A stretch of 64,000 nucleotides of DNA, taken from assembly GCF_900091445.1 (NCBI RefSeq), contig NZ_LT607733.1, positions 3,054,501 to 3,118,500 on the forward strand, written 5' to 3'. Of this stretch, positions 1 through 64,000 are shown piece by piece; the first letter of the stretch is position 1; each line of letters begins with the position of its first letter. Made by a program: the position numbers and the translations under genes. The notes beneath the pieces were generated by a model. That model saw only the letters and a list, made by a program, of their open reading frames with translations, had not been told where the DNA came from and made no database searches. Source of the stretch: Micromonospora echinofusca. Lineage in GTDB: Bacteria; Actinomycetota; Actinomycetes; Mycobacteriales; Micromonosporaceae.

Positions 1-2
1 GC

Positions 3-1013
3 TCACGACCGCCCGTCGCGCTCCGCCGCCACCAACCCCGCCAACGCCCGATTGGTACGGTTGGACCGCACCGCCGCACGCTGCTGCCCGGCCGTCACCT
101 CGATGTACGTCTGCGACGACGCCAACGACGCGTGACCCAGCAACCGCATGATCTCCGCCGCACTCGCCCCGTCCTCCGCCAACCGCGTCGCGAAGGTGTG
201 CCGCAACGCGTGCAACCGCGCCCCCCGCGGCACCCGGTCGGTGATGCCCGCCCGCCGGTAGCAGGACTCCACCAGATACTGCAACCCGCCCCGGCGCAGC
301 GGCTCACCCTGACGGTCCACCAGCAGCGGCGCGTCCGGCCGCACCGTACGCGACCCGAACCGCCGCACCCGGCTCTCCAGGTAACCCACCAGCACCCCGT
401 CCAGCTCCGGCTCGATCGGCACCACCCTCGGCCGCCCGCCCTTGCCGGCCACGTCGACCCGCCGCTCGCCCGCACGGCCCGTCAGCGATCCCACGCGCAG
501 TGCCAGCAGCTCCGACAGTCGCAGCCCCGCGCAGAGCGCCAACGCCAGCACCGCCAGGTCGCGCTCCGGCCACGGGTCGCGCTGGCGGCCCTCCTGCCGG
601 GCCACCGAGGCGAGCAGCTGCTCCGGGGTGTCCGCGCCACGCAGCGGCTTGGGCTGGGGGAGAGGCGCCCGGGGTCGACCGACCGCCGGCATCGGGTTGC
701 CGGCGACCACCCCGTCAGCGACCAGGAAGGAGAAGAAACTGTTCCAGGTGGACCATGCCCGGTGCACCGACGCGGCCGCCCGGGGAGCGGCATACCGGGC
801 GAATGCCGCGCGCATGACGCGGGCGGTGAGGGCGGCGACGGGGAGCGCGTCGAGGGGGAGGGGAGGGGTGGCCTCCTCGGCCGCGAGGGCGGCGACGGCA
901 CGCAGGTCCCGCCGGTACGCCTCCAGCGTGTGGGGGGAGGGCTTGCGGGTGGCGCGGGCCGTCAGGAACTCCTCGATCAGCCGCTGCGCCGATTCGTCCT
1001 GTTTGTCATGCAT
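3..1013 (-). CDS. Tyrosine recombinase/integrase, dif-adjacent
   Basis: A 336-aa site-specific DNA recombinase of the tyrosine (Xer/phage integrase) family. The N-terminal SAM-like core-binding domain covers about residues 8-105 and the catalytic domain about 125-320. The full catalytic set is visible: R165 in GLRLSELL, K191 in AGKGGRPR, H268 and R271 in HALRH, H294 in LLGHAS and the nucleophile Y303 in QTYIEV. I start at ATG 1013; an in-frame extension upstream runs through the opposite-strand ATPase gene and has no family features. The start codon lies inside a dif-like inverted repeat (1005-1032), and a near-consensus dif is 640 bp away. Canonical actinobacterial XerC and XerD genes normally sit near rpsB and scpA. 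This looks instead like a dedicated recombinase next to its own site, as in the XerH/XerS arrangement, or an integrase of a dif-exploiting element (inference). Confidence 0.88.
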   Translation of the reverse strand: MHDKQDESAQRLIEEFLTARATRKPSPHTLEAYRRDLRAVAALAAEEATPPLPLDALPVAALTARVMRAAFARYAAPRAAASVHRAWSTWNSFFSFLVADGVVAGNPMPAVGRPRAPLPQPKPLRGADTPEQLLASVARQEGRQRDPWPERDLAVLALALCAGLRLSELLALRVGSLTGRAGERRVDVAGKGGRPRVVPIEPELDGVLVGYLESRVRRFGSRTVRPDAPLLVDRQGEPLRRGGLQYLVESCYRRAGITDRVPRGARLHALRHTFATRLAEDGASAAEIMRLLGHASLASSQTYIEVTAGQQRAAVRSNRTNRALAGLVAAERDGRS

Positions 1014-1032
1014 AAGGGATATTATGCAGCAT
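1005..1032. other. dif-like 11-6-11 inverted site overlapping recombinase start
   Basis: Perfect 7-bp arms TGCATAA (1009-1015) and TTATGCA (1022-1028) flank a 6-bp spacer GGGATA. This is the CATAA-N6-TTAT core architecture of Xer recombination sites. The recombinase ATG (1011-1013, minus strand) is embedded in the left arm, so binding of the protein here would also repress its own translation start region. Outside the 7-bp core the arms do not match the actinobacterial dif consensus. It could be the recombinase's own crossover site, a diverged second dif left by element insertion, or a simple autoregulatory operator. Confidence 0.5.
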
Positions 1033-1070
1033 TTTCGGGTTCGCCGGCAACGGTGGGAGAGGGGGGAAGC

Positions 1071-1653
1071 GTGCGGTGCTACGTACTGACCGGCGCGCCG
1101 GGGGCGGGCAAGACGACACTCACCGAGGCGCTGCATCGACGCGGGTGGTCCGTCGTCGCCGAGGCGGCCACCGACGTCATCGCCGCGCAGCAGGCGCGGG
1201 GCGTCGCCGAACCGTGGCAGGAGGCGGGCTTCGTCGACGCGGTGGCCCGGCTGCCGCGAGGCGCCCGGGACGCCCGGGACGGTGCGGATCCACGACCGGC
1301 CGCCGCTGTGCACGTTGGCCCTCGCGCGGTACCTGGGCCGCCCGCCGGGGCGCGTGCTGGTCGAAGAGGTGCAGCGGGTGCTCCGCGACGGCGCCTACGA
1401 GCGGCCGGTCTTCCTGGTCCAGCCCCTGGGCTTCGTGACGCCCAGCGCCGCCCGCCGCATCGGCTACGCCGAGTCGCTGGCGTTCGCCCGCGTGCACGAG
1501 GAGATCTATCGCGCGCACGGCCATCGGCTGATCCCGGTGCCGCCCGCGCCGGTGCAGGTGCGGGCGGCACGGGTGGAGACGCACCTGCGGCACCTCGCCG
1601 TCCTGCCGCCGGACCGGGCCGAGGGAGTGCCCGATCCGGTCCACTTGACATAA
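1071..1653 (+). pseudogene. AAA-family ATPase, frameshifted
   Basis: P-loop NTPase of the small actinobacterial AAA family (NadR/Ttd14-like kinase fold). A GTG start at 1071 follows a strong purine-rich ribosome site (GGGAGAGGGGGGAAGC). Walker A GAPGAGKT is followed by TDVIAAQQARGVAEPW and GFVDAVARL. The reading frame is then lost at about 1255-1280 and resumes one base shifted as VRIHDRPPLCTLALARYLG, continuing through VFLVQPLGFVTPSAARR and ESLAFARVHEEIYRAHG to a TAA stop. Both halves match one family, so one gene is broken by a frameshift in a GC-rich run (real mutation or sequencing error). Its stop codon (1651-1653) lies inside the dif site. The piece between the two dif-like sites consists of this gene alone. 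Confidence 0.75.
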
Positions 1654-1670
1654 TGTACATTATCGAACCG
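1643..1670 (-). other. dif: Chromosome dimer resolution site dif
   Basis: On the plus strand the arms are ACTTGACATAA (1643-1653) and TTATCGAACCG (1660-1670) around the spacer TGTACA. Read on the minus strand the right 22 bases match the published actinobacterial dif consensus as I remember it (GATAAT-VN-ACATTATGTCAAGT) exactly, and about 24 of 28 positions agree overall. The half resembling the E. coli XerD arm is perfect; the differences are all at the outer end of the other arm. XerC/XerD act here with FtsK to resolve chromosome dimers, so the site marks the replication terminus. Confidence 0.8.
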
Positions 1671-1763
1671 ACTGCTTCAGCGCCGATGTCCGCAGAAGAG
1701 GGCTCTTCCGGCCGCCGCAGTCGTCCGCATTCGGCGTCCGCGTTCGGTCCGGCGCGTACGCCG

Positions 1764-1830
1764 CTGGCGTCGTGGGCGCCTCCGTACTGCGCGGAACGCG
1801 TCCGCGCAGTCGACGCGCCCACGACGCCAG
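1764..1830. repeat. Nested long inverted repeat (double hairpin)
   Basis: Outer arms of 16 bp (CTGGCGTCGTGGGCGC at 1764-1779 and its exact complement at 1815-1830) enclose a second perfect hairpin with 9-bp arms (CTGCGCGGA at 1787-1795, TCCGCGCAG at 1801-1809, loop ACGCG). There is no T-tract. It lies about 95 bp from dif in non-coding DNA (1654-2054) where I see no credible gene. It may be a structured RNA, an extrusion-prone terminus structure or a relic end; the sequence does not decide. Confidence 0.7.
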
Positions 1831-1859
1831 CACGTGGCACCGTCGGTGGGTCGCTGCCT

Positions 1860-1921
1860 CGGCGGGACCCCTCGTTCTGACGACGATCAGTGGTGATCCA
1901 CGCCGACGAGGGATCCCGCCG
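1860..1921. terminator. Inverted repeat downstream of uvrA-like gene
   Basis: Arms CGGCGGGACCCCTCG (1860-1874) and CGAGGGATCCCGCCG (1907-1921) pair at 14 of 15 positions around a 32-nt loop. It is positioned as a possible terminator for the leftward UvrA-like gene ending at 2055. The loop is long for an intrinsic terminator, so the assignment is tentative. Confidence 0.4.
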
Positions 1922-2054
1922 GCAGCGTGAACCCGCACCCGTCGGGCTGTGGCACTCCCCTGGCGTGTCCTGCGGCGTACGGCCGGCCTGCGGTCCTGGT
2001 GCGCCGCGCGGGCCTGCTCTTCGCCGAGGTCGCCCGCTCCTGCTCGGCGTCGCG

Positions 2055-4433
<2,379 letters not shown>

Positions 4434-4507
4434 GGTGTCTCCATCTGTTGCGCGGGGGCCGGCTGTGCGGTCTCCGTCGGGCGTCTTCCTCTGCTGGTGG
4501 CGGGGGT

Positions 4508-4918
4508 TCAGCGCAGTTCGTTGATGCGGATCAGGTTGCCTGTGGGATCGCGGAAGGCACAGTCGCGCACGCCGTACGGCTGTTCGGTGGGTTCCTGGAC
4601 GACGTCGGCGTCGCTGGCCTGTAGCCGGTCGAAGAGGCCGTCGAGGTCGTCGGTGGCCAGGGTGATGGCGCCGTAGCTGCCCTTGGCGATGAGTTCGAGG
4701 ATGGTCTGGCGTTCGGCGTCGGTGATGCCGGGGTCGGCGGCCGGTGGGTGCAGGACGATGGAGGTGCCGGGCTGGCCGGGTGGGCCGACGGTGAGCCAGC
4801 GCATGCCGTCGTATCCGACGTCGTTGCGGACCTCGAAGCCGAGGGTGTCGCGGTAGAAGGTCAGGGCGGCGTCGGCGTCGGTGTGCGGGAGGAAGGCGTA
4901 GTGGATGGTGATGTTCAT
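4508..4918 (-). CDS. VOC-family (glyoxalase/bleomycin-resistance fold) protein
   Basis: A 136-aa vicinal oxygen chelate protein with two beta-alpha-beta-beta-beta modules: FLPHTDADAALTFYRDTLGF at the N-terminus and YGVRDCAFRDPTGNLIRI at the C-terminus. These are typical of glyoxalase, dioxygenase and bleomycin-sequestering families. I start at ATG 4918; a longer frame overlaps the upstream AraC gene and has no family similarity. The start is 5 bp after the AraC stop, so the two are probably translated from one mRNA. The substrate cannot be told from sequence; sequestration or modification of a small toxic molecule fits the UvrA-like neighbour. Confidence 0.85.
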   Translation of the reverse strand: MNITIHYAFLPHTDADAALTFYRDTLGFEVRNDVGYDGMRWLTVGPPGQPGTSIVLHPPAADPGITDAERQTILELIAKGSYGAITLATDDLDGLFDRLQASDADVVQEPTEQPYGVRDCAFRDPTGNLIRINELR

Positions 4919-4923
4919 GCCGG

Positions 4924-5373
4924 TCACGCTAGTTGTGGCTGGGTGGCCCGTGCTTCTCGATTCCTGATCGGTCTGGTGACCTGTCGGGTGATGCACGACG
5001 GCAGTTCCCCCGTGGCGTGGGCGGCGCGGGCGCGGTAGGTGCTCGGTGGGACGCCGACGAGTTCGGTGAAGCGGGTGCTGAAGGTGCCCAGGGAGGAGCA
5101 GCCGACGGTGAAGCAGACTTCGGTGACGCTGAGGTCGCCGCGACGCAGCAGGGCCATGGCGCGTTCGATGCGTCGGGTCATGAGATAGGCGTACGGGGAC
5201 TCGCCGTAGGCGAGGCGGAACTGGCGGCTGAGGTGTCCGGCGGACATGTTCACGCCGCGGGCGAGGGCTTCGACGTCGAGTGGCTTGGCGTACTCGCGGT
5301 CGATGCGGTCGCGTACGCGGCGCAGTCGGGCGAGGTCGCGCAGGTGCTGGGCTGCGGCGGAGGTGCTGCTCAC
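4924..5373 (-). CDS. AraC-family transcriptional regulator (HTH only)
   Basis: A 149-aa protein that is essentially the two-helix-turn-helix DNA-binding domain of AraC/XylS regulators: VEALARGVNMSAGHLSRQFRLAYG for the first HTH and VTEVCFTVGCSSLGTFSTRFTELVGVPPSTYR for the second. There is no sensory domain, which recalls the MarA/SoxS size class. GTG start at 5373. It heads the AraC-VOC-UvrA set and probably activates it. Confidence 0.88.
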   Translation of the reverse strand: MSSTSAAAQHLRDLARLRRVRDRIDREYAKPLDVEALARGVNMSAGHLSRQFRLAYGESPYAYLMTRRIERAMALLRRGDLSVTEVCFTVGCSSLGTFSTRFTELVGVPPSTYRARAAHATGELPSCITRQVTRPIRNREARATQPQLA

Positions 5374-5478
5374 GTGCAGGATCGTGCCATGTCGCGCCGG
5401 GGTTGCCCAGGAGGTTGGCGGTCTGTCGCCCGTGGTTGGTGTGCCGGCCGTCGTCGCGTTCGGTGCCTTCGGGCGGGG

Positions 5479-6207
5479 TCAGAGGCCGCCGGCGACGCGT
5501 AGGACGGTGCCGGTGGTGTAGGTGGCGTCGGGGCCGAGCAGCCAGGCGATGGCGGCGGCGACCTCGTCGGGTTCGCCGGGGCGGCCCAGTGGGATGCGGG
5601 CGGCGGCGCGGTCGGGTCGGTCGGGTTGGCCGGAGAGGGCGTGGATGTCGGTGCGGATGATGCCGGGGGCGACGGCGTTGACGCGGATGCCGCGGGGGGC
5701 GAGTTCCTTGGCGAGGCCGGTGGTGAGGGTGTCGGTGGCGGCTTTGACGGCGGCGTAGTGGATGTATTCGCCGGGGCTGCCGAGGGTGGCGGCGACGGAG
5801 GAGACGTTGACGATGGCGCCGTGGCGGTCCATGCGGCGGGCGGCCTGCTGGGCGCAGAGGACGTAGCCGATGAGGTTGACGTCGACGACGTCGCGTAGGT
5901 CGGTGGGGTCGAGGTCGACGAAGGCGCCGATGGGGCTGGTGATGCCGGCGTTGTTGACCAGGCCGGTGAGGGGGCCGAGGTCGGCGGCGGCGTCGAACAG
6001 GGTGGTGACCTGGTCGGGGTCTCGGGTGTCGGCGGGGACGGCGAGGCCGCGTACGCCGGTAGCTTCGATGGCGGCGAGCACGGCGGTGGCGGCGTGGTGG
6101 TCGCGGCGGTAGCTGAAGGCGACGTGGTGTCCGGCGTGGGCGAGGCGGCGGGCGGTGGCGGCGCCGATGCCGCGGCTGCCGCCGGTGATGACGGTGACCG
6201 GTGTCAA
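5479..6207 (-). CDS. Short-chain dehydrogenase/reductase (FabG-like)
   Basis: A 242-aa NAD(P)H-dependent classical SDR oxidoreductase. The Rossmann glycine motif TGGSRGIG lies at about 8-15, NNAG at about 85-88, the active-site Ser at 136/137 (NVSS) and Y151-xxx-K155 (YAAVK); the C-terminal PG and substrate loop are normal. I choose TTG 6207 because GGGGAGAG precedes it at proper spacing; upstream residues in frame are proline-rich and non-homologous. It diverges from the peroxiredoxin gene. 3-Ketoacyl or other keto-reductase activity is likely, but the substrate is not visible. Confidence 0.86.
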   Translation of the reverse strand: MTPVTVITGGSRGIGAATARRLAHAGHHVAFSYRRDHHAATAVLAAIEATGVRGLAVPADTRDPDQVTTLFDAAADLGPLTGLVNNAGITSPIGAFVDLDPTDLRDVVDVNLIGYVLCAQQAARRMDRHGAIVNVSSVAATLGSPGEYIHYAAVKAATDTLTTGLAKELAPRGIRVNAVAPGIIRTDIHALSGQPDRPDRAAARIPLGRPGEPDEVAAAIAWLLGPDATYTTGTVLRVAGGL

Positions 6208-6326
6208 TGTGTCTCTCCCCTGTGGTGGCTGCGGGGCCGACGCTACCGCCGGGCGGTGCGGGGCGCCGCCGGTGGGTCGGCGCATAGGCTCGGGCGCATC
6301 GGTGGTCGGCGACGTGGAGGTGCGCG

Positions 6327-6788
6327 GTGGCGGGTGTGGGTGTCGGGGACGTGGTGGACGACTTCGAGTTGCCGGACGAGACGGGTACGCCGCGGCGGTT
6401 GTCGGAGTTCCTGGCCGCCGGTCCGGTGGTGGTGTTCTTCTATCCGGCGGCGATGACGCGGGGGTGCACGGCGGAGAGCTGCCACTTCCGGGATCTGGCG
6501 GCCGAGTTCGCGGCGGTGGGTGCGACCCGGGTGGGGATCAGCCGTGATCCGGTGGCGAAGCAGGCGGAGTTCTCCCGGCGGCACGGGTTCGACTATCCGT
6601 TGCTGTCGGACTCCGAGGGCGTGGTGGCGGAGCGGTTCGGGGTACGGCGGCGGTTACCGTTGGGCGCGCTGAGCACGCGACGGATGACGTTCGTGATCGG
6701 CGCCGACCGGCGGGTGGTCGAGGTGGTGCGCAGCGAGCTGAACATGAACGACCACGCGGACGCGGCGCTGCGGGCGCTGGGGGGTTGA
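6327..6788 (+). CDS. Peroxiredoxin, BCP/PrxQ type
   Basis: A 153-aa thiol peroxidase of the AhpC/TSA fold that reduces H2O2 and organic hydroperoxides. The family motif PxxxTxxC is present as P40, T44 and the peroxidatic C47. A second Cys at 52, five residues on, is the resolving-cysteine position of PrxQ/BCP proteins, so it is an atypical 2-Cys monomeric enzyme. GTG start. It is transcribed away from the SDR gene. Confidence 0.88.
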   Translation: MAGVGVGDVVDDFELPDETGTPRRLSEFLAAGPVVVFFYPAAMTRGCTAESCHFRDLAAEFAAVGATRVGISRDPVAKQAEFSRRHGFDYPLLSDSEGVVAERFGVRRRLPLGALSTRRMTFVIGADRRVVEVVRSELNMNDHADAALRALGG

Positions 6789-6858
6789 TCTTCCGGTTGT
6801 CGGGGCGGGCTGGTATCAAGGCAGGCACTGAACAGGTGTACGAGGGAAGAGGTTGCTG

Positions 6859-7548
6859 ATGGGTGCTGCTGGCCAGGGTTTGTCCACTGACGAGGTGCAG
6901 AGCATCCGGGAGGCGTTGGCGGCGGGCCGCAAGCCGAAGGTGGTGTTCACCGCCTCGGCGGGTCAGATCGCCGGGCAGGTGGGTCAGGTGGTGCAGCTGA
7001 CCGACCCCGAGGTCTCCGACGAGTACGTGGTGGTCCGCTTCGGACGCGACGAGTTGCCCTTCTCCCCCGCCGACGTGGCGGTGGCTCCGCGCGGCGCCGG
7101 GCGCAGGGCGGCCGAGCCGCAGTCGGAGGCGCCGGAGCCGGAGCCGGCGGCGCCTGCGGAGCCGGAGTTCGTGTTGGACCGGGTGCCGCAGCAGCGGCGG
7201 GAGGAGCCGAAGGTGGAGACGGTGGAGGCGAAGCCGGCACCGGCGCGCAAGGCGGTGAAGGCCGTGAAGCCGAAGGGGCCGGCGGGGCTGACGGTGACGC
7301 TGGCGTACGCCGACGGTGAGTGGACGGTGGCGGCGCAGCAGGGCAGCAAGTCCCTCGCGAAGCCGTACGTGGTGAAGCCGGCGGAGGCGCTGCGGATGGT
7401 GGCGCTGGTCGACGTGCCGGGCGTGCACGAGGCGGTGGAGCAGATCATGGCCGTCGAGCGGGCCGAGGCCGAGCAGCAGGCGGAGAAGCTGCGCGCGGAG
7501 CTGGCGGAGATCGAGGCGCGCCTGGCGGAGCTGCGCGAGGCGCGTTGA
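6859..7548 (+). CDS. Conserved actinobacterial hypothetical protein, coiled-coil C-terminus
   Basis: A 229-aa acidic protein I cannot assign. Residues about 1-75 form a compact region (KPKVVFTASAGQIAGQVGQVVQL ... DEYVVVRFGRDELPFSPAD, SH3-like in character). Residues 80-135 are Pro/Glu/Ala-rich and probably disordered. Residues 135-185 hold a second small domain (LTVTLAYADGEWTVAAQQG). A charged heptad-like coiled coil (about 190-229) ends the protein. I start at ATG 6859 because GGAAGAGG lies 6 nt upstream; an in-frame TTG at 6853 is too close. Cytosolic: no signal or membrane segments. Confidence 0.75.
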   Translation: MGAAGQGLSTDEVQSIREALAAGRKPKVVFTASAGQIAGQVGQVVQLTDPEVSDEYVVVRFGRDELPFSPADVAVAPRGAGRRAAEPQSEAPEPEPAAPAEPEFVLDRVPQQRREEPKVETVEAKPAPARKAVKAVKPKGPAGLTVTLAYADGEWTVAAQQGSKSLAKPYVVKPAEALRMVALVDVPGVHEAVEQIMAVERAEAEQQAEKLRAELAEIEARLAELREAR

Positions 7549-7554
7549 CGGTGT

Positions 7555-7604
7555 GGCCCCGGCGGCCGACGCGGGCGGGGAGGTCCGTGTCGGCCGCCGG
7601 GGCC
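7555..7604. terminator. Bidirectional terminator hairpin
   Basis: A perfect 16-bp inverted repeat (7555-7570 and 7589-7604) with an 18-nt loop lies between the converging hypothetical gene and cydB. It is placed to end both transcripts; only a short TTT follows. Confidence 0.75.
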
Positions 7605-7638
7605 GTTTCCGGTGGGAGGGGGCCACCGGTGGGAGGGG

Positions 7639-8637
7639 TCAGTGCCGCGGGATGTGGGCCACCCCGATGCGCTTGCGGAACACCCAGTAGGTCCAGCCCT
7701 GGTAGGCCAGCACGATCGGGGTGAACACCACCGCCACCCAGGTCATGATCTTCAGGGTGTAGGGGGTGGAGGCGGCGTTGGTGGCGGTCAGCGTCCCGGC
7801 GGCGTCCGCGGTGGAGGGCAGCACGTTCGGAAACAGCGCCGCGAACAGCGTCGCCACGGCCAGCGCGATGGCCACGGCGGTGCCGGTGAACGCCCAGCCC
7901 TCCCGGCGGACCCGGGCGGCGGCCAGGCCGCCGAGCAGCGCCAGGGCCGCGCCGGCGGCGAACACGACGGCGGCGGTGCTGGAGCGGATGGTCAGCGTCC
8001 AGCTCAGGAACGCCACCGCGAGCACGGCGGCGGCCACGCCCAGGCGCACCGCGAGGGCGCCGGCGCGCTCGCGTACCTCGCCGACGGTCTTGAGGGCGAT
8101 GAACACGGCGCCGTGGGTGAGGAACAGGGCCGCCGTGGTCGCGCCGCCGAGCAGGGCGTACGGGTTGAGCAGGTCGAGCAGGCCGCCGATGTACTCGTGT
8201 TCGGCGTCGAGCGGCACGCCGCGCAGGATGTTGGCGAACGCGACGCCCCACAGCACGGCGGGCACCACCGAGCCGACGAAGATGGCGGTGTCCCAGCGGC
8301 GCTTCCAGGACGCCTCGGGCCGCTTGTGGCGGTACTCGAAGGCGACGCCGCGGATGATCAGGGCGAGCAGGATCAGCAGCAGCGGCAGGTAGAAGCCGGA
8401 GAACAGGGTGGCGTACCACTCGGGGAACGCGGCGAACATGGCGCCGCCGGCGGTGATGAGCCAGACCTCGTTGCCGTCCCAGACGGGCCCGATGGTGTTG
8501 ATCAGGACGCGGCGTTCCCGGTCGTTGCGGCCGAGCACGGGCAGCAGCATGCCGACGCCGAAGTCGAAGCCCTCGAGGATGAAGTACCCGGTGAACAGGA
8601 CCGCGACGAGCAGGAACCAGATGGTGGTGAGTTCCAC
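7639..8637 (-). CDS. cydB: Cytochrome bd oxidase subunit II
   Basis: A 332-aa integral membrane subunit of cytochrome bd quinol:O2 oxidoreductase. It has the family N-terminal helix (TTIWFLLVAVLFTGYFILEGFDFGVGML), PVWDGNEVWLITAGGAMFAAFPEWYA and a total of about eight to nine hydrophobic segments. GTG start. It follows cydA with a 16-bp gap, so the genes form an operon. No cydDC exporter genes follow; they must be elsewhere if needed for assembly. Length is normal for the actinobacterial form. Confidence 0.95.
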   Translation of the reverse strand: MELTTIWFLLVAVLFTGYFILEGFDFGVGMLLPVLGRNDRERRVLINTIGPVWDGNEVWLITAGGAMFAAFPEWYATLFSGFYLPLLLILLALIIRGVAFEYRHKRPEASWKRRWDTAIFVGSVVPAVLWGVAFANILRGVPLDAEHEYIGGLLDLLNPYALLGGATTAALFLTHGAVFIALKTVGEVRERAGALAVRLGVAAAVLAVAFLSWTLTIRSSTAAVVFAAGAALALLGGLAAARVRREGWAFTGTAVAIALAVATLFAALFPNVLPSTADAAGTLTATNAASTPYTLKIMTWVAVVFTPIVLAYQGWTYWVFRKRIGVAHIPRH

Positions 8638-8653
8638 GGTGTGTCTCCGGTGT

Positions 8654-10069
8654 TCAGTAGGCGAACGCGAGCGGGCGCTCGGCGTCGTCGTGGGTGTCGT
8701 CGATCTCGGGGTCCGGGGTCAGGTCGGGTACGCCGGCCTTGGCGTAGCGCAGCAGCAGCTTGACCTCGACGACGGCGAGGGCGGCGTAGATGAGGGTGAA
8801 GGCGGTGAACGAGGTGAGCACCTCGGTCAGCGAGACGCTGCGGGACACGCCGTCGCGGGTGAGCATCTCGCCGAAGACGATCCACGGCTGGCGGCCCATC
8901 TCGGTGAAGATCCAGCCGAAGGAGTTCGCTGCCAGCGGCAGCAGGGGCATGACCAGGCCGGCGCGCAGCAGCCACTTGCTGGTGGGGGTGCGGCCCTTGC
9001 GCTGGCTCCAGAGCACCAGCAGGGCGATGGCGGCGGCGGCCATCCCGAAGCCGATCATGAAGCGGAAGCTCCAGTAGGTGACCGGGATGATCGGGGTGTA
9101 GCTGCCGGCGCCGTACTGGGCGGCGTACTGGGCCTGTAGGTCGTTGATGCCCTGCACGGTGCCGTTGGGGTCGCCGGTGCCCAGCCAGGACAGCAGGTGC
9201 GGGATCTTGAGGGCGAACAGTTCGCGGCTGCCGTCGAGGCTGCCGACGGTCAGGACGGAGAACGAGGCGGGGCTCTCGGTGGTGTAGAGGCCCTCGGCGG
9301 CGGCCATCTTCATGGGCTGGACCTCGGTCATGATCTTGCCCTGGATGTCGCCGGTGAGGGCGACGGCGGCGGCGGAGACCAGGGTGACCCAGGAGCCGAA
9401 CTTCGCGGCGAAGCGGTAGGCGGGGGTGTCGGCGGAGTCGCGGTTGCGTACCAGGTGCCACATGGCGACGGCGACCAGCAGGGATCCGGCCACCAGGAAC
9501 GCGCCGGCGATGGTGTGCGGGAAGGTGATCATGGCGACCTTGTTGGTCAGCACGGCCACGAAGTCGGTGAGTTCGGCGCGGCCGGTCTCGGGGTTGATCC
9601 GGTAGCCGACCGGGTTCTGCATGAACGAGTTCGCCGCGAGGATGAAGTAGGCGCTGAGGTTGGTGCCGATCGCCGCGGCCCAGATGCTGGCCAGGTGCAG
9701 CCGCTTGGGCAGCCGGTCCCAGCCGAAGATCCACAGGCCGATGAAGGTCGACTCCAGGAAGAACGCGACCAGCGCCTCGATCGCCAGGGGGGCGCCGAAG
9801 ATGTCGCCGACGAAGCGGGAGTAGTCGCTCCAGTTCATGCCGAACTGGAACTCCTGCACGATGCCGGTCACCACGCCCATGGCGAAGTTGATCAGGAAGA
9901 GCTTGCCGTAGAACTTGGTGAGCTTCAGGTACTTCTCGTCGCCGGTGCGGTGCCACATCGTCTGGAGGATCGCCACCAGTACGGACAGGCCGATGGTCAG
10001 CGGCACGAAGAGAAAGTGGTAGACGGTGGTGACACCGAACTGCCAGCGGGCGACGTCCAACGCGTCCAC
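8654..10069 (-). CDS. cydA: Cytochrome bd oxidase subunit I
   Basis: A 471-aa haem-bearing subunit that oxidises quinol and reduces O2 at the membrane. The N-terminal DVARWQFGVTTVYHFLFVPLTIG carries the conserved haem-ligand His region. The quinol-binding Q-loop is of the short type and includes GRQPWIVFGEML. About nine transmembrane helices are evident. It starts at GTG 10069, preceded by a G-rich ribosome site. The high-affinity oxidase supports respiration at low O2 and under nitrosative or peroxide stress. A paired operator lies 22-57 bp upstream of the start. Confidence 0.95.
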   Translation of the reverse strand: MDALDVARWQFGVTTVYHFLFVPLTIGLSVLVAILQTMWHRTGDEKYLKLTKFYGKLFLINFAMGVVTGIVQEFQFGMNWSDYSRFVGDIFGAPLAIEALVAFFLESTFIGLWIFGWDRLPKRLHLASIWAAAIGTNLSAYFILAANSFMQNPVGYRINPETGRAELTDFVAVLTNKVAMITFPHTIAGAFLVAGSLLVAVAMWHLVRNRDSADTPAYRFAAKFGSWVTLVSAAAVALTGDIQGKIMTEVQPMKMAAAEGLYTTESPASFSVLTVGSLDGSRELFALKIPHLLSWLGTGDPNGTVQGINDLQAQYAAQYGAGSYTPIIPVTYWSFRFMIGFGMAAAAIALLVLWSQRKGRTPTSKWLLRAGLVMPLLPLAANSFGWIFTEMGRQPWIVFGEMLTRDGVSRSVSLTEVLTSFTAFTLIYAALAVVEVKLLLRYAKAGVPDLTPDPEIDDTHDDAERPLAFAY

Positions 10070-10090
10070 CAGTAACCCCCAGGCTTTGCA

Positions 10091-10126
10091 TACTACGAGA
10101 CGTAGTAAATACTACTGCGCGTCGTA
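10091..10126 (-). promoter_or_regulatory. Tandem operator upstream of cydAB
   Basis: A perfect palindrome TACTACG-AGA-CGTAGTA (10091-10107) is followed by a degenerate copy TACTACT-GCG-CGTCGTA (10110-10126), with centres 19 bp apart. The TACTAC/GTAGTA half-sites resemble BlaI/MecI/CopY-family operators, a family known to touch respiratory genes in mycobacteria (recollection, inference). The placement suggests direct repression of cydA. Confidence 0.6.
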
Positions 10127-10267
10127 GAGGATGCGGCAGGGGCGGGGGGCCCGAAGCGACCCGGGACCAATGACCCTGATCACCTCGGCCGGACGGCCCG
10201 CCGACGCGCATCACGTACGCCACCCGCACCACGCGGGCCGCCGCCCGCGTGCGACCATTGCGCGCTG

Positions 10268-11041
10268 ATGGACACCACCCGCCCGACCTGGCAGCCGCCC
10301 CTGATCTGGCGTGCCGCACAGCTGCTCGCCCGCGTCGTCGTCGCGCTCCTGGCCCGCCTCGAGGTCAGCGGCGACGTGCCCGAGGCGCTGCGCCGGGGCC
10401 CGCTGATCCTGGCCGCCAACCACATCAGCCCGTTCGACCCCGTCGTGCTCGCCGCCGCCTGCCGCGCCCGGGGGGTCTCCCCCCGGATCATGGCCACCGG
10501 CGGACTGTTCCGCACCCCCGTCATCGGCGCCGCGATGCGCCGCGCCGGGCACCTGCGTGTCGACCGGGGCACCGCCGCCGTCGGGCGTGCCCTCGACGAC
10601 GCCTCGGCGGCGGTCTCCGGCGGCTCCGTGATCCTGGTCTACCCGGAGGGCCGCATCGGCCTGGACCCCGGCATGTGGCCCGAACGCGGCAAGACCGGCA
10701 CCGCCCGCCTCGCCCTGGCCTGCGGCGCCCCGGTCATCCCCGTCGCCCAGTGGGGCTGCCACGAGGTGGTGCCCTACCGCGCTCCCAAGGGCCTACTGGG
10801 GGGCATCGCCCGTTCCCTGGTGCGCCGTCCCGTCGTGCGGGTGCACTTCGGCGACCCGGTGGACCTCGCCGACCTGACGCCGGCAGCCCCGGGCGCCGCC
10901 CTGCGCGCCACCGACCGGATCATCGACGCCATCACCGATTCGCTGGCGCCGCTGCGGCCCGACGAGCCCGACAGGCCCCGCCACGTCGACCCGGGTCGCC
11001 CGGTCGACACCAGCCGCTCCCAGCGCCGCAGGAGAGCCTGA
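10268..11041 (+). CDS. 1-acyl-sn-glycerol-3-phosphate acyltransferase (PlsC-like)
   Basis: A 257-aa membrane-associated acyltransferase that would transfer an acyl chain to lysophosphatidate in phospholipid synthesis. The HX4D catalytic motif is H52-ISPF-D57 after LAAN, and the second block is YPEGR (E127-R129). Hydrophobic residues 12-30 probably anchor it. The C-terminus is Arg/Pro-rich and variable. It precedes a small membrane-anchored protein and a glycerophosphodiesterase, so this stretch may serve lipid turnover (inference). Confidence 0.88.
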   Translation: MDTTRPTWQPPLIWRAAQLLARVVVALLARLEVSGDVPEALRRGPLILAANHISPFDPVVLAAACRARGVSPRIMATGGLFRTPVIGAAMRRAGHLRVDRGTAAVGRALDDASAAVSGGSVILVYPEGRIGLDPGMWPERGKTGTARLALACGAPVIPVAQWGCHEVVPYRAPKGLLGGIARSLVRRPVVRVHFGDPVDLADLTPAAPGAALRATDRIIDAITDSLAPLRPDEPDRPRHVDPGRPVDTSRSQRRRRA

Positions 11042-11067
11042 TCCCCGGGCGTGGGCACAGTGGCGAG

Positions 11068-11646
11068 GTGATCCGCCTGCGGGTGCCGCTGCTCGTCTTC
11101 GCCCTGCTCGTCCTCGTCTGCGCAGGCGGGTACGCCGCCCTGCGCTCGGCGTACCACGACGCGAAGGACCGCCGGGATCTCAGCGACCTGACCCGCTCCT
11201 CCCCCTGGCCCGCCGAGGAGCTGCTGGTCCCCGACGACCTGCCCCGCTCCGGCGTTGTCGGCTGGCTGGACCGGCTCGGTCTCGACATCGCCTACGACCT
11301 GCGCACCCGCGACGGCCGTGAGGTGCCCGTGGTGTGGCAGCAGCACCAACCGGCCCCCGACGGGTCGCTGGCCGACGGGGTCGACTGCGGCGTCCGGACG
11401 ATCCACGTCTGCACCGACGCCGGCGACGGTCTCACCCTCGTCGTGACCCGGGACACCGACAACAGCGACCCCGCCACCGCGCTGTACCTCTTCGCCGGTG
11501 ACCAGGTGCTCAGCGTCAGCGTGCAAGGGCCGGATCCGGTGACCGTCGACGACCTGCGTGCTCCGCTCACCCGCACCCACCACCCCTCCGACGGCGAGCT
11601 GCTCGCCCTGCTGCGCCGGCCCGGCCACCAGACGGACTGGAGTTGA
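11068..11646 (+). CDS. Membrane-anchored hypothetical protein
   Basis: A 192-aa protein not recognised. One N-terminal transmembrane segment (VPLLVFALLVLVCAGGYAAL) is followed by an extracytoplasmic domain with acidic and hydrophobic alternation and two Cys (VDCGVRTIHVC) that could form a disulfide. The start is GTG 11068, 26 bp after plsC. Only a weak GCGAG ribosome site is visible. Confidence 0.65.
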   Translation: MIRLRVPLLVFALLVLVCAGGYAALRSAYHDAKDRRDLSDLTRSSPWPAEELLVPDDLPRSGVVGWLDRLGLDIAYDLRTRDGREVPVVWQQHQPAPDGSLADGVDCGVRTIHVCTDAGDGLTLVVTRDTDNSDPATALYLFAGDQVLSVSVQGPDPVTVDDLRAPLTRTHHPSDGELLALLRRPGHQTDWS

Positions 11647-11704
11647 CCCGGTCCCGCCGCCGGCCGGTCACGCGCCGGCCACCGCGCCCGGGCATACTCC
11701 CCGC

Positions 11705-12466
11705 GTGAACCACGCCTACCTGGACGGGCCCGCACCGCTGGCGTTCGCCCACCGCGGCGGCGCCGCCGAGGGCGACGAGAACACCGCGGCGGCGTTCGCC
11801 CGGGCGGTCGGGCTCGGCTACCGCTACGTCGAGACCGACGTGCACGGCACCGCCGACGGCGTCGCGGTGGTCTTCCACGACGCCACGCTGAGCCGGGTCA
11901 CCGGCGAGGCGGGGCGCATCGCCGAGCTGCGCTGGGCCGACCTGGCCTCGGTACGCGTCGGCGGCGCCGCCGTGGTCCCCCGCCTCGACGAGGTCCTCGA
12001 CGCCTGGCCGCAGGTGCGGTTCAACATCGACGTCAAGGCCGACGGCGGTGTGGAGGCGACCGTGTCCACCATCGCCCGCGCCGACGCCGGCGACCGGGTG
12101 CTGCTCGCCTCCTTCAGCGACGCGCGGCTGGCCCGGCTGCGCGCCCTGACCCAGGGCCGCGTCGCCAGCAGCCTCGGCATGCGCGAAGTGGCCCGGCTGC
12201 GGATGGCGTCGCTGACCGGCCGGCCGCTGCGCCTGCCCCCGTCGGTGGTCGCCGCGCAGGTGCCGGTGCGCTACGGACGCCTGCCCGTGGTGGACCGCCG
12301 GTTCCTGCGTCACGCCCACCGACTCGGCCTGCACGTGCACGTCTGGACGATCGACGAACCTGCCGAGATGCACGAGTTACTTGATCTTGGAGTGGATGGC
12401 ATCATGACCGATCACGTCGGCGTGCTGCGCGACGTCTACCGCAGCCGCGGCCACTGGGCCGCCTGA
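11705..12466 (+). CDS. Glycerophosphodiester phosphodiesterase
   Basis: A 253-aa GDPD-family TIM barrel that hydrolyses glycerophosphodiesters to glycerol-3-phosphate and an alcohol. The N-terminal catalytic HRG motif (FAHRGG, H16) is followed by EGDENTAAAF, the ETDVHGTADGVAVVFHD block with metal-binding acidic residues and catalytic His, and the C-terminal VHVWTIDEPAEM and GVDGIMTDH. No signal peptide, so intracellular. GTG start at 11705. It lies 18 bp before the MFS gene and the pair may be co-transcribed. Confidence 0.92.
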   Translation: MNHAYLDGPAPLAFAHRGGAAEGDENTAAAFARAVGLGYRYVETDVHGTADGVAVVFHDATLSRVTGEAGRIAELRWADLASVRVGGAAVVPRLDEVLDAWPQVRFNIDVKADGGVEATVSTIARADAGDRVLLASFSDARLARLRALTQGRVASSLGMREVARLRMASLTGRPLRLPPSVVAAQVPVRYGRLPVVDRRFLRHAHRLGLHVHVWTIDEPAEMHELLDLGVDGIMTDHVGVLRDVYRSRGHWAA

Positions 12467-12484
12467 CCCGTTCGAAGGACCCCG

Positions 12485-13873
12485 ATGGCCGAGACCGTCA
12501 CCCCCGCGGTGGACGACACCCCCGCCCCGACGAGCACCCGCCGCGAACGCAGCGGCTGGTACTTCTACGACTGGGCGATGTCCGCCTTCTCCACCACCGT
12601 GATCACCGTGTTCCTCGGCCCGTTCCTGACCACCGTCACGAAACTCGCCGCCGGCTGCGAACTGGGCGCGGACGATTGCACCGGCCACGTCTACCCGCTG
12701 GGCATCAAGGTCGCCGCCGGCTCGTACTTTCCGTACCTGGTGTCGCTGTCGGTGTTCCTCACCGTGTTCGCCCTGCCGGTCGTCGGCGCGATCGCCGACC
12801 GGTCGGCGCACAAGAAGCGGCTGCTCGCCGCCGCCGCGTTCACCGGCGCCGCCGCCACCGTCGGCATGCTCTTCGTCACCGGCGACCGGTACCTGCTCGG
12901 CGGCGCGCTGTTCATGATCGCCAACATCGCCTTCGGCGCCGGGGTGGTGGTCTACAACTCCTTCCTGCCGCAGCTCGGCGGCCCCGACGACCGCGACGGC
13001 ATCTCCAGCCGCGGCTGGGCGCTGGGCTACCTGGGCGGCGGCCTGCTGCTGGCGCTCAACCTCGTCGCGGTCAGCATGCTCGGCGAGGAGGGCAACCACC
13101 AGCGCACCCTCGACCTGGCCCGCTGGTCGATCGTGTCCGCCGGGCTGTGGTGGGCGGTGTTCACCCTGATCCCGCTGCGCTGGCTGCGCGAGCACCCCAC
13201 CGCCGCCGCGCTGGCCGGCGGCAACCCGGTCACCGACGGGTTCCGGCAGCTCGGCCGCACCCTGCGCGAGATCAAGGCGTACCCGCTGACGCTGTTCTTC
13301 CTGCTGGCGTTCCTGGTCTACAACGACGGCATCCAGACCGTCATCGCCCTGGCCAGCCAGTACGGCACCGAGGAGCTCAAGCTCGGGCAGAGCACCCTGA
13401 TCGTCACCATCCTGCTGGTGCAGTTCCTCGCCTTCGGCGGCGCGCTGCTGCTCGGCGCCCTCGCCAAGCGCATCGGCGCCTGGAAGACCGTGCTGATCAG
13501 CCTGGTGCTGTGGACCGGGGTGATCCTCGGCGCGTTCCGGCTGCCCGCCGAGGCGCCGCTGCCGTTCATGATCCTCGGTGCCGCCATCGGCCTGGTGCTC
13601 GGCGGCAGCCAGGCCCTGAGCCGGTCGCTGTTCAGCCAGCTCATCCCCGCCGGCAAGGAGGGCGAGTACTACGGCTTCTACGAGATCAGCGACAAGGGCA
13701 CCAGCTGGCTCGGGCCGCTGGCGTTCGGCATCGTGTTCCAGCTCACCAACTCCTACCGGGTGGGCCTGGTGTCCCTGCTGATCTTCTTCGTCGTCGGGTT
13801 CCTGCTGCTGCTGGCCGTGCCGATGCGCCGGGCGATCCTCGCCGCCGGCAACACCCCGCCCCGGGTGCTCTGA
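12485..13873 (+). CDS. MFS transporter, UMF1/Atg22-like family
   Basis: A 462-aa polytopic membrane protein of the UMF1 (Atg22-like) branch of the major facilitator superfamily, with about 12 hydrophobic segments. Family landmarks are the N-terminal WYFYDWAMSAFSTTVITVFLGP, the loop motif GAIADRSAHKKR, ISSRGWALGYLGGGLLL and the late GLVLGGSQALSRSLFSQLIP. Substrates of bacterial UMF1 proteins are mostly unknown; nutrient efflux or uptake is possible. The ATG at 12485 follows AAGGACC. Confidence 0.9.
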   Translation: MAETVTPAVDDTPAPTSTRRERSGWYFYDWAMSAFSTTVITVFLGPFLTTVTKLAAGCELGADDCTGHVYPLGIKVAAGSYFPYLVSLSVFLTVFALPVVGAIADRSAHKKRLLAAAAFTGAAATVGMLFVTGDRYLLGGALFMIANIAFGAGVVVYNSFLPQLGGPDDRDGISSRGWALGYLGGGLLLALNLVAVSMLGEEGNHQRTLDLARWSIVSAGLWWAVFTLIPLRWLREHPTAAALAGGNPVTDGFRQLGRTLREIKAYPLTLFFLLAFLVYNDGIQTVIALASQYGTEELKLGQSTLIVTILLVQFLAFGGALLLGALAKRIGAWKTVLISLVLWTGVILGAFRLPAEAPLPFMILGAAIGLVLGGSQALSRSLFSQLIPAGKEGEYYGFYEISDKGTSWLGPLAFGIVFQLTNSYRVGLVSLLIFFVVGFLLLLAVPMRRAILAAGNTPPRVL

Positions 13874-13933
13874 GGCCCGCGCCCGTCCGCGCCGGCCGGA
13901 TCGGGGGACGTCGATCGGCTAGGCTGCCCGACC

Positions 13934-14644
13934 GTGACCCACCACGCCGCCGCCCCGACCTGCCTGGCGCGCCCGCCGCTGGGCCCCGACGACTCCCCCG
14001 CCGGGTGCGCCGCGGCGCGGGGCGTGGACGGGCGCCCGCTGCACGCCGCGGCGTTGAAGTTCTTCTGGGGGCCCATGGACTGCGGCAAGTCCACGATGGC
14101 GTTGCAGATGAACCACAACCACTCCCGGCAGGGCCGCCGCGGCCTCGTCACCACCCGCATCGACCGCTCGCTCGGCCCGCAGGTCACCACCCGCATCGGC
14201 CTGGCCCACGAGGCCGTCGAGGTCACCGACGAGCTGGACCTGCGTACGCTGGTGCGCGACACCTGGGCCGAGGGCGTACGCGTCGACTACCTGATCTGCG
14301 ACGAGGCGTCGTTCTACAACCTGGAGCACATCGAGCAGATGGCCGAGCTGGTCGACAGCTACGACGTCGACGTGTACGCGTTCGGGCTGGCCACCGACTT
14401 CCGCTCGTGCCTGTTCCCCGCCGCGCAACGGCTGTTCGAGCTCGCCGACGAGGTCGCCCGCATCCAGGTCGAGGTGCTCTGCTGGTGCGGCCGTGAAGGG
14501 CTGCTCAACGCCCGGGTGGTCGACGGCCGGGTGGTCCGTGAGGGCCTGCAGGTCGTCATCGGCGACACCGTGGACAGCGCCGAGGTGCGCTACCAGGTGC
14601 TCTGCCGCCGGCACTACCGCGCGGGCGAGCTCGGGCCCCGCTGA
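13934..14644 (+). CDS. tdk: Thymidine kinase
   Basis: A 236-aa type II thymidine kinase that phosphorylates thymidine with ATP in the nucleotide salvage pathway. P-loop GPMDCGKS lies at 46-53, the lid region GLVTTRIDRSLG follows, then the DEASF Walker-B-like motif, and zinc-ligand cysteines (CWCG and the later CRRHY). The N-terminal 40 residues before LKFFWG are unusual, so a downstream start is possible, but no better start codon with a ribosome site is visible. GTG start. It converges with the next gene at a 3-bp gap. Confidence 0.9.
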   Translation: MTHHAAAPTCLARPPLGPDDSPAGCAAARGVDGRPLHAAALKFFWGPMDCGKSTMALQMNHNHSRQGRRGLVTTRIDRSLGPQVTTRIGLAHEAVEVTDELDLRTLVRDTWAEGVRVDYLICDEASFYNLEHIEQMAELVDSYDVDVYAFGLATDFRSCLFPAAQRLFELADEVARIQVEVLCWCGREGLLNARVVDGRVVREGLQVVIGDTVDSAEVRYQVLCRRHYRAGELGPR

Positions 14645-14647
14645 CGC

Positions 14648-15106
14648 TCAGTACGGGTCGCCGCACACCCGCCAGTCGCCGTCCTCGCGTACGACCGACA
14701 GCTTGCGCTCCTCGGTGAGACCGCTGTCGCGGGTCAGGCGCACCGTCACCGTGCCGCGCGGGCGCCCACCGCGGGTCGCCACCGACACGTCGACGATCTC
14801 GTAGCCCTTGACCACCGGCGGCGTACGCAGCCAGCTGGTGAACCCGATCGGGCTCCACCGGCTGCGCGCGTCGGCGCAGAGCCGGTCGTACGCGCCGTCG
14901 GTGTCGCCCGCCGCCACCGACCGCAGGAATCCGTCGGCGGTCTCCCGCACCGGGCCGCTGGCCTGCGTGACCACCTGCACGTTCCAGGCGCCCAGCCCCG
15001 CCACCCCGACGCAGCACAGCAGCACGGTCACGCCCGCGAACACCAACCCGGTACGCACCGGGCGACGCCGCCGGGCCGGCCGGTTCCACGGCTGCTCAGC
15101 GCCCAC
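14648..15106 (-). CDS. Membrane-anchored hypothetical protein (DUF4878-like)
   Basis: A 152-aa protein with a basic N-terminus (RPARRRRPVRT) and a single transmembrane segment (GLVFAGVTVLLCCVGVAGLGAW). The extracytoplasmic part has the NTF2-like pattern of small actinobacterial lipoprotein-like proteins (ETADGFLRSVAAGDTDGAYDRLC ... YEIVDVSV ... WRVCGDPY), with two cysteines that may pair. Function unknown. GTG start. Confidence 0.75.
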   Translation of the reverse strand: MGAEQPWNRPARRRRPVRTGLVFAGVTVLLCCVGVAGLGAWNVQVVTQASGPVRETADGFLRSVAAGDTDGAYDRLCADARSRWSPIGFTSWLRTPPVVKGYEIVDVSVATRGGRPRGTVTVRLTRDSGLTEERKLSVVREDGDWRVCGDPY

Positions 15107-15176
15107 CCGTCGACCGTAGAGAACCGGTGGCCCCGCCCGCAGGAAAGTCGGCCCGCTCGCCGGCGCCGCCGCCTGG

Positions 15177-15824
15177 TCACGCCTCGATGAGCCCGGCCCG
15201 GATGGCGTAGCGGGTCAGCTCCAGCCGGTCCCTGAGGCCGAGCTTCTGCAACAGGTTGGCCCGGTGCCGTTCGACGGTCTTGACGCTGATGAACAGCAGA
15301 CGGGCGATCTCCTTGGAGGAGTGCCCCTCGGCGACGAGCTTGAGGATCTCCTCCTCGCGTTCGGTGATGGTCCTGGCCGGCAGGCTCTCGCCCCGGGCGC
15401 TGCGCTCCAGGTAGGTGCGGATGAGGGCGTTGATGGCACCGGGATACAGGAACGGCTCGTCGCGTACGGCGGCGCGGCACGCCTCCACCAGGTCGCGGTC
15501 GGCCACGGACTTGAGCACGTAGCCGTTCGCGCCGACCTTGAGGGCCTCGAAGAAGTACTGCTCGTTGTCGTACATCGTCAGGATGAGGATGCGCAGGCCC
15601 GGCTGCTGTCGCGACAGCTCCCGGGCGGCCTGCAGACCGGTCAGCCGGGGCATGGCGATGTCGAGGATCGCCAGGTCGGGCCGCTCGCTGTGGGCCAGGG
15701 CGATGGCCTCCGCGCCGTCGCCGGCCTCGGCCACGACCGTCAGGTCCGGCTCGCTGTCGAGGATGAGGCGTACGCCCCGACGCACCAGGGCGTGGTCGTC
15801 GGCGAGCAGGATGCGGGTGGTCAC
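15177..15824 (-). CDS. NarL/LuxR-type response regulator
   Basis: A 215-aa two-component response regulator. The receiver domain (1-120) has acidic D9-D10 and phospho-acceptor D55 in LAILDIAMP. The LuxR HTH (about 150-213) carries TEREEEILKLVAEGHSSKEIARLLFISVKTVERHRANLLQKLG. It overlaps the upstream histidine kinase gene by 4 bp (ATGA), so the two are translationally coupled partners. Confidence 0.94.
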   Translation of the reverse strand: MTTRILLADDHALVRRGVRLILDSEPDLTVVAEAGDGAEAIALAHSERPDLAILDIAMPRLTGLQAARELSRQQPGLRILILTMYDNEQYFFEALKVGANGYVLKSVADRDLVEACRAAVRDEPFLYPGAINALIRTYLERSARGESLPARTITEREEEILKLVAEGHSSKEIARLLFISVKTVERHRANLLQKLGLRDRLELTRYAIRAGLIEA

Positions 15825-16777
15825 GACCGGTGCTCCCGGCCGCCGAGGGGCACCCGCAGCCGCACCTCGGTGCCGCCGTCGGGGCCGGGCGCCACGCTGA
15901 GCTGGGCGCCGATGAGCAGGGCGCGCTCGCGCATGCCCCGTACGCCGGCACCCTCGGCGGCGTCGCCGACGCCCCGGCCGTCGTCGCGGACGCGCAGCTG
16001 CACGTGGCCCGGCTGACGGGCCAGCGACAGCTCGACGGTGGTGGCCCGGGCGTGGCGCACGGTGTTGGTCAGGGCCTCCTGCGCCACCCGGTAGATCACC
16101 AGCTCGGCCTCGCCGTCGAGGGCGGGCAGGTCCGCGTCGAGGTGCTGGCGCACGGACAGGTCCGTGTGGCCGGTGACCTCCGTGACGAGGGCCTTCAGGG
16201 CACTGGTCAGGCCGAGTTCCTCCAGTACGCCGGGGCGCAGCCGGCGCGCGATGCGGCGGATCTCGTCGAGGCTGTCGCGGGTGGTCTCCTGCACCTGGGC
16301 GAGCTGGGCGCGGACCGGTTCGGGCGCGTGCCGGGCGACCTGCTTGAGTTCGAGCAGGACCGCGGTCAGCGTCTGACCGACCTCGTCGTGCAGTTCCTGG
16401 GCGACGCGGCGGCGCTCGGCCTCCTGGGCGGACAGGGCGCTGGCGGCGCTGGTGGCCCGCTCCGCCTCCAACCGGTCGATCATCGCGTTGAAGGCGCGGA
16501 TCAGGTCCGCGATGCCGGCCTGCCCGGCCGGCACCGGGCGGGGCTCGGGCTGAAGCAGGTCGAGCGTGGTCATGGCCCGGGTCAGCCGGTGCAGCGGCGC
16601 GAGGCCGACGCGCAGCAGCGCGGCGTTGGCCACCAGCATCGCGGCCAGGCCCACGGTCAGGACCACCGCCTCGGTGAGCAGGACGGGGGTGGACACCGTG
16701 ACCGGGCCGAGCAGCAGCAACGTGGCGGCGACGAGCACGGCGGCGTTGAGCAGGAAGATCCGCCAGAACAGCGACAC
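15821..16777 (-). CDS. Sensor histidine kinase (HisKA_3 family)
   Basis: A 318-aa membrane sensor kinase of the NarX/DesK type. Two N-terminal transmembrane segments (about 5-25 and 34-55) are separated by a very short external loop, so it probably senses the membrane or an intramembrane signal. A HAMP-like linker (about 56-108) leads to the HisKA_3 dimerisation helix with phospho-acceptor H130 in AQELHDEVGQTL, and the HATPase domain carries N-box EALTNTVRHA and DDGRGVG. I start at GTG 16777 after GAGGAGAGGAG. It pairs with the overlapping response regulator. Confidence 0.92.
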   Translation of the reverse strand: MSLFWRIFLLNAAVLVAATLLLLGPVTVSTPVLLTEAVVLTVGLAAMLVANAALLRVGLAPLHRLTRAMTTLDLLQPEPRPVPAGQAGIADLIRAFNAMIDRLEAERATSAASALSAQEAERRRVAQELHDEVGQTLTAVLLELKQVARHAPEPVRAQLAQVQETTRDSLDEIRRIARRLRPGVLEELGLTSALKALVTEVTGHTDLSVRQHLDADLPALDGEAELVIYRVAQEALTNTVRHARATTVELSLARQPGHVQLRVRDDGRGVGDAAEGAGVRGMRERALLIGAQLSVAPGPDGGTEVRLRVPLGGREHRS

Positions 16778-17044
16778 GGCGGCTCCTCTCCTCGCGGCCC
16801 GTCCCTGACGCCGGGCGGCGTCGGCGGTTTCCCGCGGCTCGTCACGCCACCCACGGGCCCGCCCCGCGGCGGTGATCACCCTCATCATCCTCAGCCTGTC
16901 GGCCGGGGCGCGTGCGGTAAATGCGTGCCCGCACCCATTATCCGTCGCGCCACCGCCGGCAGGACCGCCGGCAGGGACCTGCCAGCACGGCAAATGGGTG
17001 TCAGCCCCGATGTCGACCCGCCCGGCGGCGATGACCATGAACGT

Positions 17045-17074
17045 GAGCCCGGGGCCCGGAGCAGCCCCGGGCTC
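17045..17074. terminator. Strong GC hairpin in 432-bp non-coding stretch
   Basis: Perfect 11-bp arms GAGCCCGGGGC (17045-17055) and GCCCCGGGCTC (17064-17074) with an 8-nt loop. It lies about 135 bp upstream of the KhtT-like gene in the non-coding stretch 16778-17209, where I see no other gene, known riboswitch core or repeat. It could be a leader attenuator for the KhtT-like gene or a structured region between divergent promoters. No T-tract follows. Confidence 0.5.
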
Positions 17075-17209
17075 CACTTCCCCTGCCCGGCTCCCGCTAC
17101 CGCATCGTCACCATGATCATGACCGCGCCGATCGCCCGGGTGTCCCTGTGGCCGCGCTGATTCGCCGCGTAGCCGCCGTCGCGTTGTGCGACCCGACAGG
17201 AGGAGAGAG

Positions 17210-17695
17210 ATGCAGATAGAACGAGTGCCGCTGCCCGGCGTCGGCGTCGGCTACACCGTGCACACCGAGCAAGGCCAGGTGCTCGGGATCGTCTGCCACC
17301 GTGGCGGCCGACGCGACGTCGTCGTCTACGCGCCCGGCGACCCGGACACCGTGGAACGGTCCGTGACCCTGAGCCCGGCGGAGGCGCAGGAGGTGGCGGA
17401 GCTGCTGCACCCGATCGCCACCGTCGACCACGTCACCCACCTGCAGCGGCACCGGGAGGCGATCAGCGTCGCCGAGCTGCCCGTCACGGCCGCGTCGCCC
17501 TACGACGGGCGGACCCTGGCCGAGGCCGTCGCGCGTACCCACGGGGTCAGCGTCATCGCCGTCGTGCGCGACGGGCGGACGACCACCGCTCCGGGGCTCG
17601 GGCACGTCCTCGTCCACGGCGACGTCCTGGTCGTCGCCGGGGCCCAGCCGAGCATCGGCGCGCTGAGCCGCGCGCTGGTCCACGCCGAGCTGTAG
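17210..17695 (+). CDS. KhtT-like TrkA-C regulatory subunit of cation/proton antiporter
   Basis: A 161-aa cytosolic protein. The N-terminal domain (about 1-75) recalls KhtT/YhaT proteins (RVPLPGVGVGYTVHTEQGQVLGIVCHRGGRRDVVVY), and the C-terminal RCK_C/TrkA_C domain (about 85-160) contains VAELPVTAASPYDGRTLAEA and VLVHGDVLVVAGAQPSIG. Such proteins gate a CPA2 K+/H+ antiporter (KhtU), whose gene normally follows; here none does, so it is an orphan. ATG 17210 follows GGAGGAGAGAG, a textbook ribosome site. TrkA-C domains in related proteins bind cyclic di-AMP or other nucleotides (established for the family). Confidence 0.82.
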   Translation: MQIERVPLPGVGVGYTVHTEQGQVLGIVCHRGGRRDVVVYAPGDPDTVERSVTLSPAEAQEVAELLHPIATVDHVTHLQRHREAISVAELPVTAASPYDGRTLAEAVARTHGVSVIAVVRDGRTTTAPGLGHVLVHGDVLVVAGAQPSIGALSRALVHAEL

Positions 17696-17726
17696 GCCGC
17701 GAGCAACCGACGCGGGGCCGGGCGCC

Positions 17727-18725
17727 TCAGCCGCGGCGGCGGGCTCGGGCCGCCCAGATGGCGTACGCGGGGTCGCGGTCGAGGTTGTGCCGGTCGCGGT
17801 CGTAGCGGCGGGTGGTGCGCGGGTCGGCGTGGCCCATCGCGTCCTGCACGTCCTCCAGGGGCACCCCCTCGGCGCGGGCGGTGGTGGCGAACGCGTGCCG
17901 CAGCGAGTGCGGCGACAGCCTCGCCCACGCCGCGATGCCGGCCGAGCGGGCCAGCCGGCGCACCAGCCGGAACATGGCGTGCCGGTCCAGCCGGGCCCCG
18001 CTGGCGGTGACCAGCAGCGGACCCGTTAGCTCGTGCACCGCCACGCCCTGCGCGGCGGCCCGCTGGGCCAGGTACGCGTCGAGGGCGTACGCGGTGCCGG
18101 GGGTCAGGGCGCGCCGGCGCAACTTGCCGCCCTTGCCGACGAACCGCACGCTGCGGTGGCCTCGCTCCGCGCCGAGGTCGGCCAGGTCGAGCGAGACCAG
18201 CTCGCCCACCCGCAGCCCGAGGTCGGCCAGCAACGCGACCGCCGCCCGGTTGCGGGCGGCGGTCGGCCCGGTGTCGGCCTCGGCGGCGGCGAGCAGCGCG
18301 TCGACCTCCTCGGGGGTGAGGCCGACCGTCGCGGAGTGGTCCCGGTCGATGCGGGGGCGGTCGGCCCCGGCGACCGGGTTGGCCTCGACGGCGCGCAGCT
18401 TGACCAGGAAGTCGTACCAACTCGACAGGGCCGAGAGCCGGCGGGCGACGGTGGCCGGGGTCAGCGGCTTGCCGGTACGCGCGCCGAGGGTGGCCTCCAG
18501 GGCCCGGGCGTACTCGTTGACGTGCAGGAAGTTCGCGTGCAGCGGGTCCAGCTCGCGGGCGGCGCACCAGGCGAGCCAGCCGGCGACGTCGCGCCGGTAC
18601 GCGTCGCGGGTGTGCTCGGACAGCCGCCGGTTGCGCAGCCACGCCTCGGTGAAGTCGACGGGTCCCCCGGGCAGGGCCAGCGGGGTGGGCCGGCTTGGCC
18701 GCGCCGGAGCGTTCGGGGAGAACAT
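17727..18725 (-). CDS. Tyrosine recombinase/integrase
   Basis: A 332-aa tyrosine recombinase, distinct from the one at the left edge. A core-binding domain (about 22-115) precedes the catalytic domain, with catalytic residues R172 (LGLRVGELVSL), K198 (VGKGGK), H273/R276 (HSLRH), H299 (MGHAD) and nucleophile Y308 (RRYDR). Start chosen at ATG 18725; upstream in-frame sequence overlaps the ABC-F gene. The start codon is within a 6-11-6 inverted repeat. No attachment-site duplication or phage genes are nearby, so it appears to be a resident chromosomal recombinase. Confidence 0.9.
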   Translation of the reverse strand: MFSPNAPARPSRPTPLALPGGPVDFTEAWLRNRRLSEHTRDAYRRDVAGWLAWCAARELDPLHANFLHVNEYARALEATLGARTGKPLTPATVARRLSALSSWYDFLVKLRAVEANPVAGADRPRIDRDHSATVGLTPEEVDALLAAAEADTGPTAARNRAAVALLADLGLRVGELVSLDLADLGAERGHRSVRFVGKGGKLRRRALTPGTAYALDAYLAQRAAAQGVAVHELTGPLLVTASGARLDRHAMFRLVRRLARSAGIAAWARLSPHSLRHAFATTARAEGVPLEDVQDAMGHADPRTTRRYDRDRHNLDRDPAYAIWAARARRRG

Positions 18726-18740
18726 GTGAAAAAGGTTCTC
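18718..18740. promoter_or_regulatory. Inverted repeat over recombinase start
   Basis: GAGAAC (18718-18723) and GTTCTC (18735-18740) flank an 11-nt A/T-richer spacer and cover the ATG of the recombinase. It may be an autoregulatory or recombinase-binding site; the chance of a random 6-bp pair is not negligible. Confidence 0.3.
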
Positions 18741-18772
18741 AGCTTCGGGTCGGGAACGACAGGAGGCGCGCC

Positions 18773-20410
18773 CTACGCGATCGTAGCCACCGCCGGTTGT
18801 TCGACGAGGCGCCGGTCGGTCAGCCGCCACCGCCGGTCGACCCCGACCGCCTCGGCGAACCAGGCGTCGTGGCTGACCATCACCAGGGTGCCCCGGTACT
18901 GCCGCAGCGCCTCCTCCACCACGTCGAGGGCGTCGAAGTCGAGGTAGTTCGTCGGCTCGTCGAGCAGCAGCACCTCGGCCGGGCTGTTCACCAGCACCGC
19001 GAGCAGCAGTCGACGCAGCTCACCGGCGGAGAGCACCCGCAGCGGCGCGTCCCACTGCTCCGGGCCGAACAGGTGGGCGTCGAGCAGCCGTTCGGCGTCG
19101 TCGACGTACACCGGCACCCGGGAGCGGAAGAAGTCACGCACGCTGACGTCGGTACGCAGCGCGTCGTGGGTCTGCGGCAGCACGGCGACCGGTCCGGCGG
19201 CGACGACCTCGCCCCCGGCGGGGTGGTCCTCGCCCGCGAGGACCCGCAGCAGGCTGGTCTTTCCGGTGCCGTTCGCGCCGGTGAGCAGGATCCGCTCGCC
19301 CGCGCGGACGCTCACATCGACGCGGTCGAGCAGCACCCGGTCGGCCACGCGCAGCGTCAGGCCCCGCGAGCGCAGCACCTCGCGCCCGCCGGTGGACTCC
19401 TGCGGAAACGCCAGCGTCAGCGGCGGGCGGGTGCGGGGCTCGGCGAGCCAGCGGATCGAGTCCATCTGCCGGCGCAGCCGCCGCTCGCGGGCCTTGGCCT
19501 TCTTCGCCACCTTCTTGGCATAGCGGCGCTGCTGGTCGGCGCCGAGGCCGCTGCGCACGGACTCCTCGACCCCGCGGGCCTGTTGCTTGGTGCGGTCGAT
19601 GTCGGCCAGCCAGCGCCGGTGGTCCTTCTGCTGGGCCTCGTAGTCCAGCAGTAGCCGCTGCCAGCGGCGGGTCTTCTCCGCCCGGTAGTCGGTGTAGCCG
19701 CCGGTGTAGGTCTGCGGCGTCTCGTGGATGCCGTCCAGCTCGACGATCCGGGTCACCGTACGGTCCAGCAACGCCCGGTCGTGGCTGACGAGCAGCACCG
19801 CGCCGGGAAAGGCCGCCAGCCAGTCGCCGAGCCAGCCGATGCCGTCGGCGTCGAGGTGGTTGGTCGGCTCGTCGAGCACCAGCAGGTCCGGGGCGTGCAG
19901 CAGCACCCGGGCGAGGGTGAGCCGGGCCTGCTCGCCCCCGCTGATGCGGCGCAGCGGGGTGTCGTCGTGCAGGTGGTCGATGTCGAGTCGCTGGCGGACC
20001 TCCGTCAGCCGGGCCTGCGCCCGCCAGCCGTCGAGCGTCGCCCACCGCTCCTGCGCGTCGCCGTACGCGGCGAGCACCGTGTCGTCGCCGTCGGCCATCC
20101 GCCGTTCCAGCTCACGCAGCCGCGCGGCCAGCGGATGCAGCTCGCCGAGACCGGCGACGAGGAACTGCCCGACGGTGGCGTCCGGGTCCGGCACCTGCTG
20201 GGCGAAGTAGCCGACCCGTAGGCCGGGGGCCAGGGCCACGTGCCCGCCGGACGGCGGCTCCTCGCCGATGAGCACCCGCAACAGGGTGGACTTGCCCACC
20301 CCGTTCGGGCCCACGAGACCGACCCGGTCGCCGGCGTTGAGGACCAGCTCGACGTCGGTGAACAGCGGCTCGGTGTCGTAGTGCTTGCTGACGGACACGA
20401 CCTTCAACAT
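18773..20410 (-). CDS. ABC-F family ribosomal protection/translation factor
   Basis: A 545-aa soluble protein with two ABC ATPase domains and no transmembrane segments. Walker A GPNGVGKS (about 34-41) and GANGTGKT, signatures ISGGEQARLTLAR and LSAGELRRLLLAV, Walker B LLVLDEPTNHLD and LLLDEPTNYLD. The central linker (about 245-320) is basic and alpha-helical (KKVAKKAKARERRLRRQ), the part that enters the ribosomal E site and reaches the peptidyl-transferase centre. The second signature is degenerate (LSAGE), as in several antibiotic-resistance ABC-F proteins. It probably displaces ribosome-targeting drugs (inference). Confidence 0.9.
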   Translation of the reverse strand: MLKVVSVSKHYDTEPLFTDVELVLNAGDRVGLVGPNGVGKSTLLRVLIGEEPPSGGHVALAPGLRVGYFAQQVPDPDATVGQFLVAGLGELHPLAARLRELERRMADGDDTVLAAYGDAQERWATLDGWRAQARLTEVRQRLDIDHLHDDTPLRRISGGEQARLTLARVLLHAPDLLVLDEPTNHLDADGIGWLGDWLAAFPGAVLLVSHDRALLDRTVTRIVELDGIHETPQTYTGGYTDYRAEKTRRWQRLLLDYEAQQKDHRRWLADIDRTKQQARGVEESVRSGLGADQQRRYAKKVAKKAKARERRLRRQMDSIRWLAEPRTRPPLTLAFPQESTGGREVLRSRGLTLRVADRVLLDRVDVSVRAGERILLTGANGTGKTSLLRVLAGEDHPAGGEVVAAGPVAVLPQTHDALRTDVSVRDFFRSRVPVYVDDAERLLDAHLFGPEQWDAPLRVLSAGELRRLLLAVLVNSPAEVLLLDEPTNYLDFDALDVVEEALRQYRGTLVMVSHDAWFAEAVGVDRRWRLTDRRLVEQPAVATIA

Positions 20411-20636
20411 GGGTGATCCTCCGCGGGACGACGGGCGGGGCCGTCGACGCCCGGGTGGGCGGACGGCCGGGGCCGGCGGCGGCGGGGCGCTGCCCTGCCG
20501 CGTCCTGCGGGATCACATCGTCGGTCGGCTCCTGGCGGCTCGGCTGCACGATCGTCGTCGAGTCTGGCACGGGCCCCGGACGCCCGCCATCGGTTTACCG
20601 CCGTCGCGCACTCGTCGCCTGCCGCAGCGGAAACAC
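20411..20636 (-). promoter_or_regulatory. Leader of ABC-F gene with short upstream reading frames
   Basis: The roughly 225-nt region between the ABC-F start and the Hsp20 terminator contains, on the minus strand, a 25-codon ATG-initiated frame (MAGVRGPCQTRRR...) and, in another frame, a GTG frame (MPDSTTIVQPS...) that runs into the ABC-F gene. Regulatory leader peptides with ribosome stalling control several ABC-F genes. Here neither frame has a convincing ribosome site, so the role is only suggested. Confidence 0.35.
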
Positions 20637-20676
20637 GACGGGGGCGGGTGGCCGCACCGGCCGTCCCGCCCCCGTC
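20637..20676 (-). terminator. Hsp20 gene terminator hairpin
   Basis: Perfect 12-bp arms (GACGGGGGCGGG at 20637-20648 and its complement at 20665-20676) with a 16-nt loop, 10 bp after the Hsp20 stop on the minus strand. It separates hsp20 transcription from the downstream ABC-F gene. Confidence 0.75.
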
Positions 20677-20686
20677 CCGCCCGGGA

Positions 20687-21118
20687 TCAGGCGTTGATCT
20701 CCTTGCGGCCGTTGCCGTTGGCGGTGGCCGTCACGGTCACCCGGCGGGGCTTCGCCCGCTCCGCGACGGGGATCCGCAGGGTCAGCACACCGTTGTCGTA
20801 GCCGGCCTCCAGCTTGTCGGTGTCGAGGGTGTCGCCGAGGAACAGCCGCCGGGTGAAGGTGCCCATCGGGCGTTCGGCGGCGACGAGCTCGACGTTCTCG
20901 CCGGCCGGCCGGCGACGCTCGGCGCGTACGGTCAGCACGTTGCGCTCGACGGTGCAGTCGATGCTGTCCGGGTCGACGCCGGGCAGGTCGAACGCCGCGT
21001 AGAACCAGTCGCCGTCGCGGTAGGCGTCCAGGGGCATGACCGCGGGGCGCGCGGCGGTGCCGAAGAACTGCTCGGTGATCCGGTCGATCTCACGGAACGG
21101 GTCGGTACGCATCAGCAT
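20687..21118 (-). CDS. Small heat-shock protein Hsp20
   Basis: A 143-aa alpha-crystallin-domain chaperone that holds unfolding proteins. The domain (about 30-130) contains FYAAFDLPGVDPDSIDCTVERNVLTVRAERR and the GVLTLRIPV motif (equivalent of the A-x-x-x-n-GVL hallmark). ATG 21118 follows GAGGAGGCAGG. It is controlled by a HAIR operator 41-61 bp upstream, which is the typical HspR regulation of hsp18/hsp20 in actinobacteria. Confidence 0.93.
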   Translation of the reverse strand: MLMRTDPFREIDRITEQFFGTAARPAVMPLDAYRDGDWFYAAFDLPGVDPDSIDCTVERNVLTVRAERRRPAGENVELVAAERPMGTFTRRLFLGDTLDTDKLEAGYDNGVLTLRIPVAERAKPRRVTVTATANGNGRKEINA

Positions 21119-21158
21119 GGTCCTGCCTCCTCGGTTCTCCTGGCCGAAGGTCCGTCTA

Positions 21159-21179
21159 GTTGAGCCGAGTCGACTCAAC
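21159..21179 (-). promoter_or_regulatory. HAIR element (HspR operator) of hsp20
   Basis: GTTGAGC-N7-ACTCAAC matches the HAIR consensus CTTGAGT-N7-ACTCAAG in the TTGAG and ACTCAA cores with the exact 7-bp spacing. It lies directly upstream of hsp20 and indicates repression by HspR, relieved on heat shock. Confidence 0.85.
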
Positions 21180-21215
21180 TTCCTCTTCAGTATTTAGCGC
21201 GTCGCGGCCGTGTCG

Positions 21216-21701
21216 TCAACTCAGCAGCTTCTCGAACCAGTGCTCGGCGTAGACGCCGTCGTTGTACGCCGGGATCTCCCGGTAACCGTGTCGGGCGTAC
21301 AGGGCGCGGGCCTCCACCAGGTCGCCCCGGGTGTCCAGGCGGATCCGGTCGGCCCCGGCGGCCCGGGCCAGCGACGCCACGGCGGCGAGCAGTGCCGCCC
21401 CGCCCCCGTGACCGCGGTGCGCGGGCCGCACGTACACCCGGGTCAGCTCCGCCCAGCCCGGCCGGAACCGCAGCCCGGCGCAGCCGGCGGGAGCGCCGTC
21501 GCGGTACGCGACGAGCAGGATCCCCGTCGGTGCGGCCAGGTCGTCGCTCGGGTCCTCGGCCATCGCCGCCGCGACCTCGCCCGGCCTGGCCGGACGGCCG
21601 TGGTAGCGGCGGACCATCTCCTCGAAGTACGCCTCGAGCAGGGCCCTGGCCTCGGGTCGGTCGGGACGCGTCGGCACCGACGCCCAGTCTGTCGTGGTCA
21701 C
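21216..21701 (-). CDS. GNAT-family N-acetyltransferase
   Basis: A 161-aa acetyl-CoA-dependent acetyltransferase. Motif A is ELTRVYVRPAHRGHGGGAALLAAV, with the R/Q-x-x-G-x-G/A pyrophosphate-binding loop (RGHGGG), and motif B is DTRGDLVEARALYARHGYREI. The substrate is unknown. GTG start; the gene begins 1 bp after the stop of the DUF2087 gene, so both are co-translated. Confidence 0.88.
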   Translation of the reverse strand: MTTTDWASVPTRPDRPEARALLEAYFEEMVRRYHGRPARPGEVAAAMAEDPSDDLAAPTGILLVAYRDGAPAGCAGLRFRPGWAELTRVYVRPAHRGHGGGAALLAAVASLARAAGADRIRLDTRGDLVEARALYARHGYREIPAYNDGVYAEHWFEKLLS

Positions 21702-21702
21702 C

Positions 21703-22221
21703 TCAACCGCCGATGCGCCAGTAGACGCCCCGCTCCCGGGCCAGCAACTGCTCGTCGATCAGGTACCGGCGCAGCGTCACGTGGTCGGAGCCGCCGCCCT
21801 CGCACCAGCGCCGCAGCACCTCGTCCACCTCGCGCTCCGGGTAGCGCACCCCGGGCTCGAAGGACCTCGCCAGGTGCGCCAGCACCACCCGCCGCCGGCC
21901 GCGCTGCGCCGGCAGACCGGTCAGCGTGTCGCCGCGCACGAAGGTGCGCAGCATCCGGTCCGTGGGATCGTCGGCCGGTCGGGGCGCCGACGGCGTACGG
22001 GCCGCCTCCCGCAGCCGGTCGGCGTCCACCCGCAGGTCGCCGTCGCCGCCGGTCACCAGGCCCGCGTCGACGAGCCGACGGATCGCGGTGAGCACCTGCC
22101 GCGCCGGCAGACCCGTCCGGTCGACCACCGCCGGGGCGTCGACGCCGCCCAACACGATCGCCGCGAACACCCGTCGCCGTACGTCGTCGGCGAGTGCTCC
22201 CGCCAGAGCCTGCGCTGTCAT
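21703..22221 (-). CDS. DUF2087 protein with winged-HTH domain
   Basis: A 172-aa protein. An ArsR-like winged helix (about 1-60: LADDVRRRVFAAIVLGG ... TGLPARQVLTAIRRLVDAGLV) is followed by a DUF2087 domain (about 95-170: DRMLRTFVRGDTLTGLPAQRGRRRVVLAHLARSFEPGVRYPEREVDEVLRRWC ... DHVTLRRYLIDEQLLARERGVYWRI). The C-terminal domain is widely fused to regulators and its role is unsettled. I start at ATG 22221. It probably regulates itself and the coupled acetyltransferase. Confidence 0.82.
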   Translation of the reverse strand: MTAQALAGALADDVRRRVFAAIVLGGVDAPAVVDRTGLPARQVLTAIRRLVDAGLVTGGDGDLRVDADRLREAARTPSAPRPADDPTDRMLRTFVRGDTLTGLPAQRGRRRVVLAHLARSFEPGVRYPEREVDEVLRRWCEGGGSDHVTLRRYLIDEQLLARERGVYWRIGG

Positions 22222-22282
22222 GCCGGCCACCCTGCCAGCCGGCGTACGCGCACCGCACGTCATTTCCGCCCGCGCGGCCCGG

Positions 22283-22915
22283 TCACCGACGGATCAGCCC
22301 ACGGGCCCGGGCGACGGCGACGGCGGCGGTACGCGAGTCGACGCCCAGCTTGCCGTAGACGTGCACCAGGTGCGTCTTGACCGTGGCCTGGCTCAGGTGC
22401 AGCCGCCGGCTGATCTGCTGGTTGGACAGGCCGTCGGCGACGAGTTGCAGCACCTCCGTCTCGCGGCGGCTCAACGCGGTGCCGGGGGCACGCACCCGAC
22501 CCATCAGGCGACGGGCGACGGCAGGGGCGAGGGCGGAACGGCCGGCGGCGGCGGCGCGCACGGCCGCGGCGAGTTCCTCGGGCGGGGCGTCCTTGAGCAG
22601 GTAACCGATCGCACCGGCCTCCACGGCGGCGAGGATGTCGGCATCGGTGTCGTAGGTGGTCAGCACCAGCACGACAGGGCCGCCGGGGCGGGCGGTGATG
22701 GCGGCGGTCGCCTCGGCGCCGTCCATCCCCGCGCCGAAGCGCAGATCCATGAGCACCACGTCGACCCGCTCCCCCTCGGCGAGCGCGACGGCCCGCTCCG
22801 CGGTCGCGGCCTCGGCGACCACCTCGAAGTCCGGCTCGGTGGCCAGGACGGCGCGCAGCCCGGCACGCACGACCGGATGGTCGTCGGCCAGCAACAGGCG
22901 GATCCGACCGCTCAC
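22283..22915 (-). CDS. NarL/LuxR-type response regulator
   Basis: A 210-aa regulator: receiver with DD at 11-12 and phospho-acceptor D57 (VVLMDLRF), LuxR HTH at about 147-208 (SRRETEVLQLVADGLSNQQISRRLHLSQATVKTHLVHVYGKLG). GTG start overlaps the kinase stop by 4 bp (GTGA). With its kinase it lies divergent to an ABC exporter, the usual arrangement for regulating that exporter. Confidence 0.94.
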   Translation of the reverse strand: MSGRIRLLLADDHPVVRAGLRAVLATEPDFEVVAEAATAERAVALAEGERVDVVLMDLRFGAGMDGAEATAAITARPGGPVVLVLTTYDTDADILAAVEAGAIGYLLKDAPPEELAAAVRAAAAGRSALAPAVARRLMGRVRAPGTALSRRETEVLQLVADGLSNQQISRRLHLSQATVKTHLVHVYGKLGVDSRTAAVAVARARGLIRR

Positions 22916-24114
22916 GAACCCGCCGCCTCGGTGCCCGCACGCGCGAGGCCGACGGCCAGCCGGGCACCGCACCCGGGCGCCGACTCCACGACCAGACTGC
23001 CGCCCAGTTCCTCGGCCCGGGCCCGCATCGCGGCCAGCCCGAACCCGCCGTCGCCGCCCGGCCGGTAGACGGCCGCGCCCACGTCGAAGCCGCACCCGTC
23101 GTCGACCACGTCGAGGACGACGTCGCTCCCGCCGTAGCGCAGCGTCACGTCGGCGCGCCTCGCCCCGGCATGGCGCACGGTGTTGGCCAACGCGGACTGC
23201 GCGATCCGCAGCAGCGCCACCTCGTGGCCGGTCGGCAGACGCACCGGCGTCCCGTCGACACGCAGACGTACGGCCAGCCCGGACGCGGCGGCGGTCGCGT
23301 CGCACAGTCGCCGCAGCGCCGCCGGCAGCGAAGCGCCGTCGAGACCCGGAGGGGCCAGGGCGCGCACGAACCGGCGCGCCTCGACCAGGTTGTCCTGCGC
23401 CGTGCGGCGGGCCTGCTCGACGTGGCCCGCCGCCACGTCGAGCCGGTCGGGGAACCCGCGCTGGGCGGCACGCAGCAGCAGTTGGATGCTCGACAACCCC
23501 TGGGCGAGGGTGTCGTGGATCTCGCGGGCCAGGCGTTCACGCTCGGCGAGGACCCCGGCGGCGTGCTCGGCGGCGGCCAGCTCGGTGCGGGTGGCCCTCA
23601 GCTGCTCGATCAGCCGCCGCCGGCGCTCGCTCTCCCGGTACAACGCCTGGTAGCCGAGGACCGTGCCCACCGACACCGCGGCGCCGATGGCCGGACCGAT
23701 CACCGCGCCCGGCGTGAGCGCCCCCTGGTGGCCGGCGACACCGGCGACCGCCGCCACGGTCGTCGCCGCCACCGCCACGATCCCCCAGCGCACGGGCAGC
23801 AGGTGCAGGTGCAGCAGGAACAGCGGGAACGCGAACCACACCCCGTCCGGGGTCAGGGCCAGCAGCACCAGCCACCCGCCGGTCAGCACCGCCAGCCAGG
23901 CCAGCGCGGCAGGTCGGGACCGGCGCACCAGCGGCAGCGCCGCCCCGACGGCGTAGACGACGGCCAGCGCCACGGCTGCGGCGAGCACGGCGGCACGCCG
24001 CGGGCCCGGCCCGGTGACGGCCCGCACGGCGGCCACCGCGAGAAGGAGCCCGACCAGCAGGTGCAGGCAGACGCGCAGCACCCGCAGCGGCCGAGCGAGC
24101 GATTCCGGGTTCAC
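22912..24114 (-). CDS. Sensor histidine kinase, multi-pass membrane type
   Basis: A 400-aa kinase with about five to six transmembrane segments in residues 15-155 and almost no extracytoplasmic domain, the DesK/LiaS-like 'intramembrane sensing' design. HisKA_3 helix with H200 in LAREIHDTLAQGLSSIQ; HATPase with SALANTVRHAGA and DDGCGFD. GTG start. It faces the ABC permease gene across a 180-bp divergent promoter region. Confidence 0.92.
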   Translation of the reverse strand: MNPESLARPLRVLRVCLHLLVGLLLAVAAVRAVTGPGPRRAAVLAAAVALAVVYAVGAALPLVRRSRPAALAWLAVLTGGWLVLLALTPDGVWFAFPLFLLHLHLLPVRWGIVAVAATTVAAVAGVAGHQGALTPGAVIGPAIGAAVSVGTVLGYQALYRESERRRRLIEQLRATRTELAAAEHAAGVLAERERLAREIHDTLAQGLSSIQLLLRAAQRGFPDRLDVAAGHVEQARRTAQDNLVEARRFVRALAPPGLDGASLPAALRRLCDATAAASGLAVRLRVDGTPVRLPTGHEVALLRIAQSALANTVRHAGARRADVTLRYGGSDVVLDVVDDGCGFDVGAAVYRPGGDGGFGLAAMRARAEELGGSLVVESAPGCGARLAVGLARAGTEAAGS

Positions 24115-24294
24115 GATGCCTCCAGGCTAGGACGCCGACGGCCGCCGCCATCAACCAAAAGGTTGATCCCGACGTACGCAGTTCGACGCCCCGAACCCGA
24201 TCGGCGGCGCGATGGCGCCGGCCGCCATCCGGACGACGGTTGGTGCCGGGCCGCCACCGCGGCTTCAGGCCCCTACCGGAAGGCTGATGCGATC

Positions 24295-25365
24295 GTGTTC
24301 GTCGCGTGGAGAGATCTACGGTTCGCCAAGGGCCGCTTCGCCCTGATGGGAACGGTCGTGACGCTGATGACGCTGCTGGTGGTCCTGCTGTCCGGGCTGA
24401 CCGCCGGCCTGGGACGCGGCAGCACCTCGGCGATCACCGACCTGCCCGCCGACCACCTGGTGTTCTCCGCCCCGGCCGACGGGCAGAAGCTCTCGTTCAC
24501 CGAGTCCACCGTCAGCCGCGAGCAGTGGCTGCGCTGGCAGGACGTGCCGGGGGTGAGCGCCGCCGCGCCACTCGGCATCGCCACCACCCGCGTCGACGCG
24601 GGCGAGCGCAGCGCCGCGCTGTCCGTGTTCGGCGTCCCGCCCGGCTCGGGCCTGGCACCCGCCACCCTCGCCACCGGACGAGCCGTGCTGTCGCGCGGCG
24701 CGGCCGACGCGCTGCACGCCCGCCCCGGACAGATCGTGTCCGTCGGCGCGCACCGGCTGACCGTCGCCGCGGTAACCGGCGACGCCTCTCACAGCCACAC
24801 CCCGGTGATCTGGACCGACCTGCGCGACTGGCAGGCCCTGGCGCCCGGCGCCGACGGCGACGCCGCGACGGTCGTCGCGCTGCGCACCACCGACGACGCC
24901 GACCTGGCCGCCGCCGACCGACAGCTGCACACCCGTACGGTCACCCGCACGAAGGCGCTGTCCGCGATCGGCTCCTACACCGCCGAGAACGGGTCGCTGC
25001 AACTGATGCGCGGGATGCTGTTCGGGATCTCCGCCCTGGTCGTCGGCGCGTTCTTCACCGTGTGGACCATCCAGCGCGCCCCCGACGTCGCCGTACTGAA
25101 GGCGCTCGGCGCCACCACCGGCCACCTGCTGCGCGACGCCCTCGGGCAGGCCCTGGTGCTGCTGCTGGCCGGCACCGCCGCCGGCACCGCGCTCGCGGTC
25201 GCGCTCGGCGCCGCGGCGGCCGGCACGGTGCCGTTCGCGCTCACCGCCGGATCGGTGCTGTTCCCGGCCGCCGTGACGATCGCGCTCGGCGCGGCCGGCG
25301 CCGCCCTGTCCATCCGCCGCATCACCTCCGTCGACCCGCTGATCGCCCTGGGGAGCGCCCGATGA
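24295..25365 (+). CDS. ABC transporter permease, FtsX-like
   Basis: A 356-aa permease with one N-terminal transmembrane helix (about 15-40), a large extracytoplasmic MacB-type periplasmic core domain (about 45-235) and three C-terminal helices including ISALVVGAFFTVWTIQRAPDVAVLKALGAT, the FtsX signature. GTG 24295 is preceded by CCGGAAGG. It overlaps the ATPase gene by 4 bp. Such exporters extrude peptides or lipids, and linked two-component systems often respond to antimicrobial peptides (family knowledge; substrate not visible). Confidence 0.88.
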   Translation: MFVAWRDLRFAKGRFALMGTVVTLMTLLVVLLSGLTAGLGRGSTSAITDLPADHLVFSAPADGQKLSFTESTVSREQWLRWQDVPGVSAAAPLGIATTRVDAGERSAALSVFGVPPGSGLAPATLATGRAVLSRGAADALHARPGQIVSVGAHRLTVAAVTGDASHSHTPVIWTDLRDWQALAPGADGDAATVVALRTTDDADLAAADRQLHTRTVTRTKALSAIGSYTAENGSLQLMRGMLFGISALVVGAFFTVWTIQRAPDVAVLKALGATTGHLLRDALGQALVLLLAGTAAGTALAVALGAAAAGTVPFALTAGSVLFPAAVTIALGAAGAALSIRRITSVDPLIALGSAR

Positions 25366-26078
25366 GCCTCGCACTCGCCGACGTCACGCTGACCTACCCC
25401 GACGGCGACGCCCGGCTGACCGCGCTCGACCGGGTCAGCCTGCGCGTGCCGGCGGGCACCACCACCGCCGTCATCGGCCCCTCCGGCTCCGGCAAGTCGA
25501 GCCTGCTGGCGGTGGCCGCCACCCTGATCACCCCCGACTCGGGAACGGTGCTCGTCGCCGGCACCGACACCGCGGGGCTCGGCCGCGCGGGCACGACGGC
25601 GCTGCGGCGGGAGAAAATCGGAATCGTCTTCCAGCAACCCAACCTCATCGCCTCGCTGACCGCCGCCGAACAGTTGCAGGTGATCGCCCACCTCGCTGGC
25701 GGTTCCCGCCGCGCCGGGCGCACCCGCGCCGCGGAGCTGCTGGCGGCGGTGGGGCTCACCGGCCAGGCCGACCGTCGCCCACACCAGCTCTCCGGAGGGC
25801 AGCGCCAACGGGTCAACATCGCCCGCGCCCTCATGAACGACCCGGCGGTGCTGCTGGTCGACGAACCCACCAGCGCGCTGGACCACGAGCGCGGCGCGGC
25901 GATCGTCGAGCTGGTCACCGACCTCACCCGCCAGCGCGGCACCGCCACCGTCCTGGTCACCCACGACCGGGAGCACCTGCACCGCGTCGACGCGGTCGCC
26001 GAGATGATCGACGGCCGGCTACGCCTGCCGACCCCGGAGCGCCGGGCCGCGTTCCTTGGTGACCCGCATCCGGCCTGA
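25362..26078 (+). CDS. ABC transporter ATP-binding protein (MacB/LolD type)
   Basis: A 238-aa ATPase partner of the upstream permease. Walker A GPSGSGKS (39-46), Q-loop VFQQPNLI, signature LSGGQRQRVNIARAL, Walker B LLVDEPTSALD, H-loop VTHD. ATG start overlaps the permease stop (ATGA), so the two subunits are translated together. Confidence 0.94.
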   Translation: MSLALADVTLTYPDGDARLTALDRVSLRVPAGTTTAVIGPSGSGKSSLLAVAATLITPDSGTVLVAGTDTAGLGRAGTTALRREKIGIVFQQPNLIASLTAAEQLQVIAHLAGGSRRAGRTRAAELLAAVGLTGQADRRPHQLSGGQRQRVNIARALMNDPAVLLVDEPTSALDHERGAAIVELVTDLTRQRGTATVLVTHDREHLHRVDAVAEMIDGRLRLPTPERRAAFLGDPHPA

Positions 26079-26173
26079 ACGCCCGGGCGGCGGCCGCCCC
26101 GCAGCTCCGGCGCTGCACGACGACCCCCGGTGCGGCAGAGTGACACCGACGGCCGGCGAGCGAGGAAGGGCGG

Positions 26174-27640
26174 TTGCGCGTGGAGGGTCCGACCGGGGTG
26201 GTGTTCCCGAAGAGCGACGCGGGACGCAGTACGTCCGCGCTCGGCCGGGCGGTCGTCGCCGACGCCCTGCGCGCCGTCGACCCGGTCGGCGCGCGCTCGG
26301 CGGAGCACGAGACGAACTGGCGCCACGGCTACCTCGGGCACTTCAGACGGCTCGTCGAAGCCGGGCTGCTCTCCCGCGACGCCGCGGTGACGATCGCCCG
26401 CGACGGGCTCGCCGCACTGCACCGCCGGATGGCCGTGGTGCACCCCGACGGCACCGAGACCGGCCTCGGCGAGGTGTTCGACGCGCCCACCGGGGCCGAG
26501 CCGCTGCGCACGGCCACCGTCGCCGGCACCGGCGAGGTCGAGCGCGAGTTGTCCCTGCCGTACCGGGGCCGGCGGCTGCGCGGCGACGAACTGCGCCGCC
26601 GGCTCGACGCGTGGGTGGGCGCCGGCGTCGTCGAACCGTCCTGCGCCGAGGCGGTACGCGCCGTCATGGCCAACCCGGACTGGCTCGACCTGCGCGACCA
26701 GCGCGTCGTGGTGCTCGGCGCGGGCGCGGAGATGGGCCCGCTGCCGTCCGTGCTGCGCTGGGGCGGCGACGTCGTCGCGGTCGACCTGCCGCGCCCGGAG
26801 ATCTGGCGGCGCCTGCTGGACACGACGCGCCGTGGCGGGGGCCGGCTGCACCTTCCCGTCCCCGCCGGCACCGACCCCGACGCCGGCACGCTGGTCGAGC
26901 ACGCCGGCGCCGACCTGCTGCACCACCTTCCGCAGGTCACCGACTGGCTGCTCGGCGTCGACGGCCGGCTCGTGCTGGGCAACTACGTCTACGCCGACGG
27001 CGCGACCAACGTCCGCCTCGCCACGGCCGTCGACGCCCTCACCCTGCGGCTACAGCAGCGCCGCGACGACGTGGCGCTGGCATTCCTGGCCACCCCCACC
27101 GACGTCTTCGCCGTCCCCGGCGACGCCGTGCGCCACGCCGAACGCGGCTACGCGGCGCGCGGTGTCGTCCGCCGGTCGCTGCGGGTCGCCTCCGGCGGCA
27201 GGCTCCTGCACCGCAACTACCCGCCGGGCGCCGACCCCGGGATCAACGACAGCCTCGTGCCCCAGCAGGGCCCCAACTACGCGCTGGCGAAACGCCTTCA
27301 GCGGTGGCGGGCCACGGTGGCCCGCGACGCCGGGGCGACCGTGTCGTTCACCGTCGCCCCGCCCACCCGCACCCGCTCGGTGCTGCGCAACCGCGCGCTG
27401 GCCGCCGCGTACGCCGGCGCACACCGCTTCGGCATCGAGGTGTTCGACCCGGCGACCAGCAACACGCTGATGGCCGCGCTGCTGGTGCACCACCTGCGTA
27501 CGGGCGGCCCGGCGATGGCGCATCCCTGGCAGGACGAGGCGTACGGCGCGGCGCACGGCGGACTGTGGCGGGTGCCGTACGCTCCGCGCAGCGCCCTGGG
27601 CCTCGCCGTCCTGCTCGGCCTCGGCGGCGCGCGGACCTGA
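26174..27640 (+). CDS. Conserved hypothetical protein, Rossmann-like centre
   Basis: A 488-aa cytosolic protein I do not recognise. It opens with a helical region (HETNWRHGYLGHFRRLVEAGLLSRDAA). A nucleotide-binding-like strand-loop VVVLGAGAEMGPLPSVLRWGGDVVAVDLPRP lies at about 179-210, reminiscent of a Rossmann fold binding NAD or SAM with the acidic D at the second strand end. The C-terminus is helical and mildly hydrophobic. GAGGAAGGG at 26162-26170 serves TTG 26174 (spacing 3) or GTG 26180 (spacing 9); the latter may be the true start. It is monocistronic. Confidence 0.75.
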   Translation: MRVEGPTGVVFPKSDAGRSTSALGRAVVADALRAVDPVGARSAEHETNWRHGYLGHFRRLVEAGLLSRDAAVTIARDGLAALHRRMAVVHPDGTETGLGEVFDAPTGAEPLRTATVAGTGEVERELSLPYRGRRLRGDELRRRLDAWVGAGVVEPSCAEAVRAVMANPDWLDLRDQRVVVLGAGAEMGPLPSVLRWGGDVVAVDLPRPEIWRRLLDTTRRGGGRLHLPVPAGTDPDAGTLVEHAGADLLHHLPQVTDWLLGVDGRLVLGNYVYADGATNVRLATAVDALTLRLQQRRDDVALAFLATPTDVFAVPGDAVRHAERGYAARGVVRRSLRVASGGRLLHRNYPPGADPGINDSLVPQQGPNYALAKRLQRWRATVARDAGATVSFTVAPPTRTRSVLRNRALAAAYAGAHRFGIEVFDPATSNTLMAALLVHHLRTGGPAMAHPWQDEAYGAAHGGLWRVPYAPRSALGLAVLLGLGGART

Positions 27641-27684
27641 CCCGCCCCGGGCCGTCCTCCGAGCGACGCCGGCGGCCCCTCAGC

Positions 27685-28452
27685 TCAGCCGAGCTGAAGA
27701 CGGTCGGCCAGGCCGGCCCGGGTGAACGCGTCGACCACGTCGTCGCGCCCCTCGGTGAAGTGGGCCCAGCTGTCCACGTGCACGGGCACGACCCGCCGCG
27801 CGCCCAGGATGCGGGCGGCCTCGGCGGCCTGGGCGCTGTCGAGGGTGAGCAGCGCGCCGTCGAACATGGGGGTACGCACGGCCCCGGCGAACAGCACGGC
27901 GGTGTCGACCGGCCCGAAGCGCTCGGCGATCTGCCGGACCAGATCCAGCGAGGCGTTGTCGCCGCTGACGTAGACCGTGGGCAGGTCGGCGGCGGTCAGG
28001 ACGAACCCGACGACCTCACCGGTGAGCGGCTCGCAGCCCTCCGGGCCGTGCCGGGCGGGCACGCCCGTCACGGTCACGGTCCCACCGCCGGGGCGGTCCA
28101 GCTCGACGGACTCCCACGCCGCCAGGCCCCGGGCGGTGCCGCCGAGGCGACCCGCCCCGCTGGGGGTCGTGACGGTCAGGGCCACGTCGGCCAGCAGGGC
28201 ACGACCGGCGTGGTCGAGGTTGTCGGGGTGCTGGTCGTGGGAGAGCAGCACCCCGTCGACGGGTCCGAGATCGGCCGGGCCGGCGGTGGCGGGGGCCGTC
28301 TTGGTGAGGACCATGCCGGGGCCCAGGGGATAGTCGCCGGGGGCGTCGAAGGTCGGGTCGGTCAGGAACCTGAGCCCGCCGTACTCGATGAGGGTGGTCG
28401 GGCCGCCGAAGACGCGGACGGGGACGGTCGTCGTGCTGGTGTCGGTCACCAC
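27685..28452 (-). CDS. MBL-fold metallo-hydrolase
   Basis: A 255-aa beta-lactamase-fold hydrolase of the UlaG-like group. The metal motif reads SHDQHPDNLD (72-79): H72, H75 and D77 are present, but the expected last His is Asn78, a variant of HxHxDH. Further metal ligands are probable in PARHGPEG and VSGDNA, and the C-terminal VPVHVDSWAHF. GTG start abuts a large inverted repeat. It is divergent from a CGNR regulator, which probably controls it. The stop region forms a small hairpin (CAGCTC/GAGCTG) that may end transcription. Confidence 0.85.
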   Translation of the reverse strand: MVTDTSTTTVPVRVFGGPTTLIEYGGLRFLTDPTFDAPGDYPLGPGMVLTKTAPATAGPADLGPVDGVLLSHDQHPDNLDHAGRALLADVALTVTTPSGAGRLGGTARGLAAWESVELDRPGGGTVTVTGVPARHGPEGCEPLTGEVVGFVLTAADLPTVYVSGDNASLDLVRQIAERFGPVDTAVLFAGAVRTPMFDGALLTLDSAQAAEAARILGARRVVPVHVDSWAHFTEGRDDVVDAFTRAGLADRLQLG

Positions 28453-28513
28453 GGTTCCTCACGGTTGGGGAATGCCTTATCCGTGAGGAACCGTAATCGG
28501 CTCTCACGGATAA
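28451..28513. promoter_or_regulatory. Operator array between MBL and CGNR genes
   Basis: Two interlocking inverted repeats share the core CCGTGAG: perfect 14-bp arms ACGGTTCCTCACGG (28451-28464) and CCGTGAGGAACCGT (28481-28494), and perfect 11-bp arms TTATCCGTGAG (28478-28488) and CTCACGGATAA (28503-28513). Three CTCACGG half-sites in 63 bp cover both divergent promoters, ending 8 bp before the CGNR start. This is a multi-site operator for one dimeric regulator, most simply the CGNR protein itself. Confidence 0.8.
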
Positions 28514-28520
28514 ACGCAAG

Positions 28521-29150
28521 ATGTACCATGAGAACGTGACGGAGTCCGCGACCACCGAGGCCATCGGCCCCGCCGCGCTGCTACCGGCGCCGGGCGCGGA
28601 GCGGCACGTCGCGCTGGACTTCGCCAACAGCGCCCCGACGCTGCCCGGTGGCCAGTCCCTGGATCTCCTCGGCACCCCCGAAGCCGCCGCGCGGTGGCTG
28701 GCCGAACGTCACCTCGCCCCGCCCGAAGCGGAGCTGCGGGAGGTGTGCGCGCAGCGGTTGCGCGCGCTGCGCGATCAGATCCGAGCCCTGATCGCCTCCC
28801 GGATCGACGCGCGACCCGCCCCCGCCGGCGCCCTGCGTGCGGTCAACGACGCCCTGACCACCGCTCCCGCCGCCGAGTTGCTGCACTGGGATGAGGCACG
28901 CGGCCTGCACCGCGCCCCGGCGCACCCCGTCACGCAGATCGTCGACCACGCCATGGCGGTCCTGGCGGCCGACGCGGCCGACCTGCTCAGCGGCCCCCAC
29001 GCCGACCGCCTCGCCGCCTGCGGCTCCGCCCCCTGCACCCGCTACCTGCTGCGCACCCACGCCCGCCGGCACTGGTGCTCGGTCCGCTGCGGCGATCGCG
29101 CCCGCGCGGCCCGCGCCTACGCCCGCCGCACCCGCACCGAGGCGCCCTGA
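28521..29150 (+). CDS. CGNR zinc-finger/ABATE-domain transcriptional regulator
   Basis: A 209-aa protein. The N-terminal ABATE (putative stress-response ligand-binding) domain covers about 25-150 (HVALDFANSAPTLPGGQSLDLLGTPEAAARWL). The C-terminal CGNR zinc finger (about 160-200) has C-x4-C (CGSAPC) and CSVRCGDRARAARAYARRT; the canonical CGNR is here CGDR. ATG 28521 is used; GTG 28536 is an alternative that would leave more room for a promoter after the operator array. Presumed autoregulated repressor of the divergent MBL gene. Confidence 0.87.
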   Translation: MYHENVTESATTEAIGPAALLPAPGAERHVALDFANSAPTLPGGQSLDLLGTPEAAARWLAERHLAPPEAELREVCAQRLRALRDQIRALIASRIDARPAPAGALRAVNDALTTAPAAELLHWDEARGLHRAPAHPVTQIVDHAMAVLAADAADLLSGPHADRLAACGSAPCTRYLLRTHARRHWCSVRCGDRARAARAYARRTRTEAP

Positions 29151-29209
29151 CCCGGGCGGCTCTTCGGCAGGCCCCCACCGCTCATCGCCGGCCCCGGTGA
29201 CGCCGACGA

Positions 29210-29247
29210 GGCCCTTGAGGACCATTGGCGCTGGATCCGGCGCTAAG
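29210..29247 (+). repeat. Left 38-bp terminal inverted repeat
   Basis: It starts GGCCCTTGAGGACCA and ends GGATCCGGCGCTAAG. Against the right end it differs at 5 of 38 positions. The outer end lacks the usual GGGG of Tn3 family termini. Confidence 0.85.
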
Positions 29248-29293
29248 GCTCGGGTCTGTTGATGGCGGTGGGTGTGCCGTACGTTGATCGGTC

Positions 29294-31173
29294 GTGCCGA
29301 GCAGATTCTTAACTGATGACCAAATCGCGCAGTTCGGCCGGTTCGCGGCTGCGCCGCCTGGTCAGGAGGCGTTGGAGCGGTTCTTCTTCCTCGACGACGC
29401 TGACCGGGAGTTGGTGGTGACCCGTCGTGGCGCTCACAACCGGTTGGGGTTCGCGTCGCAGTTGGTGACGGTCCGGTTCCTGGGGGCGTTCCTGTCGGAT
29501 CCGTTGGATGTGCCGCTGGTGGTGCTGGACTACGTCGCAGCGCAGGTCGGTGTGGGTGACCCGTCGTGTGTGAAGCGGTACACGGAGCGGGAGAAGACCC
29601 GGCTGGAGCATCAGTGGGAGATCGCGCAGGTGGACGGCTTTGTGTCGTTCGCCTCGGCGCAGGAGTCGCTGGTGCAGTGGCTGGATCGGCGGTCGTGGAC
29701 GACGGGCGACGGCCCGAAGGCGTTGTTCTTCGCGGCGGTGGCCTGGCTGCGTGAGCGGAAGGTGCTGCTGCCGGCGGTGACGCCGCTTATGAGGTTGGTG
29801 GCCGAGGTCCGGCAGGCGGCGGAGACGCGGTTGTTCGACCAACTGGCGGGGGCGGTGTCGGCTGAGCAGGCAAGGCTGTTGGAGTCGGTGTTGCAGGTGC
29901 CGGAGGGTCAGCGGCGCTCGCAGTTGGACCTGTGGCGCCGTGGTGAGCGGTCCACGACGGGCCGGGGCATGGTGGCGGCGTTGACGCGGGTGTCGTCGAT
30001 CGCCGGGTTGGGGATGCGCCGTGTGGATGTGGCGGTGGTGCCGACCCGGCGGGTGATTGAGTTGGCCCGGCGGCGAAGGCACCGAAGCTGGCCCGGCATC
30101 CGTACCGGCGCAGGTTGGCGACGTTGTTGGCGACGGTGCGGTGGCTTGAGGTGACGGCCACCGACGACGCGTTGGAGTTGTTCGACGTGTTCATGTCGAA
30201 CGAGTTGATCGGGCGGGCGTCGAAGGCAGCGAACAAGGAGAAGCTGCGTCGGCAGCCGGGGTACGCGCGGCACGCCGCGGACGCTCGGGCGAACCCGAAG
30301 TACTTCGCCCGCAGGCGGGGCGTGACCTGGCTGAACATGGTCTCGGATCAGGCGATCGGGTTGGCCGGCAAGGTGCTGTCCGGCACCCCGCGCGACACCC
30401 TGAACGTCGTCGACCTGGTCTACAACCCCGACGGCGGCCCGGGGCCGGAGGTGCTGATCACCGACGCCGGGTCGTACTCCGACGTGGTCTTCGGGATCGT
30501 CACCTTGCTGGGCTTCGACTACCGGCCGGTGCTCGCGGACCTACCGGATACGAAACTGTGGCGCGTCGATGCCCGCGCCGACTACGGCGTGCTGGACAAG
30601 ACAGCGCGGGGCCGGGTCGACCTGGACAAGATCCGCCGGCACTGGCCGGACGTGTTGCGGGTGATCGCGTCGGTGCACACCCGGGAGATCTCCGCGCACG
30701 ACGTGATCAGGGTGTTGCAGCACGACGGACGGCTCACCGACCTCGGCGAGGCGGTCGCGCACTACGGCCGGATCTTCAAGACCCTGCATGTGCTGACGTT
30801 CGCCGACGACCCGGACTACCGCCGGCACCTCAAGGGAATGCGCAACCTTCAGGAGGGCCGCCACAGCGTCGGCCGGCACGTCCTCCACGGCCGCAAGGGC
30901 GAGCTACACCAGGCGTACCACGCCGGGATGGAGGACCAGCTCGGCGCGCTCGGCCTGGTCCTGAACTGCATCACCCTGTGGAACACCCTCTACTTGAACC
31001 ACGCCCTGGACGCGCTACGCAGCCAGGAGTACCCGGTGCTGGAGGCCGACGCCGTCCGCCTCTCGGCGTACCAGTACAAACACATCAACGTGCACGGCCA
31101 CTACTCGTTCGCCCTGCCCGACCTGGACGGCGCCCGCCGGCCGCTGCGCGACCCCGACGCCTTCGAGGAGTAG
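29294..31173 (+). pseudogene. tnpA: Tn3-family transposase TnpA, frameshifted and internally deleted
   Basis: The GTG-started N-terminal part (to about 30070) has the Tn3 TnpA opening LTDDQIAQFGRFAAAPPGQEALERFFFLDDADRELV. A frameshift near 30072-30080 (after RRVIELAR) moves the frame to one reading AKAPKLARHPYRRRLATLLATVRWLEV. After KEKLRRQPGYARHAA the sequence jumps directly to the C-terminal catalytic region (NPKYFARRRGVTWLNMVSDQ, GTPRDTLNVVDL, ITDAGSYSDVVFG, HGRKGELHQAY, EDQLGALGLVLN). About 300 residues of a normal roughly 1000-aa enzyme, including the first catalytic Asp region, are missing. It is therefore inactive, while the second Asp and the Glu motif survive. Confidence 0.88.
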
Positions 31174-31294
31174 CGCCTGACCGTCGCGCCGCGTTGACCG
31201 CGCCGCCGGCGCCGGCGCCGGCGAGCTACGTAAGCGGGTCGGTATGGCCCTCGCCGAAGCCGAGATGGGCTGAAGACGCAGCCGACCCGGCCCC

Positions 31295-31332
31295 GGGGAG
31301 CGAGGAAGAACGGAACGAAGATCGGCGCTAAG
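31295..31332 (+). repeat. Orphan 38-bp Tn3-type terminus inside the island
   Basis: Exactly 38 bp beginning GGGG and ending GCGCTAAG, with the internal box GGAACGAA at positions 18-25, the same place it occupies in the classical Tn3 terminus. The inner (TAAG) side faces right, so it is the left end of a different element extending over the cargo genes. No partner copy is visible to the right within the window. It lies in the 31174-31634 gap. Confidence 0.7.
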
Positions 31333-31530
31333 GCGGAAGCGCCACCGCGAGGCCGCGCAGGGGTGAAACTCCGTGCAGATCGCCCGGTGGCGACCGATGG
31401 CGCTGGCGGAAGTTGCGGGATCTGATTTCGGTTGCGGCCTTGCATGCCTGGAACATGTAGGAGTGTCCGCTGATAGGTGCAATATTTCCCGCGATTTCAT
31501 TGATCAATTGAGCAACGTCGCCGGCCTCGA

Positions 31531-31611
31531 ATTCACTTGACGTGAATAGGCATTGACGCTGCGTTGCCGCCTGGGTAGCGTCGTCGGGGTCGCTGACAAT
31601 CACTGAAGTGA
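31531..31611 (+). promoter_or_regulatory. Promoter with flanking repeated palindromes for the I36-like gene
   Basis: A -35 TTGACG (31553-31558) and a -10 TAGCGT (31576-31581) have a 17-bp spacer, a good vegetative-sigma promoter. It is flanked by two related palindromes: ATTCAC-TTGAC-GTGAAT (31531-31547) upstream and AATCACTGAAGTGAAT (31598-31613) downstream; both contain an ATTCACTT-type half-site. This suggests one repressor bridging or covering the promoter. Confidence 0.6.
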
Positions 31612-31634
31612 ATGCCAAGACGAGGGAGAGTTGA

Positions 31635-32021
31635 GTGAGACGATCACTCTATTCTGTTGGTGCTGGTGTGGTGATGTCCCTGGCGTTGGCCGCTCCCGCC
31701 GCAGCGGCTCCGGTGCAGCCGTTCACCGAGACCACCGCCTGCGACAGCGGTCGTGTGTGCATGTGGGAGGACCCGTTCAAGGCTGGTAACCGGTACGTGC
31801 ACTCCACGCAGACGACGTTCGAGATCCCCGGATGGGACGGCGACAACGAGATCAGTTCGGTCTGGAACCGCACTGGTCAGAAGCTGACGATTTTCGACAA
31901 CGACGGTTACACCGGCACGCGAATCTGCCTGAACGCTGGCGAATATGTCGCGGAGTTGGGGCCGGAGCGCGCCTTCGACAATGAGGCGGAGAGTTACAAG
32001 CTCGCCAACAACTGTCTCTGA
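31635..32021 (+). CDS. Secreted peptidase-inhibitor-like protein (family I36/beta-gamma-crystallin fold)
   Basis: A 128-aa exported protein. Sec signal peptide: MRRSLYSVGAGVVMSLALAAPAAA, with predicted cleavage after the AAPAAAA region (about 24-25). The mature part has the I36 pattern: CDSGRVCMWEDPFKAGNRYVH, VWNRTGQKLTIFDNDGYTGTRICLNAGEY and a terminal NNCL, with four cysteines likely in two disulfides. The family includes the Streptomyces metalloproteinase inhibitor SMPI and many proteins of unknown role. GTG start after GAGGGAGAG. It is transposon cargo with its own regulated promoter. Confidence 0.85.
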   Translation: MRRSLYSVGAGVVMSLALAAPAAAAPVQPFTETTACDSGRVCMWEDPFKAGNRYVHSTQTTFEIPGWDGDNEISSVWNRTGQKLTIFDNDGYTGTRICLNAGEYVAELGPERAFDNEAESYKLANNCL

Positions 32022-32114
32022 TCGATCACAGCGACGCGCGGCGAGGGTGCTGGCCATAGATTCGTATGGCTGGCATCCTCGGCGTCGTGAGCAACTTCGG
32101 GGGTGGTCTTCAGG

Positions 32115-32792
32115 ATGGGCATCGGTGTGGGTGCTGACGTCGTCTCGAGCGACGGCCTGACCTACACGGTCGGCCAGACGGTCGCCGTGCGCGAGGCCAG
32201 CGTATGTGTGGCAAGGGGCGAGGTCGTCGCGATCACGGGCCCGTCCGGCTCGGGCAAATCCACTCTGCTGTTCCTGCTCGCGGGAGTGTTGAGCCCGGAC
32301 AAGGGGTCGGTGCATCTCAACGGCGTCGACCTCGGCGCGGTCAGTGACCGCGCACGAGCCGGTTTGCGGCTGCGCCAGTGCGGCTTCGTGATGCAGTTCG
32401 GGGACCTGATACCGGAGCTGACGCTGGCCGAGAATGTGGAGCTGCCGTTGCGCCTGACCGGCGTCTCCGCCCGCAAGGCCCGCGCGACCGCGGACGGACT
32501 GCTGGCTCGCCTCGGCCTCGACGGTGAGCGGAATCGCACGCCGTCGCGGGTATCCGGTGGGCAGGCCCAGCGGGCCGCCATCGCGCGGGCGCTCGTGCAT
32601 CAGCCGAGTGTTGTCTTCGCTGACGAGCCGACCGGCGCGCTGGACTCCCACTCAGCCGCGCAGTCGCTGTCAGCGCTGCTCGACCTGGCTCGCGCTGGCG
32701 GCAGCGCTCTCATCCTGGTCACCCACGCCGCCGAGGTCGCCGCCACGGCAGACCGGGTCCTGACGATGCGAGATGGCGTGCTGCAGGCATGA
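32115..32792 (+). CDS. ABC transporter ATP-binding protein (MacB/LolD type)
   Basis: A 225-aa ATPase: Walker A GPSGSGKS, Q-loop MQFGDLIPELTLAENVELP, signature VSGGQAQRAAIARAL, Walker B VVFADEPTGALD, H-loop VTHA. I start at ATG 32115 because GGGGGTGG precedes it; GTG 32103 is alternative. Base use is somewhat less GC-rich than the core genes, in line with its island location. It overlaps the permease by 4 bp. Confidence 0.92.
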   Translation: MGIGVGADVVSSDGLTYTVGQTVAVREASVCVARGEVVAITGPSGSGKSTLLFLLAGVLSPDKGSVHLNGVDLGAVSDRARAGLRLRQCGFVMQFGDLIPELTLAENVELPLRLTGVSARKARATADGLLARLGLDGERNRTPSRVSGGQAQRAAIARALVHQPSVVFADEPTGALDSHSAAQSLSALLDLARAGGSALILVTHAAEVAATADRVLTMRDGVLQA

Positions 32793-35083
32793 GCTACCTC
32801 CCGTTCGTGCGGTTGGGGTTGCGGCTGTGCCGCGGCGGCGGCCCCGCTGGATTGGTCCGTCTGGTGCTGCAGGCAGCAGCGGTCGCCTTCGGCGCGTTCG
32901 TGCTCCTGGCCACCCTCGCCGCTCCAGGTGTCGCCGAGCGGCAGGACGGCCGCATCGGTGATCGAGAGCCCGTCCTGGCGGCATCAGCCGGCACGGCGGG
33001 GTGTTTCAAGCTACGCACCGTCGAGGACAACGTCGGCTCCCGCCCGTTACGCCGTGTCGCCGTGTGGAACGCCACCGCGCAGTCGCCTCGGCCGCCCGGC
33101 GTACTGGCTTGGCCAGCGGCCGGTGAGATCGTGGTGTCACCCGCCCTGGCAGAGCTCATCGGCGATGACGCGCGCGCTGCCGCGAGGTTCCCGCAGCGTG
33201 TCGTCGGCGTCGTTGGCCCCGCGGGCTTGGTTGCGCCGGACGAGCTGTTGGCCTACGTCGGCGTGCCCGCTGCCGAAGCGGATCGGGCGGGCGGCGCGCA
33301 GTGCGTCGAACGGATCGGTACGCAGATCAGGCATCGGGGTGCTTCATGGACTGGGGCTGTCGAGGAGGTGCTGCGGCCGGCTGTGCTCGTGCCGGTCGGC
33401 ATGGCCGTGTTCGTTCTCATTCCTCTGGGCATCTTCCTGGCGGCGTCGGCACGGTTGTCGGCGGCCACCCGGGAACGGCGGCTGGCCGCTCTTCGCCTAC
33501 TCGGGGCCGACGCCCGCCAGACGCAGGTTGTCAACGCCGTCGAGACCGGGGCGGTGGCGGCCGTCGGCGCCGCGATCGGGACCGCCGGCTGGCTGGCCGC
33601 CCGCGGTGGAACCGAACAGTTGAATCTTGGTCACCTGCACTGGTTCGCCGAAGACCTCGCGCTGTCGCCGTTCACTGTCGCGATGACCACAGTGGGGCTG
33701 CCGCTGTATGCCGTCGCCGTGGCCACCGGCGCGTTCGCCCGCCTGCGCGGCAATCCCCTCCACGCCTTCCGCAACGCGGCCAGTCGACGGCCGGCGCTGC
33801 TGCGGATTGCACCTATCACCTGCGGAGTCGCCCTCCTGGCCGGCGCTGCGGCACTGCCCGCGACAAGGGCCTACTGGGCGCTGTTGGCCTTCGCCGCCGG
33901 CCTCGTTCTGACAGCCGTGGGACTGCCGCTGGTCACGCCGCTGCTAGTGCAGACCATGTGGCAGCGCCTCAACCGGCGTCCCGGTCTCCCGCCGGCGCTG
34001 CGTATCGCCGGGCGGCGCGCCCTGGCCTCAGACGGCGCTGCGGCCCGCCTCGTCGCGACGGTAGGTGTCACCCTCTTCGCTGCGGGAATCGGCCTCGGCG
34101 CTGCGGAGCACGTCCGTCTCGCGGAGTCGTTGGCCACACCGTCCGCGCCAGCCCAGCTCAAGCTCACTCTCGATGGCGCCGTGAACCCCACCGTGCTCGA
34201 CGCTCTGCGCGCCACCCCGGGCATACGCGGAGCCTCCCAGTACGAATACGCCTCGGCGGAACTGGGCGCTGAGCAGCGGGCCGACGTCATGATCGCCTCC
34301 TGCGCCGACGTCCGCGGACTGTTCGACGGCGCGGAAGCATGCAGTCCTGAGCGCGTCTACCGGTTGCACATCAACTCGCCCGACTTCGCCGGCGAGCCGC
34401 AACTCCCGGCCGGCACCACTCTGCGCCTGACGCCGGCCGCAGAAACCGACTGTCCCGCGGCGCGGACCGTCGTGGCGCCCGCCGACAAGCTTGAGCTGAC
34501 CCCGAAGCTGTACGCCGACCGGCCGTACCAACTGCTCATCACCACCGCTGCGAACTGCACCGCAGCGCAGACCACCACCGTTCTCCTGCGCAACGAACCA
34601 CCCGTCCTGGAACGGGCCCGCCAGATCCTCGCCACACAAGCTCCCGCATCCAACGTTCAAGGCTTCCTCGGCACCACGCAGGGCCTCGGAGGTGCCACCG
34701 TCACCGTGATCATCGGCGCGCTGATGGCTATCACCCTCCTGCTGTGCCTCGCCGCACTCGTCGTCGTCGCCGTCGACCGGCTGATCGAACGCCGCCGGCT
34801 CACTGCGGCCCTACGGGTCGTTGGAGTGCCCCGCCGGACAGAAGCCGCAGCCGACATGGCAGAAGTGGCCCTTCCGCTGGTCATCTCGGCAGGATTGGCG
34901 ATGGCGGCGACCGCGGGTGCCGTCCATGTCGCCATCGACATCACCGGGGTCACCACGCGCCGGTTCGGGGAGGTCCTGCTCATACAGGTTGGACTCACCG
35001 CAACCGCCGTCGTGCTGCTCACCGCGGTCGTCTACGTCGGCACCCTGCTCAGAACCAGCAGCGAAGACCTGAGGCGCGAGTAA
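32789..35083 (+). CDS. ABC transporter permease with two FtsX domains
   Basis: A 764-aa permease of the large macrolide/lipoprotein-exporter type. First transmembrane helix at about 25-50, extracytoplasmic domain to about 190, an FtsX module (about 195-320), further helices (about 330-395), a second extracytoplasmic domain (about 430-620) and the last FtsX module (about 635-755, including ERRRLTAALRVVGVPRRTEAAADMAEVALPLVISAGLAMA). Partner of the preceding ATPase; together they probably export a peptide or lipid. Whether the I36-like protein is functionally linked is unknown. Confidence 0.88.
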   Translation: MSYLPFVRLGLRLCRGGGPAGLVRLVLQAAAVAFGAFVLLATLAAPGVAERQDGRIGDREPVLAASAGTAGCFKLRTVEDNVGSRPLRRVAVWNATAQSPRPPGVLAWPAAGEIVVSPALAELIGDDARAAARFPQRVVGVVGPAGLVAPDELLAYVGVPAAEADRAGGAQCVERIGTQIRHRGASWTGAVEEVLRPAVLVPVGMAVFVLIPLGIFLAASARLSAATRERRLAALRLLGADARQTQVVNAVETGAVAAVGAAIGTAGWLAARGGTEQLNLGHLHWFAEDLALSPFTVAMTTVGLPLYAVAVATGAFARLRGNPLHAFRNAASRRPALLRIAPITCGVALLAGAAALPATRAYWALLAFAAGLVLTAVGLPLVTPLLVQTMWQRLNRRPGLPPALRIAGRRALASDGAAARLVATVGVTLFAAGIGLGAAEHVRLAESLATPSAPAQLKLTLDGAVNPTVLDALRATPGIRGASQYEYASAELGAEQRADVMIASCADVRGLFDGAEACSPERVYRLHINSPDFAGEPQLPAGTTLRLTPAAETDCPAARTVVAPADKLELTPKLYADRPYQLLITTAANCTAAQTTTVLLRNEPPVLERARQILATQAPASNVQGFLGTTQGLGGATVTVIIGALMAITLLLCLAALVVVAVDRLIERRRLTAALRVVGVPRRTEAAADMAEVALPLVISAGLAMAATAGAVHVAIDITGVTTRRFGEVLLIQVGLTATAVVLLTAVVYVGTLLRTSSEDLRRE

Positions 35084-35161
35084 CAGCGGGGAGCTCTTGG
35101 GAGCTGTCTCGATCCGGCGTTCCAGCGGCAGCCCGAGCGGCTGATGATGATGGAGCCACCG

Positions 35162-35296
35162 CGTCCCGTAAACGCTCCTTTCCGGGACGACCCATCGAGA
35201 TCAACTCTGCGAGGCGTTCGCCCAGGACGGCGAGTCCCGAAACCCGTCCCAGAACCGGCGTGTCCAAGCCGGGATTACGGGACGTTTCCGGGACGA
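35162..35296 (+). other. res-like recombination region of the resolvase
   Basis: Between the permease and resolvase genes, the motif GGGACG and its complement recur in paired form: CGTCCCGTAAACG ... TTTCCGGGACGA (35162-35190), a middle AGTCCCGAAACCCGTCCC block (35233 onward), and TACGGGACGTTTCCGGGACGA (about 35276-35295). Three imperfect inverted sub-sites next to tnpR is the layout of Tn3-family res. Exact sub-site borders need protein binding data. Confidence 0.6.
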
Positions 35297-35304
35297 TCGG
35301 CGAC

Positions 35305-35943
35305 ATGACCGAAGCCCCCGCCCGCGCCGCCGCCGCGCCGCCACGCCCGCACAACCGGATCCGCGTCGGCTACGCCCGGGTCAGCACCCGCGAGCAAGAC
35401 CACGACTCTCAACTCGACGACCTCAACGCCGCACACTGCCGCGAGATCATCATCGAGACCGCGAGCACCCGCGGCGACCGCCCCAAACTGCGCGCCGCCC
35501 TGGACGCCCTGCGCCCCGGCGACACCCTCGTCATCCACCGCCCTGACCGGGTCGCCCGCTCCATGAAGGAACTGCTCGTCTTCCTCGAAGACGAACTCCA
35601 CGCCCGCGACATCACCCTGGAAATCCTCACCGGCATCTGCGCCGGCGTGCACCGCCCCGGCGGCGCCACCCTCGCCGACCGGCTCCTGTTCGCCGTCGCC
35701 GCCCTCGCCGCCGAGATGGAACGCGAACTCATCCGCGACCGCACCCTCGACGGACTACGCGCCGCAGCCGCCGCCGGCCGACACGGCGGACGCCCCACCA
35801 CCGTCACCGATGACATTCTCGCCATCGCCCGCGCCCGCCAGGCCCGCGGCGAATCCGTCACCACCATCGCCAGACACCTCAGCGTCGGCCGCTCCACCCT
35901 CTACCGGGCACTACAACCCCCCGACCAGGCGATTACGGCTTAG
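35305..35943 (+). CDS. tnpR: Serine resolvase/invertase (TnpR-like)
   Basis: A 212-aa serine recombinase. The catalytic domain has RVGYARVSTREQDHDSQLD with the nucleophilic Ser of the VSTREQ motif (about residue 28). R-rich GDTLVIHRPDRVARSMKEL and AALAAEMERELIRDRTLDGLRAA carry the remaining active-site arginines and the E helix. The C-terminal HTH is GRPTTVTDDILAIARARQARGESVTTIARHLSVGRSTLYRAL. ATG 35305 lies just after the res-like region. The stop codon is within the right terminal repeat. It appears intact and would resolve cointegrates. Confidence 0.92.
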   Translation: MTEAPARAAAAPPRPHNRIRVGYARVSTREQDHDSQLDDLNAAHCREIIIETASTRGDRPKLRAALDALRPGDTLVIHRPDRVARSMKELLVFLEDELHARDITLEILTGICAGVHRPGGATLADRLLFAVAALAAEMERELIRDRTLDGLRAAAAAGRHGGRPTTVTDDILAIARARQARGESVTTIARHLSVGRSTLYRALQPPDQAITA

Positions 35944-35976
35944 CGCCGGATCCACTGCCATTGGTCCCCCAGGGCC
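35939..35976 (-). repeat. Right 38-bp terminal inverted repeat
   Basis: Reverse-strand reading starts GGCCCTGGGGGACCA and ends GGATCCGGCGCTAAG, pairing with 29210-29247. It abuts the second transposase relic directly. Confidence 0.85.
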
Positions 35977-36282
35977 GAGTCCGAGCGCGCCGAGTTGGTC
36001 TTCCTGCCCGGTGCGGTACGCCTGGTGCAGCTCGCCCTTACGACCGTGGAAGATGTGCCGGGCCAGGTCGTGGCGGCCCTCGTTGAGGTTGCGCATGGCC
36101 TTCATCTCACGGCGGTAGGCGGGGTCGTCGACGAAGGTAAGCACGTGCAGGGTCTTGAAGACCTGATGCTCGAAGCGGTCGACGTCGTCCAGGAAAAAGA
36201 ACCGCTCCAACACCGCCCGCTCCGGCGGCCCGGCGAACCGACCGTAAACGGCCTCCTCACCGGAGGTCAGAAAACTTCTCAC
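35977..36282 (-). pseudogene. Second Tn3-family transposase relic
   Basis: The reading frame starts 46 bp inside another 38-bp terminus, the same geometry as the first tnpA. It holds only the N-terminal residues (TSGEEAVYGRFAGPPERAVLERFFFLDDVDR) fused straight to C-terminal ones (EHQVFKTLHVLTFVDDPAYRREMKAMRNLNEGRHDLARHIFHGRKGELHQAYRTGQEDQLGALGL), a deletion of roughly 800 residues. It is then cut by the right end of the 6.8-kb element. Sequence differs from the first tnpA, so it came from a related but separate transposon. Confidence 0.85.
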
Positions 36283-36328
36283 GGCCGATCAACGACTACC
36301 ACCATCGAGAGTTATCGCTCAACCTCGG

Positions 36329-36366
36329 CTTAGCGTGACTTTCCCGAACGTTGGTCCTCAAGCGCC
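36329..36366 (-). repeat. Terminus of the second Tn3-family element
   Basis: Read on the minus strand it begins GGCGCTTGAGGACCA and ends CACGCTAAG, 38 bp. It shares the outer CTTGAGGACCA and inner CGCTAAG with the 29210 repeat (about 24 of 38 identical) but differs in the middle. It is the outer end of the element whose transposase relic starts at 36282. Confidence 0.75.
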
Positions 36367-36477
36367 TCGTGCTGGCCCGCGCGTTCTACCGCAACGCGCC
36401 GATCCTGGTCCTGGGCGAGGCCACGTCCGCGCTCGACTCCGAGGCGGAGGCCTCCTCGGCGACCGCTGACCAGCGGA
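36361..36477 (+). pseudogene. ABC exporter ATPase fragment
   Basis: About 39 residues recall the end of an ABC-exporter nucleotide-binding domain: the tail of the signature helix (KRLVLARAFYRNAPILVL), Walker B and D-loop (GEATSALDSEAEA). The Walker B Asp that normally precedes Glu is Gly here. The fragment begins within the transposon terminus and fades after about 36477. I take it as the target gene that was broken by the second element. The remaining DNA to 36545 shows nothing. Confidence 0.7.
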
Positions 36478-36545
36478 TTCACTGTCCTACGGCAGGCTTC
36501 AGGCGTATTCCGGCCGGCCCCCAGCAGGGCTCGACCGGCGCCAGA

Positions 36546-37061
36546 TCACACTTCTGTCGCAGGTCTCGATTCCGACACGAGCGGTGCGTCCTCCCGTGCC
36601 AGGAGGTAGCGGGCGGCCGCCATCAGCGCCTCGGGCGAGTCCTGAAACGCGCCGAGGCCGATGTTGCACTCGCCGCAGAGCAGGCCACGCACCTGCCGCG
36701 AGTTGTGGCAATGGTCCACGACGAGGCGAAACGGTTCGGAGTTCGGTGTCCCGTCAAGTCGTGGCCGGCCTCTGGACCTGACCTTCAGTTCGCTCTCATG
36801 ACGACCGCAGATGGCGCACCTGAACTCCTGAGCCACACGCCGCGCGTCGTACTCCTGCGGCCTGATCCGGTAGAAGGACCAGAGGTTGTCGGCTCGGATC
36901 TTGTCCGGATTGGCTCTGCGGTTCTTGTGGTTGTTGGCGCGGGCGTACTCGCGGCACGAGGCGCACGAGACCAACTCGCGGCCGGCCTTCATGAAGCTCT
37001 CGAGCGGTCGGGTCTTCTCGCATCGGTGACACACCTTGGACACGCCACAACAATACTCCAT
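36546..37061 (-). CDS. Endonuclease VII-like HNH protein
   Basis: A 171-aa protein with the recombination endonuclease VII (T4 gp49-like) zinc/His-Me finger. Two N-terminal Cys pairs (CHRC, CASC), then CAICG, the catalytic block RLVVDHCHNSRQVRGLLCGECNIGLGAFQDSPEAL with the DHCH metal-finger His, and a second CxxC. Phage relatives cleave branched DNA. Solitary genomic copies are common in actinobacteria and often phage-derived. ATG 37061 lies inside a 9-bp inverted repeat and has no clear ribosome site; GTG further in is possible. It borders the transposon graveyard, so horizontal origin is plausible. Confidence 0.82.
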   Translation of the reverse strand: MEYCCGVSKVCHRCEKTRPLESFMKAGRELVSCASCREYARANNHKNRRANPDKIRADNLWSFYRIRPQEYDARRVAQEFRCAICGRHESELKVRSRGRPRLDGTPNSEPFRLVVDHCHNSRQVRGLLCGECNIGLGAFQDSPEALMAAARYLLAREDAPLVSESRPATEV

Positions 37062-37069
37062 ATTGTTGT
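37047..37069. promoter_or_regulatory. AT-rich inverted repeat at endonuclease start
   Basis: Perfect 9-bp arms ACAACAATA (37047-37055) and TATTGTTGT (37061-37069) around CTCCA, enclosing the ATG. It sits in a locally AT-richer stretch up to about 37160. It may be a repressor operator or a translation-blocking hairpin; the A/T composition stands out from the core genome. Confidence 0.55.
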
Positions 37070-37266
37070 TACCCAAGAACAGTCATTATGGTGTGCGGGC
37101 GATTCGCCCCTTTCGTCCGCACGTATTATCGGATTTTCGTTACCGGTAATTCCGTAATTTATCAGCAGGGCACCCCTCTCGTTCCGGGTGAGCTGAACCA
37201 GGCTTACCTCGGTCGTCGGGAGAGCCGGCGGGGCGAGTGGAAGATGCTCGTCCATACTGGTCCGCC

Positions 37267-37596
37267 ATGGACCTGGACGAGTACCAGCGTGGGGCCCTCC
37301 GTACGGCCGCCCCACGTGACAGGAAGAACGAACTGCTCCACCTCGTGCTCGGACTGGTCGGCGAGTCCGGTGAGATCGCCGAGAAGTTCAAGAAGTGGGT
37401 CCGGGACCTCGACAGCGACGAGTCACGCATCGACCGGGCCGACATCGCCAAGGAACTCGGTGACGTCCTCTGGTACGTGGCGGTGCTCGCCGACTACCTC
37501 GATCTCACGTTGGACGACGTCGCGACCGCCAACCTGGCCAAGCTGGCCAGCCGCCAGGGCCGTGGCGTGCTGGGTGGCAGCGGCGACAACCGCTGA
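37267..37596 (+). CDS. MazG-like nucleotide pyrophosphohydrolase
   Basis: A 109-aa all-alpha NTP-PPase. The metal-binding EXXE-12-28-EXXD motif is present: GLVGESGEIAEKFKKW (E-x-x-E) and IAKELGDVLWYVAVLAD (E-x-x-D). Enzymes of this type hydrolyse nucleoside triphosphates or dNTPs to the monophosphates and PPi (house-cleaning). Phage and island versions are common. ATG 37267 is chosen although its upstream ribosome site is weak. Confidence 0.88.
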   Translation: MDLDEYQRGALRTAAPRDRKNELLHLVLGLVGESGEIAEKFKKWVRDLDSDESRIDRADIAKELGDVLWYVAVLADYLDLTLDDVATANLAKLASRQGRGVLGGSGDNR

Positions 37597-37707
37597 GCCC
37601 GGGATTGCCCGCGTAGGCAGTGGGTCGGCCGCAGGGCCTGGACCCGACCTGCGGCGGCCTGCTGGTCACCACGCCTGGTCGACGTACCGCCTGGCTACCA
37701 TGCTGCC

Positions 37708-38658
37708 ATGATCGAGGAACTGGTCCGGGCGGCCGGAGCCGGCGACGACGCCGCGCTCGAGGAACTGATCGAGATTGCCGCCACCGAGCCGACACGCCTC
37801 GTCGGACGCCTGAGCCAACTGCTCGACGCGGGCGTACTGTGGCCGCCGACCTTGTATCGCGGCGCGACCGGAGACGTGGTCCGCCGGATCGTCGACGACG
37901 TCGACGCCGGCCGCGCGCCGCACCGGCTCAACCACCTGCTGCTCATCCTCGCGCACGCCAGCGACCCGCACGCTGAGCAGGCCCTGCGGAGATGGCAGGA
38001 GCAGCCGCCGGCCGGTTCCGACAAACTGCACGTCGGGGCGCTGGCCTACGCCCACCAGGCCGGTTGGACGGTCGCTCCCGACGGCAGCCGCCGGGAGCTG
38101 TGCGCACCGACGGCGTACCGGTTGATTCCGAACGAGGTGCCAAGGCCGGCCGACGGCCCTGCCTGCCCGTGGTGCGCCTCCCCGCTGTGGACCATCGCCG
38201 ACCTCGACACCGACACCCCCGAGGTGGGTAAGGTCCTGGCCCACACCGGCTGGGCCGGCCGGCTGAAGATCGTGACCTGCCACCTGTGCGCCTGTTACAC
38301 GACGCTGTGCTGCAAGGTCACGCCCGACGGCGAGGCCGTCTGGTGGGCGGGAAACAGCCGCCAGGACTACGCGCCGGTCACCACCGAGCCGGAGGACCCG
38401 CCGGCCGTGCTTCCGGCCATCGGCTCCCGCCGGGCCTCACCGTTCGAGGCCAGCGCGTGGGACGAAGGCGGCTCCACCCTGGGCGGCCATCCCGACTGGA
38501 TCCAGGACGCCGAGCACGTCGACTGCCCCGCCTGCCGGCAGCCGATGGACTATCTCGGCCTGGTCGGCGGGGCCGACGTGGACTTCGGTGAGGGCGCCTA
38601 CTACCTGCACCTGCACGCGCCCTGCGGCTTCGCGGCGGTGAACTACCAGCAGAGCTGA
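37708..38658 (+). CDS. Uncharacterised cysteine-rich protein
   Basis: A 316-aa protein, not assigned with confidence. The N-terminal 100 residues are helical (HEAT-like in character: ALEELIEIAATEPTRLVGRLSQLLD). The remainder has several Cys pairs suited to zinc: CPWC (about 154), CHLCAC and CC (about 193-205), CPAC (about 274), plus a late C. LGGHPDWIQDAEHVDCPACRQPM resembles the DUF1963/YwqG pattern where 'GG-P-WIQ' recurs. ATG 37708. No signal peptide. Confidence 0.72.
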   Translation: MIEELVRAAGAGDDAALEELIEIAATEPTRLVGRLSQLLDAGVLWPPTLYRGATGDVVRRIVDDVDAGRAPHRLNHLLLILAHASDPHAEQALRRWQEQPPAGSDKLHVGALAYAHQAGWTVAPDGSRRELCAPTAYRLIPNEVPRPADGPACPWCASPLWTIADLDTDTPEVGKVLAHTGWAGRLKIVTCHLCACYTTLCCKVTPDGEAVWWAGNSRQDYAPVTTEPEDPPAVLPAIGSRRASPFEASAWDEGGSTLGGHPDWIQDAEHVDCPACRQPMDYLGLVGGADVDFGEGAYYLHLHAPCGFAAVNYQQS

Positions 38659-38805
38659 CCGCTGCGGCCCCCGAGCCCGAGCAGAAACCGTGGCCGCTTC
38701 GCGATCCCGACACCGCTGCGAGGTGACCGGCGGTCCACATGGTCGACGCGCCGTGTGGCCCGATCTGGGTTGCGGCCCGCGCCACCACTCGGACAAGCTT
38801 CCCGG

Positions 38806-39498
38806 ATGCCTGCAGCTCACGCGTATCACGACCAAGCCGGTGACGTCTTCGCGGCACACGCCGCCGACGGTTCGCACAATGCCTACACGGACCGGCCGGC
38901 CATGCTCACGCTCGCCAGCGACGTCGCCGGTCTCCGGATCCTGGACGCCGGCTGCGGCGGCGGCCACTACGCGGCCGAGTTGGTGCGCCGGGGAGCCGAG
39001 GTGGTGGCGGTGGACGGCAGCGCGGCACTGGTCCGGCACGCCCGGGCCCTGCTCGGCGATCGCGCCGAGATCCAGCAGCACGACCTGGACACTCCGCTGG
39101 AATTCGCGGCCGACGCGTCGTTCGACGGGGTCGTCTGCGCGCTGGTGCTGCATCACCTCACCGACCGGGCCGGTTTCCTCGCCGAGGTACGGCGGGTGCT
39201 GCGGCCGGGCGGCTGGTTCCTGCTGTCGACGACACATCCGACGTCGGACTGGGGCTACTTCGGCGGATCGTACTTCGACGAGAGCTGGGTCGGGTTTTCT
39301 ATGGCCGACGGGATCACCATGCGTTTCCAGCGGATGACGCTCGAATCTCTCATGACCGAGGTGCTCGACGCGGGGTTCGTGTTGGAGCGGCTGGTCGAGC
39401 CGAGGGCGGTCGAGACGCTGCGCGCCATCAACCCGGAGCGCTACGAGCGACTGACCGGGCGCCCGAGCTTCGTAGCCCTGCGCCTGCGCCGCCCCTGA
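38806..39498 (+). CDS. Class I SAM-dependent methyltransferase
   Basis: A 230-aa enzyme. Motif I ILDAGCGGGHYAAELV (about 44-59), acidic strand-2 end VVAVDGS, motif IV FDGVVCALVLHHLTD and LRPGGWFLLSTTHP. The fold is Methyltransf_11/25-type; small molecule substrates are typical. ATG 38806 is preceded by CCCGGATG without a strong ribosome site. Monocistronic. Confidence 0.9.
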   Translation: MPAAHAYHDQAGDVFAAHAADGSHNAYTDRPAMLTLASDVAGLRILDAGCGGGHYAAELVRRGAEVVAVDGSAALVRHARALLGDRAEIQQHDLDTPLEFAADASFDGVVCALVLHHLTDRAGFLAEVRRVLRPGGWFLLSTTHPTSDWGYFGGSYFDESWVGFSMADGITMRFQRMTLESLMTEVLDAGFVLERLVEPRAVETLRAINPERYERLTGRPSFVALRLRRP

Positions 39499-39691
39499 CG
39501 ACGCCCGTTGCAACTCGTACGCCGCCACGTGCTCCGTGCAGTCGTCCGGGCATGGGCCGGCGGCGGTACGCAACCGTCCTCATCTCCGTCCCCGCCCGGC
39601 TGCGGCTGCTGCGTGACCCGCCTCACGCATGTCACAACGCCCGGTCGCCCGGTGTCTTCAGGTCGAAGGCCCCACAAGCGAAGGAGACACC

Positions 39692-40891
39692 ATGACCGGC
39701 AACACCGATGTCGTCGTGATCGGCGGCGGATACGCCGGCGTCATGGCGGCCAACCGCCTGACGCAGCGCACCGACGTGCGCGTGACCCTGATCAACCCGC
39801 GCCCGACCTTCGTCGAGCGGGTCCGCCTGCACCAGCTGGTGGGCGGGTCCGACGACGCGGTCGTCGACTACACCGACGTCCTGGCCGGGCGCGTACGGCT
39901 GGTCGTCGACACCGCGACCCGGATCGACGCCGCCGAGCGCCGCGTGCGGCTGGCGACCGGCGGCACTCTCGGCTACGACTACTTGATCTACGCCGTGGGC
40001 AGCGGCAGCGCCGACCCGGACGTGCCCGGAGCCGCCGAGTTCGCGTACCCGATCGCGAGCCTGGAGGACGCGCGGCGGGTGCGGCCTGTCCTCGACGCCG
40101 CCCCCGACTCGGCCCCCGTCACGGTGGTCGGCGCGGGCCCGTCGGGCATCGAGACCGCCGCCGAGCTGGCGGAGACGGGCCGCGCAGTGACCCTGGTCTG
40201 CGGCGGGGTGCTCGGCCCGTACCTGCATCCTCGTGGCCGACGTGCGGTGGCCCGGCGGTTGGCGAAGCTCGGCGTCACCGTGCTCGAAGGCCCCGACGCG
40301 ACGGTGACGGCGGTGGCCCGCGACGCCGTGCGGCTCGGTGGCGGCCGCGAGTTGCCCAGCACGGTCACCATCTGGACCGCCGGTTTCGGCGTGCCGGACC
40401 TGGCCGGCCGCAGCGGGCTGAGCACCGACGCCCTGGGACGCCTGCGCACCGACGAGACGTTGACGAGTGTGGACGACGCGCGCATCGTGGCGGCCGGAGA
40501 CTCGGCGGCGCCGTCGGATCTGCCGTTCCGGATGGGCTGCCAGTCGGCGATGCAGCTCGGGCCGCAGGCCGCCGAGACGGTGCTCAGCCGGATCGCGGGC
40601 CGGCAACCCGCGCCGGTCGCGGTGGGTTTCGCCGGCCAGTGCATCAGCCTGGGGCGGCGTGCCGCCGTCTTCCAGTTCGCCCGCCGCAACGACGCCGCCG
40701 TGAGGTTCCACCTCGGCGGCCGGCCGGGCGCGCGGCTAAAGGAACTCGTGTGCAGGAGCATCGTCTGGCAGCTGTCGTACGAGGCGCGCAAGCCCGGCGC
40801 GCGCGCCTGGTGGATCAGCGACGGCACGCGCCAGCATCTGCTCCGGGCCAGGCGGAGCGAGGCGCCCACCAGCGCAGGACAACCGGCCTGA
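39692..40891 (+). CDS. FAD-dependent pyridine nucleotide oxidoreductase (NDH-2-like)
   Basis: A 399-aa flavoprotein. FAD-binding GxGxxG in VVVIGGGYAGVMAANRL (about 8-24), a second dinucleotide fold in VTVVGAGPSGIETAAELAETGRAVTLV (about 143-169), and FAD-contact RIVAAGDSAA (about 267). No disulfide active-site CxxC. Resembles type II NADH:quinone reductases and related rubredoxin/nitrite reductase-like proteins of actinobacteria. ATG 39692 follows GAAGGAG. The electron acceptor is not defined by sequence. Confidence 0.88.
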   Translation: MTGNTDVVVIGGGYAGVMAANRLTQRTDVRVTLINPRPTFVERVRLHQLVGGSDDAVVDYTDVLAGRVRLVVDTATRIDAAERRVRLATGGTLGYDYLIYAVGSGSADPDVPGAAEFAYPIASLEDARRVRPVLDAAPDSAPVTVVGAGPSGIETAAELAETGRAVTLVCGGVLGPYLHPRGRRAVARRLAKLGVTVLEGPDATVTAVARDAVRLGGGRELPSTVTIWTAGFGVPDLAGRSGLSTDALGRLRTDETLTSVDDARIVAAGDSAAPSDLPFRMGCQSAMQLGPQAAETVLSRIAGRQPAPVAVGFAGQCISLGRRAAVFQFARRNDAAVRFHLGGRPGARLKELVCRSIVWQLSYEARKPGARAWWISDGTRQHLLRARRSEAPTSAGQPA

Positions 40892-41181
40892 CCAGGCATC
40901 GTGCGGCCCCCGCCCCGGGGCCGCTCGTGCGGCGGCGCATCCACAGCGGGGGGAGCCGCCGTACGAGGGCGGTCACCGGACGGTCAGGTGCCGCGCTGGT
41001 CGAGCGAGCCGTCGGGCCCAGGCGACGGCGAAGCGGCGCGGAGAGCTCGGCGATCGGCTGGTCCGTACCGGCCTTTGTGGACGCTCGGGTCACCCTTCGG
41101 CCGATGGCCGCCGCGCCGCGGGCGCGTAGCGTACGGTGTCGAAGCGGTGACCCCGGACCAGTCAGCGTCGATAGGAGCACC

Positions 41182-41268
41182 ATGATCGCGGAGACGGTGG
41201 AATGCGCCTACTGCGGACAGCCGAAGTCGGACCGGGTGCGCAAGTGCCCACACTGCGGCAACGGCTGA
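41182..41268 (+). CDS. 28-aa zinc-ribbon microprotein
   Basis: A very short frame, MIAETVECAYCGQPKSDRV and on to CPHCGNG: two CxxC knuckles (positions 8-11 and 22-25) separated by 10 residues, with basic residues between. ATG 41182 has AGGAG four to eight bases upstream. Such minimal zinc knuckles may bind nucleic acid or partner proteins. The 290-bp stretch upstream (40892-41181) shows no other gene. It ends 7 bp from the convergent unknown gene and belongs to the CHAT neighbourhood. Confidence 0.55.
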   Translation: MIAETVECAYCGQPKSDRVRKCPHCGNG

Positions 41269-41275
41269 CGATCCG

Positions 41276-41680
41276 CTACCGCACCCGCACCTGCATGACC
41301 TGCCCCTCGGGATCGGTGCGCACCTCGAACGGGCGCTGATCGGCGGTTCCCTCCGCCGACCACGACCTGTCCACCAGTTGCACCACCTGCAACACCTCGA
41401 TCGTCGCGTACCCGACCGAGGTGAGGTGACCCGCGATCGCCGTGGCGATGCTGGCGGCAGTCGGGGAGGAACGCCTCGCCAGGAAACCGCGTGCGCGCAG
41501 CTGAAGCGCCACGGCCTTCAGCACGTCGTAGGTGAAGTTCCCGGTCACACCGGCCAGGACGGCGTCGCGGAGGAAGTCGGTGACGTCAAGAGTGTGGGCC
41601 GCATCCGACAGTTCATCCTCGGCAACTCCGTCCAGCACCAGGGAGGAACCGTCGTCCAGGGGCACGAGCAGTTGCGTCAT
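41276..41680 (-). CDS. Hypothetical protein divergent from CHAT gene
   Basis: A 134-aa protein of unknown function, predicted alpha/beta, without signal or membrane segment. It opens with MTQLLVPLDDGSSLVLDG, followed by helical parts (VTDFLRDAVLAGVTGNFTYDVLKAVALQLRARG) and a C-terminal beta-like end (FEVRTDPEGQVMQVRV). ATG 41680 is preferred; another ATG two codons upstream exists. It is divergent to the CHAT-TPR gene with only 47 bp between the starts, so both share a compact control region. It may be an adaptor of the CHAT protein (inference). Confidence 0.68.
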   Translation of the reverse strand: MTQLLVPLDDGSSLVLDGVAEDELSDAAHTLDVTDFLRDAVLAGVTGNFTYDVLKAVALQLRARGFLARRSSPTAASIATAIAGHLTSVGYATIEVLQVVQLVDRSWSAEGTADQRPFEVRTDPEGQVMQVRVR

Positions 41681-41727
41681 GCACACATGCTGGCAGACCC
41701 GCGCACCATGATCGTGGGAAGGATCGC

Positions 41728-44580
41728 GTGGAGGGTTACCCCGGACGCGGGCGCGTGTGGTGGCTCGGTTTCTGGCAAACCGCCGAGTACGCCCACTGGT
41801 GGCTCAGCGCAGACGTACGCCTGCTCGACAGCGCCGGCCCGCTGGCCGTGGGCTCTGTCGCACTCGACCGGCTGGCCGCGCCACTGGCCGCCCTCTCGGC
41901 CTCGCTGCCGGGTCTCGTCGCGAAGGAACGGGCAACGCTCGCCGACGTCGACCGCCGCATCGCGCAGGCACTCCCCCAGCACGACGACCCCGCGTCGACG
42001 GCTTCCGCCATCGCCAGGCGCATAGAACTCCTCGGCGAGCGGGTCGCTGTCCTCAACGGTGCCGCCCGTCGCTCCTGGACCGGCGCGATGGTCGACCCGG
42101 CCGCCAACCTCGCCCTGTTCCGCGAGCTGGGCAGCATCCTGCTGCCGAAGGAGCTTCGCGATCGGATCCGGACGGCGGACGCACACGACACGACGCTCGT
42201 CGTAGCGCCGGGTCCCGGCCTGTCGAGCGTGCCGTGGGAGCTTCTCGTCATCGACGACGAGCACGACGTCCGGCTCATCGAACGCGCGAACGTCCTGGGT
42301 GGAATCAGCCCGGCCATGCTGGTCAACCTGGCGAGACCGGCGGCACCCTGGACTGGCGACGGCCCGGCCGTACGGGTCGTCGATCCCACTGCGGCCGGAA
42401 GCCGGAACGGTGGCGGGCGCATCTACCCCGACGGGGTGCCCGAGGCGTGGCGCCGCCGCAGCGACGACACGGACGCGCTGCTCGGCGCGGGTGCGACGGT
42501 GGGCTGCTCGCCCTCGGAACTGGCCGCGGCCCTCCAGTCGCAGGCGTGGTCCCGGCTGGTGTTCGTCGGCCACGCCTCGGCCACGGACCCGGCGATGCCG
42601 ACCTCCGCTGGCCTGGAACTGGCCGTCGACGGGGAGACCGGGAACTCGCGGCTCACCGCCGGGCAGTGGCTGAGGGAACCCGCGCGGTGGCCCGCCCCAC
42701 GCCGGGTCGGCTTCGTCGCCTGCCAGTCCGACGACGCCGGGTACACCGAGCAGATCGGTCTCACCCTCGCGGCGATGAATGCGGGTGCGCGCACCGTGAT
42801 CGCCACCCGTTGGAGCCTGCCGAGCGACGGCTCGGAGCGCCTCGTGGCCGGCGGGGCGCCGATCGGCTCGGCCACGACCGCGCTCGCGCTGGCCGTCGAT
42901 GCGGCGCTGGAGACGACCGATCCCGTCGGGGCCATCGGCGAGTGGCAGCGTGACCGGCTGCGCTGCTGGCGGACCGCCAGCAGCGCAGCCGCACGCCGCC
43001 TGCACGCCCCGTTGGTGTGGTCGGCGTTGGTGAGCTACGACATTCCGGACGCTGCGGTCCGAACGATCCCAGGGGTCGACCACCCCACGCAGCGACGCCT
43101 CGAACCCGGGTCACCACGTCCCGACGTCCCCCGGTGGCAACCGGGCGACGACGCCGCCGAGGTGGCGAAGAACAGGTTGGCAGCCGGCGTGGCGGCGTTC
43201 GGCCGCGCCGACTGGCCCGAGGCGCGCGAGCACTATCTCGTAGCCCTGGCCGCCTTCGCCGCCCGCAAAGACCTGAAGGGCGTCGCCGACGCCACGACCA
43301 ACGTCGGCAACGCCGCGTACTTCATGGGTGACCTGGAGGAGGCTGCCGACCGGTACCACACGGCCCTGCCCCTGTACCGGGATCTCGACCTCGATCGGCA
43401 GGCGGCCGTCGTCGGGCAGAACCTGGGCAACGTGTCGTTTCAGCGCGGCGAACTCGATGTCGCCGCGCAACAGTACCGGGAGGCCGCCGAAGCCCTGCTC
43501 AGAGGCGGGTTTCGTCGGCACGCAGCGGACACGCTGGTGAACCTGGGTGCGGTACTGATCGAACTGGGTCGCCCGCGCCCCGCCCTCGAACACCTCGACC
43601 AGGCAGGGGACCTGTACCGGGAGACGTGCGACGAAGGCGAACTGGGCGGCAAGCTCGCCGAACTCGACCAGAACACGGCGTTGGCGCTGGCCGGGGTGAA
43701 GTCCTTCGAGCGTGCCCGCGCCCATCTGCTCTCCGCCCTGCGGCACTGGCAGACCGACGATCCGTCGCCGGAGCGGGCCGCGCGCATCAACCACAACCTG
43801 GGTCTCGTGGCGTTCCGCGCGGGCGACCTGCCGGAGGCGCAGCTCAGGTACTCCCTCGCCATGAAGCACTTCCACACGGTGGGCAACGAGCACGAGGCGG
43901 CCGACGCCAGGCTCGGCCTGGGAACCGTCGCCCGCAACCGGGGCGACGTGGGCGAGGCCCGGGCGAACTTTCGGCAGGCGCAGGAGCACTACCGCAGGAC
44001 GGGGCAGTGGCTGGCCTACGCCCAGGCCTCGTTCAACGAGGGGCTGACCTATCCGAGTGACAGCGGCCAGAGATTCGACCTGCTGGCAGGCGCGTGGGCG
44101 GCAATGCAGTCGATGTCGTGGCGGCTCTCGCACGTCAGCGAGCGGGCCGGCTGGCGCGCCGCCCTCGACCACGCCAACGACGAGGTTCTGGAGTCCGCTC
44201 GCCGCAGTGGACGCACGCGTCAGTTCGTCGAGCTGCTCGAGTCGTTGCGGATAGCCGGCACGCTGCGCCGCGCCACGCCGACACGACTGCCTCCGGCGCA
44301 CCCGTCAGAAGTCGACCGGGACGCCCCGTTCGCCGAACCACTACCGTCGATGACGCTCTCCGCCGGACCGCTCACGCCCTGGGCACCGTCGTCAGCCGCC
44401 GACGAGGCGCCCTGCGACGCGCCACCCTGGATCGACTGCGGCTGGCCACCCACCCTGGTCGACGTCGTGGCGCGCGCCGAGGAGATCATCGCCGTCGCCG
44501 GGACGACGACACCTCCCCTACGCCGGGGGACGGTGTCGCTGATCCCGTTACTGCACCGACATCCGCCTGCCGACCAGTGA
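41728..44580 (+). CDS. CHAT-domain caspase-like protease with TPR repeats
   Basis: A 950-aa cytosolic protein. The CHAT (caspase HetF associated with TPRs) domain spans about 145-435; the catalytic dyad is visible as H282 in LVFVGHAS and C332 in VGFVACQSDD. Residues about 470-800 form TPR-like helical pairs (AEVAKNRLAAGVAAFGRADWPEAREHYLVALAAF, ATNVGNAAYFMGDLEEAADRYHTALPLYRDL, and so on; roughly eight repeats). The Pro-rich tail (about 840-950) is probably disordered. Family members include TPR-CHAT (Csx29) of type III-E CRISPR systems and other prokaryotic conflict effectors, where TPRs sense a partner and CHAT cleaves a target. GTG start after GGGAAGGA. No CRISPR locus is nearby. Confidence 0.9.
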   Translation: MEGYPGRGRVWWLGFWQTAEYAHWWLSADVRLLDSAGPLAVGSVALDRLAAPLAALSASLPGLVAKERATLADVDRRIAQALPQHDDPASTASAIARRIELLGERVAVLNGAARRSWTGAMVDPAANLALFRELGSILLPKELRDRIRTADAHDTTLVVAPGPGLSSVPWELLVIDDEHDVRLIERANVLGGISPAMLVNLARPAAPWTGDGPAVRVVDPTAAGSRNGGGRIYPDGVPEAWRRRSDDTDALLGAGATVGCSPSELAAALQSQAWSRLVFVGHASATDPAMPTSAGLELAVDGETGNSRLTAGQWLREPARWPAPRRVGFVACQSDDAGYTEQIGLTLAAMNAGARTVIATRWSLPSDGSERLVAGGAPIGSATTALALAVDAALETTDPVGAIGEWQRDRLRCWRTASSAAARRLHAPLVWSALVSYDIPDAAVRTIPGVDHPTQRRLEPGSPRPDVPRWQPGDDAAEVAKNRLAAGVAAFGRADWPEAREHYLVALAAFAARKDLKGVADATTNVGNAAYFMGDLEEAADRYHTALPLYRDLDLDRQAAVVGQNLGNVSFQRGELDVAAQQYREAAEALLRGGFRRHAADTLVNLGAVLIELGRPRPALEHLDQAGDLYRETCDEGELGGKLAELDQNTALALAGVKSFERARAHLLSALRHWQTDDPSPERAARINHNLGLVAFRAGDLPEAQLRYSLAMKHFHTVGNEHEAADARLGLGTVARNRGDVGEARANFRQAQEHYRRTGQWLAYAQASFNEGLTYPSDSGQRFDLLAGAWAAMQSMSWRLSHVSERAGWRAALDHANDEVLESARRSGRTRQFVELLESLRIAGTLRRATPTRLPPAHPSEVDRDAPFAEPLPSMTLSAGPLTPWAPSSAADEAPCDAPPWIDCGWPPTLVDVVARAEEIIAVAGTTTPPLRRGTVSLIPLLHRHPPADQ

Positions 44581-44645
44581 CGATCGACCGGTTGCCGGAC
44601 GGCACGGGTAGGCGATCCGACCAGACCACGGAGGTGGCTCACCCC

Positions 44646-45083
44646 ATGTTCCCACTCAAGCTGGCGCACCAGGCCAAAGGCACGCCTGTGGAGACCCTGC
44701 ACAAACTCGTCGAGGCGGCAGATCTCGTGATCACCGTGCAGGGCCCCGGCGAACTCGGCGAGATCGTCCGCGACATCGTTGCGGCGGCACCCCGCCTCGC
44801 CGAGGACCACGAGGTCAGAGCCGACGGCCTGATCATGAGTCGGGTGGGTCTCTACCGTGTCTTCTGGGGCGCGCTGAGGTGCCCCGGCGGGAGTCTGGCC
44901 ATCCTGGTCCCGCTCTCGCTGCACGACGGACAGGAGGTCAGCGAGTGGACCCGGCACTTCATGAACGAGGTGCTCGACCCGGTCCGGGGCCTGTCGCGGC
45001 AGGGCTACTCCGTCGGCGGTGGCGGTAACGGGATGGTGACCGAACGGGACTTCTGTCACGCCTTCACGCAGGCTCACACCTAG
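44646..45083 (+). CDS. Hypothetical protein downstream of CHAT-TPR
   Basis: A 145-aa cytosolic protein, unrecognised, predicted alpha/beta (VETLHKLVEAADLVITVQGPGELGEIVRDIVAAAPRLAEDH; LYRVFWGALRCPGGSLAILVPLSLHDG; a Gly-rich YSVGGGGNGMVTERDF near the end). ATG 44646 follows GGAGGTG at good spacing. It lies 65 bp after the CHAT gene in the same direction, so it is likely co-transcribed and may be the substrate, regulator or co-effector of the CHAT protease (inference). Confidence 0.72.
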   Translation: MFPLKLAHQAKGTPVETLHKLVEAADLVITVQGPGELGEIVRDIVAAAPRLAEDHEVRADGLIMSRVGLYRVFWGALRCPGGSLAILVPLSLHDGQEVSEWTRHFMNEVLDPVRGLSRQGYSVGGGGNGMVTERDFCHAFTQAHT

Positions 45084-45099
45084 CCCGCAACTGTCGCGG

Positions 45100-45466
45100 T
45101 CAGCGGTGGTCGTTCTCCTTCAGCTCGATCACCCAGGCGCGCCGCTCGGCGATCCTGCCGTCGCGCATGACGAACACCTCGGCCATCGACATGCGCATCT
45201 CCTCGCCGGTGTCGCGGCGCACCGAGCCGACGAGCTCGGCCATGACCGTGTCGCCCTGCTCCACCATGCGTACGACCTCCAGGTGGGGCGGCGGCACGAA
45301 CCCCGGGCCCCTCGATGGCGGCGTCGTAGGCCTCCTTGCCCTTGAGGTGGAAGGCGCCGAACACCGTCCACTCGATGTCGTCGGTGAGGCAGGACAGGAT
45401 CTGCCCGTGGTCGTTGCTGCGGAAGCCGTCCAGGTAGGTCTCGACGGTCTGCGTGTTGCGTGACAT
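45100..45466 (-). pseudogene. SnoaL/NTF2-like protein, frameshifted
   Basis: Starts normally at ATG 45466 (NTQTVETYLDGFRSNDHGQILSCLTDDIEWTVFGAFHLKGKEAYDAAIEGPG). The frame changes at a G/C homopolymer around 45300-45312 (GGGGCCCGGGG on the coding strand), after which the other frame continues with FVPPPHLEVVRMVEQGDTVMAELVGSVRR and ERRAWVIELKENDH to a stop at 45100. Together they make a normal NTF2-like protein of about 121 aa. It may be a true mutation or an assembly error in the homopolymer. The ligand is unknown. Confidence 0.75.
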
Positions 45467-45574
45467 CCGGCGGTGTCCCCCTCGTCCTCGGCGGGCCTGC
45501 CCGACGGCAGACCCGCCGAAGCTAACCCCGAGGTGCGACAGGCCCGGACGGGACGCGCCGGCCGGGCGCGCATC

Positions 45575-45874
45575 TCAGGACGAGGTCTGCCGCGACCGGT
45601 TGTTGGCGTGCTTGCGGACCGCGAAGGCGTACGCCTCGGCGAGCAGTTGCCGCACCGTGGCCAGGGTCGCCTCGCCGGGGTTCACCACGCACACCCAGTG
45701 CTGCGGCGCGTAGCCGGGATGCGGCAGCACGGTGTCCGTCACCGTGTGGTCGACGCCGCCGTCGGAGCCGTACGGGAACAGCCTCGCGTACGCCGAGCGG
45801 GTCAGCCCGACGTTGAGCCGCCACGCATCCGGTCTGCCCAGCGCGGAGGCGTCGTCGTAGTGGTCGCCCGTCAC
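45575..45874 (-). CDS. DUF6194-like protein, probably N-terminally truncated
   Basis: A 99-aa frame, GTG start, with DAWRLNVGLTRSAYARLFPY, PHPGYAPQHWVCVVNPGEATLATVRQLLAEAYAFAVRKH, the C-terminal two-thirds of the DUF6194 family (usually about 150 aa). The missing N-terminal part should precede ...LPFATIVTGDHYDDASALGR, which is still readable in frame upstream, but further upstream lies the end of the hemerythrin gene. So the gene was probably fused to or truncated by the neighbour, and may be inactive. Confidence 0.6.
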   Translation of the reverse strand: MTGDHYDDASALGRPDAWRLNVGLTRSAYARLFPYGSDGGVDHTVTDTVLPHPGYAPQHWVCVVNPGEATLATVRQLLAEAYAFAVRKHANNRSRQTSS

Positions 45875-45911
45875 GATCGTCGCGAACGGCAGCTGTCGCT
45901 CGGCGGGCAGG

Positions 45912-46745
45912 TCAGCCGGCGCCGTCGAGGACGGGGATCAGCTGCTCCTCCTCGTACGTCAGGTGGGCCTCCAGCTCGGTGGTGAGGCGCTCGACCTCCC
46001 GGCGGGCCTCGGCGGGATCGCCGTCGGGGTCCCCGACGACCTGCTGCAGACGTGCGACCAGCGCCGCGATGCGTTGGTGCTCCTCGCGCAACCGTGCCAG
46101 GGCCGGCGCGAGGTCGGGGCGCTGCCCGTCCAGGCGGGCGAACATGCCGTCGTCCTCGTTGCGGTGATGGTGGTGCAGGCCGTGGCAGAAGGTCAGGCAG
46201 TTGACCCGTAGCTGCGCGCCCAGACCCGGACCGGAGCGGGCCACCTCGTCGCGGATCAGCGCCAACTCGCGGCGGAACGCGTCGTGGATCAGCTTGAGCG
46301 CCGCTCCCCAGGACGCCGCTTCCGGCGGACCGCCCGCCACCTGGTGCAACGCCACCACGGGGATCACGCGCGAGGTCTTCGCCTGGTATGCCGCCCACCC
46401 CGGATCGGCCTCCACGGCGCGGGCGAAGATCTCGTCGCGTTCGGCGCCGGTCAGCACCTCCGCGCGGGCCTGGTAGGTGAAGACCCCGTCCTCGACGGTG
46501 GCATGCGGGTCGGCGACAAGGTTGTGGTACCAGTCCGGGTGCCTCGGACCGCCCCCGGCCGAGGCGATGACGAGGATGCGTTCCTCGCCGTCGGGCAGAT
46601 AGCCGACCGGGGTGGTGTGCGGGGCGCCGGAGCGGGCCCCGATGGTGGTGAGCAGGATCAGGCGGGCCCCCTCGAAAGGGCCGCCGACCCGGCCGGAGTT
46701 GGCGCGGAACTCGTCGATGATCTGCTGGTTGAAGTCGTTGGGCAA
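45912..46745 (-). CDS. F420-dependent nitroreductase (DDN)-like domain fused to hemerythrin
   Basis: A 277-aa two-domain protein. Residues about 5-125 form a deazaflavin-dependent nitroreductase (DUF385/DDN) domain (FEGARLILLTTIGARSGAPHTTPVGYLPDG, HPDWYHNLVADPHATVED). Residues about 145-275 are a hemerythrin HHE four-helix bundle with its di-iron ligands visible: LIHDAFRRE, FCHGLHHHHRNEDDGMF, LREEHQRIA and LEAHLTYEEEQLIPVL. The fusion may couple F420H2 reduction to O2, NO or iron sensing (inference). I start at TTG 46745; a longer frame upstream is low-complexity. The ribosome site is weak. Confidence 0.82.
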   Translation of the reverse strand: MPNDFNQQIIDEFRANSGRVGGPFEGARLILLTTIGARSGAPHTTPVGYLPDGEERILVIASAGGGPRHPDWYHNLVADPHATVEDGVFTYQARAEVLTGAERDEIFARAVEADPGWAAYQAKTSRVIPVVALHQVAGGPPEAASWGAALKLIHDAFRRELALIRDEVARSGPGLGAQLRVNCLTFCHGLHHHHRNEDDGMFARLDGQRPDLAPALARLREEHQRIAALVARLQQVVGDPDGDPAEARREVERLTTELEAHLTYEEEQLIPVLDGAG

Positions 46746-47163
46746 TGCTCTGCTCTCTGCTCGGGCAGGAGATGCGGCCACGGTGGATCGCCCGCCCGGC
46801 GACCGGTGGCGGCGAGGATGTGGGATACGCCGGCGTACGACCGGCGTGGACGGTGGAAAGGCGCGTGCGGCAGACGACGCGGCGCGGTGGACGTGGCGTC
46901 GACACCGGCGGGTGCGGGGCGTCGGCGGGCCGCGGGCCCGCCCCCGGCTCACCTGCCGGCCGGGTGCCCTGTCCGCTCGTGGCCCATGGCCGACCCGGCA
47001 GTCACGACTGCGACCCTAGTGCCGCTGCCGGCGGCCGGCAAGCGCCATCGGGTTCCGGGTACGGAGTGGACGAGCTCGGTTGGGCGACCGAGGGTGACCG
47101 GCAGAGCTGCTGGACCACCGCCGCGCCCGTGGCGCACGACCTGCTGGCGTACGCCGGCCAGGG

Positions 47164-47640
47164 TCAGCGGGCGACCCGACGCCGCCAGGGTGGTCGCCAG
47201 CCTCGCCGGCGTGGTGCGGCCGGCGGGGCAGGGGGCGCCGGAGCCGTTGCGGCGGCGGTCTCCCGCTCGGCCCGCCAGCGGCGGACCACCTCGTCGGCGT
47301 TGACGGGACGCACCGCGACCCGGGGGCCGGTGGGCGTACGCAGCCACGAGAGGATCTGGGCGTTGAGGTCGGCGACGAACGCGCGTACGGAGGCCTCGGT
47401 CGGCAGGTCCCGCACCTCGTCGGGTACCCGTTCGATGCGGCGGCGCAGTTGCAGGGGCGTCGGCAGCAGCAGGTCGGTGGGGAGCTTCTCCCGCTCCAGG
47501 AAGCTCTTGATCCACCACGACTCGTCGTACGGCTGGCCACGGCCGGGGATCGGCTTGCCCATGCCGGGCAGGTTGTCGAACTCGCCCTGCTCCTGCGCCG
47601 CGCGGATACGCGCCTCGACCGTCGCTTCCCAGCTGTCCAC
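47164..47640 (-). CDS. DUF1992 (DnaJC28-like) protein
   Basis: A 158-aa protein with the DUF1992/DnaJ homologue subfamily C member 28 conserved domain at 1-75: WEATVEARIRAAQEQGEFDNLPGMGKPIPGRG and WWIKSFLEREKLPTDLLLPTPLQLRRRIE. The C-terminus is Ala/Pro- and Arg-rich and variable. No J domain. GTG 47640 is used; longer upstream frames are arginine-rich artefacts. Function unknown. Confidence 0.88.
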   Translation of the reverse strand: MDSWEATVEARIRAAQEQGEFDNLPGMGKPIPGRGQPYDESWWIKSFLEREKLPTDLLLPTPLQLRRRIERVPDEVRDLPTEASVRAFVADLNAQILSWLRTPTGPRVAVRPVNADEVVRRWRAERETAAATAPAPPAPPAAPRRRGWRPPWRRRVAR

Positions 47641-47701
47641 CCGCCGACACCTCCCCGGCCCACGGTAACGCGGCCCACCCCGTCGGGGCCGACGGAAGAG
47701 G

Positions 47702-48268
47702 TCAGCGCCCGGGCCCGGGTGGGCATTCCCGGGCGGGCCGGGCCCAGCGGGCGTGCCGGTGGCCGTCACGGGGGAACGGCGGGCGGGCCGGCAGCACCTC
47801 CTGGAAGAGGTAGCCGGCCTTCTCCGCGACGCGGCAGGACGCCGGGTTGTCGATCTGGTGCAGCAGGTCGAGTCGGCGCAGGCCGGCGAACCGGTCGAAC
47901 GCCCACTCGGTGACCGCCGTCAGGGCGTGCGGGGCGACGCCCCGGCCCCGGGCGGGCGCGGCCGTCCAGTAGCCGACCTCGGCGTCCCCGCCGCCCCGCG
48001 TGACGTTCTTGACGATCACCTGCGCCACCAGGGTCTCACCGGCCGGGTGCGGCTCGATCACCGCGAAGCTGAACCGGGTGCCGTCGGCCCAGTCCCGGTG
48101 TGCCGCGGCCAGGAACCGGCGCGCCTCGGCGACGGTGGTCACCGGCGCCCGGGTCCAGCGTCGCAGCACCGGGTCGCGGTACGCGGCGATCAGGGCGTCG
48201 GCGTCGTCGTCGCGCCAGGGTCGCAGCAGCAGTTCCGGCAGGGTCGCGGTGGCCGACGCGCGCAGCAT
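47702..48268 (-). CDS. GNAT-family acetyltransferase (RimJ/RimL type)
   Basis: A 188-aa N-acetyltransferase of the Acetyltransf_3 (RimJ/RimL-like) branch: LLLRPWRDDDADALIAAYRD at the N-terminus, VGYWTAAPARGRGVAPHALTAVTEWAF for acetyl-CoA binding and LDLLHQIDNPASCRVAEKAGYLFQEVL. ATG 48268 selected; the in-frame upstream part is opposite to the LysE gene. The acceptor is probably a protein N-terminus or a small amine. Confidence 0.88.
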   Translation of the reverse strand: MLRASATATLPELLLRPWRDDDADALIAAYRDPVLRRWTRAPVTTVAEARRFLAAAHRDWADGTRFSFAVIEPHPAGETLVAQVIVKNVTRGGGDAEVGYWTAAPARGRGVAPHALTAVTEWAFDRFAGLRRLDLLHQIDNPASCRVAEKAGYLFQEVLPARPPFPRDGHRHARWARPARECPPGPGR

Positions 48269-48398
48269 CGGCCCAGTGTGCCCGTTGCCGCGCAAGCGGT
48301 GGGGGCGGGCGATCGCACGCCCCCGCGCGCGCACACGGGTCCTCGGCGCGGCGGCGTACGGCGTAGGGTCGGCGCGAGTCGGCGGAACGGGGGGCGAC

Positions 48399-49049
48399 AT
48401 GGTCGGTACGGGTGCGCTGGTGGGTATCGCGCTGGTGGCGCTGGGGATGGTGCTGACCCCCGGCCCGAACATGGTCTACCTGGTGTCGCGGTCGGTGACC
48501 CAGGGTCGACGGGCGGGGCTGGTGTCGCTGCTCGGCGTCGCCGCCGGATTCGGCGTCTACCTGGCCGCCGCGGTCGCCGGCATCGCCACGGTGTTCGTGC
48601 TGGTGCCCGCCCTCTACACGGCGGTCAAGCTGGCCGGCGCGGCGTACCTGCTGTGGCTGGCCTGGCAGGCGCTGCGCCCGGGCGGGCAGTCGCCGTTCGC
48701 CCCGCAGCCGCTGCCGCCGGACGGGGCGCGGCGGCTGTTCACGATGGGCCTGGTCACCAACCTGCTGAACCCCAAGATCGCGATCCTCTACGTGTCGCTG
48801 CTGCCGCAGTTCATCGACCCGGCCCGCGGTCACGTGGCGGCGCAGAGCCTGCTGCTGGGGTCGACCCAGATCGCGGTGGCGCTGACGGTGAACGCGTTGA
48901 TCGTGCTCAGCGCCGGCTCGCTCGCCGGGTTCTTCGCGCGCCGGCCGCTCTGGCTGCGGGTGCAGCGACTGGTGATGGGCACGGTGTTGGCGGGGCTGGC
49001 GGTGCGCATCGCCGCCGACCGCTCCCGCGCCGCCGTCGCCCTGCCCTGA
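48399..49049 (+). CDS. LysE/RhtB-family amino-acid exporter
   Basis: A 216-aa inner-membrane exporter with about six transmembrane helices. Family signature near the N-terminus: LVGIALVALGMVLTPGPNMVYLVSRSVTQGRRAGLVSLLGVAAG, and later MGLVTNLLNPKIAILYVSLLPQFI. ATG 48399 follows GGGGGGCGAC. It is divergent from the acetyltransferase gene. A typical substrate is an amino acid or homoserine derivative. Confidence 0.92.
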   Translation: MVGTGALVGIALVALGMVLTPGPNMVYLVSRSVTQGRRAGLVSLLGVAAGFGVYLAAAVAGIATVFVLVPALYTAVKLAGAAYLLWLAWQALRPGGQSPFAPQPLPPDGARRLFTMGLVTNLLNPKIAILYVSLLPQFIDPARGHVAAQSLLLGSTQIAVALTVNALIVLSAGSLAGFFARRPLWLRVQRLVMGTVLAGLAVRIAADRSRAAVALP

Positions 49050-49055
49050 CCCCGG

Positions 49056-49080
49056 GTCCGCCGACGACGGTGCGGCGGAC
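49056..49080 (+). terminator. Terminator hairpin after lysE-like gene
   Basis: Perfect 8-bp arms GTCCGCCG (49056-49063) and CGGCGGAC (49073-49080), 9-nt loop, in the gap between the converging LysE and beta-galactosidase genes. Confidence 0.55.
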
Positions 49081-49133
49081 ACCCGTGCGCCGGGCCCGTC
49101 GGCGAGTGGCGTCGTGAGTCGCTGGCCGAGGGG

Positions 49134-51170
49134 TCAGCCGTCGGCGCGATCCGGGGCGCCACGGCGGCCGGCGGCGTCGCTCTCCCGGAGCACGGCGGCG
49201 CCCCCGGCGGGCAGGTGCACCTGCGCGTCGACCGTCGCGCCGGTGAGCAGGTCGGTCCCGGCCGCCGGGACCCGCTGCGGCCGGTCGGTGTGGTTGAGCA
49301 GGAACAGCCAGCTCGCCCCGGCGCCGCGTCGGCGGACCGCCTCCACCCCGGCCGGGACGGTCGGGCAGACGGGTGACGCGCCGGCCGCCCGCGCCGCGTC
49401 CGACAACAGTCGTCGGTAGGTGGCGTCGTCGGGTCGGGTGGACAGGTACCAGGCCGTGCCGGCGCCGAAGTGGTGGCGGGTCACCGCCGGCAGCCCGGCG
49501 AGCACGCCGTCGGCGTACGTGTCCATCGGCTGGGCGCCGGCGAGGCGTACCGTCTCGGCCCACAGGCGGCCGGTCCCGCCGCCCGACAGGGGCACCGTCT
49601 GGGCGTCGGCGAGCGGGTGGAACTCCTCGACCCGTACGCCCAGCACGTCGCGCAGCGCCCCGGGGTGCCCGCCGAGGCGCACGCGGGCGTGTTCGTCGGC
49701 GACCCCGCTGAGCCACGTCACCAGCAGGTGGCCGCCGCCGCGCACGTACCGGCCCACCCAGTCGGCGGTGGCGTCGGAGGCCAGGTAGAGCGCCGGCAGC
49801 ACCAGCAGCCGGTACGCGTCGAGCCGGTCGCCGGGCAGCACCACGTCGCAGCCGTAGCCGGCCCGCCACAGCGCCCGGTGCGCGGCGGCCACCTCGTCGC
49901 GGTGGTCGAGCTGCGGCGACGGCATCCCCGGGTGGCCCAGGGCCCAGCCGCTGGCGGCGTCCCAGGCGATCGCGACGTCGGCGTCGACGGTGCCCTCGTT
50001 CGCCTCCGAGATCCGCTCCAGCGTCGCGCCGAGGTCGACGGCCTCCCGGAACACGCGGGTGTCCGGGCCGGCGTGGGGCACCAGGGCGGAGTGGAAGCGT
50101 TCCGCCCCGCCCGCCGGGGCCCGCCACTGGAAGAACATGACCCCCCGCGAGCCACGCGCGACGTGCGACAGGCTGTGCCGGGTCATCCGGCCGGGTTCCT
50201 TGGCGTGCATCCGCCCGCCGGTGTGGATCTGGTTCGGGGCGCTCTCCATCAGCAGCCACGGCGCCGACCGGTCGCCGCCGGCGCCGTGGCGGGCCCAGCC
50301 CCGGGCCAGGTCGGCGGCGAGGGCGCTCTGTTCCTCGGCGCCGCCGTCGACCGCGTCCGGGTAGTGGTCGATCGCCACCACGTCCACCTCGGCGGCCCAG
50401 CGGGCGTGGTCGACGGGCACCCAGTCGCCGAGGACGTAGTTGGTGGTGACCGGGATCGTCGGGTTGGCGGCGCGCAGCAGGTCGCGCTGCTCGGTGTACG
50501 CGGCGAGCAGGGTGTCGGACCAGAAGCGGCGGAAGTCCAGCAGGTGTCCCGGGTTGGCCAGGTACTGCGTGGCGCGCGGGGTGTCGACCTGCGCCCAGTC
50601 GGTGTAGCGCTGGCTCCAGAAGCTGGTGGCCCAGGCGGCGTTGAGCGCGTCGAGGTCGCCGTGCCGCTCGGCCAGCCAGCGCCGGAACGCCCGGGCGGTG
50701 TGGGCGCAGTGGCAGGTGGTGCCGTACTCGTTGTGCACGTGCCACAGCGCGAGGGCCGGGTGGTGGGCGTAGCGCTCGGCGAGGGCGGCGGCGATTGCCC
50801 GGGCGGCGGCGCGGTAGGCGGGCGCGGCGGCGCAGTAGGTGTCCCGGCTGCCGTGGTGCAGGCGTACGCCGTCGGCGGTCACCGGCAGCGCGTCGGGGTG
50901 CGCCAGCGAGAACCAGGGCGGGGGTGACGCCGTCGGGGTGGCCAGGGCGACGGAGATGCCGCCGTCGTGCAGCAGGTCCAGCACCTGGTCGAGCCAGTCG
51001 AAGGTGTGCCGCCCCGGCTCCGGTTCGAGCCGCGACCAGGCGAACACCCCGACGGTGACCAGGTTGACCCGGGCGCGGCGCATAAGGGCGACGTCCTCGC
51101 GCCAGACCTCGACCGGCCACTGCTCGGGGTTGTAGTCGCCGCCGTAGCGCAGCCCACCGGCACCCCACAT
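49134..51170 (-). CDS. Beta-galactosidase, GH42
   Basis: A 678-aa cytosolic family-42 glycosidase that removes terminal beta-galactose. The TIM barrel starts GGDYNPEQWP. The acid/base E148 lies in HNEYG and the nucleophile E309 in LMESAPN. Trimerisation (GH42M, about 395-600) and C-terminal (about 610-660) domains follow. No signal peptide, so it acts on imported oligosaccharides. It diverges from the GH31 gene. In the proposed xyloglucan pathway it would remove side-chain galactose. Confidence 0.93.
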   Translation of the reverse strand: MWGAGGLRYGGDYNPEQWPVEVWREDVALMRRARVNLVTVGVFAWSRLEPEPGRHTFDWLDQVLDLLHDGGISVALATPTASPPPWFSLAHPDALPVTADGVRLHHGSRDTYCAAAPAYRAAARAIAAALAERYAHHPALALWHVHNEYGTTCHCAHTARAFRRWLAERHGDLDALNAAWATSFWSQRYTDWAQVDTPRATQYLANPGHLLDFRRFWSDTLLAAYTEQRDLLRAANPTIPVTTNYVLGDWVPVDHARWAAEVDVVAIDHYPDAVDGGAEEQSALAADLARGWARHGAGGDRSAPWLLMESAPNQIHTGGRMHAKEPGRMTRHSLSHVARGSRGVMFFQWRAPAGGAERFHSALVPHAGPDTRVFREAVDLGATLERISEANEGTVDADVAIAWDAASGWALGHPGMPSPQLDHRDEVAAAHRALWRAGYGCDVVLPGDRLDAYRLLVLPALYLASDATADWVGRYVRGGGHLLVTWLSGVADEHARVRLGGHPGALRDVLGVRVEEFHPLADAQTVPLSGGGTGRLWAETVRLAGAQPMDTYADGVLAGLPAVTRHHFGAGTAWYLSTRPDDATYRRLLSDAARAAGASPVCPTVPAGVEAVRRRGAGASWLFLLNHTDRPQRVPAAGTDLLTGATVDAQVHLPAGGAAVLRESDAAGRRGAPDRADG

Positions 51171-51171
51171 C

Positions 51172-51298
51172 GCGCCACCGCCAATTTTGTTGGAGAAGCG
51201 TCCAAAATATTGATCGAGTTTTAGCCTGTCAACGGCGATGCAGCGGTGGCGCAGCGAAGGTCATCGTTGACAGTTAGTTGGGAAGCCAAAGAAACTGG
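51172..51298. promoter_or_regulatory. Divergent GH42/GH31 promoter region with operators
   Basis: Three signals occur. GCGCCACCGC (51172-51181) and GCGGTGGCGC (51243-51252) form a perfect 10-bp long-range inverted repeat. TTGGA-N6-TCCAA (about 51189-51204) lies in an AT-rich part close to the GH42 start. TTAGTT...AAACT (51274-51298) matches the ROK/XylR-type operator found near the ROK gene at 57411-57441 (TTAGTTGGG shared). The last is 35 bp upstream of the GH31 start. Together they indicate co-regulation with the ROK cluster. Confidence 0.5.
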
Positions 51299-51332
51299 CG
51301 GGGCCGCCGGAACCAGCCTGGAGGAGACGCCG

Positions 51333-53672
51333 ATGCCCTACCGACCGCCGTTGGTGCCGTACGAGACGTTCGTGGCCGACCCACCCGACCTGCCGGTGCG
51401 GGCCCCCGGCGAGGACGGGGCCGCCGTCGTCGGCCGGGCCGAGGTCGTCGCGACCGACCGGCACGGGGTGACGTTCAAGGCCGCGCTCTCCGACGGCGCG
51501 AGCATGGCGCTTCGCGTCGACGCCGCCGGCGAGGGGGTCATCCGCGTACGCCTGGCCGACGACCCGCAGGCGCGCAGCCGCAGCGCCCGGGCGCTGCCAC
51601 TGGTGCACCCCGGCGCCCACCCCGCCACCGTCACCGTCACCGACGCCCACGTCCGCGTCGACGCCGGCGCCGTGGTCGCCGAGATCCGGCTCGACCCGTG
51701 GCACCTGCGTTTCCTCGGCCCGGACGGGCGGTTGCTGCTCGACCAGGACCGGGGCACCCGCGACATCAGCGGCCGGCGGCGCACCCTGCCGTTCGGCCGT
51801 TCCACCGCCCACGGCGCACCCGTCGCCTGGCACGAGAGCTTCGTCGCCCCCGGCGACGAACGCTTCGTCGGCTTCGGCGAGAAGTTCACCCCGCTGGACA
51901 AGCGGGGGCAGCGGGCGCTGATGTGGAACTTCGACGCCTTCGGCGGCGAGTCCGACCGCTCCCACAAGAACGTGCCGTTCTACCTGTCCGACCGGGGCTA
52001 CGGGGTGCTGGTCGACAGCGGGCTGCCGGTGCAGTTCGACGTCTGCCAGTCCACCCACAGCAGCGTGCAGCTCCTGGTGCCCGACGACCTGCTCGACTAC
52101 TACGTGCTGGCCGGCCCGACCCCGGCCGAGGTGCTGGACCGCTTCGACCGGCTCACCGGCCGGCCGTACCTGCCGCCGAAGTGGGCGTTCGGCGCCTGGG
52201 TCTCCTCCGGCTTCTTCCCCGACTCGCAGGAGCGGGTGCTCGAGCGGGCCCGCCTGCTGCGCGAGCGGGGCATCCCGTGCGACGTGCTGCACCTGGACTG
52301 CTACTGGCAGGTCGCCGGCCGATGGTCGGACCTGCGGTGGGACGACGAGGCGTTCCCCGACCCGACGGCGATGCTGCGCACCCTCGCGGGGCAGGGCTTC
52401 CGGGTCTGCCTGTGGATGAACCCGTACCTCATGACCGACAGCCCGCTCTACGCCGCGGCGGCCGAGGCCGGCTACTTCCTGCGCCACGCCGACGGCAGCC
52501 CGTACGTCGCCGACGTCTGGCACGGCAGCCACCCCGCCAGCGTGATCGTGGACTTCACCAACCCGGCCGCCGTCGAGTGGTTCGCCGGGCTGCTGCGGCC
52601 CCTGCTGGAGCAGGGGGTGGCGGTGTTCAAGACCGACTTCGCCGAGGGTGTGCCCGCCGACGCCGTCGCCCACAACGGCATGACCGGCGTCGAGCTGCAC
52701 AACGTGTACGCGCTGCTGTTCAACGACGTCGTCGCCCGGGTCACCGAGGAGGTCGCCGGGCACCGCACCGTGTGGGCCCGCTCGTCGTACCTGGGCGGGC
52801 AGCGGCACAGCGCCCAGTGGAGCGGCGACGTCAACGCCACCTGGCCGGGGCTGGCCAGCACGCTGCGCGGCGGGCTGTCGCACGGGCTGTCCGGCGTGCC
52901 GTTCTGGAGCCACGACACGGGCGGCTTCCACGGCACCCCGACGCCGCAGCTCTACGCGCGCTGGACCCAGTTCGGCGCGCTGTCGCCACTGGTGCGTCTG
53001 CACGGCACCACCAGCCGCCTGCCGTGGGACTTCCCCGCCGAGACCGAACGCGACGCGGTCGCCGCCCTGCGGCTGCGCTACCGGCTGATGCCGTACCTGT
53101 GGTCGGTGGCGGTGCGCGCGGGCGCCGGCGGGGCGCCGATGATGCGCGCCCTGCTGGTGGACACCCCCGACGACCCGACGGCCTGGGCCACGGACCTGCA
53201 GTACCGCCTCGGCACCGACCTGCTGGTCGCGCCCGTCACGGACCCGTCCGGCCGGCGCGACGTCTACCTGCCGGTCGGCGACGACTGGATCGACGCGGCC
53301 ACCGGCGAGCGGCACCCGGGCGGGCGGCACCTGCGGGTGGACGTACCGGCGCACCGGCTGCCGCTCTACGTCCGCCACGGCGCGCTCGTGCCGGTGGTCG
53401 CGCCGGGCGACACGGTGGGCGACGGGCCGTTCGCCGACGTCACGATCGTGAGCTGGGGCGCCGTCGACGCCCACGCCGTGCTGCACGACGTCGACGGCGA
53501 CACCGTCGTGACGGCCGTACGCGACGGCGGCACCCTGCGGGTGGACACCGACGGGCCGCTACGGGTGACGCGCGTCAGCGTGGCCGGCGCGGCCGCCCCC
53601 GACCGGCTGCTGCTCAACGGGCAGCCGGTGCCCCCGGCGCCGTTCGACGCGTGGCTGCCCGACCCCACCTGA
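51333..53672 (+). CDS. Alpha-xylosidase/alpha-glucosidase, GH31
   Basis: A 779-aa family-31 enzyme, most like alpha-xylosidases (YicI type). N-terminal beta-sandwich (about 35-250), (beta/alpha)8 barrel (about 270-600), then two C-terminal beta domains. Nucleophile D435 in VFKTDFAEG, the KTDFxE form typical of alpha-xylosidases, and acid/base D499 in WSGDVNATW. No signal peptide, hence intracellular. ATG 51333 follows CTGGAGGAGA. It would remove alpha-1,6-xylosyl groups from xyloglucan oligosaccharides. It ends at a strong bidirectional terminator. Confidence 0.93.
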   Translation: MPYRPPLVPYETFVADPPDLPVRAPGEDGAAVVGRAEVVATDRHGVTFKAALSDGASMALRVDAAGEGVIRVRLADDPQARSRSARALPLVHPGAHPATVTVTDAHVRVDAGAVVAEIRLDPWHLRFLGPDGRLLLDQDRGTRDISGRRRTLPFGRSTAHGAPVAWHESFVAPGDERFVGFGEKFTPLDKRGQRALMWNFDAFGGESDRSHKNVPFYLSDRGYGVLVDSGLPVQFDVCQSTHSSVQLLVPDDLLDYYVLAGPTPAEVLDRFDRLTGRPYLPPKWAFGAWVSSGFFPDSQERVLERARLLRERGIPCDVLHLDCYWQVAGRWSDLRWDDEAFPDPTAMLRTLAGQGFRVCLWMNPYLMTDSPLYAAAAEAGYFLRHADGSPYVADVWHGSHPASVIVDFTNPAAVEWFAGLLRPLLEQGVAVFKTDFAEGVPADAVAHNGMTGVELHNVYALLFNDVVARVTEEVAGHRTVWARSSYLGGQRHSAQWSGDVNATWPGLASTLRGGLSHGLSGVPFWSHDTGGFHGTPTPQLYARWTQFGALSPLVRLHGTTSRLPWDFPAETERDAVAALRLRYRLMPYLWSVAVRAGAGGAPMMRALLVDTPDDPTAWATDLQYRLGTDLLVAPVTDPSGRRDVYLPVGDDWIDAATGERHPGGRHLRVDVPAHRLPLYVRHGALVPVVAPGDTVGDGPFADVTIVSWGAVDAHAVLHDVDGDTVVTAVRDGGTLRVDTDGPLRVTRVSVAGAAAPDRLLLNGQPVPPAPFDAWLPDPT

Positions 53673-53678
53673 GGTGCG

Positions 53679-53711
53679 GCGGCGCCCGACCCGCCACGGG
53701 TCGGGCGCCGC
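53679..53711. terminator. Bidirectional terminator hairpin
   Basis: Perfect 14-bp arms GCGGCGCCCGACCC (53679-53692) and GGGTCGGGCGCCGC (53698-53711) with a 5-nt loop (GCCAC), between the converging GH31 and sugar permease genes. Confidence 0.82.
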
Positions 53712-53721
53712 ACGGGACCAC

Positions 53722-54684
53722 TCAGCCCTTCACCGCGCCGGTGATGACGCCCTTGGTGAAGTGCCGCTGCACGAACGGGTAGACGACCACCGCGGGGATC
53801 ACGGTCACCACCACCACCGCCATCTTCACCGCCAGCGTCGGCGGGTACGCGGTGACGCCGGGCAGGCTGACCGCCGCCCCGGACACGTTCGGCGACTGCC
53901 CGGCGAGGATGTAGCTCTGCAACACCCGCTGGATCGGGAACTTGTCGTTGTCGTCGATGTAGAGCACCGCGTTGAAGTAGGCGTTCCAGTAGCCGACCGC
54001 GTAGAAGAGGCCGACGACGGCGATCACCGCCCTGGACAGCGGCAGCACGATGCGCAGCAGGATGTGCAGCTCTCCCGCCCCGTCGATGCGGGCGCTGTCG
54101 AGCAGCTCGCCGGGCACGTTCATGAAGAACGCCCGGATCACCACCAGGTTGAACACGCTGATCGCGCTGGGCAGGATCAGCGACCAGATGCTGTCCTTGA
54201 GCCCGAGCCCGGTGACCACCAGGTAGCTGGGCACCAGGCCGGGGAAGATCAGGAAGGTCAGCAGGAAGAAGAGGAGCAGCCCCCGGTGCCCCACGGACCC
54301 GGGTCGTGACAGTCCGTACGCGGCCAGCACGGTGAGCACCAGGCTCACCGTGGTGCCGAGCACCGTGACGAGGGTGCTGATCCACACCGCCCGGCTGATC
54401 TGGCCGCCGCTGAAGATGGTCACGTACGCCGACGGATCGATCTCGCGGGGCACCATCACCATCCCGCCCGCGGCGTCGATCGTGTCCCGCGAGGCGAGGC
54501 TGGTCACCAGCACCGCCCACAGTGGCACGAGCACGGCCGCGACGAGCAGCGTGAGCACCACGGCCTTGCCCACGGTGCCGGGCACCGTGGGTGGCTCCTC
54601 CCAGGCGGGTCGCCGCGACCGTCGTCGCGGGTGCGGATCCGGGCGCGTCGGCGCCACCGCGGCACCACCGAGTTGCGCGGTCAT
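53722..54684 (-). CDS. Carbohydrate ABC importer permease (MalG/LplC-type)
   Basis: A 320-aa membrane permease with six transmembrane helices. The EAA loop is recognisable as ELLDSARIDGAGELHILLRIVLPLSRAVIAV. The C-terminal end GVITGAVKG is a hallmark of the LplC branch of CUT1 importers. ATG 54684 overlaps the stop of the upstream permease by 4 bp. It forms the channel with the next gene's product. No ATPase gene is included; such importers often share a common MsiK-type ATPase (family knowledge). Confidence 0.92.
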   Translation of the reverse strand: MTAQLGGAAVAPTRPDPHPRRRSRRPAWEEPPTVPGTVGKAVVLTLLVAAVLVPLWAVLVTSLASRDTIDAAGGMVMVPREIDPSAYVTIFSGGQISRAVWISTLVTVLGTTVSLVLTVLAAYGLSRPGSVGHRGLLLFFLLTFLIFPGLVPSYLVVTGLGLKDSIWSLILPSAISVFNLVVIRAFFMNVPGELLDSARIDGAGELHILLRIVLPLSRAVIAVVGLFYAVGYWNAYFNAVLYIDDNDKFPIQRVLQSYILAGQSPNVSGAAVSLPGVTAYPPTLAVKMAVVVVTVIPAVVVYPFVQRHFTKGVITGAVKG

Positions 54685-55691
54685 GGCTTCGCGTACACCC
54701 CCTGCTCGCCGAGCCGGTGCGCCACCTTGTTGGCGGTGAGGATGAGCACCAGCCCGATGACGGCCTTGAACAGCCCGGCGGCGGCGCCGAGGCCCCACTG
54801 CTGGGTGCTGATCGCCTGGTAGTAGACGAACGTGTCCAGTACCTCCGCGGCCTCCCGGCCGACCGCCTCGCGTTGCAGGATGAACTGCTCGAAGCCGACC
54901 GACAGCGCGTCACCCAGGCGCATGATGAGCAGCAGCACGATCACCGGGCGCAGGCCCGGCAGGGTGATGTGCCACAGCCGCCGCCACCGGCCCGCGCCGT
55001 CGGCCGCCGCCGCCTCGTAGAGGTTGGGGTCGATCGCGGCGAGCGCGGCGAGGAAGACGATGGCGCCCCAGCCGATGTCCTTCCACACCGCCTCGGCGGT
55101 GACCAGCACGATGAAGGTGTCCGGGTTGGTCATGACGTCGAACGGCTGCATGCCGGCCTCGCGCATCTCCTGGGCCAGCAGCCCGGCCCCGCCGAGCATC
55201 TGCACGAAGAACGTGACCACGAGCACCCAGCTGAAGAAGTGCGGCAGGTAGACCACGCTCTGCACGAAGCCGCGCAGCCGCGCGGAGACCAGGCTGTTGA
55301 GCAGGATGGCCAGTAGGATCGGCAGCGGGAAGAAGAAGACGAGCTGGAACGCGGTGATGGTCAGGGTGTTGCGCACGGCGTCCCAGAACAGCGGGTCGCC
55401 GAAGAGCGCCTCGAAGTTGCCGAAGCCGATCCACTCGCTGTACCAGAACGCCTCGACGGGGTCGTCGCCGACGAACGGGTTGTAGTCCTGGAAGGCGATG
55501 ACGTTGCCCAGCGTCGGCAGGTAGTGGAAGACCAGCAGCAGCGCCGCCGCCGGCGCCGTCATCGCCAGCAGCGGCCAGTCCCGGCGCAGCCGGTCGCGCA
55601 GGCCGCGCCGGGCCCGCACCGGGGGCGTACGGCCGGCGGGCGGGGCCGGGCCGTCGGCCGCCGGCGCGTCGGTGCTGACCGGGGCGCTCAT
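54681..55691 (-). CDS. Carbohydrate ABC importer permease (MalF/LplB-type)
   Basis: A 336-aa permease, six transmembrane helices; N-terminal RLRRDWPLLAMTAPAAALLLVFHYLPTLGNVIAFQDYNPF is characteristic of LplB-like proteins, and the EAA loop reads NLYEAAAADGAGRWRRLWHITLPGLRP. It starts with ATG overlapping the substrate-binding protein stop by 4 bp; thus SBP, LplB and LplC are one translationally coupled operon read leftward. Confidence 0.93.
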   Translation of the reverse strand: MSAPVSTDAPAADGPAPPAGRTPPVRARRGLRDRLRRDWPLLAMTAPAAALLLVFHYLPTLGNVIAFQDYNPFVGDDPVEAFWYSEWIGFGNFEALFGDPLFWDAVRNTLTITAFQLVFFFPLPILLAILLNSLVSARLRGFVQSVVYLPHFFSWVLVVTFFVQMLGGAGLLAQEMREAGMQPFDVMTNPDTFIVLVTAEAVWKDIGWGAIVFLAALAAIDPNLYEAAAADGAGRWRRLWHITLPGLRPVIVLLLIMRLGDALSVGFEQFILQREAVGREAAEVLDTFVYYQAISTQQWGLGAAAGLFKAVIGLVLILTANKVAHRLGEQGVYAKP

Positions 55692-57355
55692 CGGCCGTTG
55701 TCGGCGAGCGCCTTCTCGTGGAACGCGCGCCCCTCCTCGCCTCCGGCGGCGAGGAACTCCTTGCGGACCTGCGCCAGGTCGCCGACGGGGCGGCGGCCCC
55801 GCAGGATGTCACGGATCTTGTCGTCGGTCGGCTGGATGATCTTCGACCAGTTGGCGGGCAGCTCCAGCTTGATGCCGGCGAACAGGTCCTTCTCCATGAG
55901 GGCGATGTTCTTCTGGTAGTAGCCCAGGTAGTCGCGTACGTAGTCGGGCGTGTCGCCGCTGCGTACCTTGACCGGGACCCGGCCACCGATGTGGGTGTAC
56001 TGCGCGCCCAGCTCCTTGCGGCCCAGCTCGGTGGGGATCGGGCTGCCGTCGGCCGCGCGGGTGAAGTGCTTGCCCTCCACGCCGTACTCGCGCAGCTCGA
56101 ACTCGCGGCTACCGAAGGGCGCGGCGCACCAGTTGAGCACCCGCAGCAGCTCGTCGACGCGCCCGGCGCCCAGGCCCTTCCTGACGAAGGTGTAGAAGAC
56201 CGGCTTCTCGCTGCCCCAGACGACCGGCTGCGCCCCGGCGACGCCGAAGACCGGCAGCGGCTGCATGTCGAAGCTCGGCAGCTGCTTGACCCGCTCGCCC
56301 TGCATGCCCTGCCAGGCGCCGAGGCCGTCCTGGTACATGAGGATCTTGCCGGCCTTGAACAGCTGCTTCTCGTCGGCGCCCTTGCTGGCCACGGTGTCGG
56401 GGTGCACGAGCCCGTCGGCGAACAGCTTGGCGGTGAACTCCAGGGCGGCGGCGAAGGCCGGGTTCTCGAACTTGTGCTCCAGGCCGCCGTCGGGCTTCCT
56501 GCGCCAGGTCTGCTGGCAGCCGAAGAACTGCTGCACCATCTCGAAGACGCTGCCGAAGGCCCACACCCCCTTGGCGGGGTCGGTGGCCTTGCGGCCGAAC
56601 TCGTGCAGTTCCTCGGGGGACGTCGGCGCCGCCAGGCCGGCCGAGGCGAGCAGGTCGGCGCGGTGGAACAGGGCGTACGCGAACGGCCCGTCGGTCGGGA
56701 ACGGCACCGCGTACAGCCGCCCGCCCCAGACCGAGTACTCCCAGGCGCCAGTGGGCAGGGCGGCCAGGTAGGGGTACTTCGCGGCGGCGTCGCCCTTGAG
56801 GTGGTCGGTGAGGTCCTCGAACAGCGCGTTGACCGCGTCGGAGAACCGGGCGACCTTGTCGACCTCCCAGTTGGGCGCGCTGAGCAGGTCCGGCACGTCG
56901 CGGGCGCCGAGCATCGCGTTGAGCTTGTCGGCGTACGTGCTGCCGTCCTGAAGGCTCGGGTGCACCTCGACGCCCAGCCGGGCGTTGACGGCGGCGAGGT
57001 AGGAGTTGCGGCCCACCGTGGGCGGGGCGGGCCCCCACCACGGGCTCATCGTGCGGATCGGCGCGCCACCCCGGCCGGGCTGCTCGGTGACGGCGTCGAC
57101 GAGGGTGCGAGGGTAGCTGAGGTAGCCGTCGGGGATCGGCCCCTGCCCGGGGATGTCGGGCGGGAGCAGTTGGGCCGGCTCGTGGGTGGGCAGCACCGAG
57201 CGGATGGCGTCGGCCTTGGTGGCGCTGCCCCTGCTGCCGGCCTGCTTGCTGCAACCGGCCAGGGTGGCGCCGCCCATCGTCGCGGCGGCGCCGAGGCCCA
57301 GCAGGCGCAGCAGGAACCGGCGGTCGGTGGATGCGCCCGGCGGGGACGGCTTCAC
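55688..57355 (-). CDS. Extracellular sugar-binding lipoprotein (LplA-like)
   Basis: A 555-aa substrate-binding protein of a CUT1 importer. The N-terminus carries a Tat-like twin arginine (TDRRFLLRLLGLGAAATMGGATLAGC) ending in the lipobox LAGC, so it is probably Tat-exported and lipid-anchored to Cys34-35. The body is of the large extracellular solute-binding family 1 type found with LplB/LplC permeases (WGPAPPTVGRNSYLAAVNARLGVEV ... VWAFGSVFEMVQQFFG). GTG start. In this cluster it probably binds xyloglucan-type oligosaccharides (inference). Confidence 0.92.
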   Translation of the reverse strand: MKPSPPGASTDRRFLLRLLGLGAAATMGGATLAGCSKQAGSRGSATKADAIRSVLPTHEPAQLLPPDIPGQGPIPDGYLSYPRTLVDAVTEQPGRGGAPIRTMSPWWGPAPPTVGRNSYLAAVNARLGVEVHPSLQDGSTYADKLNAMLGARDVPDLLSAPNWEVDKVARFSDAVNALFEDLTDHLKGDAAAKYPYLAALPTGAWEYSVWGGRLYAVPFPTDGPFAYALFHRADLLASAGLAAPTSPEELHEFGRKATDPAKGVWAFGSVFEMVQQFFGCQQTWRRKPDGGLEHKFENPAFAAALEFTAKLFADGLVHPDTVASKGADEKQLFKAGKILMYQDGLGAWQGMQGERVKQLPSFDMQPLPVFGVAGAQPVVWGSEKPVFYTFVRKGLGAGRVDELLRVLNWCAAPFGSREFELREYGVEGKHFTRAADGSPIPTELGRKELGAQYTHIGGRVPVKVRSGDTPDYVRDYLGYYQKNIALMEKDLFAGIKLELPANWSKIIQPTDDKIRDILRGRRPVGDLAQVRKEFLAAGGEEGRAFHEKALADNGR

Positions 57356-57403
57356 GGCGCACTCCCTTCGTCTTCGGTGGCGGTATCGCGGACCGCGCGG
57401 TGC

Positions 57404-57441
57404 GGCTAGAATTAGTTGGGGTTCTAGCCGAACAAACTAAT
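57404..57441. promoter_or_regulatory. ROK/XylR-type operator at importer operon promoter
   Basis: ATTAGTT (57411-57417) and AACTAAT (57435-57441) form an inverted pair; the right half reads GAACAAACTAAT, close to the right half of the Bacillus XylR operator as I recall it (AACAAACTAAT). A second inverted repeat GGCTAGAA (57404-57411) / TTCTAGCC (57422-57429) overlaps. It lies 49-86 bp upstream of the SBP start and about 106 bp before the divergent ROK gene. Confidence 0.7.
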
Positions 57442-57546
57442 CGACGGTGATCCGTCCCACAAGACAGCGGCCCCCGCGACGTACGCGATGATGGGGCGCG
57501 CGGCACCACCGGGATCTCGCACCGTCGCCCAGGGAGCGGACAGATC

Positions 57547-58767
57547 GTGATCAGCAGCCACAACGAACCGCGGCCGAGCGACCTCGGCGACGTCCGGACG
57601 GCCAACCGTGCCGTCGTGCTGCGCCACGTCCGCCGGCACGCGCCCTGCTCCCGCGCCGACATCGCGGCGCACACCGGGCTGAACAAGGCCACCGTGTCCA
57701 GCCTGGTCGGTGAGCTGGTCGAGCGGCGACTGCTGCGCGAGACCGGGCTGACCGAGAACCGGGTCGGCCGCCCCGCGACGATGCTCGTCCTCGACGGCGC
57801 CCCGTACGCGGCGCTGGGCATGCAGATCGGCGCCGACGAGCTGGTGGTGCTCGCCACCGACCTGGCCGGCACCCGGCTGCTCACCTGGCGGCGGGCCTTC
57901 GCCGCGCCGTCGTCCTCCCCCGCCGAGACCGTACGCGCGCTGGCGGCCCTGGCCCGACGGGCGATCACCCGACTGACCGGGCAGGGCCGCCGCGTCCTCG
58001 GCCTGAGCGTGGGCGTGCCCGGCCTCGTCGACGCCGACGGCGCCGTGCCCCGGGCCACCGCGCTGGGCTGGCGGGACGTGGCCCTCGCCGCCGACCTGCG
58101 CGCCGCGCTGCGCGAGCCCGACCTCGCCGTCGACGTCGACACCGACGCCAACCTCGCCGCCCTGGCCGAGCACCGCCACGGCGCGTACGCCGGCACGTCC
58201 CACCTCGTGCACCTCACCGGCGGCGCCTCGGTCGGCGCCGGGATCGTCGCCGACGGCCGGCTGCTGCGCGGCGCACGGGGGTTCGCCGGCGAGGTCGGGC
58301 ACCTCACGCTCGACCCGGCCGGCCCCGGCTGCGCGTGCGGACGGCGCGGCTGCCTGGTCGCGTACGCCGGGCTGCCGGCGGTGGTCGGCCGTCTCCTGCC
58401 CGACACCCGGCAGGACGGGCCGGTCACCGACTTCCTGCCCGAGATCCAGCGGATCCAGGCGCTGGCCCGCCAGGACGACCCCACCGTCCTGGCCGGGCTG
58501 GCCGACGTCGGCTGCCACGTCGGGCACGCCGCGTCCGTGCTGGCCAACCTGATCAACCCGCAGGCCGTCGTGGTCGGCGGGCACTTCGCGACCCTGGCCC
58601 CCTGGCTGCTGCCGGCGGCCCGGGCGGAGTTCGCCGCGCGCACCCACGCCCCGGCCGCCGGCGGCTGCCTGCTCGACGCCTCCACCCTGGGCTCATCGGC
58701 CACCGCGCTCGGCGGCGCCACCGCCGCCCTCGCCGTCGTCGAGTCGGGACGACTGCCCGCGGCGTGA
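57547..58767 (+). CDS. ROK-family transcriptional repressor (XylR-like)
   Basis: A 406-aa regulator. The N-terminal winged HTH (about 15-75: VVLRHVRRHAPCSRADIAAHTGLNKATVSSLVGELVERRLL) is joined to a ROK (sugar kinase-like) domain (about 85-400) with LGLSVGVPGLVD and the zinc-binding CACGRRGCL motif of ROK proteins. Key kinase residues may be altered as is normal for repressors. GTG start. It is divergent from the importer operon with an operator in between; it probably releases DNA upon binding an imported sugar. Confidence 0.93.
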   Translation: MISSHNEPRPSDLGDVRTANRAVVLRHVRRHAPCSRADIAAHTGLNKATVSSLVGELVERRLLRETGLTENRVGRPATMLVLDGAPYAALGMQIGADELVVLATDLAGTRLLTWRRAFAAPSSSPAETVRALAALARRAITRLTGQGRRVLGLSVGVPGLVDADGAVPRATALGWRDVALAADLRAALREPDLAVDVDTDANLAALAEHRHGAYAGTSHLVHLTGGASVGAGIVADGRLLRGARGFAGEVGHLTLDPAGPGCACGRRGCLVAYAGLPAVVGRLLPDTRQDGPVTDFLPEIQRIQALARQDDPTVLAGLADVGCHVGHAASVLANLINPQAVVVGGHFATLAPWLLPAARAEFAARTHAPAAGGCLLDASTLGSSATALGGATAALAVVESGRLPAA

Positions 58768-58868
58768 TGCCCGGGCCCACCGGGCCTTGACCGTCACCGG
58801 CCCGGGGTGCCAACCTCGAACCGCCGCCTCGTGGTTCGGGCACCCGGGCGGCATGTCTCGGGCAGTCG

Positions 58869-58957
58869 TCGAAGCGCTTCACCGCTTCCGGGCCGGCGAC
58901 CGCCACCCCCTCACACCGCGATGCCGCTCGCGCCACCGATCGTCGAAGCGCTTCGAC
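58869..58957 (+). promoter_or_regulatory. Two LacI-type operators upstream of GH3 gene
   Basis: A perfect 16-bp palindrome GTCGAAGCGCTTCGAC (58942-58957) lies 39 bp before the GH3 start; a second, TCGAAGCGCTTCA (58869-58881, core GAAGCGCTTC), is 74 bp upstream centre to centre. The central CG of GAAGCGCTTC is the signature of LacI/CcpA-family sites. Paired sites at seven helical turns allow looping. The LacI regulator encoded two genes downstream in the same operon is the natural binder. Confidence 0.85.
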
Positions 58958-58995
58958 ACGGGCGTCGGGCGGACCCACGGAAGGCGACCCGACCC

Positions 58996-61449
58996 ATGAC
59001 CCACCACCGCGCCCCCGCCCCGTACGCCCTCGTCGGCGACCTGCTGGGCCGGCTCACCCTGCCGGAGAAGCTCGGCCTGCTGCACCAGTGGCAGGCGGCC
59101 GTGCCCCGGCTCGGCCTGCCCCCGTTCCGCACCGGCACCGAGGCGCTGCACGGGGTGGCGTGGCTCGGCGAGGCCACCGTCTTCCCGCAGGCGCTCGGCC
59201 TCGCCAGCAGCTGGAACCCCGAGCTGGTCCGGGCCGTCGGCGCCGCCGTCGGCGACGAGGTGCGCGCCAAGCACCACGCCGACCCCGAGCGGGTCGGCCT
59301 CAACGTCTGGGCGCCGGTGGTCAACCCGCTGCGCGACCCCCGCTGGGGACGCAACGAGGAGGGCTGGTCCGAGGACCCGTGGCTGACCGGCCGGCTCGCC
59401 ACCGCGTACGCCGAAGGGCTGCGCGGCGAGCACCCGCAGCGGCTGCGTACGGCGCCGACGGTCAAGCACTTCCTCGGCTACAACAACGAGACCGACCGGG
59501 CCACCACCTCCAGCGACCTGTCCCCCCGGGTGCTGCACGAGTACGAGCTGCCCGCCTTCCGCGCCCCGCTGGCCGCCGGCGCCGCCGTGGCCGTGATGGC
59601 CTCCTACAACCTGGTCAACGGGGTGCCGGCACACCTGAGCCCGCTCATCGCCGACGAGCTGCGCCGCTGGGCGCCCGAAGAGCTGATGGTGGTCGGCGAC
59701 GCCGGCGCGGTGGGCAACATCGCCGGGGTGCAGGGCCACCTGCCCGACCACGTCGACGGCTACGCCGCCGCCCTGCGCGCCGGCATCGACAGCTTCACCG
59801 AGGACGACGCCGACAGCGCCCCCACCGTCGCGCGGCTCGCCGAGGCGCTCGATCGGGGGCTGATCACCGCGTCCGACGTGGACCGCGCCGTCCGGCGGAT
59901 CCTCACCGTCCGGGTCCGCCTCGGCGACCTGGACCCGCCGGGTGACGACCCCTTCGCGGGCGTCGCGCCGGACGCCGTCGGCCGGCCCGCGCACCGCGAC
60001 CTGGCCCGGGAGGCCGCCCGCCAGTCGATCGTGCTGCTGCGCAACGACGGGCTGCTCCCCCTCACCGACCGGACGCTACGGGTGGCCGTGCTCGGCCCGC
60101 TGGCCGACGCCGTGCACACCGACTGGTACAGCGGCACCCCGCCGTACGCGGTCACCGCGTACCAGGGGCTCGTCGGGCGGCTGGCCGCCGTCACCACCCA
60201 CCCCGGCGCCGACCGGATCGCGTTGCGCGTCGGCGGGCGGTACGTCGGCTGCCCGGACAGCCCCGACGGCGGCCCGCTGAGCCTCGGCGCCGACGCCGCC
60301 GCGTTCGACGTCTTCGACTGGGGACGCGACGTGGTGGCGCTGCGCGCCGTGGGCAACGGCCGCCACGTCGGGGCCGACGAGGCAGGTCTGCTCGCCAACG
60401 ACCGGCCGGGGCCGGGCGGCTGGGTGGTCCGGGAGACCTTCCGCCTCCACGAGGGCCCCGGCGGCACCGTGCTGCTGCACCACCTCGCCTCCGGCCGGTA
60501 CGTCGCCGCCGACGCGCACGGGCGGCTGCGCGCCGACGCCCCGACGCCCGACGACGCGACCCGGTTCACGGTGGACCTGCTGGCCGACGGGGCCGCCGAG
60601 GCCGCCGCCCTGGCCGCCGACGCCGACGTGGCGGTGGTGGCGCTGGGCAACCACCCGATGGTCAACGGCCGCGAGACCGAGGACCGCGTCGACCTGGCCC
60701 TGCCCGCCGGGCAGGAGGCCCTGCTGCGGGCCGTGCACGCCGCCAACCCGCGCACCGTGCTGGTGCTGACCAGCAGCTACCCGTACGCGGTCGGCTGGGC
60801 CGAGGCGCACCTGCCGGCGGTGCTGTGGTCGTCGCACGGCGGCCAGGAGCACGGCACCGCGCTGGGCGACGTCCTGGCGGGCGACGCCGAGCCCGGCGGC
60901 CGGCTCACCCAGACCTGGTACGCCGACGCCGCCGAACTGCCCGACCTGCTCGACTACGACGTGATCGGCGCCGACGCCACCTACCTGTACCACCGGGGCG
61001 ACCCGCTGTACCCGTTCGGCCACGGGCTCAGCTACACCCGCTTCGACTACGCTGGCCTCCGGTTGAGCGCCACCGAGGCCACCGCGGGCGAGGAGGTCGA
61101 GGTGAGCGTCGAGGTCACCAACACCGGCGACCGTCCCGGCGAGGAGATCGTGCAGCTCTACACGCGCCAGCGCCGCTCCCGCGTCAAGCAGCCGCTGCGC
61201 CAGCTGCGGGACTTCGCCCGGGTCAGCCTCGCCCCCGGGCAGCGGCAGGTGGTGCGGCTGCGGCTGCGTACCGCCGAGCTGAGCTGGTGGGACGACACGC
61301 GGGGCCGCCTAGTGGTGGAGGACGCCACCCACACCGTCCTCGTCGGACGCTCCGCGCACGACGTGCGGCTGGTCGGCGCGCTCGCCGTACGCGGCGACGA
61401 GACGGCCGACGGCCGGGCGGCGGTGCCGGCGCCGGGGCGGGCGCGGTGA
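58996..61449 (+). CDS. GH3 beta-glycosidase with inserted fascin-like domain
   Basis: An 817-aa family-3 glycosidase (beta-glucosidase/beta-xylosidase). The N-terminal TIM-like domain (about 15-320) has VKHFLGYNNETDR and the nucleophile D235 in VVGDAGAV. In the C-terminal alpha/beta domain lies an insertion at about 438-530 (VVALRAVGNGRHVGADEAGLLANDRPG ... LHHLASGRYVAADAHGRL) that looks like a beta-trefoil fascin-like module, a possible carbohydrate binder. The protein ends in an FnIII-like domain (about 690-790). No signal peptide: intracellular. ATG 58996 has no ideal ribosome site. It would cleave the glucan backbone. Confidence 0.9.
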   Translation: MTHHRAPAPYALVGDLLGRLTLPEKLGLLHQWQAAVPRLGLPPFRTGTEALHGVAWLGEATVFPQALGLASSWNPELVRAVGAAVGDEVRAKHHADPERVGLNVWAPVVNPLRDPRWGRNEEGWSEDPWLTGRLATAYAEGLRGEHPQRLRTAPTVKHFLGYNNETDRATTSSDLSPRVLHEYELPAFRAPLAAGAAVAVMASYNLVNGVPAHLSPLIADELRRWAPEELMVVGDAGAVGNIAGVQGHLPDHVDGYAAALRAGIDSFTEDDADSAPTVARLAEALDRGLITASDVDRAVRRILTVRVRLGDLDPPGDDPFAGVAPDAVGRPAHRDLAREAARQSIVLLRNDGLLPLTDRTLRVAVLGPLADAVHTDWYSGTPPYAVTAYQGLVGRLAAVTTHPGADRIALRVGGRYVGCPDSPDGGPLSLGADAAAFDVFDWGRDVVALRAVGNGRHVGADEAGLLANDRPGPGGWVVRETFRLHEGPGGTVLLHHLASGRYVAADAHGRLRADAPTPDDATRFTVDLLADGAAEAAALAADADVAVVALGNHPMVNGRETEDRVDLALPAGQEALLRAVHAANPRTVLVLTSSYPYAVGWAEAHLPAVLWSSHGGQEHGTALGDVLAGDAEPGGRLTQTWYADAAELPDLLDYDVIGADATYLYHRGDPLYPFGHGLSYTRFDYAGLRLSATEATAGEEVEVSVEVTNTGDRPGEEIVQLYTRQRRSRVKQPLRQLRDFARVSLAPGQRQVVRLRLRTAELSWWDDTRGRLVVEDATHTVLVGRSAHDVRLVGALAVRGDETADGRAAVPAPGRAR

Positions 61450-62504
61450 GCGGCTCGCGCGGGCGCCCGTCGCCGGAGCAGCCGACCATCGCCGACGTCG
61501 CCCGGCACGCCGGGGTCGCGGCGAGCACCGTGTCGTACGTGCTCAGCGGCAAGCGCGCCATCTCCGCAGTCACCCGCAACCGGGTGCTGGCCAGCATCCG
61601 GCTGCTCGGCTACCACCCGCACGCCGGCGCGCGGGCCCTGGCCAGCCGCCGCGCCAACGTGATCGCGCTGGTCCTGCCGCTGCGCGCCGGGATGCAGGTG
61701 CCCGTGGTGATGCAGTTCGCCATGGCCGTGGTCACCACCGCCCGCCGCTTCGACCACGACGTGCTGCTGGTCACCTCCGACGAAGGGCCCGCCGGCCTGC
61801 GACGCGTCGCCGCCACCGCCCTGGTCGACGGCGTGCTGGTCATGGACGTGGAGCTGGACGACCCCCGGGTGCCGCTGCTGCGGGAGCTGGCCCGGCCCAG
61901 CGTCCTGATCGGCCTGCCCGCCGACGCCAGCGGCCTGACCTGTGTGGACCTGGACTTCCACCGGGCCGGGTGGGCGTGCGTCGCGCACCTGGCCGGGCTG
62001 GGGCACCGGCGCGTCGCGCTGCTCGGCGCGCCCGCCGCCGTCTACGACCGGGGTACGGGCTTCGCGCACCGCACCCGCGCCGGCGTGGTCGAGGCCGCCG
62101 CAGGGCACGGCGTCGACGCGGTGACACTGCCCTGCGAGGAGGGCGCGGTCGCGGTCCGCCGCAGCCTCACCGACCTGCTGCAACGCCACCCCGACGTGTC
62201 GGGTCTGATCGTGCAGAACGAGGCCGCCGTGGATCCGGTGCTGGCCACGCTGCCCGACCTGGGCCGGCGGGTGCCGCGGGACGTGTCGGTGGTGGCCGTC
62301 TGCCCGGACCGCTTCGCCGAGCAGGCCAGCCCGATGCTCACCGCCGTGCCGGTGCCCGCCGAGGAGATCGGCACGCGGGCCGTGGCGCTGCTGATGGGCA
62401 AGCTCGACGGCGAGGCCGTGCCCGAGGTCACCCTGCTGCCGCCCCGGCTGACCGTACGCGACAGCACCGCCGTCCCCGCCCCGACGGCGAGGACCGGCCG
62501 GTGA
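61446..62504 (+). CDS. LacI-family transcriptional regulator
   Basis: A 352-aa repressor. HTH with hinge at about 13-70 (PTIADVARHAGVAASTVSYVLSGKRAISAVTRNRVLASIRLLGYHPHAGARALASRR), then a periplasmic-binding-protein-like effector domain (about 70-340). The GTG start overlaps the GH3 stop by 4 bp (GTGA), and its stop overlaps the next gene the same way. It is thus part of the GH3-LacI-GH95 operon it presumably represses through the two upstream palindromes. Confidence 0.94.
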   Translation: MSGSRGRPSPEQPTIADVARHAGVAASTVSYVLSGKRAISAVTRNRVLASIRLLGYHPHAGARALASRRANVIALVLPLRAGMQVPVVMQFAMAVVTTARRFDHDVLLVTSDEGPAGLRRVAATALVDGVLVMDVELDDPRVPLLRELARPSVLIGLPADASGLTCVDLDFHRAGWACVAHLAGLGHRRVALLGAPAAVYDRGTGFAHRTRAGVVEAAAGHGVDAVTLPCEEGAVAVRRSLTDLLQRHPDVSGLIVQNEAAVDPVLATLPDLGRRVPRDVSVVAVCPDRFAEQASPMLTAVPVPAEEIGTRAVALLMGKLDGEAVPEVTLLPPRLTVRDSTAVPAPTARTGR

Positions 62505-64000
62505 CGGGCGGGCCGCCGCCCGCCGTGCACCGCATCGTCGACACCGCCCCCGCCACCCGCTGGGAGGACGCCTTCCTCTCCGGCAACGGCGAGGCCGGCA
62601 TCATGGTGTACGGCCGGCCGCACGCCGAGCGCATCATCGTCAACCACCACCGCTTCGTCCTGCCCAACGGCACCCGCGACGCCCGCCCGCCCGAACTGGC
62701 CGCCCTGCTGCCGCGCGTCCGCGAGCTGATCCTCGCCGGCCGACGGGCGGAGGCCAGCCGGCTGCTCGCCGGCGACGGGGTGCTGCGCTGGACGCAGTCG
62801 TTCCATCCCGGCTTCGCCCTCACCATCGACGCCGTGGCGCCCGGCCCGGTCGACGACTACCGGCGGCGTACCGAGTTCGGCACCGGGGAGGTCGTCGTCG
62901 AGTGGGCGGGCGGACGGCGGCGCTCGTTCGTCTCGCGGGCCGCCGCGCTGGTGGTCACCCACCTCGACGCGGGCGCCTGCGAGGTGGGCGTCACCGGCGA
63001 GCTGCCCGGCCGGCCGGAGTCGGTGCGCTACACCGTCGCCGCGTACCGCCGGGGTGATCTGGTGTTCCTGCGGGTGCGGGGCCGCTACCCCGACGCGGGC
63101 GGCGCGTACGGCTTCGAAGGGCTCACCCTGCTGCGCGGCGACGTGGCGGTCGTCGGCGGCGACCGGGTGGTGGTGCGCGGCCCGGCGCTGCTGATGACGG
63201 TGCTCGACCGGCCCGACGCACCGCCGTGGCGCACCGGCGAGTTGGCGGAGCGGCTGGCGGCGCACGCCGGCGCCGACTACGAGAGCCTGCTGGCCCGCCA
63301 CGTGGCGCTGCACGGGCGCGCCTACCGGCGGGTGAGCCTGGACCTGGCGGTGCCGGCCGCGCAGCGGGACCTGCCCGTGGGTGAGCTGCTCGCGGCGCAG
63401 GACGCCGACCCGGGCACGCTGTGCCCGGCGCTGCTGGAGCGGTTGTTCCACGCCGGACGGTACCTGCTGCTCAGCTCCAGCGGGGTGCTGCCGCCCCGGC
63501 TGACCGGGCTGTGGCTCGGCTCGTGGGACGCCGCCTGGGCCGGCGACTTCACCACCGACGCCAACCTGAGCCTGCAACTGGCCGGCGCGAACGTCGGCGC
63601 CCTACCGGAGGTGACCGCCGCGCACGCGAACCTGGTACGCGGGCAGGTCGACGACTGGCGGCGCAACGCACGGGCGATCTACGGCGCCCGGGGCCTGCTG
63701 GCGCCCAGCCGCACGGACGGCGAGCACGGGCACCTGTTCCACCTGCACGAGGACTGGCCGTTCGCGGCGTGGCTGCCCGGCGCGCACTGGCTGCTGTACC
63801 CGCTGTACGAACACCATCTGGTCACCGGCGCGCCCCTCGGTGAGGTCGCCGGCTGGCTGGTGGAGGTGGCGGACTTCTTCTCCGACGTCCTCACCGTCAC
63901 CGACGAGGCGGGCACGGTGGTGCTCGTGCCGTCGTACTCGGCGGAGACCGGCCCGTACGACGAGCGGGGGCGGGCGGTGCACGTGGCCGTGAACGCCACG
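62501..64000 (+). CDS. GH95-like glycoside hydrolase (partial, runs off the window)
   Basis: The first 500 residues of a large enzyme of the GH95/GH65-like (alpha/alpha)6 clan. N-terminal domain: WEDAFLSGNGEAGIMVYGRPHAERIIVNHHRFVLP. The helical barrel begins about residue 270 (DYESLLARHVALHGRAYRRVSLDL), with TGLWLGSWDAAWAGDFTTDANLSLQLAGAN where GH95 alpha-fucosidases have catalytic Asn residues; one appears as Asp (TTDAN). So the substrate may be alpha-L-fucosyl or a related alpha-L-sugar. GTG start overlaps the LacI stop. C-terminus is beyond the window. Confidence 0.78.
   Translation, partial: MTGGPPPAVHRIVDTAPATRWEDAFLSGNGEAGIMVYGRPHAERIIVNHHRFVLPNGTRDARPPELAALLPRVRELILAGRRAEASRLLAGDGVLRWTQSFHPGFALTIDAVAPGPVDDYRRRTEFGTGEVVVEWAGGRRRSFVSRAAALVVTHLDAGACEVGVTGELPGRPESVRYTVAAYRRGDLVFLRVRGRYPDAGGAYGFEGLTLLRGDVAVVGGDRVVVRGPALLMTVLDRPDAPPWRTGELAERLAAHAGADYESLLARHVALHGRAYRRVSLDLAVPAAQRDLPVGELLAAQDADPGTLCPALLERLFHAGRYLLLSSSGVLPPRLTGLWLGSWDAAWAGDFTTDANLSLQLAGANVGALPEVTAAHANLVRGQVDDWRRNARAIYGARGLLAPSRTDGEHGHLFHLHEDWPFAAWLPGAHWLLYPLYEHHLVTGAPLGEVAGWLVEVADFFSDVLTVTDEAGTVVLVPSYSAETGPYDERGRAVHVAVNAT

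Follow-up and report, generated by a model that had tools for sequence, protein, structure and literature searches.

To our knowledge, most of what has been shown for bacterial CHAT-TPR proteases comes from the CRISPR-linked Craspase. Excerpts of two papers (PMC10028731 and PMC9729208) report experiments in which its TPR-CHAT protein is auto-inhibited until target RNA switches it on to cut Csx30, a protein that inhibits a sigma factor and is encoded at the same locus, where neighboring genes provide substrate and regulators. In the excerpts of PMC10028731, Csx30 has 565 aa, and its fragments are non-toxic in E. coli and give no defense against three phages, so that, as far as these excerpts go, cell death is not demonstrated even for Craspase.

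Like Csx29, the TPR-CHAT protein of Craspase, the 950-aa protein at the center of the locus described here joins a CHAT domain with a His/Cys dyad to TPRs. The order of the domains is reversed compared to Craspase, which has N-terminal TPRs and a C-terminal CHAT domain according to excerpts of PMC9729208, and the proteins p134 and p145 encoded on its two sides are far smaller than Csx30. Craspase is also linked to Cas7-11 and CRISPR, while we find nothing of this kind in the nearby DNA scanned: no Rfam family reaches its gathering score in the window (the whole 64-kb stretch of DNA analyzed, which sits in a 7.0-Mb genome of one contig), and no Cas model rises above noise in the four proteins of the block or in 10 flanking proteins. 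A preliminary description of this DNA stated that there is no CRISPR locus here, and none is found in the DNA scanned. Given the reversed domain order and the lack of CRISPR/Cas in the scanned DNA, we do not claim membership of Craspase for this locus.

A caspase/TPR ternary conflict system, CATRA, was reportedly described by Burroughs and Aravind in 2020, and the names of Pfam families link CATRA to TPRs and small partners. Excerpts of PMC8195603 mention such a caspase-dependent ternary conflict system. However, at E 1 or less none of the Pfam models of the CATRA type hits p134, p145, or the CHAT protein, and the CATASP model (PF20271) gave no match in the window's own genome, with the control likewise silent. 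Among defense models in general, the four block proteins have no match at E 0.1 or less except a generic TPR one, and the libraries searched contain no named equivalent of the gene set. PADLOC found a single match among the 10 flanking genes, a methyltransferase, and the majority of these genes have ordinary metabolic functions. The DNA around 4 kb upstream of the block (36546-37596) encodes MazG and a protein resembling recombination endonuclease VII.

A four-gene block around a CHAT-TPR protein

The block begins with a 28-aa zinc ribbon (41182-41268, + strand), which is followed tail-to-tail by p134 (134 aa from ATG; 41276-41680, - strand), then by the CHAT-TPR gene (950 aa from GTG; 41728-44580, + strand) and, 3' of the latter and codirectional with it as previously noted, by p145 (145 aa from ATG; 44646-45083, + strand). 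All four are called as open reading frames, and the families of p134 and p145 are unnamed. The divergent arrangement of p134 and CHAT-TPR holds, but the 47 bp originally given between their starts are uncertain, since the gap hinges on the CHAT start and measures 47 bp from 41728 or 74 bp from the GTG at 41755. Three related proteins (P0003, P0004, and P0008) begin at the position equivalent to GTG 41755 (MWWLGFWQ), and the start of the CHAT-TPR protein may be this codon rather than 41728. Fifteen bases around the start of the zinc ribbon (GCACCATGATCGCGG, 41177-41191) are repeated with one change in the gap between p134 and CHAT (41703-41717), possibly as a shared control element.

The CHAT domain of the 950-aa protein matches Pfam PF12770 over residues 130-375 with 52.4 bits, well above the curated cut-off of 24, and it contains the His-then-Cys dyad of the family. 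Four stretches match TPR_12, with the TPRs covering residues 472-770 or so. The first member of the predicted dyad, His282 (codon CAC, 42571-42573, + strand), and the predicted nucleophile, Cys332 (codon TGC, 42721-42723, + strand), are invariant together with their neighbors (G281-H282 and A331-C332-Q333) in all 14 aligned sequences, a set that includes the window, one partial record, and three proteins without TPRs. In a wider CHAT alignment, every one of the 25 rows, again with the window included, has the dyad. The N-terminal region bears a WWLGFWQ...HWW motif, and the C-terminal tail, PPWIDCGW, is conserved. The intact caspase-like site followed by TPRs thus stands as first described, and the CHAT-TPR protein is a predicted protease. 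Inside the CHAT coding sequence (42955-42991), 18 nt are repeated perfectly in inverted orientation around a 1-nt loop, and elsewhere in the same genome there is a second, stronger CHAT match of 120 bits (L001, G000:C1:3404370-3405107).

We compared the 64-kb window by megablast-type blastn (E 1e-5) to 18 kb of another genome of the same genus (G006), 16 kb of a second one (G004), and a Geodermatophilus contig. A single match was obtained, between positions 41093-45073 of the window (no strand assigned) and G006, with 86.45% identity over 4016 columns. This match starts ca. 90 bases 5' of the zinc ribbon and stops inside the last codons of p145, while the flanks of the window have no match to the 18 kb surrounding the G006 locus. 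When positions 38700-47700 were searched against the whole G006 genome (9 candidates scored per genome), two places were reported, one at 7.39 Mb that carries the block and one at 3.29 Mb that matches part of the right flank. The four-gene block therefore occupies different chromosomal sites in the two genomes, and it shows what is expected of a transferable cassette, i.e., one set of genes that lies elsewhere in each genome and whose homology stops abruptly at its ends, in this one genome pair. That two related genomes carry the whole block, each at its own site, suggests a transferable proteolytic switch, and our case rests mainly on this observation from one pair of complete blocks, the only two read as DNA.

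Comparison of the two blocks by the NG86 method gives dN below dS in all four genes, with values of 0.093 and 0.306 for CHAT-TPR, 0.083 and 0.343 for p134 (dN/dS around 0.24), and 0.128 and 0.268 for p145 (dN/dS around 0.48). The zinc ribbon is identical at the protein level in G006, with 5 synonymous and no non-synonymous changes (dN/dS 0/0.34), so that the argument for a coding microprotein can rest on changes that are all synonymous. It has the form CxxC-x10-CxxC and matches Zn_ribbon_3 (PF13248) with 32.5 bits at a cut-off of 27, confirming the earlier assignment; matches to Cas10 (E 0.15) and Cas12u1 (E 0.19) are at noise level. The small genes are real and linked to the CHAT gene, as the preliminary description had proposed, given that the block is shared with G006 at another site and that dN is lower than dS throughout.

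Distribution of the CHAT gene and its small partners

With a threshold of E 1e-12, a close CHAT region occurs in at least 2 of 160 genomes of the same genus, the window's own included, and in the Pseudonocardiaceae-like family of genome G441 at least 1 of 390 genomes has a CHAT match at E 1e-40 with 45% identity. These genome counts are lower bounds because a handful of first-look candidates were scored per genome. A search of the protein database, limited to scoring the 7992 candidates with the most shared words, returned close CHAT relatives from Micromonospora, Lentzea, Actinokineospora, Amycolatopsis, and Umezawaea and no Streptomyces protein. The closest ones come from Micromonospora, with 95% identity to a protein of M. 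echinofusca.

For p134, no Pfam, NCBIfam, or PADLOC model matches at E 0.05 or less, and there are 8 homologues in the protein database. A structure model built on 11 sequences reaches a pLDDT of 78 (that of p145, built on 15 sequences, reaches 76.5), and neither model has a significant fold match, just as the profiles of both proteins have no match below E 0.06 among PDB sequences. The p134 model gives a hint that its C-terminal half may be cystatin-like. In all 3 loci of this CHAT type that were read as DNA (window, G006, and Geodermatophilus L003), p134 adjoins CHAT in divergent orientation, and in Amycolatopsis CB00013 the two bear consecutive locus tags (AMK34_21960 for p134 and AMK34_21965 for CHAT). 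Among the genomes of the order, at least 1 of 397 has p134, namely the window's own, and it was reported in none of the 58 that have only the wider CHAT type described below; the order-level genome draws for p134 and CHAT have identical tallies.

The CHAT protein of the Geodermatophilus locus has an N-terminus similar to that of the window (WWLG...YWW) and its p134 homologue, at 46% identity, is likewise divergent from the CHAT genes. Unlike in the window, CHAT is a separate gene placed between two TPR genes, and a different gene of 104 aa follows. The finding that p134 sits beside CHAT even where the TPRs are separate genes makes it seem part of the core, and p134 indeed looks like a core member of the unit from these comparisons. 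On the same strand as this p134 and adjoining it is a gene (96-554 of L003) with weak similarity to PD-(D/E)XK nucleases (E 0.0035, below the cut-off).

The association of the other two partners is looser. An alternative start of p145 at GTG 44577 would yield 168 aa, but 13 of 13 database homologues have 145 aa and start at the methionine of the shorter reading; no Pfam, NCBIfam, or PADLOC family matches p145, which was tested as the 168-aa reading. In G004, p145 (63% identity) lies about 180 bases after a CHAT-TPR remnant of 25 residues, and p145 homologues are also carried by Streptomyces. Since p145 thus occurs without an intact CHAT gene in G004 and also in Streptomyces, it appears to be a looser partner whose presence is tolerated without intact CHAT. 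At least 1 of 296 genomes of the class has p145, and this is the window's own. The zinc ribbon, like p145, is present in 2 of the 3 loci read as DNA, and neither p145 nor a paired CxxC motif of the zinc ribbon kind was found on the 7.5-kb contig of L003. A degenerate DNA pattern of the zinc ribbon is found in 2 of 26 genomes, those of the window and G006 that both carry the block. Compared to p134, the zinc ribbon, too, appears to be a looser partner. Of the three partners for which the preliminary description had proposed a search for conserved co-occurrence, p134 is therefore kept beside CHAT, while p145 and the zinc ribbon are each found at two of the three loci, so that the outcome named there as a refutation, a lack of partner conservation, is not what we see.

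A wider CHAT lineage with other partners

The CHAT lineage itself is not unusual. Related CHAT genes are found in at least 58 of 396 other genomes of the order (at least 59 of 397 with the window's own), with the matches outside the own genome being 30-42% identical. We fetched 20 loci from these 58 genomes and find a recurrent four-gene set, for which we came across no name, of CHAT (around 400 aa), a TPR protein (around 540 aa), and two proteins of about 350 and 450 aa, p350 and p450 (L069-L088 as well as L004, L005, L105, and L106). Among the 20 fetched loci, TPR and CHAT genes were each called in 19 (the CHAT of L087 was missed by the gene finder), p350 in 19, and p450 in 18. The set spans several actinobacterial families and large plasmid records of Streptomyces and Nocardia. 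For p350 and p450, Pfam and NCBIfam offer no credible name; 1 of 20 p350 members matches DUF2196 at 0.0035.

The CHAT protein of this set aligns to parts of the first 440 aa of the window's protein with the dyad kept. Unlike in the window with its fusion, CHAT and TPR are mostly separate genes; L005 and L086 are fused, but by match positions with CHAT at the C-terminus, which is the order of Craspase and opposite to that of the window. In place of p134 and p145, the set bears its two larger proteins: p134 and p145 were not found at any of the 20 fetched loci or at L004, L005, and the two plasmid loci, while conversely a tblastn search of 41 p350 and p450 proteins against the window, L038, L003, L068, and L092 gave no match better than 0.04 in the window. 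Neither p350 nor p450 was called in L038. Profile comparison of p134 and p145 to the p350 and p450 families remained at chance level. Taken by these alignments, the window gene looks like a CHAT of the wider lineage that is fused with its TPR neighbor and has another partner set.

The eight best tblastn matches of p350 and p450 (E 1.5e-4 to 0.04) all fall in L092 (G513, 7723-19500), whose CHAT is intermediate with 41-45% identity. This locus lacks p134 and p145, and its CHAT belongs to an operon-like group together with a TPR gene that matches weakly (below the cut-off) and two unnamed genes, in the region of which lie the short p350-like matches (E 1.5e-4 at best). Genes for a protein kinase and an AAA_2 ATPase, a 409-aa gene that has no match, and an incomplete gene that appears radical-SAM-like by eye are oriented divergently from this group.

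Proposed mechanism and alternative explanations

We propose, at roughly even chances of being right, that the four genes form a cassette inherited and transferred as a unit that encodes a TPR-gated CHAT cysteine protease, with p134 as its likeliest regulator or substrate and a stress or anti-invader response as the outcome. The C-terminal TPR superhelix would keep the caspase-fold CHAT protease inactive until a trigger is met by the TPR arm or by a small partner bound to it, and the His282/Cys332 site would then cut a specific protein. Since p134 stays with CHAT whether the TPRs are fused or separate, it is our first candidate for a protein that directly regulates the protease or is cut by it, comparable to securin with separase or Csx30 with Csx29, while p145 and the zinc ribbon might serve as accessory sensors, adaptors, or effectors. 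The result would be a stress or anti-invader response, possibly with growth arrest or death. Both the TPR gating and the roles of the individual partners are inferred, with Craspase as the analogy, and the conflict or cell-death role suggested at the outset for the CHAT-TPR block is a plausible inference as well. Points against this proposal are the mostly metabolic flanks with their single PADLOC match, the lack of defense-model matches in the block beyond the TPR one, and the looser ties of p145 and the zinc ribbon, neither of which was found on the 7.5-kb Geodermatophilus contig.

The CHAT-TPR protein could instead be a proteolytic regulator of normal physiology, e.g., in development or in envelope or metabolic stress, that would cut a host regulator in response to an internal cue and be tuned by the small proteins. 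The abundance of related CHAT genes in at least 58 of 396 order genomes, accompanied by TPR genes at 19 of the 20 fetched loci and with the dyad kept, speaks for such a role, as do the several metabolic genes in the flanks, but the rarity of the block and its different chromosomal sites would be unusual for a core regulator, and we see this explanation as possible yet rather unlikely. An arrangement akin to toxin-antitoxin systems, in which CHAT-TPR would be a constitutively active killer and p134 its divergently encoded inhibitor, appears improbable, because p134 is divergent from CHAT and antitoxins are usually co-directional with their toxin. Foldseek gives no significant match in support of it either (E 0.15 at best), and the TPR-CHAT protein in excerpts of PMC9729208 needs no inhibitor peptide for its auto-inhibition.

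It is also conceivable that CHAT-TPR acts as a lone scaffold or regulator and that the small genes are mere passengers in a transferred stretch, in line with p145 in G004 and Streptomyces away from an intact CHAT gene and with the zinc ribbon motif not found on the Geodermatophilus contig. Yet p134 accompanies CHAT both in the window and, with 46% identity, in Geodermatophilus, and the ends of the block coincide with the gene set, which makes this explanation highly improbable. A Craspase-like effector working in trans with a distant CRISPR locus is suggested by the His/Cys dyad and the pairing of CHAT and TPRs in both proteins, but seems hardly credible with the domain order reversed, no Rfam match in the window, and matches to Cas models at noise level at best for the block and its 10 flanking genes.

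The proposed cassette with its TPR-gated protease can be extended to a bolder and more tentative proposal, which we think likelier to fail than to hold: an undescribed module for immunity or cell death that moves horizontally among actinobacteria. Its single CHAT-TPR protease core would work with partner sets that can be exchanged, the zinc ribbon, p134, and p145 in one case and p350 and p450 in the other, and p134 would be the gatekeeper, setting off the response when it is released or cleaved. With a CHAT-TPR unit that has a fixed small partner and no local CRISPR, it would become possible to ask how such a protease is triggered without an RNA guide and which targets it cuts, and the block would serve as a test of caspase-type switches as interchangeable modules in bacteria.
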